From a virus, in IMG/VR virus record IMGVR_UViG_3300009702_000037, positions 1 through 44,423 of that record: DNA of 44,423 bases. The stretch is one strand, 5' to 3'. The translations under genes and the position numbers were made by a program. A model generated the notes under the pieces. That model was given only the letters and a program-made list of their open reading frames with translations, had not been told where the DNA came from and did not search any database. How positions within the stretch are numbered: position 1 is the first letter of the stretch; every line of letters starts with the position of its first letter. This document shows, in pieces, positions 1 through 44,423 of this stretch.

Positions 1-1418
1 AAAGACAAGGGGGACCATTGCTCAAACCCTGGACCACAGAAGATGGCGATCTCGTTCTCGTCCCAGACTCGGGCTGGCAAGAATCTCTGTCGCATCTCAG
101 AGATGAATGGCTCTGTTTCCAACTGCTCAGGGACCGCCTGCAAAAGTGGTGGGATCTTCTCTGTTTGACCTGTCTCTTCATAGTATTTGACCATAAACAC
201 CAGGGATTGGGCCAGCTTATTTAATTGGTGTTTCATCTTGGAAATCTCAAGACGCTTAACAATCGGTGGAATGTGAGGCAAGATTTGTGCTAAGCCTTGT
301 GCCGCCTTAACCTCAGCTTCTAATTGGTTGGTGGCCCTGGCGATCTGATACGCTATCTCCAGCCTCCTGGCCTTAATATCCCGCTTGTTAATAATCATTG
401 TGGTTAACGGGAAATCTACGTGTGAAGCCAACATTAACCAATGCTCGGCATAATCCCACTTTTCCATTAAGCAGTAATTCATTGCCATGTCTAAGTAATA
501 GTTGGGCATCTTTGGGTCAGAGATAAGCGAGTTAGCTGTGCATTGGACGGCACTGTTAAGGTTGCCCATTAGCCGATATATCTCAGATAAATAGGACCAT
601 GCTTGTGCTCGCTCCTCTGTCCAACCAGAACCTTCTCGGTATTCTTTAGTCCCAATCTCCCCTGATCCGTTTAAGTATTCATCAAACAATAACCGTGCTT
701 TATCAAACTCAACCTGTCGCTCTTTGCCATCAACCATTTTGCCCATATCAAAGTATGCTTTGGCTAAATACATAATGGTTCGGGGATCTCTGCGGTCCTG
801 TTTTTTAAGTGTCTCTTCTAAAATCTTTACATTCCTACTTAGGTTATTCTCCATGCGTTCTGGGGATGAGAGATGCACCACTACTGGCTCAGGGAAGTTT
901 GTTTTTCGAGTAGACCGTTGTTCAATTAATGTTTCGTGGAGCGGCCCAACCCATTTGAAAGAACCATCGTTTTTTACCAGTCGTTCTCGCAAGTGCTCAG
1001 TCACCACTTCTCTAACATTCCCCTCTTCGTCCAGATCAACCTGGTAGTAGTAAGGGATGTATATTGCATCAAAATTATTAATCTCTGCCTGCATAACCAT
1101 GTCGTGAACCAGTTCTCCCTTGAATAAGACATCGTCTGCATCTAACCAGAAGATGTATGGGTATTCATCTCGGGGTACTTGATTTAAGTTATATTGTCTA
1201 GCCTCGGAGAAATCGTGAGTCCACTTGAAGAAGCTGTAGTGACCATCGTATTTCATGGTCAGTTTCTTTATCTTGGTGTCTGGCTTGTTGGTGCCTGTAA
1301 TGTATAAGGCGTCGAAGTGTTTGCGATATTGTTTAAGTCCTCTCTCTAGCACATCGGCCTCACTATCATCTTTGATAATCATAGTGAGGGCCACTTTTGG
1401 GGCAGGGGCATTTTTCAT
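1..1418 (-). CDS. Glycosyltransferase family 2 with TPR-like repeats, C-terminus cut by window edge
   Basis: Open reading frame from an ATG at 1418 running off the window at base 1 (over 470 residues, no stop). The N-terminus has a GT2-type Rossmann beginning (LTMIIKDD near residues 11-18) and the acidic motif WLDADD at residues 91-96, expected to bind metal and nucleotide sugar. The motif WVGPLHETL follows, then a long helical region with Trp/Tyr/Ala-rich TPR-like helices (residues about 230-400). Near the edge the stretch IFCGPGFEQWSP looks like the start of a further domain, possibly a methyltransferase. Such GT-TPR fusions are common in large phages and are thought to glycosylate virion or host surface structures. 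It is the last visible gene of the virion block. Family assignment is secure; the substrate is unknown. Confidence 0.8.
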   Translation of the reverse strand, partial: MKNAPAPKVALTMIIKDDSEADVLERGLKQYRKHFDALYITGTNKPDTKIKKLTMKYDGHYSFFKWTHDFSEARQYNLNQVPRDEYPYIFWLDADDVLFKGELVHDMVMQAEINNFDAIYIPYYYQVDLDEEGNVREVVTEHLRERLVKNDGSFKWVGPLHETLIEQRSTRKTNFPEPVVVHLSSPERMENNLSRNVKILEETLKKQDRRDPRTIMYLAKAYFDMGKMVDGKERQVEFDKARLLFDEYLNGSGEIGTKEYREGSGWTEERAQAWSYLSEIYRLMGNLNSAVQCTANSLISDPKMPNYYLDMAMNYCLMEKWDYAEHWLMLASHVDFPLTTMIINKRDIKARRLEIAYQIARATNQLEAEVKAAQGLAQILPHIPPIVKRLEISKMKHQLNKLAQSLVFMVKYYEETGQTEKIPPLLQAVPEQLETEPFISEMRQRFLPARVWDENEIAIFCGPGFEQWSPLS

Positions 1419-1487
1419 ATTTGGCAGTGTGAAAACAATATTAGTTTGAGTTACACAATACTACATTGTGTTGTGAAATTCAAAACC

Positions 1488-1616
1488 CTATTTTGCTTTT
1501 TTGCCTTTCTTGCCTTTCTTCATAAAGGCTCCAAAGCTACTTGCGCCTTTCTTCCCTTTTTTAGGCATGGCTGCTTTGTTATCTTTTTTGTACATGTACT
1601 CCATATTTTTTGGCAT
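1488..1616 (-). CDS. Small lysine-rich protein (42 aa)
   Basis: ATG at 1616 is preceded by a near-perfect Shine-Dalgarno (AAAGGAGGTGATGATT). The product has about 40 percent Lys in its second half (repeated KKGKKG blocks) and no hydrophobic core, so it should be a disordered, nucleic-acid-binding or virion-associated peptide. It lies between small virion genes and the glycosyltransferase. The very strong ribosome site and position make it a credible gene despite its size. No family recognised. Confidence 0.7.
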   Translation of the reverse strand: MPKNMEYMYKKDNKAAMPKKGKKGASSFGAFMKKGKKGKKAK

Positions 1617-1631
1617 AATCATCACCTCCTT

Positions 1632-1925
1632 TTAAATAGTCGCATTAGCATAGAAATTCCACTTATTCCCTGACAGATTTTTACTGACGGGGATGTTTAG
1701 TGTGGCGTTGAGTTGTGCCCACAAATCTGACTTACTATTTCCAGATGGAGTTCCACCATTATCTGAGATCGAATACTGCAACCACTCTGTTTCAAGCTGG
1801 CCCAGTGGGCCACTCTTCCCCAGAACTCCAGAGTAGTACGCTTGTTTAAGGGCAGGAATAGTAGAGTTGTCCGGCAACCCCGCGCGCGACCCTAGCCATG
1901 ATTTTTCTAGTTCTCCTATACCCAT
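1632..1925 (-). CDS. Hypothetical virion-region protein (97 aa)
   Basis: Starts with MGIGELEKSW and overlaps the end of the upstream gene by 10 bases, so the two are probably translationally coupled. The sequence is rich in Gly, Ser, Asn and Trp (for example the segment KSGPLGQLETEWLQ), a composition typical of small phage structural or tail-tip proteins, but no domain is recognised. It sits downstream of the capsid gene in the head block. Role in virion structure is inferred from position only. Confidence 0.65.
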   Translation of the reverse strand: MGIGELEKSWLGSRAGLPDNSTIPALKQAYYSGVLGKSGPLGQLETEWLQYSISDNGGTPSGNSKSDLWAQLNATLNIPVSKNLSGNKWNFYANATI

Positions 1926-2134
1926 GTTGGTTCAACATTGTTAACGTTGCTACTAAATCTTTTACCAAGCGGCACTACTGCTCCAGCAAACGTCTGGATA
2001 TATGTGACCCCGTCTCCATTAAGTACCGTGGTCAAATTCCTGCCAGCTGCCGCCCTCATGTCTGGCCAAGTCTGAGGATTAACAATGTGCTTTACACCTC
2101 TGGCTATTGTGATGGGGGTAGTAACTGTGGCCAT
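1916..2134 (-). CDS. Hypothetical virion-region protein (72 aa)
   Basis: Short protein starting MATVTTPITIARG. Its beta-rich sequence (VKHIVNPQTWPDM, LTTVLNGDGVTYIQTF) resembles small head or neck decoration proteins in composition, but no family is identified. It is coupled to the following gene by a 10-base overlap and starts 2 bases after the stop of the upstream 130-residue gene. Confidence 0.65.
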   Translation of the reverse strand: MATVTTPITIARGVKHIVNPQTWPDMRAAAGRNLTTVLNGDGVTYIQTFAGAVVPLGKRFSSNVNNVEPTWV

Positions 2135-2136
2135 TT

Positions 2137-2529
2137 TTATATTTTTTCTGGTAACTTAAACGCGGGGAATCGTTTAGCAAATTCTCTAAAAAATTCCTTA
2201 TCCATAGGTAGTTCACTAGCAGTATATACTGCCCGAATCATAAATTGCAACGCTTGTGGGATGGCCACCATGAACCGTCGGCTGTAGTCTCCGCCGCCTT
2301 TTGTTTGCCCATACTTTTTATCGGCCAAGTTATCCCGATGATTGTCCACCTGAACACGAAACGCCTTAAACTCGGCAGGGCTTCTGTCAGCCCACACCTT
2401 CATCAGAAGTTCTATAACCTCCCATGGCTTGTTTTTCTGTTTAAGCCGCATCACTTCATCAGCGATCGACATGTCTTGAGACGGTCTAATTTTTTTTGAC
2501 ACAGAATCTACGGCTACGATGCCATTCAT
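2137..2529 (-). CDS. Hypothetical head-region protein (130 aa)
   Basis: Starts MNGIVAVDSVSKK. The mostly helical sequence has many charged residues and a conserved-looking block FMVAIPQALQFMIRAVY near residues 87-103. Located directly after the capsid gene, where head completion proteins are often found. A stable hairpin lies between it and the capsid gene. No family recognised; function inferred from position alone. Confidence 0.65.
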   Translation of the reverse strand: MNGIVAVDSVSKKIRPSQDMSIADEVMRLKQKNKPWEVIELLMKVWADRSPAEFKAFRVQVDNHRDNLADKKYGQTKGGGDYSRRFMVAIPQALQFMIRAVYTASELPMDKEFFREFAKRFPAFKLPEKI

Positions 2530-2554
2530 ATAATAGTTTGTTGGTAATTATTTA

Positions 2555-2575
2555 CCTCCAGATTACGGCTGGAGG
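2555..2575 (-). terminator. Hairpin between capsid gene and downstream virion gene
   Basis: Perfect 7-bp stem (CCTCCAG / CTGGAGG) with a 7-base loop, in the 87-base gap after the capsid gene. On the minus strand it is followed by TAAATAATTACC rather than a T run, so it may be a processing or 3'-protecting hairpin that sets relative expression, not a strong intrinsic terminator. Confidence 0.45.
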
Positions 2576-2616
2576 CACCCCGTCCTAACTGAGTTAAAGA
2601 GTGCTAGGAAACTCCA

Positions 2617-3525
2617 TTAACCATTCTGGTTGTACCCAGTTCGTTTAACAGACGCACGTTCTTCGAGTGCTTCCAGAGTAAACTCTGTAACCCATTGACC
2701 TCGATCTGCGTCGCCGATCTTAGCGAGTTCAGTGAACATTGGTTGATCCAGGTAAGCCAAGCGCCACAAATCTTCACGGAGACCGTAAACTGTGGTTGAA
2801 CCTGCTGAATCACGAACGTCTTTGTGAGCGAAGATCCGATGAGAACCACCTGCTGATTCGTACACCAAGACTTCATTCACAAGTTTGCGCTCGGTAGCGT
2901 CGATATAACGAGTTGAGTTAGCGGCGAAGCCTGCGATCTTCTGTTTGATCGGGAAGGTACAAAGAATCATGTCAAACACCTTGTCGGAGTTAACATTGGT
3001 CCAAACGTCTTTCACCATTGAGTTAAGTTCGTTTTCTGAGAACGAAGTTCCAGAGTTACGAGCTGTCACGTTAGTGGTGATAAAGGCGTCAATACCGTTC
3101 ATTTGTCGCGCAACACCAGAAGCACCTGAAGCTTTAACTGCGTTCAAGATAGCGTACTCCATGTCCATTTTCAAAAGGCGCAAACCTTCTGCTTTTTGGA
3201 AAGCATATGGATCATCCATAGCGGCTACATTAACTTTTCGTTCAGTTCGTGAAATACGAATTGCTCGGTCAATGATTTGGGTTACGTTGTTTTCTCGGGT
3301 TGGTTGTGACAAATCGCTGAATGTTGCATCAGCACCTTCAACAGAAGCCCTAACTGAGGTCGGACGTGACACGTTGTGTTTTGTCCACTCGTGAAGGCTA
3401 CCCTTAGCTGCCCCACTTGGGAACAAGGTCATCAACGGAGTTTCGTCTGGTGAGACGTCACCCATGATGTCCAAAAGGTCTTCTCGTCGAATTGTATCGT
3501 CGTATGTGATTAAACCTACTGCCAT
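2617..3525 (-). CDS. Major capsid protein (SU10/DUF5309-like)
   Basis: A 302-residue protein beginning MAVGLITYDDTIRREDL with a perfect ribosome site (AAAAGGAGGTG) 7-8 bases upstream. The N-terminal pattern (DDTIRREDLLDIMGDVSPDE, residues 9-28), the segment SRTERKVN near residue 92 and the C-terminal EALEERASVKRTG fit the HK97-fold capsid family represented by phage SU10 (DUF5309). Length matches the family (about 300-350). It forms the icosahedral shell. Its gene follows the scaffold-like gene, the usual order. Assignment rests on remembered family features. Confidence 0.85.
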   Translation of the reverse strand: MAVGLITYDDTIRREDLLDIMGDVSPDETPLMTLFPSGAAKGSLHEWTKHNVSRPTSVRASVEGADATFSDLSQPTRENNVTQIIDRAIRISRTERKVNVAAMDDPYAFQKAEGLRLLKMDMEYAILNAVKASGASGVARQMNGIDAFITTNVTARNSGTSFSENELNSMVKDVWTNVNSDKVFDMILCTFPIKQKIAGFAANSTRYIDATERKLVNEVLVYESAGGSHRIFAHKDVRDSAGSTTVYGLREDLWRLAYLDQPMFTELAKIGDADRGQWVTEFTLEALEERASVKRTGYNQNG

Positions 3526-3598
3526 ATTTTATTCACCTCCTTTTATTAGCGCGAGATTTTTCTCAGCGGCTAAGGGCGCGACTCCTCTGCTTGGGTCT

Positions 3599-4606
3599 CT
3601 ACTCTTGAGACCGTGGAGTCCCCGAGTGAGAGATGTTCTGGAGACGTTGAGCTAATGCCCAAATTGATTCGTCTCCCCGACCAGCTCGTGTTTTCCGCAC
3701 TAATTCATCATGTTCGCCAGCACTGAGTTGACTCTGCGCTGATTGGGTGTTGCCTCTGGTCTCTGCCGAAGCCTGCTGTTTTACGTTTTCTGCTTGTTGA
3801 GCCTGTTCTTGGCGCTGTTGCACCTGTTGTTCAGTCTCTTGAGTAGAATTATTTTCAGCCTGCTCTCGGGCTCGAATTGCGTCAACATACTTTTTAGCTT
3901 CTTGCGCTGCTTGTGAGAATGTCAACCGTACACCTCCGTACTTGTCCTTGTTAATCATGGAATCGAGAAGAAACTTCTCTGTCATGTCGATCAACATTGA
4001 GTCTTTCTTTTCGGTGTTGGGATTGAGTTCAGGGAACGCTTTGTAGGCTTCCTGAGTTTCAATTAATTCCCGCTCCCGCTGTTGTGACTCAATATATTCC
4101 TTCATGGTGTTTTCCACGTTGGCTGCACGTTGGTTGGCTGAATCCAAAGCTGCTTTCAGCTTGATTTCGTTGACGTATTTTTGACCGTCTGCGTCCACCT
4201 CGATGAATTGAGTGGGATCTACTTGCTGGGATGTCAAAGCCTGCATCTGTTGTTGTGTGAAATTTTGTTGGTTTGGCTGATACTGAGGGGCTGGAGTCGT
4301 TGCCTGGTTGATACGATCAACCATTTGTTGTGACTGACTCGTCGCCTGCCTGCCAGCAAATTCTTGTTCAAGACGTTGCTTTTCAGCTTCAGCTCGTTGA
4401 TATTTTTCAAACAACTCGCGATTGTGGTTAAGCAGTTTTTCAAACTGTTCACCCGTTCTCGCAGATGGGTTGGCCGCTGCACTGTTTTCACCAGTTTGAG
4501 TGGGCTGTTGCTGTGCATCTGCCTGACTCGTTTGGTCTGTAGTGCTTGATTGGTTTTGCTGACTTACATCAGCATTATTAGATTGTTCTGGCATATACTT
4601 GTTCAC
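3599..4606 (-). CDS. Scaffold-like Gln-rich head protein
   Basis: A 335-residue protein of very low complexity: residues 1-60 are Gln/Ser/Thr rich, followed by a long Glu/Lys/Gln helical region likely to form coiled coil (about residues 55-130 and 180-290). Acidic, helical, poorly conserved proteins placed between portal and capsid genes are usually scaffolding proteins that guide procapsid assembly. Strong ribosome site GAAAGGAGGTG before the ATG. No protease gene is visible in this window, so scaffold removal is not explained here. Function inferred from position and composition. Confidence 0.65.
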   Translation of the reverse strand: MNKYMPEQSNNADVSQQNQSSTTDQTSQADAQQQPTQTGENSAAANPSARTGEQFEKLLNHNRELFEKYQRAEAEKQRLEQEFAGRQATSQSQQMVDRINQATTPAPQYQPNQQNFTQQQMQALTSQQVDPTQFIEVDADGQKYVNEIKLKAALDSANQRAANVENTMKEYIESQQRERELIETQEAYKAFPELNPNTEKKDSMLIDMTEKFLLDSMINKDKYGGVRLTFSQAAQEAKKYVDAIRAREQAENNSTQETEQQVQQRQEQAQQAENVKQQASAETRGNTQSAQSQLSAGEHDELVRKTRAGRGDESIWALAQRLQNISHSGTPRSQE

Positions 4607-4678
4607 CTCCTTTCGTGCTCATTAACTTTTAACGGAAGCGAGCATCACTCCCGAGAGTTTTGAAACAAGTTTGTATTG

Positions 4679-4942
4679 TTAACTTATCAAGGTGCCGTTT
4701 GCGTACAAACGTCCTTGCTTGAGTGATAGACCTTGACCGAAAAGGCCCGCGTTGCATTTTTTGCACCGATAACCTCTAAGGTCTTCAATAAATTTGTGTT
4801 TGCATTTCTTGGGCTCAGCAATTTCTACTAGCTCAACATGACCTTCTCCCCAGAAATCTTTGGATGATTTCTTGAAGAAAGGATCTTTTGAGTATCCATT
4901 CATTGACTTTGAATCACTGGCTGGTAAAGGTGGTAGGCTCAT
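4679..4942 (-). CDS. Small zinc-ribbon protein of the head block (87 aa)
   Basis: The C-terminal half carries a putative metal site, C-K-H-K near residue 47 and C-K-K-C near residue 59, typical of a one-knuckle zinc ribbon, followed by a beta-rich tail (SLKQGRLYANGTLIS). The N-terminal half is charged and probably disordered. It lies between the portal-proximal 103-residue gene and the scaffold gene. Similar zinc-ribbon proteins occur in phage head operons, but their role is not known to me. Confidence 0.6.
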   Translation of the reverse strand: MSLPPLPASDSKSMNGYSKDPFFKKSSKDFWGEGHVELVEIAEPKKCKHKFIEDLRGYRCKKCNAGLFGQGLSLKQGRLYANGTLIS

Positions 4943-4947
4943 ATTGG

Positions 4948-5259
4948 TTAGATTTTCATAGGCGACTCTGGGCCGTTGCCTTTTCTAATATCCTCAAGCT
5001 CGTGTGCTTGGGCGATTAACTCGTTAATGTCTGTGATAAGTTCTTTGGCTGCCTCTCTGGCATAAAACAAGTTGTATTCTCGGCGCAGGAAGTCGTCGTC
5101 AGTTTCGCACTCTCTGGGATCAATCCAAGTGTGGTACATCCTGTCTTCCAAAAATTGCATCACCACTTTCCACCCCTCAGTGAATACCATCTCTTCTAAG
5201 GCAAAGCCTTTTTGCATGGTTTCTCGTTGTTCTCTGGTTAGTTGGTTATCCTGTGGCAT
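4948..5259 (-). CDS. Hypothetical helical protein after portal (103 aa)
   Basis: Starts MPQDNQLTREQRE and overlaps the portal gene by 14 bases, so translation is likely coupled. Sequence is helical and acidic (FLEDRMYHTWIDPREC, AKELITDINELIAQAHELED). No known domain. Position suggests a head accessory protein. Confidence 0.65.
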   Translation of the reverse strand: MPQDNQLTREQRETMQKGFALEEMVFTEGWKVVMQFLEDRMYHTWIDPRECETDDDFLRREYNLFYAREAAKELITDINELIAQAHELEDIRKGNGPESPMKI

Positions 5260-7282
5260 TTGGATTCATTAGTTGATTAATGGCTGACCCAACATTGGCG
5301 ACGTTGGGAGATTGAGAGTTCGGTGTTATGTTAGGGAGAGCACGATCTAGTTCCCCTGGTGTGTATCCTCCTGGTCCGCGGGTGGCTCTGCCGTCGATCC
5401 CGTCTCCACCACCTTGGGCTTGAGCCATCATGCCCTGCATCTCTTCTTTGCTTATTTGTTCAAAGTATTTTTCAGCGTCCTTGAAGCCCGAGTCTTCCAA
5501 CCACTGGACAAATAGTTCTTTAAACTTAGGTCGAGTACCAGACGATCGCAGCATCTCCAAGACATTTGGGTTAGACATTAGGGCAGTAATCGCAATGCTT
5601 CGCCCCTGTCTTTCTGTTTGTTCTGCACCCATAGCCATCGAGATAACGTCGGCTACAAAGTCAAAGTCTCCTTGTAGATCTTCTTCTTCAACAACTAATT
5701 GTCCAAACCGCGCCTTGTCATCGTACATAAACTTAGGCACCACCTCTGGTTCTTCGTCTGAACCGATGTTGACTGGTTGGAGTGGAGCAGAGAATGAGGT
5801 TGGGTCCATCTCTGGCATTTGGGCAGCAGCCATGGCGGCCTCATGAGATAGGCCTTCTTGGTTGAGACCCAGCTCTTGGAAGTATTTAACCGCGTCGTTC
5901 CCTACCACACGGACAATGTAGTGGTGTCTCTCTGGGTCAGAGAACAACATTACTTGATTCATCCGATGCCAAATTCTCATTTGTCGCTGGATAGCTTCTG
6001 CTAAAAAGTTTTGGTTGAAAGAGTCCCGAGCGTTTTGTTGTGCCGCCAGAGCCTGAACTTCTGTGGCTGTCTTTTCTGGATTAAACCGCCCCGCGTTGGA
6101 GACACCGAGAGAAGTCTCACCCAGTGCAGTCATCATTGAGGCAACCAGTGCTGAGTATGTGTTGTTAAAGTGTGCCGCGGCATTGGCGCTACTTTCGACA
6201 ATTCTGAAATCGGTTTGAGGATTGTTCATCCTCCATCGGGCGTTCTTGCCCCATTTGATGGTGTGGTCTCTAACCCCTGGTGCTAGAGCAATCGGGGTAT
6301 AAAGTTTTTGGTTAATCTCATCCAGGTACTGACAGAGCAAAGCGTTGACACCTTTTTGCAAACTCTTGACTGGCTCAATCTCTGACACCCCGTAAAGGTC
6401 GTCATCAATTGCATAGTACCGCAACATGATGACAGGTATTTCGTTGTTTTTGTATGGGTTCTCAATGTCACGCAGCACCACTCCATAACGTGGAGCAAAG
6501 GTGTACCAGCGATCTCTGCGGTACTCAGTAACTATTTCAATGGTTCTAAATGCTGAGTCTTGCCCAATTGGATCAACAGTTAGGCCAGAGATTTCTCTGT
6601 TGCGAGAAAGCCAGTTGACCCCACGAGTATCTCCACCAGTTGCTTGACCAGAAGTTCTTTGCTTGATTGAGTATTCAAGCTTGTCCAGGTTTTGATAAAT
6701 AGGTTTTTCTCGGACAGCATCATTAACTTTTTTCAACTCATCAAAAGAAACATACTCTCGTACCTGGAACCAGTTACAATCCTCTATGCTAGTGGCCGCG
6801 ATGTCTGGACCACAGTCTCGGTTATTGAGCACCTTCATCTCTGGGCCATCAAACACCACTTTGCCTGTGCCGTCTTTTTCATAACGCCATTTACAGAGAG
6901 CAAAGGCCGCGCCGTACTTTCGAGTGTTAATGTCCATCAGAGACCATTTGCTCATCATCGAACCATGGTGATTGGCACGATCCCATTGGTAACTCAGAAG
7001 TTCATTATTAATATGTGCCTTAAGAACGTCTCCGCCTTCTCGTGGGAGCAGTCGTCCTTTTAGTTTGTTGGAGAATAATCGTGAAGTCTTTTCGACAATG
7101 AAGGTAAAAATTCTTGGATCAAACACCAAAGCGTCGTATGGCCACTTGTTTTCGTCTAGCCAAGATCGGAACAATTCGTCTGCTTCGTCGAACGAAATTG
7201 AACCTACTCTTCCTCGCCCTGTTCGGCGTTTGTCCGTCTCTTCAAATGCTGTCTCGTAATGATCGTGAAGATCCGAGAACAT
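5246..7282 (-). CDS. Portal protein
   Basis: Large protein (693 residues from the upstream ATG at 7327, 678 from the ATG at 7282). The N-terminal segment FDEADELFRSWLDENKWPYDALVFDP and the core residues around VKSLQKGVNALLCQYLDEINQ match the portal family of large-genome phages. The dodecameric ring forms the DNA entry vertex. The 7282 start is preferred because AAGGAAAG lies upstream of it, whereas the ATG at 7327 directly follows a terminator T-run and lacks a ribosome site. A terminator-like leader precedes the gene (see 7332-7384). Confidence 0.85.
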   Translation of the reverse strand: MFSDLHDHYETAFEETDKRRTGRGRVGSISFDEADELFRSWLDENKWPYDALVFDPRIFTFIVEKTSRLFSNKLKGRLLPREGGDVLKAHINNELLSYQWDRANHHGSMMSKWSLMDINTRKYGAAFALCKWRYEKDGTGKVVFDGPEMKVLNNRDCGPDIAATSIEDCNWFQVREYVSFDELKKVNDAVREKPIYQNLDKLEYSIKQRTSGQATGGDTRGVNWLSRNREISGLTVDPIGQDSAFRTIEIVTEYRRDRWYTFAPRYGVVLRDIENPYKNNEIPVIMLRYYAIDDDLYGVSEIEPVKSLQKGVNALLCQYLDEINQKLYTPIALAPGVRDHTIKWGKNARWRMNNPQTDFRIVESSANAAAHFNNTYSALVASMMTALGETSLGVSNAGRFNPEKTATEVQALAAQQNARDSFNQNFLAEAIQRQMRIWHRMNQVMLFSDPERHHYIVRVVGNDAVKYFQELGLNQEGLSHEAAMAAAQMPEMDPTSFSAPLQPVNIGSDEEPEVVPKFMYDDKARFGQLVVEEEDLQGDFDFVADVISMAMGAEQTERQGRSIAITALMSNPNVLEMLRSSGTRPKFKELFVQWLEDSGFKDAEKYFEQISKEEMQGMMAQAQGGGDGIDGRATRGPGGYTPGELDRALPNITPNSQSPNVANVGSAINQLMNPNATG

Positions 7283-7331
7283 TTGTTCTTCTTTCCTTGT
7301 GGTATTTCGGTTGGGTTTGGCAGGCATGATA

Positions 7332-7384
7332 ATAAAAAAAAAGACCCACTAAAGACCCGTCACAATGGGTACTTTATGTGGGTC
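7332..7384 (-). terminator. Terminator or attenuator hairpin in front of portal gene
   Basis: Minus-strand stem made of GACCCAC/GTGGGTC, TAAAG/CTTTA and ACCC/GGGT with two single-base bulges and an 8-base loop, followed by a run of nine T. This is a textbook intrinsic terminator, yet it lies directly upstream of the portal start and downstream of a likely promoter. Either packaging and portal transcription are separated here or the site is regulated by read-through. Confidence 0.85.
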
Positions 7385-7419
7385 GTCTAGCGTTTTTCGC
7401 TTCAACAACTTTTGAATTG

Positions 7420-7449
7420 ACAATAGCAGATACTGATACAACCTGTCAA
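7420..7449 (-). promoter_or_regulatory. Sigma70-type promoter upstream of portal leader
   Basis: TTGACA at 7449-7444, an 18-base spacer, and TATTGT at 7425-7420 on the minus strand. It would start a transcript near 7413 that meets the 7332-7384 hairpin before reaching the portal gene, so productive expression would need read-through. Confidence 0.5.
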
Positions 7450-7450
7450 A

Positions 7451-7729
7451 TCACTTAGATATGATAGGTTCTTCTATTTTTTCAGTTTCTGCGCCTTGGA
7501 CATATTTAATTATTCCATTCTGTAAAACAGTAGTGACACTACCACAGCCCGCACCCATTGCGATCTTGTTCAAGTGGTGAATAATTTTCATCACCACTCT
7601 TGGGTTCACCTTAGTCTCTTCCAGCAGACTGGCGACCACCCACAGGTTTGGATCAACATCTTTAAGTGCCTTCATAAACACCTCTCTATTATTGGCTTCT
7701 TGTTCTGGTTGGTCTGGTTGATTCTTCAT
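7451..7729 (-). CDS. Hypothetical protein after large terminase (92 aa)
   Basis: Acidic N-terminus (MKNQPDQPEQEANNREV) and a helical core (PRVVMKIIHHLNKIAMGAG). Located 5 bases after the terminase nuclease gene and ahead of the terminator that separates the packaging genes from the portal. No family recognised. Confidence 0.6.
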   Translation of the reverse strand: MKNQPDQPEQEANNREVFMKALKDVDPNLWVVASLLEETKVNPRVVMKIIHHLNKIAMGAGCGSVTTVLQNGIIKYVQGAETEKIEEPIISK

Positions 7730-7734
7730 ATTAC

Positions 7735-8370
7735 TTACTTAAACCTCCATCTTTCTCTTTCTTGGTCAAAGTCATCTTCTTCTTCAAACTCGTATTTAAG
7801 TGGAGTAAGTTGGGCTACCTGCCACGCACCCGCTGCTGAGATAACTAAGTCATCATGTTTACCATACTCTGCCCTAGGTTTGCCAGAGCGGGGATGCCTA
7901 GTAAACGATCTCATTTGAGAAATTATTTCCAAATCATAAATCTTGAACACTTTCTGTCTGATCGCCAGTACTAAGTCGTCTAACATCTTTCTGCGAGAGG
8001 CGCCGTTTGTATCCCAGCCGATTATGTCTCTTTGTTTTCTGGTAGTTTTACCAAGCGTCACCATGCGGAACAGGTCTGGATAGTTTAATTCCTGCAACAC
8101 ATGAATGGTCGCTACTCCCTTGTTCCTCTCAACACAGATAGTGGGCCAAATTTTTGTGCGAGCAAAGACATACTTGGCAATCTTTTCTAACTCATAACCA
8201 AACTGCGGTGACTCCATCTTTTTGTTAAACGTGATTGGAGTGTCGCTATGTTTTTTGCTACACGTTACCATGGCACAATAGTCGCTCCCTTCAGCAGGGT
8301 CAGCAAACATAACAATGTGTTCTCCGCGTTCTAATTCTCTAAATACTTTCATGTTAAATAAATTCACCAT
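7735..8370 (-). CDS. terL: Large terminase, nuclease half
   Basis: RNase H-like nuclease domain of the packaging motor: VMFADPAEGSDYCAMV holds the first catalytic Asp, ICVERNKG the second acidic strand, and the C-terminal KHDDLVISAAGA the last. Together with the upstream ATPase gene it makes a complete TerL of about 500 residues. The reading frame is shifted by one relative to the ATPase half, and they overlap by 17 bases. Starts are possible at 8370 or at 8352 (MKVFRELERG, one base after the ATPase stop). It cuts concatemeric DNA at the start and end of packaging. Confidence 0.85.
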   Translation of the reverse strand: MVNLFNMKVFRELERGEHIVMFADPAEGSDYCAMVTCSKKHSDTPITFNKKMESPQFGYELEKIAKYVFARTKIWPTICVERNKGVATIHVLQELNYPDLFRMVTLGKTTRKQRDIIGWDTNGASRRKMLDDLVLAIRQKVFKIYDLEIISQMRSFTRHPRSGKPRAEYGKHDDLVISAAGAWQVAQLTPLKYEFEEEDDFDQERERWRFK

Positions 8371-9238
8371 CAGCTGCTAACTCACCAGTTTTGATGGGGG
8401 TCTTAATAATATTATCAGCATATTCTTGAAGGGTCTCCGCGTTGAAGAATTGATCTCCTGTGCTGATGAAGGCGTCTTCTGGTGTGGCGGGGAACTCCTG
8501 GTTGAACATCTTTTCGTCCAAAAAGCTCTTGCGCTTCTTCTCAATCCACTCCTTGGTGTAAAACTCTTGCCATCCGAAAAATGTGGCATGATATATACTC
8601 TCACCTTTACTGGCCATCTCCCACATCTCCTGGTAATAATTCCCAAATCCGTTCGCTGTTGACTCTATGAAAATCATCCCATGATCCTGCTCAACCTGTT
8701 GGATTGTGCCCTCAACCATCTCCCTGGCACTGATCTTCTCGACATCAGGATAGAAGGCAGTTTCTGAAAATAAAATATTAGTAACAGTGTCACCTCGTGC
8801 ACCCACCTTTGACCCCGCTGTCATAATTCTAAACTGAGCATCATTGGTTTTATTCACCAGCATTTCTCGGTTGTCCGTTGAGAGAAGAATTTTTGGGTCA
8901 ATCCCATTGTGTTCACAAAAACTTTGGATGTAAAACTTCACCTTTCTAAACAGTGCCTCAGTCGAGTCCTGACTGTGGGAAATACACAAACTTCTACTAT
9001 GCGGCTTGATTAAAAAATCAACTGTAAAAAGCGCAAGGATGTAGCTGGACATCCCCTGCTGCCTCGCTTTAAGAGTAATCTCTCTAATGCCTTCCATGCC
9101 TGGATAGCGCTCAGTAAGGATGTTGTGGTACTTGTCTTGAACGGGGTTAAGTACAAATGGAACAGGCTCCTGTTTTTTGCTTAAGACCAGAAACTGCTCC
9201 TCAATAAACGCTCGATAATCAATGTCTATATCACTCAT
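8354..9238 (-). CDS. terL: Large terminase, ATPase half
   Basis: A 294-residue protein with Walker A-like KARQQGMSS (after EITL), Walker B and catalytic Glu in ILFSETAFY, and a coupling motif FIESTANGFGNY, all in the expected TerL order. The frame stops at 8354 where a normal terminase would continue into the nuclease. Reading on with a +1 shift at GAATTTATTTAAC restores the nuclease frame. This could be a true gene split, a programmed shift or an assembly error. The motor powers DNA translocation through the portal. Confidence 0.85.
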   Translation of the reverse strand: MSDIDIDYRAFIEEQFLVLSKKQEPVPFVLNPVQDKYHNILTERYPGMEGIREITLKARQQGMSSYILALFTVDFLIKPHSRSLCISHSQDSTEALFRKVKFYIQSFCEHNGIDPKILLSTDNREMLVNKTNDAQFRIMTAGSKVGARGDTVTNILFSETAFYPDVEKISAREMVEGTIQQVEQDHGMIFIESTANGFGNYYQEMWEMASKGESIYHATFFGWQEFYTKEWIEKKRKSFLDEKMFNQEFPATPEDAFISTGDQFFNAETLQEYADNIIKTPIKTGELAADGEFI

Positions 9239-9683
9239 CTCTCCCTACCTCCTTCTTCTTGACGTATTTGTTAAACACGCTTTGCTGTTGTTGAATTATA
9301 TTTATCACAGGCGAACCCTGCTCCTCATCCATGCCAAGAAGTTTGCGTTGAAGATCAACCCCCGCGTTTATAAACGCCAGTGCATCCTTTGCTTTAAAAA
9401 TCCGAGCACGGTTATCTCTAATCGACTTTACCCCCTCAGCTGTTAGAAGCTGGGCAAGCTTAGCCTGCTGCTCTTTTGCTTTGGCCAGTTCCTCCTCTAG
9501 TGTCTCTTCCCTCTTTCTCTTGTTAAGCAATTCTTTATTTACTTCACGCAAGCTCTCTTCTGAGCTCTTCTCAATTGTTTTCTCCTCATCGTCATACTGT
9601 GGCAACGGCGGCATCCGTGTCATTTCGACAACCACAGGTTCCTCAACTGGTTTTTCCTCTTGTGGGGCAGGTTTTTTGGGCAT
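9231..9683 (-). CDS. Putative small terminase (TerS-like coiled coil)
   Basis: A 150-residue protein with a disordered proline-rich N-terminus, a strong coiled coil (about residues 38-90) and a C-terminal segment DALAFINAGVDLQRKLLG followed by PVINIIQQQQ, which resembles the tail of small terminase subunits that contacts TerL. It lies directly upstream of TerL with an 8-base overlap. No helix-turn-helix is obvious, so the DNA-recognition role is inferred from position and the coiled-coil design. Confidence 0.55.
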   Translation of the reverse strand: MPKKPAPQEEKPVEEPVVVEMTRMPPLPQYDDEEKTIEKSSEESLREVNKELLNKRKREETLEEELAKAKEQQAKLAQLLTAEGVKSIRDNRARIFKAKDALAFINAGVDLQRKLLGMDEEQGSPVINIIQQQQSVFNKYVKKKEVGRDE

Positions 9684-9693
9684 GTGTTTTCAT

Positions 9694-10017
9694 TTATTGT
9701 GATTTGTGTGCATCTGGTGGTGGCTTCACAGGGAGTCCTGCAATACTAGCCAGGGGGTCTACTGGTTTCTCTTGCTTAATCACCAGGTAGGTGCTTTCTT
9801 TATGTTTTAGCGCGAATGATTTTTGCCCGACTGATTCCATGTACTCGATCAATGACTCAAGCGGAGTTTCTAAATATCCATCAAGCCTGATAGCCTTAAT
9901 CTCCCCGTGCTGGTCTTTTAAGAGGATGCTTGTCGCCTGATCCTCTGGCGCCACGGTTCTAGTGGTGGCAATTACTTCCCATTGTGATGGTTCTCTAACC
10001 TCTTTCTTCTTAAACAT
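9694..10017 (-). CDS. Hypothetical protein, first gene of packaging operon (107 aa)
   Basis: Beta-rich small protein (KEVREPSQWEVIATTRTV; ESTYLVIKQEKPVDP). It begins 8 bases after a -10 box, so its mRNA should be leaderless. It leads the terminase operon. No known domain. Confidence 0.6.
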   Translation of the reverse strand: MFKKKEVREPSQWEVIATTRTVAPEDQATSILLKDQHGEIKAIRLDGYLETPLESLIEYMESVGQKSFALKHKESTYLVIKQEKPVDPLASIAGLPVKPPPDAHKSQ

Positions 10018-10025
10018 TAATACAA

Positions 10026-10054
10026 AATATACTATAGTGGGCTAGGTTATTCAA
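10026..10054 (-). promoter_or_regulatory. Promoter for packaging operon, leaderless type
   Basis: TTGAAT (10054-10049), 17-base spacer, TATATT (10031-10026), then 8 bases to the ATG at 10017. Transcription would start at or within a few bases of the start codon. Confidence 0.6.
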
Positions 10055-10061
10055 ACCCTTA

Positions 10062-10814
10062 TTAGAATTGCCCTGGAGTTGGGGTTGCAAAGCCTGCCCC
10101 CATTTGTTGAAGTTTCTTAATCTCGTTTAATTGGTCGTTCATAAATTGTTGGTTTTGGTTCAGCATGGGGTCTGGTTGCCGTGGAGCAGGTGCCGCGTTT
10201 CTGGCAAACAAACCAGATAAGAAACCTTCCTGGCCTTGTGCCCCGATTTGAACTATCTCGCCTGTCTTAGGATCTACAATATATTGTTCTCCGTTTGCCC
10301 CTCGGAAGATATTCATCGGGTTCATTCCTCCCATACCAGAGAATGGGTTATACATTTCATATTGGTTTTGCATTGGTATACCAGTGTATTCTGGCGTTGG
10401 ACTGGCGAAGGTCTGTGTTGGCCCGAACATGCCTTGTCTTGTTGACATTGCCTCGGGATATGTCATGGCAGATCCAGATAAAAGGTCTTGACCAATTTGT
10501 CGGCCAACTTGTCCTGCTGGGCCAATTGCCCCACCTGCTAAAGCTCCCCGTGCTAAATTGCCAACTGTACCTAGAAATTGTTGTGCTTGGTTTTGAAGGT
10601 TTTGCAAGGTTGGCACTACTGCTTCTTGCTGTGGAACCTGAATCGGTTCACGAGCTTGTGTCTGTTTTGTTGCGTCTTTTGCCGCACTTGCTGCCTTAGT
10701 GGTTGCTGCTTTGGCTACCTTTGAAGTCTTACTCATCGGAGAAGAAACCCCCCCGCCTAATGCTGCAAGCCCTTGAGCGATGTTGCGAAGTAAGTTGTTT
10801 GCTTGGTTGGGCAT
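10062..10814 (-). CDS. Gly/Gln/Ala-rich protein, possible virion component (250 aa)
   Basis: The ATG at 10814 (MPNQANNLLRN) is chosen over upstream codons because those overlap tRNA-Pro and the promoter. Sequence is low-complexity: Ala/Lys/Thr-rich near residues 25-55, then hydrophobic Gly/Ala stretches (GNLARGALAGGAIGPAGQVG), then Pro/Gly/Met/Gln-rich linkers and a short QQFMNDQLNEIKKLQQMG helix. Similar compositions are seen in phage internal virion or membrane-penetrating proteins. No family recognised. Confidence 0.6.
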   Translation of the reverse strand: MPNQANNLLRNIAQGLAALGGGVSSPMSKTSKVAKAATTKAASAAKDATKQTQAREPIQVPQQEAVVPTLQNLQNQAQQFLGTVGNLARGALAGGAIGPAGQVGRQIGQDLLSGSAMTYPEAMSTRQGMFGPTQTFASPTPEYTGIPMQNQYEMYNPFSGMGGMNPMNIFRGANGEQYIVDPKTGEIVQIGAQGQEGFLSGLFARNAAPAPRQPDPMLNQNQQFMNDQLNEIKKLQQMGAGFATPTPGQF

Positions 10815-10823
10815 ATTAATTAA

Positions 10824-10852
10824 ACAGTAGATTACCCAGGTCCATTTGTCAA
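10824..10852 (-). promoter_or_regulatory. Promoter, leaderless type
   Basis: TTGACA (10852-10847), 17-base spacer, TACTGT (10829-10824), 9 bases to the ATG at 10814. It sits between the 3' end of tRNA-Pro and the 250-residue gene. Confidence 0.65.
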
Positions 10853-10859
10853 CTGTTAG

Positions 10860-10932
10860 TCGGAGTGGTGGGGCTCGAACCCACGACCTTATGCTCCCAA
10901 AGCAAACGCGCTGCCATCTGCGCCACACTCCG
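10860..10932 (-). tRNA. tRNA-Pro (TGG)
   Basis: 73-base cloverleaf with acceptor CGGAGTG/CACTCCG, T-arm loop TTCGAGC and anticodon loop TTTGGGA, giving anticodon TGG. The anticodon stem TTTGC/GCATA has one T-T mismatch. CCA is not encoded. It lies in the 3' region of the dUTPase operon and may be processed from that transcript. Confidence 0.9.
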
Positions 10933-10943
10933 TGGTGGTCACA

Positions 10944-11390
10944 TTATGCACTGTACCCGCCCGTCGATCCATACCCGCCTCTGTTTTTCTCTTCCAATTT
11001 TTGCACTTCCTCAACTTTAGGTAATGAGCCTGCTATCGAAGCGGGGATTATAAGGAGTTGAGCGATCCTGTCACCTCTGCGGACATTAACGGCCATGTCT
11101 CCGACTGGGATGACGGCCGCCATGATCTCGTCTTCATCACCATTGTAGTCTGAATCTATTACTCCGATTCCATTTGCTAAAGTTAATCCCATTTTCAAAG
11201 GCAAAGAACTTCTGGCGGCCAATAGCCCAAAGTATCCGTCAGGAATGTCCACTGCCACGTTTAAAGGAACAAGGGTGACTTTCTTTGGATAACAATCAAT
11301 ATCTATTCTTGACACCAGATCTAGTCCTGCCGACTTGTCAGTACCTCGTTCTGGAAGAGGGAGCGTTTGGTCGAAGCGCTTTACTTTCAT
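10944..11390 (-). CDS. dut: dUTPase (deoxyuridine triphosphatase)
   Basis: Trimeric all-beta dUTPase with all five motifs in order: motif 1 SAGLDL, motif 2 AARSS, motif 3 GVIDSDYNGDE containing the catalytic Asp, motif 4 RGDRIAQL, and the C-terminal P-loop-like motif 5 RGGYGSTG. It hydrolyses dUTP to dUMP and pyrophosphate, limiting uracil in DNA and supplying dTTP synthesis. The ATG at 11390 (MKVKRFDQ) is preferred; a GTG 18 bases upstream is possible. It is last in an operon with phosphoesterase and HIT genes, and a UDG gene lies elsewhere in the window. Confidence 0.95.
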   Translation of the reverse strand: MKVKRFDQTLPLPERGTDKSAGLDLVSRIDIDCYPKKVTLVPLNVAVDIPDGYFGLLAARSSLPLKMGLTLANGIGVIDSDYNGDEDEIMAAVIPVGDMAVNVRRGDRIAQLLIIPASIAGSLPKVEEVQKLEEKNRGGYGSTGGYSA

Positions 11391-11417
11391 TCCTACATTC
11401 TGCAACACTTTGTAATA

Positions 11418-12068
11418 TTATTCAACCTCATATTCAAACACAATTGGTTTGTTCTCGGCCATCTTCCCGTTTATCCCACAAATAGATCCGTTCATGTAAG
11501 TGATGCCATCTTCTTTGTGCACCCCGTAAGATTCGTGAATGTGCCCACTCAAAACATATTTAGGTTTTATGTTTTTAATTATTAGATCCAAACACTTGCT
11601 CCCGCTCGGAACCCCTGATTCGTTTTTGTCTAGTATCCCATATGCAGGTCCATGGGAGATTAAAATATCAATGTCTTCTGGAATATGTGAGAACCTGCGT
11701 AACAACCCAGCCTCATCGTCTGCAAACGCCCAAATTAAATTCCTCCACTGATTGACCCATGGCGTCCCCCATATCTTGATCCCTTCTATCTCTACCATTG
11801 AGTTCTCCAGATAAACCCCGTCGGCAACTTTATTAAACAAACTTCGTGCAACATGTGGATTGTGGTCGAACAGCCCGTCATGGTTGCCAGCAATAAAAAC
11901 TTTGTACTTAAATTTTTGCTCTCTCCACCATCTTTCAAAGGAGGTGTATTCACCTATCGGCATCTCGCGAGAGTTGGCAAAATCACCTCCGTGAATAAGT
12001 AAATCACCAGGTGGAAGATCAATTAAATCATGCTGCCCGTGTGTGTCAGAGATAAAAACTATCTTCAT
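11418..12068 (-). CDS. Calcineurin-like metallophosphoesterase (216 aa)
   Basis: Contains the complete metallophosphatase signature: DTHG (residues 8-11), GGDF, GNHDG, SHGPAYG and SGHIHESYG. The dinuclear metal site hydrolyses phosphoesters. Closest in pattern to small 2H-like phage and bacterial phosphohydrolases of unknown substrate (nucleotides or cyclic nucleotides). The start overlaps the HIT gene by four bases (ATGA), so the two are coupled. The context with HIT, NTase-like and dUTPase genes suggests nucleotide or RNA-end metabolism, but this is inference. Confidence 0.85.
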   Translation of the reverse strand: MKIVFISDTHGQHDLIDLPPGDLLIHGGDFANSREMPIGEYTSFERWWREQKFKYKVFIAGNHDGLFDHNPHVARSLFNKVADGVYLENSMVEIEGIKIWGTPWVNQWRNLIWAFADDEAGLLRRFSHIPEDIDILISHGPAYGILDKNESGVPSGSKCLDLIIKNIKPKYVLSGHIHESYGVHKEDGITYMNGSICGINGKMAENKPIVFEYEVE

Positions 12069-12679
12069 TCGTTCATTAACTTTGAGAATAATGCCGCAGT
12101 TTCTTCTGGTAAAACCTTAACTTTAGTAAAACCCTCTTGCTCGGGAACCTTCCCCCCTAGCATTAGAATGGTTGCCCACAATAGTCGCTTAAAAAACCCA
12201 GCATGGCTCTCGCTTAAATGGTTCCCGTCTAACAACTCCATTACTGTCCTTCTTGATCTAACTCTTGGGATAAAGTGCCAGTGAAGATGGCGGACACTCT
12301 GACCGCTGTACTCACCATTGTTTACATAAAAGTTATAGGAGGGCTCTCCATCGTCAACTGCTTTCTCGTGAGGGGACCTGCCGTAATCACCAAGATAGTG
12401 GTCCCGCCAGGCGCTTGCTAGTTTTTGTTGAATTTCTGCAAGCTCTTTCCAGACGCCTCTGTAATATTTAGGGTCCATCTGATGCACGTACTCAACATGT
12501 TTCTTTGGAATTATGAGAATAGCCCGATCTATAAATGGATAGCTGTTGGCTCGAACTATCCAATGCTTACCCTCATAGATTTTGTAGTCGTGTATCCTGT
12601 CTGTACAGAAAACACACTTATCTTTCTCCCTGTGCGCCTTATATTTGTTACGCAATGGATTATAAAAAACTTCTTTCAT
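12065..12679 (-). CDS. HIT-domain protein (histidine triad)
   Basis: A 204-residue HIT-superfamily protein: C-V-F-C near residue 23 (a frequent zinc site of the Ap4A/GalT branch), hydrophobic strand RAILIIPKKHVEYVHQ, and the catalytic triad HLHWHFIPR with His-x-His-x-His. Such enzymes hydrolyse or transfer nucleoside monophosphates from Ap4A-type or nucleotide-sugar substrates. Located one base after the NTase-like gene and overlapping the metallophosphoesterase by four bases. Confidence 0.85.
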   Translation of the reverse strand: MKEVFYNPLRNKYKAHREKDKCVFCTDRIHDYKIYEGKHWIVRANSYPFIDRAILIIPKKHVEYVHQMDPKYYRGVWKELAEIQQKLASAWRDHYLGDYGRSPHEKAVDDGEPSYNFYVNNGEYSGQSVRHLHWHFIPRVRSRRTVMELLDGNHLSESHAGFFKRLLWATILMLGGKVPEQEGFTKVKVLPEETAALFSKLMNE

Positions 12680-12680
12680 A

Positions 12681-13748
12681 TTACTGGGTTAAGTATAAAA
12701 ACTCTTCGTGCAATCTTTCTCTTAAAAAGTAAGGCATCCGATCACGGCGAGATGGCATGTCTGCAAACGTACCACCTTCCCCTTCGGCGACCAGTCGTCG
12801 AGCCAAAGACTGCTTAAAAACAGCGATGTTGCTTTCGACAAACTCAACATCTCCGTCAACCATTGGGTATGCAAAGTGCTTATCCATTGTTAAACCTAAC
12901 ACAATTTGCCCATGTTCGCCAATCATCATCGTCGGTGTTTGGGTGATCTGCCCACCAGGTTGATACTCTGGGACCGCTGAATATATATGCTCTCGCCCTA
13001 GTCCGTCTCGTCTGCCGTCGTAAACAGTAGCCTGGGCTTTGAAAATATGATAATTGCCATTCCCATCTCTTTGCAGGTACTCTGCCGCCTTGCTTTTTGG
13101 TTTGGTTCTAAACTCACGAGCCATAACCTCTCTATCTAGGCTTTCTATGTCTAGCCGACAATTGGATTCAAACACGTCAGACATCATCCAGTGGATACTG
13201 AGAGGACGGCCATCTATCTGTGTGCTATAAGAAAAGTAATCAGCCATGCCTTTCTCTTGGTAATACCTGAACACTTCCAACCCTTCCTCGCAACCTGGCA
13301 AATCCTCCCCAAGCTCTGGCCTGACTTCTGAGATCATCACTTCTGTGTCTAGGTCTGATGGGTCGCCTGGGGTAGTCCTGACGTCGTAAAACCTAGCCCA
13401 TGAAGCAGACCCGACCCTGGTGATGGCCTCTTTAACTCCGAGCTTAGGCAAGATTAATCCTTTTACCTTTTCATAATCTTTGTCTAACGCCAGCGTCCCC
13501 ACCACAGCCTCGCCAAAAGATGGTTCATACCTATTAGGGACTCCCTGCCCGTCATCTACCGCCTCTGCTATCTCCCCAAATGTTTGGTCAAACCCTGGGA
13601 TTCTGCGCCCCAGCCTGCCTAAATACCATGTACCCCTGCCTTCTTGAATCTCCCTCGCCAAATCCGCCTTAACCCGTAGACGATTTTCATCATCGCCCGC
13701 TCTTCTTAATAGTCGATACTCGTAATACTTCTCCTGAAATCTTTCCAT
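12681..13748 (-). CDS. Nucleotidyltransferase-like protein (355 aa)
   Basis: The segment GSASWARFYDVRTTPGDPSD followed by LDTEVMI (around residues 110-136) resembles the pol-beta-type nucleotidyltransferase core: a Gly-Ser start, then a D-x-D/E pair on the next strand. The rest is not recognised; a conserved-looking HIYSAVPEYQPGG lies near residue 250. If correct, it would transfer NMPs to RNA, protein or a small molecule. It is the first gene of the operon and has a leaderless-type promoter. The NTase call is tentative. Confidence 0.45.
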   Translation of the reverse strand: MERFQEKYYEYRLLRRAGDDENRLRVKADLAREIQEGRGTWYLGRLGRRIPGFDQTFGEIAEAVDDGQGVPNRYEPSFGEAVVGTLALDKDYEKVKGLILPKLGVKEAITRVGSASWARFYDVRTTPGDPSDLDTEVMISEVRPELGEDLPGCEEGLEVFRYYQEKGMADYFSYSTQIDGRPLSIHWMMSDVFESNCRLDIESLDREVMAREFRTKPKSKAAEYLQRDGNGNYHIFKAQATVYDGRRDGLGREHIYSAVPEYQPGGQITQTPTMMIGEHGQIVLGLTMDKHFAYPMVDGDVEFVESNIAVFKQSLARRLVAEGEGGTFADMPSRRDRMPYFLRERLHEEFLYLTQ

Positions 13749-13757
13749 CTATAATAA

Positions 13758-13766
13758 ATTGTATCA
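13758..13766 (-). promoter_or_regulatory. Extended -10 promoter, leaderless type
   Basis: Minus-strand TGATACAAT (TGn plus TACAAT), 9 bases before the ATG at 13748. A TTGACA-like element lies too close to be its -35, so recognition probably depends on the extended -10. Confidence 0.6.
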
Positions 13767-13820
13767 TACTTGTCAATATATCAAGGATGATAAAGGAAGG
13801 AAGTTTAATCTTACCATTTT

Positions 13821-13916
13821 TTACAAACGAAATCCTAGAGATTTTGCCACCATGCCCAATGCCAGAAGTGTATTCATGGCATACAGAAGCCCGACCTCGT
13901 ACCGTTTAAAATACAT
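13821..13916 (-). CDS. Possible 31-aa peptide
   Basis: Short frame with ATG at 13916, 8 bases after the extended -10 TGGTATAAT. Product begins MYFKRYEVGLLYAMN and is hydrophobic and amphipathic, with no known relatives. The promoter spacing is what makes it credible; it could also be a leader or a noncoding RNA start. The rest of the 13767-13820 interval shows nothing recognisable. Confidence 0.4.
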   Translation of the reverse strand: MYFKRYEVGLLYAMNTLLALGMVAKSLGFRL

Positions 13917-13924
13917 TAGAGCGG

Positions 13925-13933
13925 ATTATACCA
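13925..13933 (-). promoter_or_regulatory. Extended -10 promoter TGGTATAAT
   Basis: Perfect TATAAT with TG at the extended position, just downstream of the 3' end of tRNA-Glu and 8 bases before a small ATG frame. Confidence 0.5.
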
Positions 13934-13935
13934 TG

Positions 13936-14009
13936 TGCCCCGTATGGGATTTGAACCCATGATCTTCTGGGTGAAAACCAGATGTCCTAGGCCACTAGAC
14001 GAACGGGAC
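13936..14009 (-). tRNA. tRNA-Glu (TTC)
   Basis: 74-base cloverleaf: acceptor GTCCCGT/ACGGGGC, anticodon loop TTTTCAC (TTC), T-loop TTCAAAT with stem TGGG/CCCA. CCA not encoded. It is adjacent to a small basic gene upstream. Confidence 0.9.
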
Positions 14010-14012
14010 GTA

Positions 14013-14177
14013 TTATCCCTTGTACCCTGAAGCGTAGGCAGCTTTGCCTTGCTGGGCGGCCTTTTTCTTCGCTCGCTCACGAGAAGATTTGTCACCTGCC
14101 TTGTAATAATATTTCTTACCACTCCCCCCCCATTTGGCGTATGGTCCTTTACTGTCTCTCCCTGTTTTGACTGGCAT
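14013..14177 (-). CDS. Small basic protein (54 aa)
   Basis: Product begins MPVKTGRDSKGPYAKWG and ends in QQGKAAYASGYKG, with KYYYKAGDKSSRERAKKKA between. About one third of residues are Lys/Arg, so it probably binds nucleic acid. Short basic proteins of this look recur in phage genomes, but I know no function. Its ATG is 6 bases after an extended -10, and it is followed directly by tRNA-Glu. Confidence 0.7.
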   Translation of the reverse strand: MPVKTGRDSKGPYAKWGGSGKKYYYKAGDKSSRERAKKKAAQQGKAAYASGYKG

Positions 14178-14183
14178 AAATCT

Positions 14184-14192
14184 ATTGTATCA
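14184..14192 (-). promoter_or_regulatory. Extended -10 promoter TGATACAAT, leaderless type
   Basis: Minus-strand TGATACAAT, 6 bases before the ATG at 14177, in the gap after the RNR gene. Same motif as the promoter at 13758. Confidence 0.6.
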
Positions 14193-14208
14193 CTTAGTAC
14201 CTTTGGTG

Positions 14209-17200
14209 TTAAAAATCAAGCATACACGCGCCCCCTAAACAAGCAACTAATTGCGCTGCCTCTGTCTGATCTGTCTCTTCAAACTGTGGCAAAAGGTGCC
14301 ATTTAATATCTGGCTGACCAGATAACATTTTTTGATAAGTTGCCTCGTCAATTTCTTCATATGGCATGAGGTCATACTGGGCATCAGAGTGGGGTAAAAA
14401 TGAAATGCCCCCAATATACTCCTGGTTCTCATACACCAGGTCTATCAAACCTTCTAACTCTTCTGGCTTATATGTCAAAGTAAAGCTTGGGTTATGCTCC
14501 GTCCATTCTGTTTTATTCTTCAACCAAATATTGAACTGATCTTCTGCTGTAAGATCGTTTCTAGTCTTGGTCCCCTTTGGAGACTCCACCACAAAATCTG
14601 CCACAAACATTTCAGCATCGTCGTATGATTTGCCTCGATCAGGAATCAGCTTCACACCAGAAGCTTCCATGACCCATCTGGCAGGGCTGTTTGCGTTAAC
14701 TCGGACTCTCCTAATATAGTAGGGAGCCCATCGGGCATGTATCCCGCTTGAACAATTAAGCAACTGGCTTGAGTTCCCAGACGGCTTGTTACATGTCACA
14801 GCCGCGGCTTGGTTTATGTCTAGTTTTTGGGCGTACTCCTTGTTAACCTCTATCGCATAATCCCTCAGCTCTGTTAGGACACCTTTCTCCATGAGTAGCG
14901 GGCAATCCATGAACCCTGTTATATCTACACCAAGTAACCGCTCCTCGGCATTGTTATCCGCCCAGTCTTGTCGTAATCCTGGGAAGTTGTTCTCCATCGC
15001 CTGGATCGTCCCAAAGATTGTCGCAAGCCGCACTTTTTCTCTGAGTGTTTCAAATGTGTCTTCTGGGCGAGCAACAGCGATTGATAGGTTGCAGAACTGC
15101 ATGGGTCTCAGGTTAATCTCCCCACACTGGCCTGTAGTAATCCCATTAGACAAGCTAAACTGGTGATTAGTCTCAACAGTACAACAATATACTTTTTCAT
15201 CTACTCCGTCAGACGTAACTTTTTTGATCTTATTAAATCTTGGACTAACTTTGTAAATGGTCTGCTTATCTGCAAAACTAACCAGTCGGCTAAAGTTAAT
15301 TTGTGAGGCAAGGATAATACTAGCTGACTGCGAGATGGTTAATCTCCAGCAATCCTTTGCATCATATTCCCCATACCCATCATTAAAGTCCACCTTTTGA
15401 GCCTTTTTCATAATGTTAAAATGAGAATAGACCCCAATCGTTTTTAGCAGTGTTTGGAAATCTCTAAGCCAGTTTTTATGTACGCTCGAAATCTGATACA
15501 AATATCCGTTCTTTGTGTCACTCGCTGTACCGTCAGCATCCATAACTCCTGCTATATACTCTAGCTTTGACTGCTTATCCCATGAAAAAATTTCTACTGG
15601 TAATCTGTTCTTGTAATCAGTAGCCCATTTGGACAGGTCTTCATTTTTAATAGTGATTCTCCTCATCCTCTTCCTATTCTCGCCATACTCTACAAAATCA
15701 ACTCCCAGCACTGCGCTTGTGTTTCTTGCACCGTCTTCTATTTCTTCAGCAGATTGAATTAATCTCTGCTCACAGGCATATTTTGTATCATATAAATAAA
15801 GGATAGGCCGATCTGCGTGTGCGGTCCCGTCACCTGTCAGGAATCCTTTCAAATAAGCCCCCTTGCTTACGACATCGCCGTGAGACTCAGGTGCTTCTGA
15901 TCTTAACAAACGATCTCCCTCTCTAAGCTCATGTGCTTCTTTTTTCCGACCATCCGACAAAACAAATTTATGATATTCAGTGGCCCGAATAATACTTCCA
16001 TCGTATAGTTCTATTTTGAGCATCGGCTCGTTTTCACTCGTTACACGGAAGTTGTCGATGGCAACCCATTGATCCCCGTCCCAGATTTCGACTTCTTTGC
16101 CAACCAAATCTTTTATTTGGAAATGACCCTGCTTAGTCAGCACCATGGTGTCCTCAGAAAGACAAGGATTTGTACCGAAACTATGGGCTTTTCTCCGTTC
16201 TGGTTTGAGAAGATTTGCATTCCTGCGAGAAAAGATACCAGGCTCACCACGCTTAGATTCATCCATCTTCAACATAAATGTCTTCACTTCTTCTTTTGTC
16301 ATCTCCCGATCTGGCCATACAGTTGAATTGTTGGCGTTAAACCGTTGCGGATCTGTCTCGTAGAAGTCTCCATCCTTGCATCCAAGCATTAGCTCGTCAT
16401 CATAATCGAACAATGAAATCATTGCTGTGTTGTGAACTAAATAACCTTCAGCCACAAAAACATGCTGTCCCTCAACGCTCAAGTCATATGTGTGAACATC
16501 CCCTGATTTCTCAATTGATTCTATTTGGACTGGGACAAAATAATCTATCCCTGTTAATTCTGAGTAAGTACTGCTATTCATGCCCCTGTCAGCATTGGTG
16601 CTGTATTTAGTCGCCCACATTTTCCGAGGGAGATCGTTAATAATAAACTCTTGAGGGATTGTGTACCCAGACTGCTTTGCTTTCCTTTCGGGGATTTCCA
16701 GACAACGATGGTCTGCTGTTAACTCTGTAAACCTAACCAGGCTGGCATGGTCTTTAATCGAAACCCTCCATAATTTTTGCCACTCTGGGTTGTCTCTATC
16801 CCTACCCTTTATTTCAGAAATTATCCCCATAGAAGCTAAAACTCTTACGATCTGTCTTGCAAATCCCTCATACACTGTACTCACCACTGTGATCGGTCTG
16901 TCGTTGTGTGCCCCATCGCCATCCATTACCCCAGCAATATAAGCCGCCCTCATTTCAACGGGGGCATTTAAAATCCTGTCATCAATCACAATTGGAGTTT
17001 TCGACTCCTTAAACTCACCAAACCATTTAGCCATTCTTCGCACACCCGTCCTGACCACAAAACAATCTTCTCCTTTAGTTTTTGTAGCTTGAGGTGTAAT
17101 GCCATGACTATTAAACCATGAAATTATTTTATCGTTGGCTGCCTTTTTATTAATATTATTACTAAAAGACACCGCAACCCTTGACTCATCGCCTGGGGCA

Positions 17201-18378
17201 CGATAGATATACCCATTTGCATGGAGCATACCAATCATCCAATATGTATCAGCATCACCAGTTGGTTGCTTAATCTCTGTCCTGACATTATCAGCCTTTC
17301 GATAGTCTTCCAGACGTGGTAGTTCTTGCTGCTCTCCATCTATTGCGTGTGTAATAAACAGCAGCCGATCATCTTCGCCTATGTCTTCAGCGTGTTTGAA
17401 AGTATATTCCCCTTTACCAGAAGATAAGACTGCAATACGATGATCGGGCGTGCAAGAAAATAACATACCAGTTTCCGTAGTAATTGTTATTACCTCCTGA
17501 ACTCCCTGGTCAACAGCCTCAGTTACTTTTTTGTATCCAATGTCTGTCATCACTTCATCACCCTCTACAACATCCTCAATCTTTATCATCCCTTTTTTGG
17601 TATGAACAATAGTTCCCTCTGCCATACACCTGCGAACTCCGCCGCTGATACTCGCATCGCCCACCTTACACATAATGTCATGAGCATCTAGTGTTGTTAG
17701 TTTCTGGCCTTGTCTGGCTAACATTCTTTGTCGTATGAAATCAAGAGTTTCTTGTAAGACTTTCGGCCCTGAAGAGTGCCCGCCTTTTGTTTTAAGCGGA
17801 GTGCCTGCTGGTCTTAATTTAGAATAATCAAACTTGTAGTCCATCCCCTCAAACCATGCTTCTATCCCCAGCCTTAATGCTTCGGCCCATCCATCCATGG
17901 TGTCCTCTACAAAATGAGTTGGGGTGCTGCCGTTTAACCCAACTTGTTTCTTCACGACTGGCAACTTGTTTACGTGCTCGCTTTCAACTGAAAAACCCAC
18001 GCCACAGCCACACATACTAATAATTAAAGCCTCAACCCAAGCGTCAACCGAATCAACTGGCACATAACTACAGTTAAAAATAGTTTGCCCGTGCCTGCGC
18101 GCCGCCTTACCCGCCATGGCTATCATCCTCATGGACGGGGTTGCCTCCATTTTTAATAATCCTTCTCGAAGTTCTTCGTATTCTTTGTCTCCCAGTTTTT
18201 CCTGACTCATCCATTTCAAATGATCTACCACTCGATCTACTGTCTCGACCCATGTTTCTCGTCTACCTTTATCCCAGTTGAAGCGTGAATATTTGTCATA
18301 GAACTGGAATTTCTGGAGTTCCATGGGGAAGTATTTGTCAGAGTCGCTAAAAACACTTAGTGTAACTTCATCATTCAT
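14209..18378 (-). CDS. nrdJ: Adenosylcobalamin-type (class II) ribonucleotide reductase with two inteins
   Basis: A 1389-residue precursor; exteins total about 643 residues, consistent with a monomeric class II RNR (RTPR-like). Extein motifs in order: FNCSYVPVD with the first redox Cys (residue 103), SGGVRR, then after intein 1 TAMISLFD, then FGTNP joined after splicing to CGEINLRP, which contains the thiyl-radical Cys and catalytic Glu, then FCNLSI with the partner Cys, and the C-terminal thiol shuttle CLGGACMLDF. It reduces ribonucleotides to deoxyribonucleotides. No partner R2 or activase gene is seen, which fits class II. Intein 1 interrupts residues 250/651 and intein 2 residues 738/1085. 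Confidence 0.9.
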   Translation of the reverse strand: MNDEVTLSVFSDSDKYFPMELQKFQFYDKYSRFNWDKGRRETWVETVDRVVDHLKWMSQEKLGDKEYEELREGLLKMEATPSMRMIAMAGKAARRHGQTIFNCSYVPVDSVDAWVEALIISMCGCGVGFSVESEHVNKLPVVKKQVGLNGSTPTHFVEDTMDGWAEALRLGIEAWFEGMDYKFDYSKLRPAGTPLKTKGGHSSGPKVLQETLDFIRQRMLARQGQKLTTLDAHDIMCKVGDASISGGVRRCMAEGTIVHTKKGMIKIEDVVEGDEVMTDIGYKKVTEAVDQGVQEVITITTETGMLFSCTPDHRIAVLSSGKGEYTFKHAEDIGEDDRLLFITHAIDGEQQELPRLEDYRKADNVRTEIKQPTGDADTYWMIGMLHANGYIYRAPGDESRVAVSFSNNINKKAANDKIISWFNSHGITPQATKTKGEDCFVVRTGVRRMAKWFGEFKESKTPIVIDDRILNAPVEMRAAYIAGVMDGDGAHNDRPITVVSTVYEGFARQIVRVLASMGIISEIKGRDRDNPEWQKLWRVSIKDHASLVRFTELTADHRCLEIPERKAKQSGYTIPQEFIINDLPRKMWATKYSTNADRGMNSSTYSELTGIDYFVPVQIESIEKSGDVHTYDLSVEGQHVFVAEGYLVHNTAMISLFDYDDELMLGCKDGDFYETDPQRFNANNSTVWPDREMTKEEVKTFMLKMDESKRGEPGIFSRRNANLLKPERRKAHSFGTNPCLSEDTMVLTKQGHFQIKDLVGKEVEIWDGDQWVAIDNFRVTSENEPMLKIELYDGSIIRATEYHKFVLSDGRKKEAHELREGDRLLRSEAPESHGDVVSKGAYLKGFLTGDGTAHADRPILYLYDTKYACEQRLIQSAEEIEDGARNTSAVLGVDFVEYGENRKRMRRITIKNEDLSKWATDYKNRLPVEIFSWDKQSKLEYIAGVMDADGTASDTKNGYLYQISSVHKNWLRDFQTLLKTIGVYSHFNIMKKAQKVDFNDGYGEYDAKDCWRLTISQSASIILASQINFSRLVSFADKQTIYKVSPRFNKIKKVTSDGVDEKVYCCTVETNHQFSLSNGITTGQCGEINLRPMQFCNLSIAVARPEDTFETLREKVRLATIFGTIQAMENNFPGLRQDWADNNAEERLLGVDITGFMDCPLLMEKGVLTELRDYAIEVNKEYAQKLDINQAAAVTCNKPSGNSSQLLNCSSGIHARWAPYYIRRVRVNANSPARWVMEASGVKLIPDRGKSYDDAEMFVADFVVESPKGTKTRNDLTAEDQFNIWLKNKTEWTEHNPSFTLTYKPEELEGLIDLVYENQEYIGGISFLPHSDAQYDLMPYEEIDEATYQKMLSGQPDIKWHLLPQFEETDQTEAAQLVACLGGACMLDF
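15127..16164 (-). mobile_element. Intein 2 in RNR at the catalytic Cys, ending Gly-Gln
   Basis: Residues 739-1084 (346 aa), beginning Cys (CLSEDTMVL) and followed by block B-like ATEYHKFVL. Two LAGLIDADG motifs are intact: YLKGFLTGDG and YIAGVMDADG. The C-terminus is GITTGQ before extein Cys1085, so the usual penultimate His and terminal Asn are replaced by Gly and Gln. Gln-ending inteins are known to splice. The +1 residue is the RNR catalytic Cys, so the enzyme is dead until splicing. Confidence 0.88.
16429..17628 (-). mobile_element. Intein 1 in RNR with LAGLIDADG endonuclease
   Basis: Residues 251-650 of the RNR precursor (400 aa). It starts with Cys (CMAEGTIV, block A), has a block B-like CTPDHRIAV and ends with GYLVHN before extein Thr651, a standard splice junction. 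The centre carries two dodecapeptide motifs, YWMIGMLHANG and YIAGVMDGDG, of a LAGLIDADG homing endonuclease. The second retains its acidic residue; the first has Ala-Asn in place of the usual acidic pair, so cleavage activity may be weakened. Inserted after SGGVRR. Confidence 0.9.
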
Positions 18379-18459
18379 ATTTGGAAGTTGAGATAAAAAT
18401 CTATCTACAACTTACAGCAAAAATACAGCCCGATGCAATATGACATTTTGTTGATTTTT

Positions 18460-18549
18460 TGGCGGAGAAGATAGGGGTCGAACCTACACGCCAATTTCTT
18501 GACACTAGTTTTCAAGACCAGGGCGATGCCAATTACGCTTTACTTCTCC
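18460..18549 (-). tRNA. tRNA-Ser (TGA) with encoded CCA
   Basis: Class II tRNA with acceptor GGAGAAG/CTTCTCC, anticodon stem CTGGT/ACTAG and loop CTTGAAA (TGA), a long variable arm, T-loop TTCGACC, discriminator G and genomic CCA. Span includes the CCA. It is directly followed upstream by an odd tRNA-like RNA. Confidence 0.9.
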
Positions 18550-18553
18550 ATGC

Positions 18554-18674
18554 CTTTTGTGAGAGAAGGGACTCGAACCCTTTTAGCCTATTGGCCATGT
18601 TTGTATATTCCAGTAGTTGCCAAGACAAAGGCAACGCCATGTGCGACTCGCCATCTTCGCCGCTCTCACAAAAG
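18554..18674 (-). ncRNA. tRNA-like RNA with 12-bp closing stem
   Basis: A canonical T-arm (AAGGG TTCGAGT CCCTT) and a D-arm-like GCGA/TCGC loop containing GG sit on a 12-bp closing stem (CTTTTGTGAGAG and its complement) instead of a 7-bp acceptor. The anticodon-like hairpin GTTGCC/GGCAAC has an 8-base loop, and there are extra bases before it and a long variable region, giving about 112 bases where class II tRNAs have about 90. It may be a degenerate class II tRNA or a Y-RNA-like tRNA mimic, like the three RNAs near 24.2-24.7 kb. Confidence 0.55.
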
Positions 18675-18685
18675 CCGAGACATGT

Positions 18686-18913
18686 CTAAAGTATATCATC
18701 ATCATTTGCGGTAGAGCCCGCTTCTGATGGGGGTTCTTCCCGAGTAAATCGAGGTTTGGTTCCACCCTTTTCGTAAAATCTGTTTTCAAACAATGCAAAG
18801 TTTTCACCTTCCTTGAAAGACACATCTTTTGAAAATTTGATAGACAACATCATGTCGCCGTTTTTGGTCTTTTTCACCCAAGCGGCTGCTATTTGTTCCC
18901 ATTTATCTGTCAT
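18686..18913 (-). CDS. Hypothetical protein (75 aa)
   Basis: Starts MTDKWEQIAAAWVKKTK with ribosome site CGAAAGGGGGTG. Beta-strand-rich middle (GDMMLSIKFSKDVSFKEG) and acidic tail ending NDDDIL resemble small single-strand-binding-like proteins, but the similarity is weak. Lies between tRNA genes. Confidence 0.65.
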   Translation of the reverse strand: MTDKWEQIAAAWVKKTKNGDMMLSIKFSKDVSFKEGENFALFENRFYEKGGTKPRFTREEPPSEAGSTANDDDIL

Positions 18914-18964
18914 AAGTTTTCACCCCCTTTCGTTTGGTTTCGTAATCATTTTTCATGTTTAAGC

Positions 18965-19034
18965 ACGGACGCCTGGGATTGAACCAGGATGATGGGTTTT
19001 GGAGACCCACATGTTGCCAGTTACATTACGCCCG
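18965..19034 (-). tRNA. tRNA-Trp (CCA anticodon)
   Basis: 70-base tRNA: acceptor CGGGCGT/GCGTCCG with G-U pairs, anticodon stem TGGGT/ACCCA with loop CTCCAAA (anticodon CCA), T-arm CCTGG TTCAATC CCAGG. D-arm is short. The CCA tail is not encoded. Confidence 0.85.
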
Positions 19035-19039
19035 CTGAC

Positions 19040-19068
19040 GGGAGGGACTTGTGTCTCTAGCCCCTCCC
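19040..19068 (-). other. GC-rich hairpin next to tRNA-Trp
   Basis: GGGAGGG pairs with CCCTCCC across a 15-base loop, 6 bases upstream of tRNA-Trp on the minus strand. No T-run follows. It may punctuate processing between the nuclease-like gene and the tRNA. Confidence 0.4.
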
Positions 19069-19163
19069 AGTTGAGATATCTCACCTTTGTGCACTCAGGG
19101 ATCTGATTGAAAGAAGGTGATGGTGACAGTACCGCATTGGTACCAGTGAACAATATATCATAC

Positions 19164-19535
19164 TTAGTCTCCGCTGTAACTATCAGTTTTTACTTCCAGC
19201 TCCCTGACCGTCCAGACTTTTCGCTTGCCCCTGGGGCCTCGTTTGGCCCACCCGTGGATTACTATCCTGTTGCCTGCTTTCAACCAAGCCTGACTGTATT
19301 CGTTTTCTAGGATCTTATTCAGCCGAGCTGATACATTGGACCCAGAAGTGGTTTGAATGGCCAGGACGCCGCTCTCAGTGGGCGAGATGGCCACTATATC
19401 TATAAACCCAAACAAGTCTTGGCGGCGTTTAATAAAACTATTCCAATGCTCAGTTATCCCACATAAATAACCCTGGTCTCTCAAGTCCTTTAACGATCTT
19501 TGTGTTGGGGTAGTGGCCATGGACAGTAAACCCAT
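19164..19535 (-). CDS. PD-(D/E)XK-like nuclease or resolvase-like protein (123 aa)
   Basis: The segment DLFGFIDIVAISPTESG followed by VLAIQTTSGSN has the shape of a restriction-endonuclease-like core: an acidic residue in FIDIV and a Q-x-T/S strand replacing the usual E-x-K. Small phage proteins of this type are often annotated as Holliday-junction-resolvase-like. Starts at 19535 or at the second Met 15 bases on (MATTPTQRS). Last gene of the Ro/JAMM/ThiF operon, 9 bases after ThiF. Active-site identity is uncertain. Confidence 0.5.
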   Translation of the reverse strand: MGLLSMATTPTQRSLKDLRDQGYLCGITEHWNSFIKRRQDLFGFIDIVAISPTESGVLAIQTTSGSNVSARLNKILENEYSQAWLKAGNRIVIHGWAKRGPRGKRKVWTVRELEVKTDSYSGD

Positions 19536-19544
19536 ACTAACGCA

Positions 19545-20111
19545 CTACAGTATCTGTTTCAAATATTTCTCACTCCCTACATAACTTTCTTTGTCTCCGT
19601 TTTTTATGTATTGCCCCACTACATTCGACGCCAGACCTGAAACAAACAGAACAAAACCCCTTGCTCCTTGCATCTGGCAAATGTCAAAACCCTCTTCGTA
19701 ATCTGTGGGTGGCTCGTATATCTCGTCCCAAGCTATCTGCAATGTCCGTTGTGGTGACATGCCAACGTGAAGGGTGTTGACGAGTGAATTATTATGGACA
19801 AGACTGCGAGCGAAATGATTGTCGAAACAGTCAACAATAAGATCCCAGTCGCCTTCCAAAATAGCCTTTGTGTCTTCATCTAACTTTTGATTGATAATAT
19901 CTATTTTTTTACCAAGGTCTTTATAGATATTGTATTGTAGCGCCTCAACCTTAAACAGACCAACCTGATCTCTGCGATAGTATTGAGTGCCCGCCGCAAT
20001 GTTGCGATCTTCAACCCTGTCGTAATCTAGTACGGTAACAGAATTATCCCCCGCCAAGATAGACGCAACCCAACTACCAAGTGCTCCTGCGCCCAAAACT
20101 AAAATCTTCAT
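19545..20111 (-). CDS. ThiF/E1-like adenylating enzyme (188 aa)
   Basis: Rossmann-type ThiF/MoeB/E1 fold: GAGALGS glycine loop at residues 7-13, VLDYDRVEDRNI acidic strand at 27-38, VDCFDNHFAR at 93-102 and a candidate thioester Cys145 in DICQMQGARG. At 188 residues it is a minimal E1 without extra domains. Family members adenylate the C-terminus of a Ubl or sulfur carrier, but no Ubl gene lies in this operon. Its start overlaps a small membrane peptide gene (ATGA). Linked to JAMM and SPFH genes. Substrate unknown. Confidence 0.8.
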   Translation of the reverse strand: MKILVLGAGALGSWVASILAGDNSVTVLDYDRVEDRNIAAGTQYYRRDQVGLFKVEALQYNIYKDLGKKIDIINQKLDEDTKAILEGDWDLIVDCFDNHFARSLVHNNSLVNTLHVGMSPQRTLQIAWDEIYEPPTDYEEGFDICQMQGARGFVLFVSGLASNVVGQYIKNGDKESYVGSEKYLKQIL

Positions 20112-20218
20112 TTTTCTCCCATTTTCTTACCAAGCCACCTGGACAATATCAGGGCTAGGTTCATCAAGATAACAAACGCGGGGATGGCAAAAACAAGAAA
20201 GATAATTAGTCTAACCAT
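20108..20218 (-). CDS. Small membrane peptide (36 aa)
   Basis: Starts MVRLIIFLVFAIPAFVIL, a single hydrophobic helix of about 25 residues, followed by a basic tail (SRWLGKKMGEK). Its stop overlaps the ThiF start by four bases and its ATG lies 8 bases after a TATAAT box, so it is probably made from a leaderless transcript. Likely an inner-membrane peptide working with the SPFH protein or ThiF. Confidence 0.7.
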   Translation of the reverse strand: MVRLIIFLVFAIPAFVILMNLALILSRWLGKKMGEK

Positions 20219-20226
20219 ATAGATAT

Positions 20227-20274
20227 ATTATAACAAACTTTTCACATCTTAGCCCACTATTTTTATAGGCTAAG
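20227..20274 (-). promoter_or_regulatory. Promoter with upstream stem-loop shared with the E1 operon
   Basis: TATAAT (20232-20227) lies 8 bases before the peptide gene. Upstream is a perfect 7-bp stem CTTAGCC/GGCTAAG (20248-20274) followed by ATGTGA on the minus strand. The same stem plus AAGATGTGA recurs at 31871-31897 before the other E1 gene. It could be a terminator for the SPFH gene or a protein-binding site controlling both loci. Confidence 0.55.
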
Positions 20275-20342
20275 GGTAAAAAACTAGTTTTGGCAGCTGG
20301 GGTTATTCTCTCCAAACTGGTCTTTTTTAGCTATGAGTTAGT

Positions 20343-21197
20343 TTATTGACCGAGAGCTGGGAAAAAGATACCAGCTTGATCGCTCGTAATAATTTGTGGA
20401 ACTTGCCCCGACCATTTTTTGACCCACTCCATCTCTAAGAATGGTTGGGTAATAGTTTGAGCCTGTAGACGTTGGCGCTCTGCCTCAGCTTCAGCATCTT
20501 TAATCGTGGCCTCTTTGCGAAACTCAGCCTGAAGGGCTTTGTTTTGTTCTGTTTCAACCCGCACGGCTTCTAATTGCTTCTCTTCAATCGCGCTAACGTA
20601 TTGAGGAGAGAACCTGATCTCACGAAGACCAATGCTGTCTAGCACCAGCCCTGCTTCCTCGAATCTGGGTCGTAGCTTTTCCTCGATCTGTTGTGCAATC
20701 TCTTCACCTCCTTCACCAGTGTAGAGTGTGCTTGCCTCATAGTTACGAGGAATGTTGCGCGCCCAAATCCTTGACTCTGTTTTGATTACTTTTTCAACTA
20801 AAGCCTCTTCGCTCCCATATCTGTTCACAATGTTGACCGCTTGTGATCCATCAATCGCAAACCGAATGGTGTAATAGATATCAACACTTTGTCCATCAGA
20901 CGTGTTGGTATCAACAGGGTAGTCTTTGTAGTCAGAATCAGACCCACTTTGCTTCTCTTCGTCAGATGTCTCATAGGTCATCCATCGAGTGTTAAGCCGC
21001 TCTGTCCCGTCAACGAAAGGAATCAAGGTGTGGAACCCAGGCTGAAGTACACGACCAGTAGTCGCGCTAAACCTTGTCACCACTTGGACTGATCCTGCCT
21101 TTACTGTTGTAAAAGCTGACAAAACAACTGCCAGTAAAACCAAGAGAATAGCTGCGCCGATAATTAAACTTCTCAAAAATTTTGCTTCATCTGTCAT
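20343..21197 (-). CDS. SPFH/Band 7 (prohibitin-like) membrane protein (284 aa)
   Basis: N-terminal transmembrane helix (residues 9-31, LIIGAAILLVLLAVVLSAF), then a Band 7 domain: VKAGSVQVVTRFSATTGRVL, QPGFHTLIPFVD, SVDIYYTIRFAID, and a C-terminal Glu/Ala/Gln-rich coiled coil (KEATIKDAEAEAERQRLQAQ). Prohibitin-like proteins form large membrane rings that scaffold proteases and other enzymes. Strong ribosome site AGAGAGGAGGTG; start overlaps the JAMM stop by four bases. It may anchor the JAMM/ThiF/Ro products at the host membrane. Confidence 0.88.
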   Translation of the reverse strand: MTDEAKFLRSLIIGAAILLVLLAVVLSAFTTVKAGSVQVVTRFSATTGRVLQPGFHTLIPFVDGTERLNTRWMTYETSDEEKQSGSDSDYKDYPVDTNTSDGQSVDIYYTIRFAIDGSQAVNIVNRYGSEEALVEKVIKTESRIWARNIPRNYEASTLYTGEGGEEIAQQIEEKLRPRFEEAGLVLDSIGLREIRFSPQYVSAIEEKQLEAVRVETEQNKALQAEFRKEATIKDAEAEAERQRLQAQTITQPFLEMEWVKKWSGQVPQIITSDQAGIFFPALGQ

Positions 21198-21691
21198 TGC
21201 TTGCTCACCTCCTCTCTATGCTCGTTAATTGTTTCTTGTTTTTTAAGAGTCGATCCTAAAATCAACGTGTTGATTACATGGGGAAAGTCGTCTTTCTTCC
21301 GAGTTGTTTTTATCTCGCGGCTCAAGAAAAACTCTCCATCAACTTCCATCGCGACCCATCTGCAATACTGCCAATCGCGACCGTTGACATAAGAGCACAC
21401 CGACATCCTCACGGGGAATGGGTGCAAAACCTTAACCCAGTCTTTCAACATGCCAATGTCTGTTTGACTCAAGCTACCCATGTCTGGGGGGTGAGTGTGT
21501 GCAAACTCGAATACAGAGCCTGGACTTAGTTCATGTAACGCCCAAACCTCTTTCCAGTTGAACTCAACTGATGCCTCGCTCCCGTAATAGATTCTGACTA
21601 TGTTGCCAGACTCCGACAATATCGCCCCAGTCTCGCGATAGAAGTTGTCTCGCCTCCGCTTACTATTCTCTGGTAATGTATAGCCCGCCAT
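21194..21691 (-). CDS. JAMM/MPN metalloprotease (JAB-like, 165 aa)
   Basis: JAB fold with the metal site complete: Glu20 (RETGAILSE), His65-Thr-His67 in FAHTHPPD and Ser75/Asp78 in SLSQTD, the E...HxH...SxxD signature. The family removes ubiquitin-like tags or cleaves isopeptide bonds. The ATG at 21691 follows GGAAGGGGGTG and overlaps the upstream gene by 29 bases; an earlier Met would add 28 residues with no ribosome site. With ThiF in the same operon it suggests a tag/untag cycle. Confidence 0.85.
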   Translation of the reverse strand: MAGYTLPENSKRRRDNFYRETGAILSESGNIVRIYYGSEASVEFNWKEVWALHELSPGSVFEFAHTHPPDMGSLSQTDIGMLKDWVKVLHPFPVRMSVCSYVNGRDWQYCRWVAMEVDGEFFLSREIKTTRKKDDFPHVINTLILGSTLKKQETINEHREEVSKQ

Positions 21692-22535
21692 ATCCGACAC
21701 CCCCTTCCTCTTGGTATATCTTCGACAAATGAATTGCACTTTGAAGAGTATGCTCTTTGTCATGACCAGAGGCACAAAAGCCCAGGTCTATAATAGACAT
21801 CCGATCATTAATCACACTTTTTATTTGAGTTCCGCCAACCTTCCATGTGACCAAATACCTGCCACCAGGTTCTTTGGTGTAAGAAACCAACTCTCCACCT
21901 GCGTTCTCTATTTGGAGTTTTAGCCTGGTTTTGAAGTCGGCCTTGAACTTCTTGATCCAGTTGTGCTTCTGGTCTTTAGAGAGATTCATTTTTAACAAGT
22001 CTTGGTACGCCCGATAACTAGACCTGTATAACCCTTGGCATAAAAAATAATACCGTAACTCTGGTGTGGCGCCTTTTATGTGGTCGATAGATGTCTCTTC
22101 TTCAAATGCTTGCTTGACCTGCTCCACCACTTTTCTATCTCTTGAGTAGTCAATCCCCGCAAAGTAAAGCCGACCATCCTCCCACAAAACAGTTTTTATA
22201 TGATCCCACGATGTAACATTATCTCCTAAGAGAAACCGTGCGGTATTGCCCCCAGTCTTTTTGCGAAGGTTGTTAAAATTAATCGGCACAAACTCATCTG
22301 AAAGCGCCATGCCTGTCAAAACATCCTTCCCCTCGACCACCTCGTCTATCTCCATTAAACTTGCGGGCCGTAACACCTTAACATCGTTGCCTAGCTCTAC
22401 TAGGTACCAGCCATCATTATTATTTGCTTTTATCAATCTAGTTTTGTAGCGCCCCCAATTATTGGACACAGGTAAAACAACTTGTCTCGTTTCTGATAGC
22501 TTAGATAAAACATCCTGCATTTTAGACAATTCCAT
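21663..22535 (-). CDS. Hypothetical protein between Ro and JAMM genes (290 aa)
   Basis: Starts MELSKMQDVLSKLSETR, overlapping the Ro gene by 14 bases. Contains a beta-rich start (RLIKANNNDGWYLVELGNDVK, split here by type), a helical middle (YRSSYRAYQDLLKMNLSKDQ), and a segment VINDRMSIIDLGFCASGHDK near residues 244-263 with a Cys and His pair. No family recognised. The coupling makes a functional tie to Ro likely. Confidence 0.6.
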   Translation of the reverse strand: MELSKMQDVLSKLSETRQVVLPVSNNWGRYKTRLIKANNNDGWYLVELGNDVKVLRPASLMEIDEVVEGKDVLTGMALSDEFVPINFNNLRKKTGGNTARFLLGDNVTSWDHIKTVLWEDGRLYFAGIDYSRDRKVVEQVKQAFEEETSIDHIKGATPELRYYFLCQGLYRSSYRAYQDLLKMNLSKDQKHNWIKKFKADFKTRLKLQIENAGGELVSYTKEPGGRYLVTWKVGGTQIKSVINDRMSIIDLGFCASGHDKEHTLQSAIHLSKIYQEEGGVGYGGLYITRE

Positions 22536-24162
22536 ACCATTCTGGTAACTCTAGTAGTTTGGTGCTCATAATCTCTTCAATGACCACCTCTGGGCCTTTA
22601 ATGGCCTTCCCCAGGGTTTGTGCAACCAGGGCTGACTCACTCAATCTATCAGGTGTGATAGTCACCACTGGGATACCTGCTAATTCATAAACCTCTTTTA
22701 AATACGTAGACGTGCCCTGCCCACCGTTAACAATTATCCAAAGCATTGCCTTGGGCTTTTTAACATCTGGGTTTTGTTCATGATACTTAACAATCCCTTG
22801 TGGTAACGTGCCATCATAATTGTGTCCTCCGTCTGAAATAAAGATGTCTACCTCTGCCCCAAACTCTCTGGCCTCTTGGTAAAGAGCGAAACAGTCAGTT
22901 GACCCCCCAAGGGCTATGCCATACAGCTTGCTGGCAAACGCGTCTTGAGTAAACTCGGGTTGATTGGTTTTAGGATTTCTTGGGAGCTCCATTCTTTGTC
23001 CACCGACTGAGAAAGTTCCCCATGCTAGGTTTTCTTCTGGATTGTTAATCATCTCGGCTATCTGAGAACCTTGGTCTCTAATCACATGGATGGCCCGCTC
23101 CATACTATAACTAGTGTCCAAATGGATAAATGTTTTGCCGATCTCTTTCATCTGTTCTTTGCGGCTCTCAGAGCGCGCAGTCTTCATAACCTCTTTTACT
23201 GCCTTGGTCGCTGAGTCATTGATTAGCTTGGTTCTGTCTAGGGCGGATTTGGCTCCTCTAATTTTATTCTTATATACTTTTAGGAACTCTTCGTCACCCA
23301 ACAGACCTGCATCTTCAAACACACTTCTCAAAATAACAGCTTGCTCAGCCGTGGCTTGCTCCATCAGTGCATAAGCAACCACTGGAGAGACTCGGTCAAG
23401 TGCGCCAACCACCCCGAGAACTGGCAGTTTGTCATTCATTATTTTTTGAGCTATTTGTTTGTCGTCCAACCCATCAAAGTTAAACGGACTATCTGAGAAC
23501 TCGATCGTCTGTCCTTTCTGGTTCCATCGCAAAATAGCGGCGGCCTCATCACTTGGAGACAGCCTCATCGCTCGATAGATGTTTGTGTATTTTTTAGCAA
23601 GCCCAGCCTTTTTAATACCTCGCAAAATAACCAAATTCTTCTCACGATATCTGACATACTTTTTGACAGCTGTTCTCAGAGTAGTCGGAAAATGTCGTGC
23701 AGCATTCAACTCTCCATCTATTCCGTATTTAAGCCCACCCAGCTCGATCACCCTGCCTACTAAGATCGGGGATAGTTTTTGGATTGCCGCCGCTGACACC
23801 ACTCGGAGATTTGGCTTATAGAAATCAGACTCTGGTGAAAACTTTTCCCCGTTAGCTGACGACAGTGAGTTCAAATAAACCATCAATACCTGTAGGTCAC
23901 GAGGCACACTATCTCCCTGTTTAATTAACCAAGAAGTAAAGTGAGCTAAGAAGTATGGATCTTTTTCTGTTAATGGATAAAACTGCTCAATCAACTCAAG
24001 TGCTTTGTCTTTGTTTAACCCTTTGCCTACCACCTTGCCCTCTTCGTCACGGAGTGTCCCCCACATGTGCTTAACCCCTTCAAGCACTGCTTGGTATGCC
24101 TCAAGACGATCAGAGTTTTGCAAATAAGGTAGGTTTGGATTTTCCATTTTTATCATTTCCAT
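22522..24162 (-). CDS. rsr: Ro60/TROVE-domain RNA-binding protein (Rsr-like)
   Basis: A 546-residue Ro protein: helical HEAT-like TROVE ring (about residues 15-335, with VPRDLQVLMVYLNSL and LGGLKYGIDGELNAARHFPT) followed by a von Willebrand A domain whose metal site DTSYS (349-353) is intact, then FISDGGHN. Ro binds misfolded ncRNAs through its ring and Y RNAs on its outer surface, and in bacteria can deliver RNA to PNPase. Start at 24162 (MEMIKM) or 24147 (MENPNL). Three Y-RNA-like genes end 8 bases upstream, and the JAMM/SPFH/ThiF genes follow in the same operon. Confidence 0.9.
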   Translation of the reverse strand: MEMIKMENPNLPYLQNSDRLEAYQAVLEGVKHMWGTLRDEEGKVVGKGLNKDKALELIEQFYPLTEKDPYFLAHFTSWLIKQGDSVPRDLQVLMVYLNSLSSANGEKFSPESDFYKPNLRVVSAAAIQKLSPILVGRVIELGGLKYGIDGELNAARHFPTTLRTAVKKYVRYREKNLVILRGIKKAGLAKKYTNIYRAMRLSPSDEAAAILRWNQKGQTIEFSDSPFNFDGLDDKQIAQKIMNDKLPVLGVVGALDRVSPVVAYALMEQATAEQAVILRSVFEDAGLLGDEEFLKVYKNKIRGAKSALDRTKLINDSATKAVKEVMKTARSESRKEQMKEIGKTFIHLDTSYSMERAIHVIRDQGSQIAEMINNPEENLAWGTFSVGGQRMELPRNPKTNQPEFTQDAFASKLYGIALGGSTDCFALYQEAREFGAEVDIFISDGGHNYDGTLPQGIVKYHEQNPDVKKPKAMLWIIVNGGQGTSTYLKEVYELAGIPVVTITPDRLSESALVAQTLGKAIKGPEVVIEEIMSTKLLELPEWYGIV

Positions 24163-24169
24163 ATAACCC

Positions 24170-24326
24170 TGGCCATTTTTCTATTTCATCTGAGTGAGTG
24201 CTGCTTGATGATGAAAAACATAACTGGAATCGAACCAGCTACTCTGAGATTAAATGTCTCGTGCTCTACCAAATGAGCTATATGCTTGTTAGCAAACACC
24301 TGAGAGATGAAATAGAAAAATGGCCA
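24170..24326 (-). ncRNA. Y-RNA-like RNA 1 (tRNA mimic on a 22-bp stem)
   Basis: Perfect 22-bp inverted repeat (24305-24326 with 24170-24191) encloses a full tRNA cloverleaf: acceptor AAGCATA/TATGTTT, D-arm GCTC/GAGC with GG, anticodon stem around CATTTAA and T-arm GCTGG TTCGATT CCAGT. Position 33 is A rather than the universal U, so it should not decode. It contains the box TGCTAACAAGC and ends 8 bases before the Ro ATG. This is the architecture of bacterial YrlA-type Y RNAs. Confidence 0.82.
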
Positions 24327-24500
24327 GTGCTTTTATCCCCACCCCACTTGAGTGAATAATGCAGTTGATAGCACTTCCCCCGTACTTGGGGGGAAGGGGG
24401 GAATTGAACCCCCATTCTTTATCTCCAAAGGATAATGCTGAACCAATCAGCGAGCTTGTTAGCATGTATCTTATAAGTGAGCCAGGTATAAAAACACTGG
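24324..24500 (-). ncRNA. Y-RNA-like RNA 2 (tRNA mimic on a 13-bp stem)
   Basis: CCAGTGTTTTTAT pairs with ATAAAAGCACTGG (13 bp, one G-U), then CACTT/AAGTG after an internal loop. The tRNA-like part has D-arm GCTG ATTGGTT CAGC, anticodon arm TTATC CTTTGGA GATAA and T-arm GGGGG TTCAATT CCCCC, but no pairing acceptor stem. Instead TTCCCCC pairs with GGGGGAA in a 7-bp hairpin. Box TGCTAACAAGC is present. Confidence 0.8.
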
Positions 24501-24502
24501 GT

Positions 24503-24691
24503 TAATGGATTGATGTCTTTGCTGTCTAAGTGAGAACTGCTTTATTTGCGATTACATCACGTCTCCTAGTTGTGGAGACGGAAGGACTCGAACCTTCAAT
24601 GAGCCGAAGCTCGCTAGTTTTTGAAGACTAGTATGTTTACCTTATGCTTGTTAGCAAGATCCTTCGAGACAACAAAGGCAACAATCCATTA
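24503..24691 (-). ncRNA. Y-RNA-like RNA 3 (class II tRNA mimic on a 25-bp stem)
   Basis: Arms 24667-24691 and 24503-24527 pair over 25 positions with one mismatch and two G-U pairs. The centre has an anticodon-like arm CTAGT CTTCAAAA ACTAG with an 8-base loop, a variable arm GAGC TTCG GCTC, a T-arm GAAGG TTCGAGT CCTTC, and a hairpin CGTCTCC/GGAGACG where the 3' acceptor strand would be. Box TGCTAACAAGC is present. First RNA after the promoter at 24712. Confidence 0.8.
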
Positions 24692-24707
24692 GATTTGTAA
24701 AGTGCGA

Positions 24708-24914
24708 CTAAATTATACCAGCTGTCGATTTTGGGAACACACAAATATCCCCATTCTCTTCGTGCTGGATAACAAACCCAAACAGGTCTTTCCCGTCTAG
24801 CTCTAGTTCTAGCGCAGAAAATATCTCATCATCACTTGATGTTTGGGTAACATCGAGCGATTCCAAGTCCCAGCGATGTGGACGTGATTCAAGAATTAAA
24901 GTTAATTCAGCCAT
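24708..24914 (-). CDS. Hypothetical protein (68 aa)
   Basis: Start set at 24914 (MAELTLILESRPHRW) because the upstream in-frame Met lies inside the promoter. Leaderless: 6 bases from -10 to ATG. Small beta-rich protein with FSALELELDGKDLFGFVIQH; no family recognised. Its stop overlaps the Y-RNA promoter. Confidence 0.65.
   Translation of the reverse strand: MAELTLILESRPHRWDLESLDVTQTSSDDEIFSALELELDGKDLFGFVIQHEENGDICVFPKSTAGII
24712..24720 (-). promoter_or_regulatory. Extended -10 promoter for the Y-RNA-like array
   Basis: Minus-strand TGGTATAAT about 20 bases upstream of the first closing stem, within the last codons of the upstream gene. It would drive RNA 3, 2, 1 and the Ro operon. No convincing -35 is seen. 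Confidence 0.6.
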
Positions 24915-24920
24915 GAGAAC

Positions 24921-24949
24921 AATATAATATACTGATACACCTTTGTCAA
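24921..24949 (-). promoter_or_regulatory. Strong promoter, leaderless type
   Basis: TTGACA (24949-24944), 17-base spacer, TATATT (24926-24921), 6 bases to the ATG at 24914. One of the clearest leaderless promoters of the window. Confidence 0.75.
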
Positions 24950-25461
24950 ACAACAACCTTTATCTTTAACACTTCAATGGTCGCCTCCCAAAGCGCATCA
25001 ATCAATAAATTCTTGGCATGGAATTTGTGTTGCCACGCGTTTTTGTGTGGCTTGCGGGGCCAGACCACCCACCATCCGACTGGTAGGTTAACAGAAGGAT
25101 TGTGCCTGTTCCTGTAATACCTTTGCTGTGTTTTAGTGACTTTAAATATCTTAGGACGAAGGGTTGATCCGATAAGACGAATCATCTGCCCCTCGTTTAA
25201 TAAAGGCACAAACCCACCTCGATAATAATCCAAATCAGCCTCTTGGGGGACAATGCACGGGAAGTTGAATCTTGGGTCGTAATACCAATCGCCTATCTCA
25301 GGCCGCCACCAGGCTTTTAAATATTCTTGCTCATCCAAGGCAAGTCGCTTCACTTGTCCAATAGAAATGTGAGATTTGTACATGTCTTTATGCTTATATG
25401 CTGGCCTTCGGCGCTTTCTTCGGAACAAAAAACGAAGCCCGTTGGGTGTCTTAATTCTCAT
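24946..25461 (-). CDS. Hypothetical basic protein (171 aa)
   Basis: Starts MRIKTPNGLRFLFRRKRRR, very basic N-terminus, then Trp/Tyr-rich segments (YLKAWWRPEIGDWYYDPRF; LPVGWWVVWPRKP). Likely a nucleic-acid-binding or structural protein. No family recognised. Its 3' end overlaps the next promoter. Confidence 0.6.
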   Translation of the reverse strand: MRIKTPNGLRFLFRRKRRRPAYKHKDMYKSHISIGQVKRLALDEQEYLKAWWRPEIGDWYYDPRFNFPCIVPQEADLDYYRGGFVPLLNEGQMIRLIGSTLRPKIFKVTKTQQRYYRNRHNPSVNLPVGWWVVWPRKPHKNAWQHKFHAKNLLIDALWEATIEVLKIKVVV

Positions 25462-25488
25462 ATATTATTGTAAAGTATTCTACTATTA

Positions 25489-25713
25489 TCACACGGCCTC
25501 TTCAAATACCTCAACACATAAAACATTTTCATCGTTAATCATTATTAGTCTCCCGTCAACCGTCCTGAACTTTGTAAACTGTCCTTGCTTGATGCTTTTT
25601 GACAAAACTCCTGTAAAGGTTTTCTTTACACCGTTAACAAATGTAATAATCTGCGTGACAGAGTCGCCTTGCTCACCTGCTGAAGATTTTAAATCAGTGG
25701 CCGACTCTTTCAT
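25489..25713 (-). CDS. Hypothetical protein (74 aa)
   Basis: Starts MKESATDLKSSAGEQGD; the C-terminal half (TKFRTVDGRLIMINDENVLC) is beta-rich. Follows the 105-residue gene by 10 bases. No family recognised. Confidence 0.55.
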   Translation of the reverse strand: MKESATDLKSSAGEQGDSVTQIITFVNGVKKTFTGVLSKSIKQGQFTKFRTVDGRLIMINDENVLCVEVFEEAV

Positions 25714-25723
25714 TGACTCTTTG

Positions 25724-26041
25724 TTAGACTAACTCTCGCCAGGATAAAGCCCCCTCAATATCTACACCTGTACTCCTTGCCACAGGTCTTGCACACAAAA
25801 CAATCTCATCTGACACCCCAGCTATTGTGCTAGAAAGAGATCCGTTCGCACCTGCCTGGTTCCCTCCAGATTCAACAAACCCTCCATTGATTGCGAAGTC
25901 TCCCGTAACAGTTTTGCCAGATGCGTTTTCAGGGATTGACCCACCAGGTGACAACACCTCAACCACTCTTTTGGCAGAAGCATTTTCCTCGTGCTCTCGT
26001 TGTTGTATCTGGGCAACCCCTCTATGGACAGGGTTATTCAT
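25724..26041 (-). CDS. Hypothetical protein (105 aa)
   Basis: Begins MNNPVHRGVAQIQQREHEE (helical), followed by a Gly/Ser/Asn-rich segment (GGFVESGGNQAGANGSLSST). Low complexity suggests a disordered linker; no domain recognised. Nine bases after the upstream 146-residue gene. Confidence 0.55.
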   Translation of the reverse strand: MNNPVHRGVAQIQQREHEENASAKRVVEVLSPGGSIPENASGKTVTGDFAINGGFVESGGNQAGANGSLSSTIAGVSDEIVLCARPVARSTGVDIEGALSWRELV

Positions 26042-26050
26042 ATCTGTTTA

Positions 26051-26491
26051 TTAAAATTCTTGGGCAGAGAGTTCTTTGTCAATCTTCTCTCTTTCTCCGA
26101 GTAGCTTAGTATATCTATACAGTAGCACAAGACGCGGTTCTCGACCACCACGATTGGGCAGTCTGCGCTCAATATGTTTAAGAGCCATTAGGACATCACC
26201 TGACTCTGTTGATCCTGTGAAAGAAACCGCCCATTTGATTAAATCAGAAACCTTCCTGGCATTAAGTGATTGCTCATTGTGATCTAACCCCAAGTAGTGA
26301 GACACATGATAAAACAATGGGCTGTTGCGATAATCACCATTTGGGAGTGGGGGGCCAGTCCGCTCTTCTTCTTTCTCAATCGGCGACTTCTCTAACGGCA
26401 CATTGTCTTGCTCTACGGAAACTGACTGTTCTTGAATTACTGGCTCTGAATCTGGAGATATTTTTGGTTTAACAACCTTTTCATCGGGCAT
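26051..26491 (-). CDS. Hypothetical protein (146 aa)
   Basis: The ATG at 26491 (MPDEKVVKPKI) is favoured because it lies 7 bases after a perfect TATAAT; an upstream ATG at 26515 overlaps the operator. The acidic, disordered N-terminal half precedes a helical C-terminal half (DLIKWAVSFTGSTESGDVLM; RLVLLYRYTKLLGEREK). No family recognised. Divergent from the 26549 gene. Confidence 0.6.
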   Translation of the reverse strand: MPDEKVVKPKISPDSEPVIQEQSVSVEQDNVPLEKSPIEKEEERTGPPLPNGDYRNSPLFYHVSHYLGLDHNEQSLNARKVSDLIKWAVSFTGSTESGDVLMALKHIERRLPNRGGREPRLVLLYRYTKLLGEREKIDKELSAQEF

Positions 26492-26498
26492 TAAATCA

Positions 26499-26541
26499 AT
26501 TATAGCATTAAACAATATGTTTAATTATGATGTGGTATGAT
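26499..26541. promoter_or_regulatory. Divergent leaderless promoters sharing an operator
   Basis: The palindrome TTAAACA-ATA-TGTTTAA (26508-26524) lies between the minus-strand TATAAT (26504-26499) and the plus-strand extended -10 TGGTATGAT (26533-26541). Its AACA-N3-TGTT core matches the operators of the early plus-strand promoters at 40.4-44.3 kb. Confidence 0.65.
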
Positions 26542-26548
26542 GTAATTA

Positions 26549-26752
26549 GTGGAAGAGTTATATCACAATGAATTAATTAGCCGACCTAGTCCAGAGGTGA
26601 CTGAGGGGATTGCCCCTAGAGAGCCAGCGCGAGTTGGACAACGTGTCCCGTTTACCCTACCAGAATGGGTAAAATGGCTGGATAACGAAATAGAAGATAA
26701 GCAGTTTAATGGAGTAAAAGTTTTTGACCCTTTTGCAGACGATGACGACTAA
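26549..26752 (+). CDS. Hypothetical acidic protein (67 aa, GTG start)
   Basis: GTG at 26549, 7 bases after TATGAT. Product ends in KVFDPFADDDD; the middle RVPFTLPEWVKWLDNEIED looks helical. No family recognised. First of a short plus-strand group leading to a small membrane protein. Confidence 0.6.
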   Translation: MEELYHNELISRPSPEVTEGIAPREPARVGQRVPFTLPEWVKWLDNEIEDKQFNGVKVFDPFADDDD

Positions 26753-26770
26753 GTGATATCATTTTGCCAA

Positions 26771-26932
26771 ATGAATAAGGTGCGAGACCTTTTTTGGTGG
26801 GTCTTTGTCGGGCAGTTCAAACTAATACAAGAAGCACGGGGGACACTGTGGCTTATAGATCAAATCATCACCCTTGTCTTTCTCTGTTATACCTTCGCTA
26901 TTATGTCTCTCCTGATGTTGGTTTTTTTGTAG
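26771..26932 (+). CDS. Small membrane protein, holin candidate (53 aa)
   Basis: Starts MNKVRDLFWWVFVGQF, charged middle, and a C-terminal hydrophobic helix of about 25 residues (IITLVFLCYTFAIMSLLML). ATG lies 8 bases after TGATATCAT. It overlaps the 3' end of the oppositely oriented UDG gene by 32 bases. Placed upstream of the amidase on the same strand, it could be a holin-like membrane protein, but this rests on topology and position. Confidence 0.55.
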   Translation: MNKVRDLFWWVFVGQFKLIQEARGTLWLIDQIITLVFLCYTFAIMSLLMLVFL

Positions 26933-27527
26933 TGACGTGCTCTAGTACCTCTAAAACGATCGCAAAGTCTTGGGTAAGGGTGTTGCGCTGACTCCCGTTA
27001 TAAAGTGCGACAGCGGGGTGATAAAGCGGCACGAAGTACACTTCTCCCCAGTTGGTAGGTATGCCCCTCGGCACTCCGTGTTCTTCACCGATCTTTAACT
27101 TGCCCATATTGTATTTCCCTGCCAACCAGTTCATCGCAAATCTACCCAGTGTGACTATAATTTTCGGACGGATAATTCTAAGCAGTTCGACGGTGTATTT
27201 GCTATACTTCTCTATCTCTTCATCTGTTGGATCACGGTTCTCTGGTGGCCGATCATGCACCACATTAGTAATAAAAACTTCGTCTCGCGATAAACCATAC
27301 TCTTCTATCATTTGTGTTAGAAATTTCCCTGAAGCACCTATAAATGGCCGATCTGTCTTGGCCTCCTCTTCGCCTGGGGCCTCACCAATAAAGAAAATGT
27401 CAGCATCTAGCGATCCCTCCCCGAGCACAGGAAAATACGTATTAAGTTCTCGATATGGATACAATGGCAAGTCATGGTTTGATCTGAGTTCCTTGAAGAG
27501 TAAATCGAACTGTTGCTGTTTCGTCAT
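26901..27527 (-). CDS. Uracil-DNA glycosylase, family 4-like
   Basis: UDG-superfamily protein of 208 residues: motif GEAPGEEEAK (48-57), TNVVHDRPPENRDPT and the C-terminal YHPA motif (169-172). It removes uracil from DNA. Family 4 enzymes usually hold a 4Fe-4S cluster via four Cys, but this sequence contains no Cys at all, so it should be cluster-free. Works beside dUTPase in uracil control. Divergent from the amidase. Confidence 0.85.
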   Translation of the reverse strand: MTKQQQFDLLFKELRSNHDLPLYPYRELNTYFPVLGEGSLDADIFFIGEAPGEEEAKTDRPFIGASGKFLTQMIEEYGLSRDEVFITNVVHDRPPENRDPTDEEIEKYSKYTVELLRIIRPKIIVTLGRFAMNWLAGKYNMGKLKIGEEHGVPRGIPTNWGEVYFVPLYHPAVALYNGSQRNTLTQDFAIVLEVLEHVTTKKPTSGET

Positions 27528-27528
27528 C

Positions 27529-27558
27529 TTGATAATAATTCTAACATAGTGATATAGT
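27529..27558 (+). promoter_or_regulatory. Amidase promoter, leaderless type
   Basis: TTGATA (27529-27534), 18-base spacer and TATAGT (27553-27558) with TG upstream, 6 bases to the ATG at 27565. No ribosome site present. Confidence 0.7.
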
Positions 27559-27564
27559 TAAGTC

Positions 27565-28272
27565 ATGACAAATATCGTCCTAAATCCTGATCTTCCTTAT
27601 GGGTTTAAGGATGTCCGAGGAGAGCTGGTTGGTGATGGGTTTGACTGGGATTTTGAAAGAGCGACTACTTCTGTTGAATATGTCGTCATACACCACAGTG
27701 CTGGGCCAAAAGATCAGACCGTTGAAGAAATAGCTCGACATCACGTTGAGGAGCGCGGCTGGGGAGGCATAGGTTATCACTTTGTAATAACACCAGATGG
27801 GCTTGCCCACTATGTCGGGGATATTGGCATGGCCCGAGCCAACGTGCTCGGCAAAAACGAAAAAGTAATTGGTGTCTGTCTAACTGGAGACTTCACAAAA
27901 GGACTCCCGTCTGATGAACAAATAATCGCCGCACATGAGCTATGCTATTTTCTTCTTTTTGACCTGGCCCCACAATTCCCTGGGCTGGGCAGCTGGGATC
28001 AATTAGCCGCTCACGCAGAGCTTCAAGCAACCCGCTGTCCTGGTGACAACTGGGACGGGGCAGGGGGATTAAAAGATAGGATTATTAAAAGATTGCCATA
28101 CGGGAACCAGTCTGATTGCCAGAAAGAAATAGATAAACTTAATCAACAAATAATAATGATGGATCAAAAAATATCAGAGCAAGAAGAAATTATTTCTGTG
28201 CAAAATTCCCAGCTAATTGAATACAAAAAAGCCATCAAACAAATTAACGACATTACTCTCCAACTGATTTAA
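27565..28272 (+). CDS. N-acetylmuramoyl-L-alanine amidase (endolysin)
   Basis: Amidase_2/PGRP fold: zinc ligands His43 (VIHHSAG), His150 (AAHAEL) and Cys158 (TRCPGDNW), catalytic Tyr71 (GIGYHF) and Asn/Gly-rich strand GVCLTGDF. It cleaves the amide between MurNAc and the peptide of peptidoglycan. Residues 185-235 form a coiled coil (CQKEIDKLNQQIIMMDQKI), perhaps for oligomerisation. No signal peptide. It stands alone on the plus strand, with a possible small membrane protein about 630 bases upstream. Confidence 0.9.
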   Translation: MTNIVLNPDLPYGFKDVRGELVGDGFDWDFERATTSVEYVVIHHSAGPKDQTVEEIARHHVEERGWGGIGYHFVITPDGLAHYVGDIGMARANVLGKNEKVIGVCLTGDFTKGLPSDEQIIAAHELCYFLLFDLAPQFPGLGSWDQLAAHAELQATRCPGDNWDGAGGLKDRIIKRLPYGNQSDCQKEIDKLNQQIIMMDQKISEQEEIISVQNSQLIEYKKAIKQINDITLQLI

Positions 28273-28426
28273 GTACAAAATACAAGACTTTGTACGGGGC
28301 CTCTCGCCTGTTGTTCTCCCAAAAACTAACTGTCTGCGCGGTTACATCAAATCGTTTCCCGAATTGAGACTGGCTCTCTCCGAGTGACTTTCGGCATTTT
28401 TTAATTAATACAGGGAAGTCTTTCAT
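28253..28426 (-). CDS. XRE/Cro-type helix-turn-helix repressor (57 aa)
   Basis: MKDFPVLIKKCRKSLGES is followed by QSQFGKRFDVTAQTVSFWEN, an HTH_3 motif with the typical turn. A minimal Cro-like DNA-binding protein, convergent with the amidase, overlapping its last 20 bases. A palindrome at 28436-28457 sits directly upstream of its start, likely its own operator. Confidence 0.8.
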   Translation of the reverse strand: MKDFPVLIKKCRKSLGESQSQFGKRFDVTAQTVSFWENNRREAPYKVLYFVLKSVGE

Positions 28427-28435
28427 GTTAGCGGC

Positions 28436-28457
28436 AATTGTCCTGTGGCGGACAATT
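28436..28457. promoter_or_regulatory. Inverted repeat, probable operator of the XRE gene
   Basis: AATTGTCC and GGACAATT, perfect 8-bp arms with a 6-base spacer, between the HAD gene stop and the XRE start 10 bases away. It could fold as RNA but lacks a T-run, so operator is preferred. Confidence 0.55.
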
Positions 28458-28831
28458 TATAGACCTGGCTGTCTAATCCGCACTGCTAGGAACTTAATGT
28501 CAGGATGTGTCATCATTACATCTGCATAATCATCATAGTGGATCTGCACACCCTCTTCGTTTAATCGCGGGACTTTCCAATTGTAAACCTTCTGCATGTC
28601 TGACCTGGCTGGTTTGTCAGAATACTTCAACTCTTCTTCAGGTCCGTCGCACGTAATTAAAAAATCCAGGTTGTCTAAAAACTCCTTCGGGAAACTCCCT
28701 TTGACCTCATTCTCTGCCCGCCCTGTGGCGAGTACTACTTCATGCCCAGATGTTTTAACTATGGCCATAAAAGTGCTCAGTTCCTTGGGGTAAACTGTCA
28801 TCACCCCGTCTATGTCGAAAGATATTTTCAT
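28457..28831 (-). CDS. HAD-like phosphatase (124 aa)
   Basis: Starts MKISFDIDGVMTVYPKEL: the DxDG motif I of HAD enzymes; VVLATGRAENE is motif II and YDDYADVMMTHPD the acidic motif IV region. Probably a small nucleotidase or polynucleotide phosphatase-type enzyme. It follows the JAMM gene of the ubiquitin-like operon but has its own TATACT box 12 bases before the ATG. Confidence 0.75.
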   Translation of the reverse strand: MKISFDIDGVMTVYPKELSTFMAIVKTSGHEVVLATGRAENEVKGSFPKEFLDNLDFLITCDGPEEELKYSDKPARSDMQKVYNWKVPRLNEEGVQIHYDDYADVMMTHPDIKFLAVRIRQPGL

Positions 28832-28868
28832 AAAGTAGAACAAAGTATAGCATCTTCATCCTCTTAAA

Positions 28869-29582
28869 TCACGACCTGTTTTTACTTGTCTTCCCCAAAA
28901 GTTCCTTCTCATACGCTCGAATGGCCTGCTCATCTTCCTCGGTAAGCTCCCACTCATAGGGGACTCTTTCGTGCTGCCAAGAGTCTTCGCTCCATTCTTT
29001 TTTTTTACCTGACTTGATCCCAAGACCTCCGTTGCCGTAGCCCGCGTACCCTCTGTTATAATTAAATTTGTTCACAACCACCTTCTCGTAGACCTTTTCT
29101 GTCACCTCTTCCTTGACCTCCTCCAAATATGGATTAGCCCTCCTCTCAACCTTGACAGGGCAATGACTAATTGTACATCTAACAGGTTTAAATATATCAA
29201 TCTGAGCTGCAAACTGCTCTCGGTGATTGGTAACAACTGATACCATCCAGTTGTGTGCGTCCATTTCAGAGTCTGAGTCTTCTATCATATCAATGTCTGT
29301 TTGGCTGAAAAACGGCTCCATTGTGTTATGCGAGTGCCACCATAACTTCCAGTCTGAAGGAGATTGTTCGTTATCAATCAAAAAGTTATAGAAATCAGAC
29401 ATCCCTTTGTCTGTGATTTTTGTAGTTGTTTTAGTTACTTCTTGTTCAAGAATGATTACCTCTGTGACAAGAACATAGTCGTCGTATAGCTCGGTCTTGC
29501 CTAATCCGCCGATCTCGTTGTTTGTAGACAACGTATAGGCCATCATCTTGTCATAAGCATCTTCGGTAAATTTAATATCCAT
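28869..29582 (-). CDS. JAMM/MPN metalloprotease of Ubl operon (237 aa)
   Basis: JAB/MPN domain with Glu23 (NEIGGLG), His83-Ser-His85 in WWHSHNTM and Ser93/Asp96 in FFSQTD, an intact JAMM zinc site. After residue 150 comes a Glu/Lys-rich extension and a charged tail. In Ubl operons the JAMM enzyme matures the Ubl C-terminus or removes it from targets; the linked Ubl ends past its VEG motif (EGALS), so trimming would be needed. Three bases after the E2-like gene. Confidence 0.88.
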   Translation of the reverse strand: MDIKFTEDAYDKMMAYTLSTNNEIGGLGKTELYDDYVLVTEVIILEQEVTKTTTKITDKGMSDFYNFLIDNEQSPSDWKLWWHSHNTMEPFFSQTDIDMIEDSDSEMDAHNWMVSVVTNHREQFAAQIDIFKPVRCTISHCPVKVERRANPYLEEVKEEVTEKVYEKVVVNKFNYNRGYAGYGNGGLGIKSGKKKEWSEDSWQHERVPYEWELTEEDEQAIRAYEKELLGKTSKNRS

Positions 29583-29585
29583 AAG

Positions 29586-30896
29586 TTAAGAGGTCATTGA
29601 ATCGTACCACTCCGAGAAAAGAGCTGAGCTGACTGTTGGTCCCCATGAGATTCGATCAAAGGTTATATGGCTCGTTCTTTTTTTGATGCCAAAAAAAACT
29701 GTGTGACAAACATGAAATTGACAACTTTTTATTGGCCGGCTCATTAAAGGAATTGGGATATCAAAAGAGTTGCTTTGCCATTTGTCTGTGGCACGCAACC
29801 TGAGCAGAAAGTCCCCCTTAATATGTCCCGCCTTTATGTCTGCCTTGATTTCAAACTCGACCGCGCACTGCTCTTGCCCCACGTCTATTGTGTTTTTTAA
29901 GGGCTGAATCGCGCTTATCATTATCCCCACGAAAAGATCGTGCAGTTGCAGGGCAGGGTCGCGACCAATTTCAGAAGCCTGTAGGGCATCAAGAATAGAA
30001 CTGATACGGAGACTGCGAGGAATCTGTAGGTAATATCCATTATCCTGTTCGGTCACCTGTTTTTGAGGGTCTGGATCAAACTCCGTTAAGTCGTTTTTGT
30101 TAATATCAAACATCTCTATGGGTGGGGGAGACCACATTATATGTTCCCCTTCTAACTCTGCTCTCAAAATTCTTTGGACCTCGTCTTCGTTAGCTCTTTT
30201 AGCTCCTTCTGTTGCGTGCTCACTGTAAGGCGACGCCTCTCGATTGCTATAAAAGTGGCTATGAGACCTATACCCGTTGTCTGAGTTAGGGGATTTTATG
30301 AAGTCAAGGATGTTTTTAACCATCTCATAAAGGTCTCCATCTAGTAAATTTCTATTAATGTCATCCTGCATGTTCCCCCAGCAAGCAAAACCATCCTCAA
30401 TACATGGAGCGTGGCAATCGCCGCAGGTATACGAAAGATTTACCGTCCTGATCCCGTGTCTTAAAAACTCACTGGGGCGGACTGAAAAATCTATATAGAT
30501 CGCAAACCTTCCTATTTCGTAGTTGTCTACCCCTACATCCTCCTTGTCCAAGCCCCTTACTACCAGTGGGCGCGTCACTATTTTTAATATCACGCCTGTG
30601 TCCCAAGCGACTTTTTCTACATCTGCGAGCCTAGACACTTTGGAAATAGCTCGGCGACCTTGCCTTATAAACTCATCTACATCTATTTTTTCCAAAGATT
30701 CACATACAGCCTTCTGGCGATTATATTTTGAAACCACTTGGTTGACGTCTTCCTTTCTTTCCTCAATAACACGTATAAGCTCGTTCCCTTCGTCAGCAAA
30801 CTCCTTACGCGTCAAAAGAGTTGTAGAAAGTAGTAGTTTTGACATTGTCTCCCTGTCTTTATGTGACAAGGTTGATGCGGCCGCCGAGTTACTCAT
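29586..30896 (-). CDS. E2-like protein of Ubl conjugation system (436 aa)
   Basis: Residues 30-95 are helical (EFADEGNELIRVIEERKED). Then a region with DCHAPCIEDGFACWGN (160-175), matching the (H)PH/C..I..dG..CwGn pattern of bacterial E2-like proteins found with JAB and ThiF; Cys172 is the candidate thioester Cys. The next helix NRNLLDGDLYEMVKNILDFI is typical. The C-terminal half (260-436) is not recognised. It probably takes the activated Ubl from E1 to a target. Assignment is from motif and operon context; the fold should be modelled. Confidence 0.6.
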   Translation of the reverse strand: MSNSAAASTLSHKDRETMSKLLLSTTLLTRKEFADEGNELIRVIEERKEDVNQVVSKYNRQKAVCESLEKIDVDEFIRQGRRAISKVSRLADVEKVAWDTGVILKIVTRPLVVRGLDKEDVGVDNYEIGRFAIYIDFSVRPSEFLRHGIRTVNLSYTCGDCHAPCIEDGFACWGNMQDDINRNLLDGDLYEMVKNILDFIKSPNSDNGYRSHSHFYSNREASPYSEHATEGAKRANEDEVQRILRAELEGEHIMWSPPPIEMFDINKNDLTEFDPDPQKQVTEQDNGYYLQIPRSLRISSILDALQASEIGRDPALQLHDLFVGIMISAIQPLKNTIDVGQEQCAVEFEIKADIKAGHIKGDFLLRLRATDKWQSNSFDIPIPLMSRPIKSCQFHVCHTVFFGIKKRTSHITFDRISWGPTVSSALFSEWYDSMTS

Positions 30897-30898
30897 AG

Positions 30899-31144
30899 CT
30901 AGGAGAGTGCGCCTTCCACGTTCTTGGTTAGAACAATAGAATCACCGTCATTCAGTTCTGATTCCATTGACCCGCTTTCTGAGCTAGATTCACCAGAGCG
31001 GCGGATCTCGATAGCTTCAGAGCTCTTTTTGGTAAGTTGAGCATTTTCCAGTGCAGCTGCTACTGTTGCGCCACTAGGCAAAGCCACTTCAACAGCGGGG
31101 GCCCCGTGACGGAAAATTTTCACAAATATATTATTAGACGACAT
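30899..31144 (-). CDS. Ubiquitin-like/ThiS-like modifier (81 aa)
   Basis: The ATG at 31144 (MSSNNIFVKIF) is 8 bases from a perfect AGGAGG; a GTG 9 bases earlier is inside the ribosome site. Beta-grasp pattern: FVKIFRHGAPAVEV, SGATVAAALENAQL (helix), DGDSIVLTKNVEGALS. The C-terminus VEGALS lacks a free Gly-Gly, so it may be trimmed to VEG or used at another residue. Acts as the tag in this E1-E2-JAMM operon. Confidence 0.75.
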   Translation of the reverse strand: MSSNNIFVKIFRHGAPAVEVALPSGATVAAALENAQLTKKSSEAIEIRRSGESSSESGSMESELNDGDSIVLTKNVEGALS

Positions 31145-31161
31145 TAAATTCACCTCCTTTT

Positions 31162-31815
31162 TTATAAGATGCTAGGGATCGAGAGATCAATGCTGTATTT
31201 ACGAGAACAATGATCTGAGTTGGCATATCTTTTGACTTCAAGCACCACCATTGCTGCCGAAACCATAGAGTTATAAACAATCGCCCGCTGGTCACATCTT
31301 TCACGATGGACACCTTTGTCTACCAATGTTTTCCTGTAATCAGCTATCGCACCTTCGTTCTCTCTGGTCACGGTCAACACCCGAATAAATTCACCAGCCA
31401 TTCTGATATCAATCAGATACTTCCACTCACCCTCGTCGTCTATCCTCTCAAAAATTTTAGACCTACTCGACAAAGAATCTGTTGCAAGCACCACCACTTC
31501 GGCATATTTCATTCCAAGACCGTATTCTGCCCGATCTTGCTCTGGTCGAATTTCTTCACTGGCAATTAACTCTATGTTTTGTTTTAAGGCTGAGACTTTG
31601 CTTTCACCTATTTGTGCCTTGGAGTAAAACTGAGACGCTACGTTGTGAAGCTCCACACTGTCGAAATCCACTACTGTCACTCTCCTGCAACCTAACTTTG
31701 TTAACCCGAGGGCCGCCCAGCTTCCAACTGAGCCAGCGCCTGCAACGCAAATAGTAAAACTAAGCCTGCCTGGGTCGATAATCCCTGTTTGTCTTTTAAA
31801 CAACTCATCATCCAT
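31162..31815 (-). CDS. E1-like activating enzyme (ThiF family, 217 aa)
   Basis: Rossmann E1 core: CVAGAGSVGSWAALGL (glycine loop 26-32), VVDFDSVELHNVASQ (acidic strand), VVLATDSLSSR, and candidate catalytic Cys174 in RERCDQRAIVYNS. At 217 residues it is a minimal single-domain E1. First gene of the operon with a leaderless promoter. It would adenylate the Ubl C-terminus and pass it to the E2-like protein. Confidence 0.85.
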   Translation of the reverse strand: MDDELFKRQTGIIDPGRLSFTICVAGAGSVGSWAALGLTKLGCRRVTVVDFDSVELHNVASQFYSKAQIGESKVSALKQNIELIASEEIRPEQDRAEYGLGMKYAEVVVLATDSLSSRSKIFERIDDEGEWKYLIDIRMAGEFIRVLTVTRENEGAIADYRKTLVDKGVHRERCDQRAIVYNSMVSAAMVVLEVKRYANSDHCSRKYSIDLSIPSIL

Positions 31816-31824
31816 TTGGTAACA

Positions 31825-31855
31825 AGTATATCACACTTTATTACAAAGTTGTCAA
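31825..31855 (-). promoter_or_regulatory. Promoter of the Ubl operon, leaderless type
   Basis: TTGACA (31855-31850), 19-base spacer and TATACT (31830-31825) with TGA extension, 9 bases to the ATG at 31815. A conserved stem-loop lies 16 bases upstream (31871-31897). Confidence 0.65.
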
Positions 31856-31870
31856 GATTAACACTCACAT

Positions 31871-31897
31871 CTTAACCCCCAAAAAGTGAGGGCTAAG
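31871..31897 (-). promoter_or_regulatory. Stem-loop shared by both ThiF loci
   Basis: CTTAGCCC pairs with GGGTTAAG (8 bp, one G-U), followed by ATGTGA. The element at 20248-20274 has the same stem and the same AAGATGTGA. It overlaps the stop of the upstream membrane-protein gene, so it may be that gene's terminator or a common control site. Confidence 0.5.
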
Positions 31898-32144
31898 TGT
31901 AGGTGCTATCTAAATAGAACCCAGGTTGAAGTATCGTCGTCAATGACCCATGAGGTTGGACCTCCTGCACAGCCGTTGGCTTTATAAAAGGAGGCTTCTG
32001 GTGTAGCGTCCAACCATTGCCTTCTGGACAAACATTGCTTGCCTCTACCACCTCAATCCTTTCGCTAAAAAACAAAAACCACAAAACAATGGCAACCGCC
32101 ACAATTATTCCAATTACTAACATTATGTTTTTTATTTTATTCAT
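31893..32144 (-). CDS. Small membrane-anchored protein (83 aa)
   Basis: The ATG at 32144 (MNKIKNIMLVIGIIVAVAIV) has a GGAAGGGGATG ribosome site. One N-terminal transmembrane helix (residues 5-26), then an external or periplasmic part with Cys (SNVCPEGNGWTLHQKPP). A possible lipid-free anchor. No family recognised. Just before the Ubl operon and just after the second structured-RNA cluster. Confidence 0.7.
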   Translation of the reverse strand: MNKIKNIMLVIGIIVAVAIVLWFLFFSERIEVVEASNVCPEGNGWTLHQKPPFIKPTAVQEVQPHGSLTTILQPGFYLDSTYT

Positions 32145-32195
32145 ATACTCATCCCCTTCCGATGTGTGTAATATACATGATTCTTCTCCACTCAC

Positions 32196-32277
32196 AGCGC
32201 ACGAGGGCAAGGGATGTTTTCAGTAACCCATACCCCGTACGGGGATCTTTTTCTTAAATGATTGCACCTCGTGCGCT
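32196..32277 (-). ncRNA. Structured RNA candidate C1
   Basis: AGCGCACGAGG pairs with CCTCGTGCGCT (11 bp); after one bulged base GCAA pairs with TTGC (4 bp). The interior holds a perfect CCCCGTACGGGG palindrome and a GGGTTA...CCC arm. Length and closed stem resemble the Y-RNA-like RNAs, but no clear tRNA loop sequence is present. Confidence 0.5.
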
Positions 32278-32287
32278 ATCAATGGAT

Positions 32288-32392
32288 AAACTCCTAAACG
32301 AAACGATGGACGGCTGGGATTTGAACCTCAGTTCTTTGGTACGGTTCCTGCTACCTTTACAGTGTCACGTCCACCGCTTCGGTTAAGAGTTT
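32288..32392 (-). ncRNA. Structured RNA candidate C2 with T-arm-like loop
   Basis: Arms 32368-32392 and 32288-32312 pair over 25 positions with one mismatch and three G-U pairs. The interior contains GAGGTTCAAATCCCAG, a T-arm-like hairpin, and CTGTAAAGGTAGCAG, a D-arm-like hairpin with GG. The anticodon-like part is not clear. It looks like another tRNA-mimicking RNA on a long stem. Confidence 0.6.
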
Positions 32393-32416
32393 GAATTGTC
32401 AAGTAATGCTTAACTG

Positions 32417-32513
32417 TTCAACAACTAAGAGGGCGGGGTGACCATCACACGCAAGTTATATGAGTCGCCAGTACACCTTGCGAAACATTACTCCTCCCTT
32501 CTCAATCGTCGAA
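32417..32513 (-). ncRNA. Structured RNA candidate C3
   Basis: A 14-bp closing stem with four G-U pairs (32500-32513 with 32417-32430). The interior has CGCAAG/CTTGCG and GTGA/TCAC hairpins. A second possible register pairs TGTTGA-type arms just outside. No tRNA loops. Less certain than C2. Confidence 0.4.
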
Positions 32514-32524
32514 TTGTTGAGTTG

Positions 32525-33004
32525 TTAAAATTCATATTTTATTAAAAACTCACCCAAGACTTTCTTGTTTTTGGGAAGCATGTGCCAGGTATGATTGTTA
32601 TTCATAAAGTATTTATGTGCATCACCTGGTTTGTAATTTTTGCTGTAGACCTTTGATGCTCCTATCATGTCGCACGCCATTTCACGTAGATATTTTTCAG
32701 GGATAGGACAACAAAGTATTTCGCCGTCTCTGAAGTCTACCCAGTATTCCCAGTGGTGTTTGTTTTTAGCTTTGTGATTTAACCAAGCAATTGAGTATCC
32801 CCGTTCTGCTTTTTCTGCGCCTATTGGTGTTTTGTCGCCTTGAAAATACTTTGCGCTGGTAAAAAACTCAGTGGTGCCAAATTTACTCCAGTCATGCATT
32901 AACCCTTGCCAATACAACCCAACTTTCCAGCACTCCCATCCTACGATTAGTTTGTGTTTGGTGATGGTTTTTAGATGTCGCCAGTATTTTTGTTTCTCAC
33001 TCAT
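32525..33004 (-). CDS. DUF5662-like protein (159 aa)
   Basis: Starts MSEKQKYWRHLKTITKHKL. The motifs GLYWQGLMHDWSKFGTTEFF, FTSAKYFQG, AWLNHKAKNKHHWEYW and MACDMIGASKVY match the DUF5662 family, common in phages and small-genome bacteria, with several conserved His/Asp that look like a metal-dependent hydrolase. Function unknown. The ATG at 33004 overlaps the upstream stop by eight bases; an earlier frame extension lacks a ribosome site. Confidence 0.75.
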   Translation of the reverse strand: MSEKQKYWRHLKTITKHKLIVGWECWKVGLYWQGLMHDWSKFGTTEFFTSAKYFQGDKTPIGAEKAERGYSIAWLNHKAKNKHHWEYWVDFRDGEILCCPIPEKYLREMACDMIGASKVYSKNYKPGDAHKYFMNNNHTWHMLPKNKKVLGEFLIKYEF

Positions 33005-33437
33005 GGTCGTCTGGTTGGGTGGGTAAATTATGAAATTCGTTGTATTTAGACTTAACAAATTCGTATAATTCATGGGTGAACTTGTCAGTTTTGAATAATT
33101 TTTTCATGGCTCTACATTCGTCTACATCTGCCACCAATCTTGTTTCGAACTCTAAATAAACAAAGTCATTTAATTTTGAGAGGCTAGAGAATGGGGGGAT
33201 GAATGGCTTTGGATCACCAACAGGTGTGAACCATTCTGTTTGGCTGACCTCCTCCATCGTGTACTGTTGTGATTTGTCAAGATATATACTCGGCGATCCT
33301 TTGTCAGAAACCCAATCACTAGGTTTGTATGGGTAATACTTTTCATCTTGCCCACTCCACCTAATCGGCCAACCCTTTTTATACTTGGGCGTGTCTTGGG
33401 CTAGTTCGTACTTGTGGTAGAAATTTGGTTTGCTCAT
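32997..33437 (-). CDS. Hypothetical protein (146 aa)
   Basis: Starts MSKPNFYHKYELAQDTPKY; Trp/Tyr/Pro-rich N-terminal half (WSGQDEKYYPYKPSDWVSD) and a charged helical C-terminus. Coupled to both neighbours by short overlaps. No family recognised. Confidence 0.6.
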   Translation of the reverse strand: MSKPNFYHKYELAQDTPKYKKGWPIRWSGQDEKYYPYKPSDWVSDKGSPSIYLDKSQQYTMEEVSQTEWFTPVGDPKPFIPPFSSLSKLNDFVYLEFETRLVADVDECRAMKKLFKTDKFTHELYEFVKSKYNEFHNLPTQPDDHE

Positions 33438-33751
33438 TTCTTCTGCTTATCGGGTAACTGGTCAAGGATTACTCCAAAATGATGTGCTGCAATCCATTCT
33501 ATTTCCTCTAATTCATCCCCACCATTAGGCCATTCTTGATGTGACAATTTCACAAACTCCTCCACCGTCTCACACCTGGTCTGGTCTACTGTCTCAGAGA
33601 TAAATTGCCGAACCTTGGTCCTGTCTAATTCATATTGTGACTCGGGATAATCCTCAAGTTTGTCGTCGTATGTCATAAACAACGTGTCCTCTGGCCCATT
33701 TTCTGGATCAGTCATCTTGTTAAACTTCTCAAGTATTTGTGTTTTACTCAT
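33434..33751 (-). CDS. Hypothetical acidic protein (105 aa)
   Basis: Starts MSKTQILEKFNKMTDPENG; the C-terminal HQEWPNGGDELEEIEWIAAH is helical. ATGA overlap with the next gene. No family recognised. Confidence 0.6.
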   Translation of the reverse strand: MSKTQILEKFNKMTDPENGPEDTLFMTYDDKLEDYPESQYELDRTKVRQFISETVDQTRCETVEEFVKLSHQEWPNGGDELEEIEWIAAHHFGVILDQLPDKQKK

Positions 33752-33869
33752 GGTTTTGATTTAGTTCTAACTCAGCGCATGGTGTTTTTCCGTCAATTTC
33801 TTCATGGTCTTCTGAAGAGTAGTCCTGGTCGTAGTGTTTGCCACAGTGAGGGCATGGTTCAATGCTCAT
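33744..33869 (-). CDS. Small Cys/His peptide (41 aa)
   Basis: Product starts MSIEPCPHCGKHYDQDY with a CxxC knuckle and a later Cys (TPCAELEL), resembling half of a zinc finger. Its stop overlaps the next gene start by eight bases, which supports translation. Confidence 0.55.
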   Translation of the reverse strand: MSIEPCPHCGKHYDQDYSSEDHEEIDGKTPCAELELNQNHE

Positions 33870-33880
33870 GTTAGTCCCGT

Positions 33881-34124
33881 TTATTTATCATCGTAAATAA
33901 ATGTTCCTTTGCTCGCTTCCTTCTTCTTCCTGAACTTCTGAATCTTTTCAGGTGGCTGAATCTGGAGCTTCATAAAACTTGTGCCTAGCCATAGTTCTTG
34001 ACTCAACATCCACATACCCCAGAGTTCCCCAGACAGCCCACTCTAATTTTTTGTTATCTCCTCTGACTTGAGGGTAATCTTCTAACAGTCTCTTAACGAT
34101 GTCGTGGATCTTAGTTGTCGCCAT
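33881..34124 (-). pseudogene. Frameshifted small protein with basic C-terminus
   Basis: Frame 1 from ATG 34124 gives MATTKIHDIVKRLLEDYPQ... through LEWAVWGTLGYVDV and stops at 33948. The +1 frame continues with SQELWLGTSFMKLQIQPPEK then IQKFRKKKEASKG to a stop at 33881. Together they fit a common small phage protein pattern ending in PE.I.R.R+K.Q. The two halves suggest a frameshift: a mutation, a sequencing indel, or a programmed shift near TGGGGA. Confidence 0.5.
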
Positions 34125-34410
34125 GTATAAACTTGTGAGACAGATAACTTACTCGATCACAATCTGATTCCATCTTTGACAGTTTTGCCAAATGATATTC
34201 GTGTGTCGGGTATTTCTCTTTGTCTACTTGGTAGATGGCCCGCATGAAACCAAGCTCGTCACCAAATAAGATTTCTGGAATGGAGTAAGATTTTTTACAA
34301 TTCACCAGAGTTAGGTTTTTCACGCGCCAGGAATCAACCCCAAACACGCCCCACCCTCTCGATTTGGCCAGTTTTATTAGACTTTCTAGTTCCTGGTCTT
34401 TATCATCCAT
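34111..34410 (-). CDS. Hypothetical protein (99 aa)
   Basis: Starts MDDKDQELESLIKLAKSRG with segment GWGVFGVDSWRVKNLTLVNC. TATAAA lies 7 bases before the ATG. Overlaps the next frame start by 14 bases. No family recognised. Confidence 0.6.
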   Translation of the reverse strand: MDDKDQELESLIKLAKSRGWGVFGVDSWRVKNLTLVNCKKSYSIPEILFGDELGFMRAIYQVDKEKYPTHEYHLAKLSKMESDCDRVSYLSHKFIHGDN

Positions 34411-34443
34411 CCTGTTATTTATAGTAGCACAAAATTGCCACCC

Positions 34444-34635
34444 CTACAATTCATATTCAAACCCATTTTTCTCCAGTAGATCGAGTCGCTCCTCATGAGT
34501 CATGGCCAAAATCACGTCAGATTCTTCCCCAAAAACATGGGACAAACAAAACTCCTCGATCTCTTCTTCGTCATCCGCGTTCAGGTAGTCTACTTTGTAC
34601 AATGTGCCTGGTGGGGGGAATAGTCTCTTTATCAT
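34444..34635 (-). CDS. Hypothetical acidic protein (63 aa)
   Basis: Starts MIKRLFPPPGTLYKVDYL, then an acidic helix (NADDEEEIEEFCLSHVFG). First gene of the minus group; TTGACA is present upstream. No family recognised. Confidence 0.6.
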   Translation of the reverse strand: MIKRLFPPPGTLYKVDYLNADDEEEIEEFCLSHVFGEESDVILAMTHEERLDLLEKNGFEYEL

Positions 34636-34674
34636 TCTGTAGTTTGTTTATCATCTTGTGATATCATTGTCAAC

Positions 34675-34836
34675 GTGAAGAAGCTTGGCCACTGGCAGAC
34701 ATGGTACGCATGGAGGCCCATATATACTGAACGACAAATAGTCTGGCTTGAAACGGTGGGGAAAAGAAAGTATTATGATGAAAATGGTATAGTTAGAACG
34801 GAATACAAACTAAAATGGCAAAAACAATCGCAGTAG
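34675..34836 (+). CDS. Small protein, GTG start (53 aa)
   Basis: Product begins MKKLGHWQTWYAWRPIYTER and ends YKLKWQKQSQ. It is basic and Trp-rich. TGATATCAT lies 7 bases before the GTG, the same GTGATATCATT motif as before the 26771 gene. It overlaps the next gene by 22 bases. First gene of the plus-strand half of the window. Confidence 0.6.
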   Translation: MKKLGHWQTWYAWRPIYTERQIVWLETVGKRKYYDENGIVRTEYKLKWQKQSQ

Positions 34837-35168
34837 ATTTTGACGGAGTCATCCACATGTACAGTCAGGGATGGAATGGCGGCGAGGTTTATGACCCGCC
34901 CATGGTTGGCGCGATAGAGTCCTTGGCCAAATTGCTAGAAGAATACAATGTGTTCATCCTCACCAGCAGAGATCCTGAACAGGTATTGGACTTTATGAGC
35001 AAACACGCTCGCGAGTTAACTTGTGAGATCGTCCCAGAAGATAAAAAGTTCTGGTTTAAAAAAGGCGTTATCGGAGTTACCAATCGCAAACTACCTGCCA
35101 TAATGTATATAGATGATCGGGCAGTCCGCTTCACAACCTGGGACGATGTCTCCAAACTCTTGATATAG
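34815..35168 (+). CDS. HAD-superfamily phosphatase (117 aa)
   Basis: Starts MAKTIAVDFDGVIHMYSQG: the DxDG motif I; VFILTSRDPEQ is motif II, KGVIGVTNRK holds the Lys region and YIDDRAVRF motif IV. Resembles phage-encoded 5'-nucleotidase or hydroxymethylpyrimidine-type HAD enzymes, but substrate unknown. A second, unrelated-length HAD gene lies at 28457. Confidence 0.8.
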   Translation: MAKTIAVDFDGVIHMYSQGWNGGEVYDPPMVGAIESLAKLLEEYNVFILTSRDPEQVLDFMSKHARELTCEIVPEDKKFWFKKGVIGVTNRKLPAIMYIDDRAVRFTTWDDVSKLLI

Positions 35169-35202
35169 ACAAATGGTAACTATGTGTTACTATTGACGCA
35201 CA

Positions 35203-35393
35203 ATGAAAAACAGAAGGGAAGTGGGGATTAATGTCATACGTTAATTGGGACGCCACCAGTAAAAGACCGCAAAAGAGAAATCTTGAAAGAGATCACCCAA
35301 AACTGGGGAGTTCTTACTCTCCGCGATATTGCCGAAAGGGTAAACATGCCCCAGAAAGAAGTCTACAAAGCCTTGAAAAAGAAGTACGATTAA
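35203..35393 (+). pseudogene. Frameshifted helix-turn-helix regulator
   Basis: An ATG at 35203, 9 bases after TACTAT, opens a frame (MKNRREVGINVIR) that stops at 35242. A -1 shift there leads into KDRKREILKEITQNWG followed by VLTLRDIAERVNMPQKEVYK, a clear HTH motif, ending at 35393. No ATG exists in the HTH frame before this. Either a programmed or accidental frameshift, or translation from a rare start. Confidence 0.55.
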
Positions 35394-35408
35394 ACAATAT
35401 GTTACAAT
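35390..35408 (+). promoter_or_regulatory. Operator-promoter of the small membrane gene
   Basis: TTAAACA-ATA-TGTTACA, the AACA-N3-TGTT operator core, overlaps TACAAT (35403-35408), 7 bases before the ATG at 35416. Same layout as the four promoters of the 40-44 kb array. Confidence 0.6.
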
Positions 35409-35415
35409 TTGAACC

Positions 35416-35595
35416 ATGATTGGACTATTAATTATCGTAATCTTGCTGATCCCTGCCTTTTTTGTAGGCACATTGCTGGTGTTTTCATTACTCCCTGGCA
35501 AAAACCCAGAAAAAGACATGATACAGGCGATTATGATTAACAGTATTTTTTTTGCTATCGCAGTTGTTTCATGTTTATTATTTTTCTTACGCTAA
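35416..35595 (+). CDS. Two-helix membrane protein (59 aa)
   Basis: Starts MIGLLIIVILLIPAFFVG; a first transmembrane helix (residues 3-25), a short polar loop (PGKNPEKD), and a second helix (IFFAIAVVSCLLFFLR). Length and topology resemble small holins or membrane effectors, but no lysis gene is adjacent. It is under the shared operator, so it may be an early membrane effector. Confidence 0.65.
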   Translation: MIGLLIIVILLIPAFFVGTLLVFSLLPGKNPEKDMIQAIMINSIFFAIAVVSCLLFFLR

Positions 35596-35716
35596 TGGCC
35601 AAGAACAGAGACATCGGCAAGGTGGCTGTAAAAACCTTGTCAAACACCCCCCCACCATTTTATAGTTAAGTTAGGTTATCGTAGTGAAAAGGAAGCACAA
35701 CCAGATATGCCAAACA
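35596..35716 (+). other. Short intergenic stretch
   Basis: Only a 24-codon frame from the ATG at 35595 (MAKNRDIGKVAVKTLSN), overlapping the preceding stop. No feature is supported here other than the terminator that follows. Confidence 0.3.
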
Positions 35717-35760
35717 AAAGGGCGGGAGAGCAAGGCAGGCTTTCCCGCCCTTTATATTTT
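35717..35760 (+). terminator. Intrinsic terminator of the 34.7-35.6 kb group
   Basis: AAAGGGCGGGA pairs with TCCCGCCCTTT (11 bp) across a 15-base loop, followed by ATATTTTATG. A strong rho-independent terminator ending the first plus-strand group. Confidence 0.9.
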
Positions 35761-35805
35761 ATGAGTATTAATTAAAAAATAAAGATAGAGAGGATCTGAT
35801 AAAAC

Positions 35806-35994
35806 ATGACAAATAAAAAAATTAACTTACCAAAATCCATCCAAGATAGATTGTATTTCCCTAAAACATCAATCAAAGGAGATGGTTGTTGGAATAATCT
35901 CACCCATCAACAACATTCTAAGCTATTGAATAGTTGGCTTAACCCTGTTCATATGCGAGGTATAATGGCAAATTTAGAAGAGACTTTTCAGTAA
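35806..35994 (+). CDS. Hypothetical protein (62 aa)
   Basis: Starts MTNKKINLPKSIQDRLYFP, later SKLLNSWLNPVHMRGIMANL. AT-rich compared with the terminase block. No family recognised. First of an AT-rich cassette that includes the methyltransferase. Confidence 0.55.
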   Translation: MTNKKINLPKSIQDRLYFPKTSIKGDGCWNNLTHQQHSKLLNSWLNPVHMRGIMANLEETFQ

Positions 35995-36101
35995 TCTAAC
36001 AAAATCTCGGTGATTTAGTTAGAAGTTGAGGCTTGTTCTAAGAGAGGATAAGCCTGAGGTTTGAACTAATAAAAATAAACCACTTATTTGCAGATATTCC
36101 A

Positions 36102-36365
36102 ATGAGTAACCCAGATTATTACAAAGCTCCATCACAAGAAATTTTTAACGAGATTAAATTATCTTGTATTAAAATTTGGAAGACTTATGATGACACATTT
36201 GGATATGCAACTGAAAAAATAGATAGGATCAAAGACATTGAAAACATCAGAGATAATTGTTTGTTCATGGTTGCTATGTTTGATGTCCTCAATATGAAGA
36301 AATTATTAGATAGCTTATCTACTGAGTCACGACAATGGCTTGAGCCGTTTTTACCGTTTTTATAA
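36102..36365 (+). CDS. Hypothetical protein (87 aa)
   Basis: Starts MSNPDYYKAPSQEIFNEIK, the central segment ENIRDNCLFMVAMFDVLNMK is helical. AT-rich. The form suggests a small accessory protein; no family recognised. Confidence 0.6.
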   Translation: MSNPDYYKAPSQEIFNEIKLSCIKIWKTYDDTFGYATEKIDRIKDIENIRDNCLFMVAMFDVLNMKKLLDSLSTESRQWLEPFLPFL

Positions 36366-36380
36366 TTACAGCCATCCAAT

Positions 36381-36425
36381 AAACAATAAACATGAAAAGT
36401 GAGAAACTACTAGAAAAATTAGCAG
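36381..36425. repeat. Direct repeats near a methyltransferase cassette
   Basis: AAACAATAAACATGA occurs at 36381-36395 and 37634-37648. TACTAGAAAAATTAGCAG occurs at 36408-36425 and 36616-36633. The repeated units lie at gene starts and suggest insertion or recombination around the methyltransferase gene. Confidence 0.65.
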
Positions 36426-36604
36426 ACTTAGAACACCAGCAATGGGCAAATTGGGCAAACTCTATACTTGAGTCCGAAAAAATAAGTCCAGAGAGGTTCC
36501 AAAGATGGAGGAAGTTAATCGCCACACCTTATGCCGAATTATCGGAAGAAATGAAAGAGCATGACCGTAAGTGGGCGAAGAAAGTAATGCAATTAATACC
36601 CTAA
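36392..36604 (+). CDS. Hypothetical helical protein (70 aa)
   Basis: MKSEKLLEKLADLEHQQWAN and later RWRKLIATPYAELSEEMKEH. The HQQW...RW..L..TPY.EL pattern is common in small phage proteins related to RyR-type repeats. A DNA repeat of its start region recurs before the methyltransferase gene. Confidence 0.6.
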   Translation: MKSEKLLEKLADLEHQQWANWANSILESEKISPERFQRWRKLIATPYAELSEEMKEHDRKWAKKVMQLIP

Positions 36605-36641
36605 CACCTCAAAAATACTAGAAAAATTAGCAGGGATTAAT

Positions 36642-37652
36642 ATGAAAATAATATCATTATTTACAGGTGCAGGCGGACTTGATCTTGGTTTTCACCAAGC
36701 AGGATTTAAGACAGTCTGGGCAAACGAATATGATAAATCTATATGGAAAACTTTTGAACACAATTTTCCCGAAACAAAATTAGACAAAAGAAGTATAGTA
36801 GATATCCCCGCAAATGAAGTTCCTGATTCTTTAGGCATTATTGGAGGTCCACCTTGTCAAAGTTGGAGTGAAGCAGGAGCAGGTAGAGGAATAAAAGACA
36901 AAAGGGGTCAGCTCTTTTATGAATACATAAGAACTATAAAAGAAAAGGAGCCATTGTTTTTTCTTGCAGAAAATGTTCCGGGTATTTTGCTACTAAGACA
37001 CAAAGACGCATTTCGGAACATTTTAAATGAGTTTAAATCTCTAAATTACAATGTTTCATATTTTCTTTTGAATGCCAATGATTTTGGGGTTCCTCAAGAT
37101 AGAAAAAGGGTTATTATCGTTGGTTATCATAAAAAACTAAAAAAGACTTTTTCACCACCAAAAAAAATAAGTCCCAAACCAGTTTTGAAAGATGCGATTT
37201 TTGATTTAATATTTGCAGAGCCAGCTAAAGAAAAAAACCATACTAATGGTAATGAAAAACTTTTTGTACCAAACCACGAGTATATGACTGGTGGTTTTTC
37301 AACGATATACATGTCAAGAAATCGTGTTAGGAGTTGGGATGAGCCAAGTTTTACTATTCAGGCAGGTGGTCGCCATGCTCCAATTCATCCCCAAGCCCCA
37401 AAAATGAAATTTATTGAACAGAACAAAAGAATTTTCATACCCGGAAAAGAACATCTTTACAGAAGACTTTCAGTCCGTGAATGTGCAAGAATCCAAACCT
37501 TTCCGGATGATTTTCTATTTATTTATGATAATGTATCTGACGGATATAAAATGGTTGGAAATGCTGTACCCGTAGAATTTGCCAAACAATTAGCGAGCGT
37601 AATTTATAAAGATATCTCTGATTATAAGAAATCAAACAATAAACATGAGTAA
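36642..37652 (+). CDS. DNA cytosine-C5 methyltransferase
   Basis: Full-length 336-residue C5-MTase with motifs in order: I FTGAGGLDLG (7-16), IV GGPPCQSW with catalytic Cys72, VI FLAENVPG, VIII QDRKRVIIVG, IX RRLSVRECARIQTFPDDF, X VGNAVPVEFAKQLA. It methylates cytosine to 5-methylcytosine in a short site. No restriction enzyme gene is adjacent, so it is an orphan enzyme, likely protecting phage DNA from host cleavage. Overlaps the next gene by eight bases. Confidence 0.95.
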   Translation: MKIISLFTGAGGLDLGFHQAGFKTVWANEYDKSIWKTFEHNFPETKLDKRSIVDIPANEVPDSLGIIGGPPCQSWSEAGAGRGIKDKRGQLFYEYIRTIKEKEPLFFLAENVPGILLLRHKDAFRNILNEFKSLNYNVSYFLLNANDFGVPQDRKRVIIVGYHKKLKKTFSPPKKISPKPVLKDAIFDLIFAEPAKEKNHTNGNEKLFVPNHEYMTGGFSTIYMSRNRVRSWDEPSFTIQAGGRHAPIHPQAPKMKFIEQNKRIFIPGKEHLYRRLSVRECARIQTFPDDFLFIYDNVSDGYKMVGNAVPVEFAKQLASVIYKDISDYKKSNNKHE

Positions 37653-38187
37653 CAACAAGATACAACCAGCGACACCCAATGATGGTCCTCTTGTGATTGT
37701 GTTCACAGATTTGAATGAAGCTGTTTCATACAAAGGGGATAAAAAATGTGTTTATTGGGGGAATGCTTACTTTGCATACTCCCAGGTAACCGACTTGGGG
37801 AACCTCCAGAGTATCGAGGGGGATGCTTTCTTTGAAGATTCTTGGGTAACCAGTTTGGGGAACCTCCAGAGTATCAGGAGGGATGCTTACTTCGGATACT
37901 CTCAAATAACTGACTTGGGGAACCTCCAGAATATCGGGTGGAATGCTTGTTTTGAAGACTCCCAGGTAACGAGTTTGGGGGGTTTCAAGAACATCGGGGA
38001 AAATGCTTATTTCGGATACTCTCAGATAACGAGTTTGGGGAAACTCCAGAATATCGGGGGGGATGCTTTCTTCGGAGGCTCTCAGATAAAGAGTTTGGGG
38101 GGTCTCCAGAGTATCGGGGGAGATGTTTACTACCAAGACTCCCAAGTGGTACTGATTGAGGAATTAAAGAAAAGAGGTTTAATATAA
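37645..38187 (+). CDS. 20-residue repeat protein (180 aa)
   Basis: Residues 36-165 consist of about six to seven tandem repeats of 20 residues, consensus LGNLQSIGGDAFFGYSQITS. The DNA repeat unit is 60 bases with few differences, showing recent duplication. Regular hydrophobic and Gly/Asp positions suggest a beta-solenoid or LRR-like rod. Role unknown; repeat proteins next to methyltransferases may be anti-restriction or adhesion factors, but this is a guess. Confidence 0.65.
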   Translation: MSNNKIQPATPNDGPLVIVFTDLNEAVSYKGDKKCVYWGNAYFAYSQVTDLGNLQSIEGDAFFEDSWVTSLGNLQSIRRDAYFGYSQITDLGNLQNIGWNACFEDSQVTSLGGFKNIGENAYFGYSQITSLGKLQNIGGDAFFGGSQIKSLGGLQSIGGDVYYQDSQVVLIEELKKRGLI

Positions 38188-38207
38188 ATTGAAAGGGGGT
38201 GAAATTT

Positions 38208-38411
38208 ATGGATAATCCAGATAAAGATACAATCGACAATTTGCGAACAGGCTTAACCACTATGATTGCAGATACAAAACGAATGGCAGAAAAACGCCCT
38301 GAATACGGAGCGGAACTTGTACTAGCACAGCGTCATTTAGAAGATGCACGGATGCGATTAGGGGTTGCTCTTACTATAACTAGAGGTGAAGATCCTTTCG
38401 CTCATAAGTAA
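38208..38411 (+). CDS. Acb2-like anti-CBASS protein candidate (67 aa)
   Basis: Product starts MDNPDKDTIDNLRTGL, with LVLAQRHLEDARMRLGVAL and a tail GEDPFAHK. The helical hairpin pattern (A..HLEDA.MR.G.A) recalls small phage proteins of the Acb2/DUF7681 type, which bind cyclic nucleotides and block CBASS. Similarity is from memory and weak. Start follows GAAAGGGGGTG, so the ATG is set at 38208 rather than the upstream GTG. Confidence 0.45.
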   Translation: MDNPDKDTIDNLRTGLTTMIADTKRMAEKRPEYGAELVLAQRHLEDARMRLGVALTITRGEDPFAHK

Positions 38412-38802
38412 GATGGTGGAACAGCAAGCGAATAGTCTATACACTCGGTCTACCTACCAAGTGGATCGAGATGTGTAGAGGCAGGGAAGCGGTATGGCAT
38501 CACCAGGCTGCGGGCTCAACAGATATACAAGAAGCTGACCGCTGATCCCTACACCATACGACGGGAAACAGGAAAAAAGGCCAACCAAGTAATCTTTTGC
38601 GGGCAAGATGTAAAACGCAAAGACCGCCCCTATAACCGATCTGCCCGTTGCAAGGATTGTTTGGACAAAAGTTATGGGGAGAATAACCTAAAGCCAGTGG
38701 TGTGAGCAGGAATACCATCCCTGGCGCCAGGCTTATAAGACCCCCAAGTATTGTTCACACTCGTGTCGGATAAGGGCCATGAACAAATCCAGATGGGGAT
38801 AG
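38412..38802 (+). pseudogene. Decayed zinc-finger gene
   Basis: Three overlapping frames carry protein-like pieces: MVEQQANSLYTRSTYQ (38412 on), then RYGITRLRAQQIYKKLT and later RCKDCLDKSYG, then WCEQEYHPWRQAYKTP followed by KYCSHSCRIRAMN. The last two contain zinc-ribbon Cys pairs, but each frame is broken. Likely a disrupted small zinc-binding gene. Confidence 0.45.
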
Positions 38803-38804
38803 TA

Positions 38805-38813
38805 TGATATAAT
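38805..38813 (+). promoter_or_regulatory. Extended -10 promoter TGATATAAT, leaderless type
   Basis: TG-A-TATAAT at 38805-38813, 9 bases before the ATG at 38823. No Shine-Dalgarno. Confidence 0.65.
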
Positions 38814-38822
38814 TACCACAGA

Positions 38823-39095
38823 ATGAAAAAAGACGAATACGGAGAACTCCGAGAACTATATAACAAGCAATTTGCAAGGATGATGAAAACAATGGGGCAG
38901 GTGGGGACCCTCGCTTCTAAACTAAGCACCGTCCTAAAGGCTGAGGACACGGAGATAACAATGGATCCAAATGAAAACACCACAACCCTTGCCCTTAACC
39001 TGGACAAACAAGACACTGTCACCCTAACCCACAAGGAAGAAGACGGCTACCAGAACCCCACCGTAATCCTTACCTTCAGAAGGAAAGATGAATAA
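38823..39095 (+). CDS. Hypothetical protein (90 aa)
   Basis: Starts MKKDEYGELRELYNKQFARM (helical), then a beta-rich, Thr-rich part (ITMDPNENTTTLALNLDKQD). Overlaps the RHH gene by eight bases, so both may form one unit. No family recognised. Confidence 0.6.
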   Translation: MKKDEYGELRELYNKQFARMMKTMGQVGTLASKLSTVLKAEDTEITMDPNENTTTLALNLDKQDTVTLTHKEEDGYQNPTVILTFRRKDE

Positions 39096-39282
39096 GCAAG
39101 ATATAACCCCAGTTGCGGGCACCGCTAACTCCAAACTCAGCACCAGAATCTCTTTCAACCAGAAAGATAAGATCGCCTACCTAACCAAAAAATACAATGT
39201 CACCACTTCTGACGTCATCAGAACCATGATCAACAAGTATTTGGAAGAATATGAACAAATACATGGAGGAATAGAGTTGTGA
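39088..39282 (+). CDS. Ribbon-helix-helix protein (64 aa)
   Basis: Starts MNKQDITPVAGTANSK; the RHH core is STRISFNQKDKIAYL (strand and first helix), then YNVTTSDVIRTMINKYLEEY. Small MetJ/Arc-type DNA-binding repressor. Coupled with the 90-residue gene as a possible antitoxin or early regulator. Candidate to bind the repeated operators downstream, though no direct evidence. Confidence 0.75.
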   Translation: MNKQDITPVAGTANSKLSTRISFNQKDKIAYLTKKYNVTTSDVIRTMINKYLEEYEQIHGGIEL

Positions 39283-39623
39283 GTAAATTAGCCCAAATCA
39301 TCCCCTGGCCATATGATGGTGTAAAAATATAGGTCATTTTTCTGTAAATTAAAAAAATCGTCTCAGCATCAGAGAAAAACGATGGATTTGAACCTATTTC
39401 CCAAAAACGGGTTTTCAGCATGAACCCAAACTATCGGATTGAATCTGGGGAATATGGAGCCTTTTCACCAGGTAGAAGTCATTCCTACTGTCTAATAAGT
39501 AACAAATCACTGAATTATGGGTCCAAATGGCAAAATCCCCTTTTACCCTTGGGAAAAGAGTATGTTTTGAACCTAACCTTACCAATTGTATAAAACCCTA
39601 TACTGTTACAAAACCCCACTTAT
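39283..39623. other. Intergenic region, 341 bases, no gene seen
   Basis: No supported coding frame. A segment at 39389-39405 reads as a T-loop (GGTTCAAATCC on the minus strand) with short flanking pairing, but the stems do not form a tRNA. The final part supplies a likely promoter (TATACT at 39600) for the 39624 gene. Confidence 0.4.
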
Positions 39624-39812
39624 ATGACAGAAGAAGCCAAAAAACGCAAAAAACTCTTCGTAAAAATTACCCTCGATCCAGATAACTCTGTCCGTATGGA
39701 AGGCTCCTGGAAACGGATCGCTAAAGATCCACTGCGCGCTGGTATCCTCTGCCACCATATTAAGTCTGCTATGGAAAAAGTGTACGCGACCGCTACTAAA
39801 TATGGTAAATAA
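39624..39812 (+). CDS. Hypothetical basic protein (62 aa)
   Basis: Starts MTEEAKKRKKLFVKITLDP with later EGSWKRIAKDPLRAGILCHH. No family recognised. Last gene before a long noncoding region. Confidence 0.6.
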   Translation: MTEEAKKRKKLFVKITLDPDNSVRMEGSWKRIAKDPLRAGILCHHIKSAMEKVYATATKYGK

Positions 39813-40459
39813 GCGCCCCAGATGGGCTGAGAAGGGCGGGGAATAGGGAAATCGGGGGTATGTGTGGATTGTGAGCGTGAAGTGGACCTGGAGTGGTAAG
39901 GGAAAGGATGGTGGCAGAAGGGAGAGGTGGGTGAAGTTGAGGTGGGGAAGTATTTTTGTGGGGAGAGTGGGGTATATCGGTGAACCGCTACCGTTCATTA
40001 TATTCTGGCGGGGGTCTCCCCCACCCCCCCGTGCGCATAAAATGTCGCACATTGTGCAATGTGCGACATTATTTGAGTTCAAAATTCAAAAATTGCGCGG
40101 GCGTGTTCATTTATAGGCGGGGAGCGTGGCAAGCGACCATATAATAGTCTGATTGTGCAGGGTTTGAGTGTGGGAGTGTGTGCGTTATGGGAGTTGCAAG
40201 CCCAGAGGCTGATTGATTTATTGAATGGTTATATATATATGTTATTTTGTGTGTGTAGCCCGCATTTTTGAACCATCGCGCGCCACCTCAAAAATTGCGC
40301 AGAATTGGGTTTGAGGCTGAGGCGTTCAAATTGTGGTATTTTTTGCATGCACTGTAAGTCATGAGGGTTGATAATAATTGATTGGGGGGCATTTGAGGCG
40401 GCCGTCATTATGAAGGTTTGAGGGTGTAGCCCGCGTTATTGACTAACTATGCTATATAC
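39813..40459. other. Noncoding region with G-rich run, palindrome and repeats
   Basis: No supported gene in about 650 bases. 39830-39990 is strongly G-rich and C-poor on the plus strand with several GGG/GGGG runs. GGGGG-TCT-CCCCC hairpin at 40010-40022. A perfect palindrome at 40041-40070. The 13-mer TCAAAAATTGCGC occurs twice (near 40085 and 40290). AT-rich tract at about 40230. These fit a replication or regulatory locus. Confidence 0.5.
40041..40070. repeat. Perfect 30-base palindrome
   Basis: AATGTCGCACATTG and CAATGTGCGACATT, 14-bp arms around TG. It can form a cruciform or bind a dimeric protein. No gene starts near. Confidence 0.85.
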
Positions 40460-40488
40460 TTGACAATTATATAACAATATGTTATAGT
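40460..40488 (+). promoter_or_regulatory. Early promoter P1 with operator
   Basis: TTGACA, 17-base spacer, TATAGT. The spacer and -10 contain TATAACA-ATA-TGTTATA, a 7-3-7 palindrome. Copy 1 of 4 of the element. Confidence 0.85.
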
Positions 40489-40516
40489 ATATTCATATTG
40501 ATAATTGAATAAATAT

Positions 40517-40762
40517 ATGAATAAATTTTCAAAACGCCATTATGAAGCCGTCGCCGTGTTGCTTGCTGATAAAATAAACCAAACAAGAGCGCGCGGGACT
40601 AAATACGAAATTGAACACTTACCCCATGACCTTGCGTATATTGAGGATTTTGCACAGCTATTCAAATCTGATAGTTCAAAATTTGATGGCGGGCGGTTTG
40701 TAGATCGAATAAATAAATTGTCTAACTCTAATATACTGGGTAACTATCCCTTGACAAAATGA
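40517..40762 (+). CDS. Hypothetical early protein (81 aa)
   Basis: ATG at 40517 (MNKFSKRHYEAVAVLLADKI); a TTG at 40505 would add four residues. Basic and helical. 28 bases after P1. Overlaps the next gene by four bases (ATGA). No family recognised. Confidence 0.6.
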   Translation: MNKFSKRHYEAVAVLLADKINQTRARGTKYEIEHLPHDLAYIEDFAQLFKSDSSKFDGGRFVDRINKLSNSNILGNYPLTK

Positions 40763-41016
40763 AGCTAGATATGAAAAAACACATAGCAAAAGTAGACAAA
40801 TGGCACAAAGAAAAAGGAAGGCGGGTATATGACAGCTTTAAATCTTTGTGTGGAATAAGGGCCGAGTCATTTGAAGAAGCCAAAAGCAAGGGTTTTATGA
40901 AATCTCTATCACCAGACAACAAAGACGGTTGTAAGACTTGCCAAAACATCATGTCAAATACTCGTTACTGGAAAGAATATAGAAAAATATCAACCGCAAA
41001 AAGAAGGTATGTATGA
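40759..41016 (+). CDS. Hypothetical protein with two Cys (85 aa)
   Basis: Starts MKLDMKKHIAKVDKWHKEK. C-terminal CKTCQNI is a CxxC pair. Basic. Coupled to both neighbours by ATGA overlaps. No family recognised. Confidence 0.6.
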   Translation: MKLDMKKHIAKVDKWHKEKGRRVYDSFKSLCGIRAESFEEAKSKGFMKSLSPDNKDGCKTCQNIMSNTRYWKEYRKISTAKRRYV

Positions 41017-41126
41017 CTAGAACGGGGAATAGAACACGCCGTCTTGGTCTGAGCAAGTACCGCGCGCGATGGTTTATAAGTGAAATAGACAAGGAACTAG
41101 ATACCAATAACCCTACCCGCAACTAA
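41013..41126 (+). CDS. Small basic peptide (37 aa)
   Basis: Product begins MTRTGNRTRRLGLSKYRAR, then WFISEIDKELDTN. Its ATG overlaps the previous stop (ATGA). Terminator follows at once. Plausible nucleic-acid-binding peptide. Confidence 0.55.
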   Translation: MTRTGNRTRRLGLSKYRARWFISEIDKELDTNNPTRN

Positions 41127-41140
41127 TACGGGTATTTTTT
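41114..41140 (+). terminator. Intrinsic terminator after P1 operon
   Basis: TACCCG pairs with CGGGTA across nine bases, followed by six T. Ends the three-gene P1 transcript. Confidence 0.6.
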
Positions 41141-41230
41141 GGGTCAATCATGACTTATATATAGTTATATATGCCCACCGTCGACGCGGGTATCTGAGAA
41201 TGGAGCCGTTGCAATTAAAGCAAGCGACCT

Positions 41231-41255
41231 CATAAGTGAACTATAAGCACTTATG
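41231..41255. repeat. Inverted repeat CATAAGTG/CACTTATG
   Basis: Perfect 8-bp arms with a 9-base spacer in the 226-base gap before P2. Possible operator. The rest of the gap has AT-rich stretches only. Confidence 0.45.
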
Positions 41256-41313
41256 CATACAGATTAATAGAATATAGTTATATAGTCAACTAGTGACTAA
41301 CTATGTCAAGTAG

Positions 41314-41342
41314 TTGACAATTATATAACATTGTGTTATAGT
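41314..41342 (+). promoter_or_regulatory. Early promoter P2 with operator
   Basis: TTGACA-17-TATAGT with TATAACA-TTG-TGTTATA. A second dyad TGTCAA-GTAG-TTGACA overlaps the -35. Start codon lies 10 bases past the -10, so the mRNA is nearly leaderless. Confidence 0.88.
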
Positions 41343-41352
41343 AATATATAAG

Positions 41353-42030
41353 ATGAATAATATACAGCGCACAGCGCATGTCACCATAGGCTATACAGAA
41401 TATACAGTATCAGAGGGTACCGTTGCGAAACTATTAGAGATTGTGGAAGGCGGGCGCGCTTGTAATATGTGCCATCAACTATTCAATAATAGCGATAGAT
41501 ACGCCGTCACATTGAACGCTTGCAAGGCTTGTGTGATGGGTACACACCAGGTAGCCGACTATATAGGCGGGTTTGATGATACTAGACACGAATTTATAGA
41601 TGATAAAGGCGATATATTGACATGTGACGCGCGATATAAAGGACTACCAGAGCGCGACATGATCCGCACATTGAACCATTACGGCTTCATAGTGCCGACC
41701 GATAACAGACACCAACACAACTACTATATTTATAGTGGAGATAAAACGCGCGATAAGTGGCTACTAGTAAAATATAGCGACCAACACGGCGGAGGTTGGG
41801 ATAGTGGCAAGGGCGCATTTGTACCGTTGGAAGTATACTACTTATGCAATAAAGACGGTAGTTATACAGAATTAAACAAGAGGCGCGGGGATTGGCAAAA
41901 ACTAATGAGGGAAGCCCGCGATTTGATACCAGACGACGGGTCACGCTGGATACAACGCACGAGGGAAGATAAAGCAATTGAACTATTAAACCAACGCGCG
42001 GATGATTATACCGTCGCGGATTTTCAATAA
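41353..42030 (+). CDS. Zinc-finger-containing early protein (225 aa)
   Basis: Starts MNNIQRTAHVTIGYTEY. Two CxxC pairs (CNMC near residue 37 and CKAC near 57) form a likely treble-clef/zinc ribbon. The rest has YIYSGDKTRDKWLLVKYSDQ and HGGGWDSGKGAFVP, a beta-rich domain. No family recognised. First gene after P2. Confidence 0.65.
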   Translation: MNNIQRTAHVTIGYTEYTVSEGTVAKLLEIVEGGRACNMCHQLFNNSDRYAVTLNACKACVMGTHQVADYIGGFDDTRHEFIDDKGDILTCDARYKGLPERDMIRTLNHYGFIVPTDNRHQHNYYIYSGDKTRDKWLLVKYSDQHGGGWDSGKGAFVPLEVYYLCNKDGSYTELNKRRGDWQKLMREARDLIPDDGSRWIQRTREDKAIELLNQRADDYTVADFQ

Positions 42031-42031
42031 T

Positions 42032-42640
42032 ATGAGCGACTATATAAAGATGTCTACCAATTTAATACCAGTATTTGGTGGGACGTATGGCAATATATGG
42101 GACGATATAGCCGACTATACAGACAATGGTGAGGAAATTTGTATACAGCCCTCAAACCTGATTGAAGCTATCACCGACTTATACAAAAATAATACAAAAT
42201 ATATACTATCTGAAATTGTGGGTTGTGGTGTTGATTTTATTACTGAGTTCAAAATAACGGGCGGATACTACAGCCCGCGTGAATACAATTTTCATACTAA
42301 TACTATAGACGTTGATATTAAAGTAAACCGTAGAAAACTACTAAATAAAGCCCGCGAGCTATGCAATAGCGACGATTTCACAAACTATTTGCATGACAAC
42401 TATACAAGCATGAGCGGGTTTATATCATACACACCGAATAATAAAATAGAACTATTGGAGCAACTAGAAACGCAAGGCGATGAATACGAGCAATCTATAG
42501 GCGCGATTATTACCTATTTATTGGGTGATACAGCCCGCGAAATTGAGTTGAGATTGTGGGAAGATTGGTGCGGGAACGGATACGGAATACTGGAATACGA
42601 TCTAATATGCGGTGAATGTGGGAAGGTGGTGATTAAATAA
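42032..42640 (+). CDS. Hypothetical early protein (202 aa)
   Basis: Start at 42032 (MSDYIKMSTNLIPVF), 1 base after the upstream stop. Ends YDLICGECGKVVIK with a C-terminal CxxC. AGCCCGC words occur in it. No family recognised. Confidence 0.6.
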   Translation: MSDYIKMSTNLIPVFGGTYGNIWDDIADYTDNGEEICIQPSNLIEAITDLYKNNTKYILSEIVGCGVDFITEFKITGGYYSPREYNFHTNTIDVDIKVNRRKLLNKARELCNSDDFTNYLHDNYTSMSGFISYTPNNKIELLEQLETQGDEYEQSIGAIITYLLGDTAREIELRLWEDWCGNGYGILEYDLICGECGKVVIK

Positions 42641-42927
42641 TGAAGATAACAGTCAGTATATACAATTTCCTTAACGCTTTCAAAAAAGATGATGGCTTCT
42701 CCTATGAGGGGCTTAAAGTTCTCTACGACCACCTACTAGAGTTAGAGGAAGACTTGGGAGTAGAATTTGAACTTGACCATGTAGCTATTCGTTGTGAATG
42801 GTCAGAATACGAGACTATCGAAGAATGCCTAGAGGACTTTACAGATATAAAAAATAGGGAAGAATTAGAAGAAAAAACTACAGTCCTAGACATAAACGGG
42901 GGTGGCATTATCATGGGAGAATTTTAG
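42640..42927 (+). CDS. Hypothetical acidic protein (95 aa)
   Basis: Starts MKITVSIYNFLNAFKKDDG; helical, acidic (LEDFTDIKNREELEEKT). Its ATG shares the last base of the upstream stop (TAATG), so it is coupled. No family recognised. Confidence 0.6.
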   Translation: MKITVSIYNFLNAFKKDDGFSYEGLKVLYDHLLELEEDLGVEFELDHVAIRCEWSEYETIEECLEDFTDIKNREELEEKTTVLDINGGGIIMGEF

Positions 42928-42933
42928 TAGGCT

Positions 42934-43125
42934 ATGGAAGCATACGAGCAAAGCAATACGGACGAAAATTGGAAGTCTGAGTGTCATGTGCTAAATAAAG
43001 ACGGCGGCATGTTGTGCAAGCCTTGCCCGATGTGCGGATATGGATATGGTAGTCAGTGGCTATATAGACCAATACATAAAAATACAGCCCGCGCGATATA
43101 TAAACCACTATCTGCTAATGACTAA
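42934..43125 (+). CDS. Small zinc-ribbon-like protein (63 aa)
   Basis: Starts MEAYEQSNTDENWKSECHVL; contains CKPCPMCGYGYG, a zinc-knuckle-like motif. Ends with the P2 operon. No family recognised. Confidence 0.55.
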   Translation: MEAYEQSNTDENWKSECHVLNKDGGMLCKPCPMCGYGYGSQWLYRPIHKNTARAIYKPLSAND

Positions 43126-43129
43126 CTAG

Positions 43130-43158
43130 TTGACAATTATATAACATTATGTTATAGT
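43130..43158 (+). promoter_or_regulatory. Early promoter P3 with operator
   Basis: TTGACA-17-TATAGT with TATAACA-TTA-TGTTATA. ATG begins 9 bases after the -10. Confidence 0.88.
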
Positions 43159-43167
43159 ATAGACAAT

Positions 43168-43482
43168 ATGAAACTAATAACCAAAACACTATTAAAGCAA
43201 CTACCACCATTGTACAGTCAAGAAAATGAAGCCGACCCAATAGTGATAGTAAAGTATTTCAACCCAGTGGGGAATGGCAATTGGTTTGGAATTGAATACG
43301 ACCCTAGCGAGCGGATATTTTTTGGGTATGTTTCACTATTTGGTGACTACAATGACGAGCTAGGCTATTTCAGCTTGGATGAACTGGAAAGTATAAAGGG
43401 ATGGGGAGAACTAGGGATTGAGCGCGATTTGCATTTCAAGCCGACTAGATTGAGTGAAATTAAAAAGCAGTACACGCTATGA
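43168..43482 (+). CDS. Hypothetical early protein (104 aa)
   Basis: Starts MKLITKTLLKQLPPLYSQEN. Contains WFGIEYDPSERIFFGYVSLF, a beta-rich DUF2958-like pattern (family of small phage/plasmid proteins). Overlaps the next gene by four bases. The DUF2958 link is tentative. Confidence 0.6.
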   Translation: MKLITKTLLKQLPPLYSQENEADPIVIVKYFNPVGNGNWFGIEYDPSERIFFGYVSLFGDYNDELGYFSLDELESIKGWGELGIERDLHFKPTRLSEIKKQYTL

Positions 43483-44270
43483 ATAAAACTATCACCATTA
43501 AAAAAACGGATGACATTATGGAAATGATTGAAGCCGTTGATAAAGCCCGCCGTGAGCTAGGCAATACTGCCGTTCAACTAGTATTCAGTGAACCCGTAGA
43601 ACTAAGGCACGGTAAGCGCATGAGTGCGACCTCAACTAAAACAAATCATGACATAACTAGATTATTTATACACGGAACTACACTATGCCAAGTACCGACC
43701 AGAAATAAAGTTAGTGGCTATCCAATTGATAATCAAACTATTGAAAAACTACTACGAGTGGAAGTAAAGCAAATAAGCGCGGACTATTCTAGGGAGTGGC
43801 GACGGATTGCCAAGAGTATGCGAAAGTATAATATAAATTTGGGTGTAGCCCGCGATATTGAGGCGCATTTGCGCGGGGATGAACCGCACATCAAAGGTTT
43901 TCAAAACTATTGGACTAAAAACGATAAGCCACGGACTACTTCATTCAGAGATGTACTAATATATAACGGCATTGCAAGATATGAAATGGAAACGGGAGTA
44001 ACATACCAGTCACGAGAGCTTGAAAAACTAAGAACTATCAAACTAAACAATGAGGCTATACCGACTATGATTGCAAGAGCTAGGGAAAGTGCAGGCAAGT
44101 ATTACCGTGCTAGCAAAAGCGGACACCGACGTGATAGATCAGTCGCGCTATCTGTAAATAGTGATGGTGATGTGGGCTATCATTCTGCTAGTGAGTATGC
44201 AGGATGCCTCAACGGTGACTACTATGTAATGTACAGCCCAACTATGGCATTTTATGCTGAAACTGACTAG
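43479..44270 (+). CDS. Hypothetical early protein (263 aa)
   Basis: Starts MNKTITIKKTDDIMEMIEAV; helical, basic (KYNINLGVARDIEAHLRG; MIARARESAGKYYRASKSGH). No family recognised. Coupled to the P3 gene. Confidence 0.6.
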   Translation: MNKTITIKKTDDIMEMIEAVDKARRELGNTAVQLVFSEPVELRHGKRMSATSTKTNHDITRLFIHGTTLCQVPTRNKVSGYPIDNQTIEKLLRVEVKQISADYSREWRRIAKSMRKYNINLGVARDIEAHLRGDEPHIKGFQNYWTKNDKPRTTSFRDVLIYNGIARYEMETGVTYQSRELEKLRTIKLNNEAIPTMIARARESAGKYYRASKSGHRRDRSVALSVNSDGDVGYHSASEYAGCLNGDYYVMYSPTMAFYAETD

Positions 44271-44290
44271 TGGCTAACTATGTCAAGTAG

Positions 44291-44319
44291 TTGACAATTA
44301 TATAACATTATGTTATAGT
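44291..44319 (+). promoter_or_regulatory. Early promoter P4 with operator
   Basis: TTGACA-17-TATAGT with TATAACA-TTA-TGTTATA and the TGTCAA-GTAG-TTGACA dyad. ATG 10 bases after the -10. Nearly identical to P2 over more than 40 bases. Confidence 0.88.
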
Positions 44320-44329
44320 AACAAACAAG

Positions 44330-44423
44330 ATGAATAATAAACAAATTAAAGACCGACTAGAATACTTGCGAGGCGAGATTGAAGCCGAGCGTATCAGTAC
44401 GCTTGAGGTTGCAGAGTTGCAGT
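44330..44423 (+). CDS. Start of a helical protein, cut by window end
   Basis: MNNKQIKDRLEYLRGEIEAE, a predicted coiled coil. Runs off the window after 31 codons. Driven by P4. Confidence 0.6.
   Translation, partial: MNNKQIKDRLEYLRGEIEAERISTLEVAELQ

What the first reader, a model, noticed from the sequence alone, without database searches (positions are those of the whole stretch)
24170..24691. Three tandem Y-RNA-like tRNA mimics directly upstream of a phage Ro60 gene
Seen: three consecutive closed stems (22 bp perfect, 13 bp, 25 bp) each enclose tRNA-like arms with intact T-loops. Decoding features are broken: A33 in RNA 1, no acceptor pairing in RNA 2, an 8-base anticodon loop in RNA 3. The Ro/TROVE gene starts 8 bases later. 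Known: bacterial Ro proteins bind YrlA-type Y RNAs that have a long terminal stem and a tRNA-like module, and some phages encode Ro. Inference: the phage encodes a complete Ro RNP with three different tRNA-like Y RNAs, which may present different tRNA-processing or degradation targets to Ro.
Basis: partly seen in the sequence, partly recalled or inferred. Interest (0 to 1): 0.95.

Follow-up and report, generated by a model that had tools for sequence, protein, structure and literature searches.

The report
Phage Ro RNAs made from tRNAs
A phage carries, right next to a distant relative of the human Ro60 RNA-quality-control protein, three RNAs in which one conserved Ro-docking stem is spliced onto tRNAs that have been cut open at three different places; the same design recurs in dozens of giant phages packed with tRNA genes, and it suggests where bacterial Y RNAs came from.

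Summary
Minus strand 24169-24691 encodes three abutting RNAs, 6 nt upstream of a Ro-like gene (22522-24162). The protein gives no sequence match to Pfam TROVE or the PDB. Its AlphaFold model matches Ro/TROVE structures first (E 1e-7 to 1e-5), and profile comparison links it to bacterial TROVE proteins (E 1.5e-9). Relatives in 32 viral contigs and the GenBank phage Rctr197k lie mostly inside tRNA arrays. RNAs of the same design recur beside them: a closing stem, a constant internal loop ending CUY, an upper stem and a (U)ACAAGC entry into a tRNA. Covariation is strong (27 of 31 pairs). A covariance model built without the window finds RNA1 at E 7e-17 and RNA2 at 2e-8.

The stem enters at the acceptor end (RNA1), between position 8/9 and the D stem (RNA2) and in the D loop (RNA3). 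Anticodon loops are decayed compared with neighbouring tRNAs. Most likely these are Y RNAs: Ro holds the stem, and the tRNA-shaped head recruits tRNA-handling enzymes. Binding and function are untested. They score below Rfam YrlA: a new variant, not YrlA members.

The parts
22522..24162 (-). Ro60-like protein, 546 aa (P0001): helical (HEAT-like) part about residues 16-338, then a vWA domain with MIDAS residues D349, S351, S353 and T422
   Evidence: AlphaFold pLDDT 82.8; Foldseek PDB top 8 all Ro/TROVE; hhalign to TROVE Prob 96.3, E 1.5e-9; no Pfam TROVE match
24169..24327 (-). RNA1: closing stem, internal loop and upper stem around a tRNA-Lys(UUU)-like cloverleaf with A33, in direct order (D, anticodon, T)
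   Evidence: independent covariance model 78.2 bits, E 7.2e-17; tRNA part 84-86% identical over 57 nt to tRNA-Lys of Aeromonas phages
24305..24327 (-). RNA1 closing stem, 5' arm (pairs with 24169-24191)
   Evidence: Sequence; folds
24169..24191 (-). RNA1 closing stem, 3' arm, preceded by internal-loop strand CACUCACUC
   Evidence: Sequence
24284..24293 (-). Conserved GCUAACAAGC entry motif of RNA1
24215..24287 (-). tRNA-Lys-like cloverleaf inside RNA1 (acceptor 6 of 7 pairs, A33)
   Evidence: ARAGORN; Rfam RF00005 52.5 bits
24324..24500 (-). RNA2: Ro-type stem fused to a circularly permuted tRNA-Gln(UUG); stem inserted between position 8/9 and the D stem; order D, anticodon, T, acceptor 3', loop, acceptor 5'
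   Evidence: Model R1 43.5 bits full length, E 1.7e-8; called as tRNA-Gln after rotation, 0 of 20 shuffles; fold z -5.96
24454..24463 (-). Conserved GCUAACAAGC entry motif of RNA2
24374..24396 (-). RNA2 acceptor stem as a hairpin: CUUCCCC (24390-24396) pairs with GGGGAAG (24374-24380)
   Evidence: Sequence; fold
24503..24691 (-). RNA3: Ro-type stem inserted in the D loop of a circularly permuted class-II tRNA with an 8-nt anticodon loop and a GAGC/GCUC variable arm
   Evidence: Called as tRNA (8-nt loop) after rotation, 0 of 20 shuffles; fold z -6.94; module scan score 16
24646..24655 (-). Conserved GCUAACAAGC entry motif of RNA3
24560..24580 (-). RNA3 acceptor stem as a hairpin: CGUCUCC (24574-24580), loop ACAACUA, GGAGACG (24560-24566)
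   Evidence: Sequence; fold
24633..24636 (-). RNA3 D stem 3' strand ACAU (pairs with AUGU at 24554-24557), giving a D loop that holds the Ro-type stem
   Evidence: Sequence; inference supported

Best explanation
The locus encodes a phage Ro ribonucleoprotein. One protein with the Ro fold is made together with three Y RNAs. In each, a constant stem (closing stem, internal loop ending CUY on its 3' strand, upper stem, about 13-14 nt to UAACAAGC) is the docking site for Ro. The other end is a tRNA body, circularly permuted in RNA2 and RNA3. The most likely action follows the known bacterial Ro-YrlA RNP: Ro holds the stem, and the tRNA-shaped head is recognised as a tRNA by tRNA-modifying or tRNA-processing enzymes or an exonuclease, so that Ro is tethered to that enzyme and acts on structured or damaged RNA, presumably including the phage's own tRNAs. 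Shown here: the Ro fold, the RNA anatomy, the covariation, recurrence beside the same protein family, the tRNA-array context and the decay of decoding features. Inferred: that Ro binds the stem, that the RNAs are transcribed and stable, what the head recruits, and the benefit to the phage.
For: Ro fold: Foldseek top hits are all Ro/TROVE for the window protein and for a distant family member; hhalign E 1.5e-9 to bacterial TROVE; MIDAS residues invariant. RNA: constant module and spacing, 22 hits upstream of the Ro-like genes against a mean of about 0.85 (maximum 3) in shuffles; 42 hits on the tRNA strand against 4 on the other at score 13 or more; 2 in 142.6 kb of control contigs. Covariation 27/31 and 20/27 pairs, 0 of 500 shuffles, with slid controls at 30-48% paired cells. 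The window was found by a model built without it. Permutation: 11 inserts in the relatives become tRNAs only after rotation, 0 of 141 shuffled inserts do; RNA2 and RNA3 likewise. Linkage: tRNAs in 33 of 35 loci, about 98% on the Ro-like gene's strand. Decoding decay: 20 of 30 chimeras against at most 30 of 368 plain tRNAs. Model: YrlA's stem holds Ro and its tRNA-like domain binds PNPase and is modified by tRNA enzymes (PMC8394870).
Against: No expression or binding data. Closing and upper stems were scan criteria, so their covariation is partly selected; the acceptor helix in the permuted set was not selected and covaries at 6 of 7 pairs. Foldseek TM-scores are moderate (0.42-0.57). hhalign aligns only the C-terminal half of the helical part plus the vWA domain. 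No PNPase, RtcB or other partner gene was recognised beside the Ro-like gene in the window, and RtcB occurs in only 7 of 23 records. About a third of the loci fetched show no chimera in the stretch held.
Confidence: 0.66

Rival explanations
1. Pre-tRNAs: the stems are processing devices. Ro and RNA-processing or ligating enzymes remove the stem (and ligate permuted halves) to give working tRNAs, as with permuted tRNA genes.
For: Some direct chimeras hold a 7-bp acceptor and a normal anticodon loop (L018 Val, L053 Asn). Several permuted ones have ACCA at the acceptor junction (L029, L044, L047). Variable-loop forms keep tRNA ends (L018, L022, L021). RtcB in 7 of 23 records.
Against: Two thirds of the chimeras have a defect that plain tRNAs of the same loci rarely show: non-U33, 6- or 8-nt anticodon loop, or A34. 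In the window RNA1 has A33, RNA3 has an 8-nt loop, and none has an encoded CCA. Most records show no RtcB.
Confidence: 0.15
2. Decoys: the RNAs present tRNA anticodon arms, protected by Ro, to soak up host tRNA-cutting defence nucleases.
For: Phage tRNAs do counter tRNA-targeting defences (PMC10264068, PMC11555353; titles and abstracts). Most chimeras here keep an anticodon arm, which the YrlA consensus lacks. They lie in phages with large tRNA sets.
Against: Anticodon loops are the least conserved part, the opposite of what an anticodon-nuclease decoy needs. Mini forms with no tRNA at all exist beside the same genes. No defence-related gene was recognised among the genes tested nearby.
Confidence: 0.15
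3. Cis-acting leader: the RNAs, RNA1 above all, sit in the 5' leader of the Ro-like mRNA, and Ro binding to them controls its own synthesis.
For: RNA1 ends 6 nt before the start codon and its 3' arm occupies the place of the ribosome-binding site.
Against: In relatives the RNAs lie up to several kb away, upstream or downstream of the gene, so a leader role cannot be their general function. It could be an extra role here.
Confidence: 0.1
4. Ordinary tRNA relics with accidental flanking stems beside an unrelated vWA protein.
For: Pfam finds no TROVE domain, and the sequence match to Ro is invisible to single-sequence searches.
Against: Covariation, recurrence, strand bias, control counts and fold matches.
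Confidence: 0.02

Closest known systems
Bacterial YrlA Y RNAs with Rsr/Ro60 (Rfam RF02553; Salmonella and Deinococcus Ro RNPs)
   Same: Long terminal stem with an internal loop of similar make-up (YrlA consensus 3' strand AaAcUuG); tRNA-like head; gene next to a Ro-fold protein; the permuted forms in relatives share YrlA's order T arm, acceptor, D arm.
   Different: Below the Rfam threshold; most keep the anticodon arm and acceptor; several insertion points, including direct-order tRNAs inside the stem (RNA1) and stems inside otherwise complete tRNAs; several copies per locus; the protein is not detected by Pfam TROVE.
Canonical phage TROVE proteins ('Ro-like RNA binding protein' of mycobacteriophages and Streptomyces phages; Ro60 of Thermus phage phiLo, PDB 9l5y)
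   Same: Same fold; phage-encoded; the mycobacteriophage example also has tRNA genes nearby. 347 GenBank phage records match a canonical TROVE protein.
   Different: The window family is not found from GenBank phages by tblastn. The chimera models R1 and R2 give only partial tRNA-core matches near the two canonical phage Ro genes tested.
Circularly permuted tRNA genes (for example Cyanidioschyzon; from my own knowledge)
   Same: The 3' half precedes the 5' half of a tRNA in RNA2, RNA3 and the permuted relatives.
   Different: The junction is a conserved Ro-type stem rather than a splicing motif, and decoding features are decayed.
Animal Y RNAs (lower-stem Ro60 site)
   Same: A helix interrupted by bulges or an internal loop, with 3' strand CACUUG-like in L021 and L022; resemblance recalled from memory, not tested. 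Site described in PMC4726728.
   Different: No Rfam Y_RNA match in any stretch searched; tRNA heads are absent from animal Y RNAs (own knowledge).

Membership tests
Ro60/TROVE proteins | Match to Pfam TROVE (PF05731) | tested here: not met
   No match for the window protein or for any of the 32 family members scanned, nor in the window record
Ro60/TROVE proteins | Ro fold: helical repeat part plus vWA domain | tested here: met
   Top 8 PDB matches are all Ro/TROVE; same for a second family member
Ro60/TROVE proteins | Homology over helical part and vWA domain by profile | tested here: met
   hhalign Prob 96.3, E 1.5e-9, 289 columns; the N-terminal part is not aligned
Ro60/TROVE proteins | MIDAS residues DxSxS...T | tested here: met
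   D349, S351, S353 and T422 invariant in 31 sequences
Ro60/TROVE proteins | Binds Y RNA | not testable with these tools
   No binding data
YrlA Y RNAs (RF02553) | Score at or above the Rfam gathering threshold | tested here: not met
   No YrlA match in the window at gathering or up to E 5 at the locus; sub-threshold core matches in relatives
YrlA Y RNAs (RF02553) | Long terminal stem with internal loop | tested here: met
YrlA Y RNAs (RF02553) | tRNA-like head with T arm before D arm and no anticodon arm | tested here: not met
   RNA1 is in direct order; RNA2 and RNA3 are permuted at other points; all three keep an anticodon arm
YrlA Y RNAs (RF02553) | Gene beside a Ro gene | tested here: met
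   6 nt upstream of the Ro-like gene
Functional tRNAs | 7-nt anticodon loop with U33 | tested here: not met
   RNA1 A33, RNA3 8-nt loop; RNA2 meets it
Functional tRNAs | Free acceptor end with CCA | tested here: not met
   No encoded CCA; in RNA2 and RNA3 the acceptor strands are joined by a short loop

The most novel reading that the evidence does not exclude
The Ro-docking stem is a portable module that phages have placed at several positions of circularised tRNAs (acceptor end, position 8/9, D loop, variable loop, and in Myxococcota between D and anticodon arms). These RNAs are living intermediates that show how YrlA-type Y RNAs arose from tRNAs by circular permutation, and the phage Ro RNP is a machine dedicated to tRNA maintenance in tRNA-array phages.
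Probability: 0.38. Interest if true: 0.92.

Novelty: new variant of a known kind. Interest (0 to 1): 0.82.

Why it matters
Bacterial Y RNAs are odd tRNA mimics whose origin and head function are unsettled. Here one protein family and one RNA module come with tRNAs opened at different points, some complete and some eroded. That makes the tRNA origin of Y RNAs directly testable and gives many natural variants for finding what Ro recognises and what the tRNA head recruits. It also gives a function-related marker for giant phages whose large tRNA sets are still poorly explained, and it adds a Ro branch that standard annotation misses.

Tried and rejected
Single-sequence searches (Pfam, PDB phmmer, tblastn in GenBank phages, first viral scan) found no relative of the window protein; a DNA pattern built from the RNAs did. 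Most hits of that pattern (L002-L006, L008-L014) showed no relative of the protein by tblastn; those sampled showed no Ro-like ORF, and L010 remains unexplained. A tRNA decoder role and an anticodon-nuclease decoy role were weighed and lowered by the anticodon-loop statistics. RtcB as an obligate partner was not supported. PADLOC gave no defence link. Rfam YrlA hits inside tRNA arrays are mostly a T arm of one tRNA followed by the D arm of the next. Model R2 matches window RNA3 only weakly (32 bits), so RNA3 rests on the rotation test, the fold score and the module scan. The literature library held no report of such permuted tRNA-Y RNA chimeras, but the key Y RNA papers are not held there, so prior mention cannot be excluded.

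Full report
1. What is there. The window is a 44,423-base virus record. On the minus strand, three RNAs abut between a small ORF (ending at 24708) and a 546-codon ORF starting at 24162. RNA1 (24169-24327), RNA2 (24324-24500) and RNA3 (24503-24691) each fold into a long closed stem around tRNA arms. RNA2 and RNA3 fold far better than shuffles (z -6.0 and -6.9), and a perfect 22-bp arm pair as in RNA1 is expected about 1e-8 times in such a stretch. All three carry GCUAACAAGC at the same place; with one mismatch allowed there are no other sites in the window.

2. The protein. Pfam, NCBIfam, PDB phmmer and tblastn in GenBank phages find nothing convincing; PHROG 850 (RNA-binding protein) matches weakly (E 0.009). 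A DNA pattern from the RNAs found a 132.8-kb phage (L007/L018) with tandem RNAs of the same kind upstream of a homologue. GenBank phage Rctr197k carries another, 54.6% identical to the L007 protein. An alignment of the three then recovered 32 viral loci, most on contigs of 40-600 kb, and four loci on MAG contigs labelled Deltaproteobacteria, Kofleriaceae or Polyangia. AlphaFold2 on 31 sequences gave a model with mean pLDDT 82.8. Foldseek against the PDB places eight Ro/TROVE entries first (E 1e-7 to 1e-5), ahead of all isolated vWA domains. A second member from another branch does the same. hhalign links the family to canonical TROVE proteins of Myxococcota (Prob 96.3, E 1.5e-9). MIDAS residues are invariant. 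So it is a Ro-fold protein of a branch that Pfam TROVE misses.

3. Context of the family. 33 of 35 loci have tRNA genes within the stretch held, about 98% on the strand of the Ro-like gene, often 10-30 of them; in Rctr197k the gene directly follows a long tRNA array.

4. The RNA module. Reading the RNAs side by side gives one anatomy: closing stem; an internal loop whose 3' strand ends in CUY just before the closing stem; an upper stem; 12-15 nt from closing stem to ACAAGC; then the insert. A scan for these features gives 22 hits in the 2.5 kb upstream of the Ro-like genes against a mean of about 0.85 (maximum 3) in 20 shuffles. Over whole loci it gives 42 on the tRNA strand and 4 on the other at score 13 or more, and 2 in 142.6 kb of contigs without this gene family. 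In the window, hits of score 11 or more lie only at this locus. The inserts are of four kinds: a tRNA in direct order (D, anticodon, T); a permuted tRNA (T, acceptor 3', loop, acceptor 5', D, anticodon); a tRNA with normal ends that holds the module, itself reversed into a hairpin, in its variable loop; and mini forms without a tRNA.

5. Evidence that this is selected structure. In 17 direct chimeras 27 of 31 pairs have changes on both sides and 95.4% of cells pair (slid controls 33-45%; 0 of 500 shuffles). In 10 permuted chimeras the figures are 20 of 27 and 92.2%. Closing and upper stems were scan criteria, so their support is partly selected; the acceptor helix of the permuted set was not, and 6 of its 7 pairs covary. 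A covariance model from 16 direct chimeras, without the window, finds RNA1 at 78.2 bits (E 7e-17) and RNA2 at 43.5 bits full length (E 2e-8). In the family loci chimeras mostly score above 79 bits and plain tRNAs at most about 54; RNA2's bit score alone therefore falls in the range of plain tRNAs, and it is the full-length alignment including both stem strands that sets it apart. Rctr197k carries an unannotated one at record position about 175,215-175,343 (85.8 bits).

6. The window RNAs as permuted tRNAs. RNA1 is a tRNA-Lys(UUU) with A33; its body is 84-86% identical over 57 nt to tRNA-Lys genes of Aeromonas phages. RNA2 and RNA3 look broken only when read in order. Joined at the acceptor loop, RNA2 is called tRNA-Gln(UUG) and RNA3 a class-II tRNA with an 8-nt anticodon loop; shuffled versions are never called (0 of 20 each). 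In RNA3 the D stem (AUGU/ACAU) flanks the Ro-type stem, so the stem sits in the D loop. In the relatives, 11 inserts become tRNAs only after rotation and 0 of 141 shuffled inserts do. The three window RNAs are thus three different openings of a tRNA onto one stem.

7. Decoding is not what is kept. Among 30 chimeras called as tRNAs, 9 lack U33, 7 have 6- or 8-nt anticodon loops and 8 of the 23 others have A34; among 368 plain tRNAs of the same loci the numbers are 17, 1 and 12 (Fisher p 3e-5, 5e-8, 3e-6). The chimeras are not fully independent of each other, so these p values are optimistic. The T arm, D arm and acceptor are kept. This favours a role in which tRNA shape matters, as in YrlA, over decoding or anticodon decoys.

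8. Relation to known systems. Bacterial YrlA has a basal stem that holds Rsr/Ro60 and a tRNA-like domain that binds PNPase and is modified by DusA and TruB (PMC8394870). The Rfam YrlA consensus shows the T arm before the D arm and a 3' internal-loop strand AaAcUuG, so YrlA has the same topology as the permuted chimeras minus the anticodon arm; model R2 indeed matches the T-acceptor-D core beside canonical TROVE genes. Canonical TROVE loci in Myxococcota hold either YrlA (L069, 70.6 bits, above threshold) or tRNAs with a hairpin inserted between D and anticodon arms (L060, L061 three times, L062, L066). Phage TROVE proteins are known (347 GenBank records; jumbo phages, PMC7824862; PDB 9l5y), and phages with YrlA have been mentioned (PMC7765460). 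The window RNAs do not reach YrlA's threshold and break its arm order, so I do not file them as YrlA; they most likely work like it.

9. Verdict. Anatomy and recurrence: about 0.95. Ro fold of the protein: about 0.95. Ro binds these stems: about 0.8 (inference). Tethering of a tRNA-handling enzyme as the main action: about 0.5 (inference). New variant of a known kind. The literature library lacks the main Y RNA papers, so an earlier description of some forms cannot be excluded.

Noticed in passing
KX853510.1 (Rctr197k) about 175215-175343 and 175492-175633; L020:25216-25344 and 25493-25634, minus: Unannotated direct (85.8 bits) and permuted (64.6 bits) stem-tRNA chimeras in a GenBank phage record, about 9 kb from its Ro-like gene.
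   Followed up: partly
L060:396-521, L061:3267-3391, 3523-3647, 3778-3902, L062:2302-2423, L066:338-470 (all minus): Beside canonical TROVE genes in Myxococcota genomes: tRNAs with a Y-like hairpin (about 40-50 nt) inserted between D and anticodon arms, missed by ARAGORN; three in tandem in L061.
   Followed up: partly
L018:4593-4723 and 5583-5723; L022:1572-1705; L021:4871-5006; L026 about 5171-5307: tRNAs with closed acceptor stems whose variable loop holds the Ro-type module as a hairpin, the reversed form of the same element.
   Followed up: partly
L018:4728-4824; L022:1469-1560, 1707-1813, 2114-2193: Mini forms: the same stem module with no tRNA arms at all.
   Followed up: no
window 18440-18640, minus: A tRNA-Ser(UGA)-like sequence ending GCCA that ARAGORN did not call, preceded by an orphan T arm; weak permuted-model hit (21.8 bits).
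   Followed up: no
window 14209-18378, minus: Ribonucleotide reductase with an intein and a LAGLIDADG homing-endonuclease domain.
   Followed up: no
window 2617-3525 and 5246-7327, minus: SU10-type major capsid and portal-like proteins, giving the phage's structural affiliation.
   Followed up: no
window 19545-20111 and L019:16799-17422: ThiF-like genes near the Ro-like locus in both the window and Rctr197k.
   Followed up: no
L043 protein (L043:5119-7020), residues 33-97: Longer family members carry an N-terminal beta-strand domain that the window protein lacks; function unknown.
   Followed up: partly
L034:11649-11741; L043:11865-12243: A bacterial SRP RNA and a tmRNA gene inside the phage tRNA arrays beside the Ro-like gene.
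   Followed up: no
L010:876-2703: A 1.8-kb stretch of a 51-kb viral contig with no ORF of 100 aa or more, and GCTAACAAGC 5' of a T-loop-like sequence; no Ro-like gene in the part held.
   Followed up: no

Follow-up and report, generated by a model that had tools for sequence, protein, structure and literature searches.

Transcription units at the right-hand end of the phage contig

The DNA analysed, called the window here, was the whole of virus record IMGVR_UViG_3300009702_000037 (44,423 bp), in which the virus genome is probably incomplete. Near its right-hand end four rightward transcription units follow in succession, one headed by each of four promoter cores, P1 to P4. P1 (40460-40488, + strand) heads ORFs from 40505/40517. 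The unit behind P2 (41314-41342, + strand) contains four ORFs (41353-43125, + strand), for which no Pfam or PADLOC function was found where searched, and the unit behind P3 (43130-43158, + strand) encodes a DUF2958 protein and a 263-aa protein without known function (43168-44270, + strand). The contig end at 44423, 104 bp past P4 (44291-44319, + strand), cuts off the fourth unit. Searches for relatives of the 263-aa protein and of a 225-aa protein, both putatively early, found none. The earlier note had called these promoters early, which position and gene content make probable.

The same region carries two further repeats. The octamer AGCCCGCG occurs seven times on the + strand of 40428-43847, at both coding and non-coding sites, where 0.02 occurrences were expected and at most one was seen in 300 shuffles; it never occurs on the - strand of that region and only once elsewhere in the window. 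A perfect inverted repeat with 14-bp arms and a 2-nt loop, AATGTCGCACATTG-TG-CAATGTGCGACATT, lies in non-coding DNA before P1 (40041-40070).

No DNA similarity of the window to phage records was found, and neither replication genes nor an integrase were recognised among the families searched. Distant relatives of the portal protein were present in 7 of 379 genomes of one small-genome phylum, which is a lead to the host only. Four tRNA genes (Pro, Glu, Trp, Lys) are located amid - strand genes at 10859-24287, and a 1389-aa protein (14209-18378, - strand) was read as a putative ribonucleotide reductase that appears to be interrupted by two intein-like insertions; its homolog in the relative G002 is about half as long. 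A ubiquitin-like conjugation operon (28869-31815, - strand) has ThiF/E1-like and JAB genes among its members, together with a small protein presumed to be ubiquitin-like and a protein without known function in the presumed E2 position. A homologous operon was found in G002 (54178-57308).

Four copies of one promoter core with a perfect dyad

The 29-bp core TTGACA-ATTA-TATAACA-NNN-TGT-TATAGT was found four times in the window, at 40460, 41314, 43130 and 44291. All four copies contain the perfect 17-bp dyad TATAACA-N3-TGTTATA in fixed register to the promoter, located at 40470-40486 in P1 (centre ATA), 41324-41340 in P2 (TTG), 43140-43156 in P3 (TTA) and 44301-44317 in P4 (TTA). What was read directly from the DNA comprises the core sequence, its four copies, the dyad with its register and the spacing to the start codons, and the description of P1 to P4 as sharing TTGACA-17-TATAGT plus the dyad motif was confirmed exactly. 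The operator had also been placed within the spacer; it lies mostly there, beginning 4 bp after the -35 element, but extends 4 bp into the -10 element (TGT/TATA).

The surroundings of the cores were also compared. The unit around P2 (41289-41366, + strand) is 92% identical over 78 nt to that around P4 (44266-44343) and 64% identical to that around P1 (40435-40512), which bears out the claim of near identity between P2 and P4 over more than 40 bases and supports copying of the cassette. An upstream box, TGACTAACTA, is common to all four copies, with one substitution in the P4 version (TGGCTAACTA), and in P3 the distance from this box to the -35 element is shorter by about 10 bp. The common box, the gap in P3 and the P2/P4 identity indicate that the four cores are copies of one ancestral cassette, and the identical dyads therefore count as about one independent event. 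Within the cores only the three-base dyad centre varies, while the flanks have diverged.

A TANNNT -10 element about 10 bp before the start codon is a sign of leaderless bacterial genes (PMC3160421). From the -10 element to the ATG there are 10 bp at P2 (ATG 41353), 9 bp at P3 (43168) and 10 bp at P4 (44330), in no case with a Shine-Dalgarno sequence, and with this spacing the P2 to P4 mRNAs should be leaderless. Such starts are common in this phage as a whole: -10-like boxes were present 4-11 bp before a start in 11 cases, and a Shine-Dalgarno-like motif was present at 8 of 67 ORFs.

Evidence that the dyad may be an operator

The right half-site TGTTATA doubles as an extended -10 element (TGnTATA), so promoter function alone could keep the right half; the left half has no promoter role, and a regulator is thus needed to explain the left half only. 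An alternative explanation needs no repressor: an early promoter that is strong and constitutive (TTGACA, 17 bp, extended -10) would have been duplicated before accessory or host-takeover genes, and its dyad would be incidental. This would agree with the extended -10 and with the common ancestry of the copies, but the left half is wholly conserved and changes are found only in the dyad centre, as expected if a dimer binds the operator. In simulations, a 7-bp dyad arose by chance in 1-3% of random promoters of the same shape, which also argues against an incidental dyad. By our own calculation, the probability that both variable spacer columns land in the dyad centre by chance is about 0.02 (3/136).

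A motif scan of the whole window, which the earlier note had proposed, gave 12 matches to the operator with up to 3 mismatches, compared with a mean of 3.1 in shuffled sequences, and the only four perfect matches were the P1 to P4 sites. When permuted motifs were scored in the fixed register at 13-14 other leaderless promoter candidates, TATAACA was top of 105 by summed score; by the count of promoters with at least 5 matches (the divergent pair counted once), three other motifs ranked equal with it. Since this test was devised after the sites had been seen and some of the ORFs counted are doubtful, the ranking is suggestive only.

Further candidate sites in the window

The strongest extra operator candidate in the window is TCTAACA-TAG-TGATATA at 27540-27556, with 2 mismatches, which the first reading had missed. 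It is located in the 37-bp gap between the divergent leaderless genes 27527 (-) and 27565 (+), and its half-sites coincide in register with -10 elements on both strands, TATAGT (+) and TAGAAT (-). This arrangement, with flanking genes starting 6-10 bp away, would suit the reading that the dyad is no operator at all but a pair of extended -10 elements placed back to back for divergent transcription. At P1 to P4, however, the reverse strand has neither a suitably spaced -35 element nor a divergent gene, and we consider this reading very unlikely.

Two other cores had been described as overlapping promoters, and one of them is in register. The degenerate candidate TTAAACA-ATA-TGTTACA (35390-35406, + strand) is in exact register with the TACAAT -10 element of gene 35416, a leaderless gene with its ATG 7 bp past that element. 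TTAAACA-N3-TGTTTAA (26508-26524, - strand), a good dyad in itself, lies upstream of gene 26491 (-), but the TATAAT -10 element of that gene is 5 bp further on, leaving the dyad out of register. The earlier note had joined these cores with P1 to P4 in a regulon of six loci. With the extra sites degenerate, one of them out of register, and the operator absent from the majority of the remaining + strand units between 34.8 and 39.8 kb, a wider regulon beyond P1 to P4 is weakly supported.

Candidate regulators

An RHH protein (39088) and an XRE protein (28253) encoded in the window had been named as candidate regulators. Both belong to DNA-binding families, and a profile search detected other RHH-like ORFs in the relatives G001 and G005. 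Repression of P1 to P4 by either protein nevertheless seems unlikely: no operator was present upstream of either operon in this incomplete genome, searches of three relatives found neither sequence, and the XRE gene is the last of a long operon with a promoter different from P1 to P4. The RHH protein had one weak phage match, no relatives in viral contigs and weak matches only among solved structures, where the XRE protein had none. Nothing specific speaks for the RHH or the XRE protein as the regulator.

The third candidate, a broken HTH gene (35203), does correspond to a frame at about 35235-35392 on the + strand that is winged-HTH-like (PF13412, 23.1 bits where the cut-off is 21.9) and lacks a start codon, but nothing ties this frame to the operator. 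The TAA that ends the frame lies within the 35390 dyad. As no replication genes or integrase were recognised among the families searched, the repressor may be encoded in the missing part of the genome.

Repeated promoters in relatives of the phage

The portal search recovered relatives at identities of 53-63% and, in one short match, of 67%. Of the 21 that were searched, many of which are short fragments, 0 contained the exact operator. G001 has two 2-mismatch matches only. It does have five copies of another promoter, TTGACA-N3-TTGACAACTTATG-N-TATAAT, at about 47301, 48750, 49316, 49619 and 52069, in a region whose genes include those for an ArdA-like protein, an amidoligase and a glutamine amidotransferase. 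Its conserved spacer, TTGACAACTTATG, differs from that of P1 to P4 and is not obviously palindromic. Leaderless-type spacing was also found in G002, and the repeated promoters of G001 have longer leaders, several of them with Shine-Dalgarno motifs. The structural genes of the window are conserved in the relatives, and no homologs of its early-region genes were found in their DNA examined. With an unrelated repeated promoter in G001 and none in most relatives, control modules of this kind seem to be gained and replaced quickly in this phage group.

The same element in bacteria and viruses

The element also occurs in bacterial genomes, where TTGACA-N4-TATAACA-N3-TGTTATA had 25 exact matches, 22 with a -10 element ending in T. 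In 12 of the 25 the element is directly upstream of a BlaI/MecI-like gene, all in Lachnospiraceae, Eubacterium or one bacterium without a name, and 5 of these 12 have a second half-site pair just downstream. Two representative BlaI/MecI-like proteins matched Penicillinase_R (E < 1e-21). The element in front of these repressor genes would most simply be an autoregulatory operator, and TATAACA-N3-TGTTATA looks like an operator of BlaI/MecI-family genes of Lachnospiraceae and Eubacterium. Moreover, a Dehalococcoidales contig has the same operator in front of a small ORF; we read this ORF as RHH-like, although without a Pfam match, which would lend something to the RHH candidate of the window. The regulator family of the phage cannot be read from the operator sequence, and no PF03965 (BlaI/MecI/CopY) protein was found in the window or in three relatives. 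That the early units are under a host-encoded regulator, through a copied host-type operator-promoter cassette that would read a host signal directly, appears highly improbable.

Viral contigs contained 10 exact matches of promoter and dyad; a version with the left half scrambled had 18 and a different palindrome 2, so an operator common to viruses generally was rejected. These counts agree with the constitutive-promoter explanation, whereas the identical elements before repressor genes in other genomes argue against it.

In weighing the operator we counted in its favour the perfect dyads in fixed register, the variation confined to the centre, the 1-3% chance frequency, the 12 of 25 BlaI/MecI-type matches, the first place of TATAACA among 105 permutations, the leaderless spacing and the analogous five-copy promoter of G001. 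Counted against it were the extended -10, which explains the right half, the single ancestral event behind the four copies, the lack of a site in most other + strand units, the relatives without the exact operator and the lack of viral enrichment. Each line of evidence is modest alone, but together they favour an operator. We regard it as reasonably probable that a repressor operator was copied together with the promoter, blocking initiation at all copies together; a duplicated constitutive promoter with an incidental dyad is a real but minor possibility.

Proposed mechanism and comparison with known systems

From these features of the DNA we infer protein binding, repression, early timing and the identity of the regulator. 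A promoter-operator cassette would have been copied several times ahead of accessory, probably early, transcription units, and a host sigma-70-type RNA polymerase would use its strong promoter. A dimeric repressor, probably encoded by the phage and probably in the missing part of its genome, would bind the 17-bp dyad. Once bound, it would lie over the spacer and the first bases of the -10 element, and initiation would be blocked at all copies together. The idea that a repressor would block polymerase directly agrees with this geometry, as a protein on the dyad would occlude RNA polymerase. P2 to P4 would be transcribed as leaderless mRNAs. If this is true, copies of a whole promoter-operator cassette are a means by which a phage can bring recently acquired accessory genes together in one regulon, and the finding would provide a small set of leaderless promoters of the repressor type that lends itself to testing, in a phage group that is otherwise unstudied.

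The operators of lambda-type CI and Cro are 17 bp long, have a 7-3-7 layout and lie in the early promoter. The P1 to P4 sites share the length, the layout and the place in a probably early promoter and have a partial half-site similarity (TATxAC), which is a lead only; unlike in lambda, no divergent repressor/Cro switch region was found in the window. In phiC31, repressor sites occur at multiple early promoters, and the PeSL promoters of T4-type phages move as cassettes with accessory genes. The likeness to both, in repeated early promoters with sites and in mobile cassettes, respectively, is one of layout.

In cluster A mycobacteriophages (L5, Bxb1), one repressor acts at 20-30 dispersed operators or stoperators (PMC6550527, PMC1934351). 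As in these phages, a repressor-type site is repeated across the genome, where in L5 and Bxb1 at least one overlaps an early promoter, and the sites differ between close relatives. However, the mycobacteriophage sites, to which a monomer binds, are asymmetric, 13-14 bp long and for the most part not in promoters, whereas those of P1 to P4 are symmetric, 17 bp long and, where perfect, always inside a promoter, and thus are not stoperators of the L5 type. The resemblance to operators of the BlaI/MecI/CopY family (PF03965) lies in the identical element before such genes in bacteria. The published operator of this family, TACANNTGTA or RNYKACANNTGTMRNY (PMC7253601), has a spacing that differs from TATAACA-N3-TGTTATA, and with no PF03965 regulator found in the window or in three relatives the phage units do not qualify as an operon controlled by that family. 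On the other hand, one site at several promoters, here in four exact copies, is one mark of multi-copy promoter-operator systems of phages. The mechanism is an ordinary one for phages; in layout the system is like phage control systems already described and does not constitute a new type.
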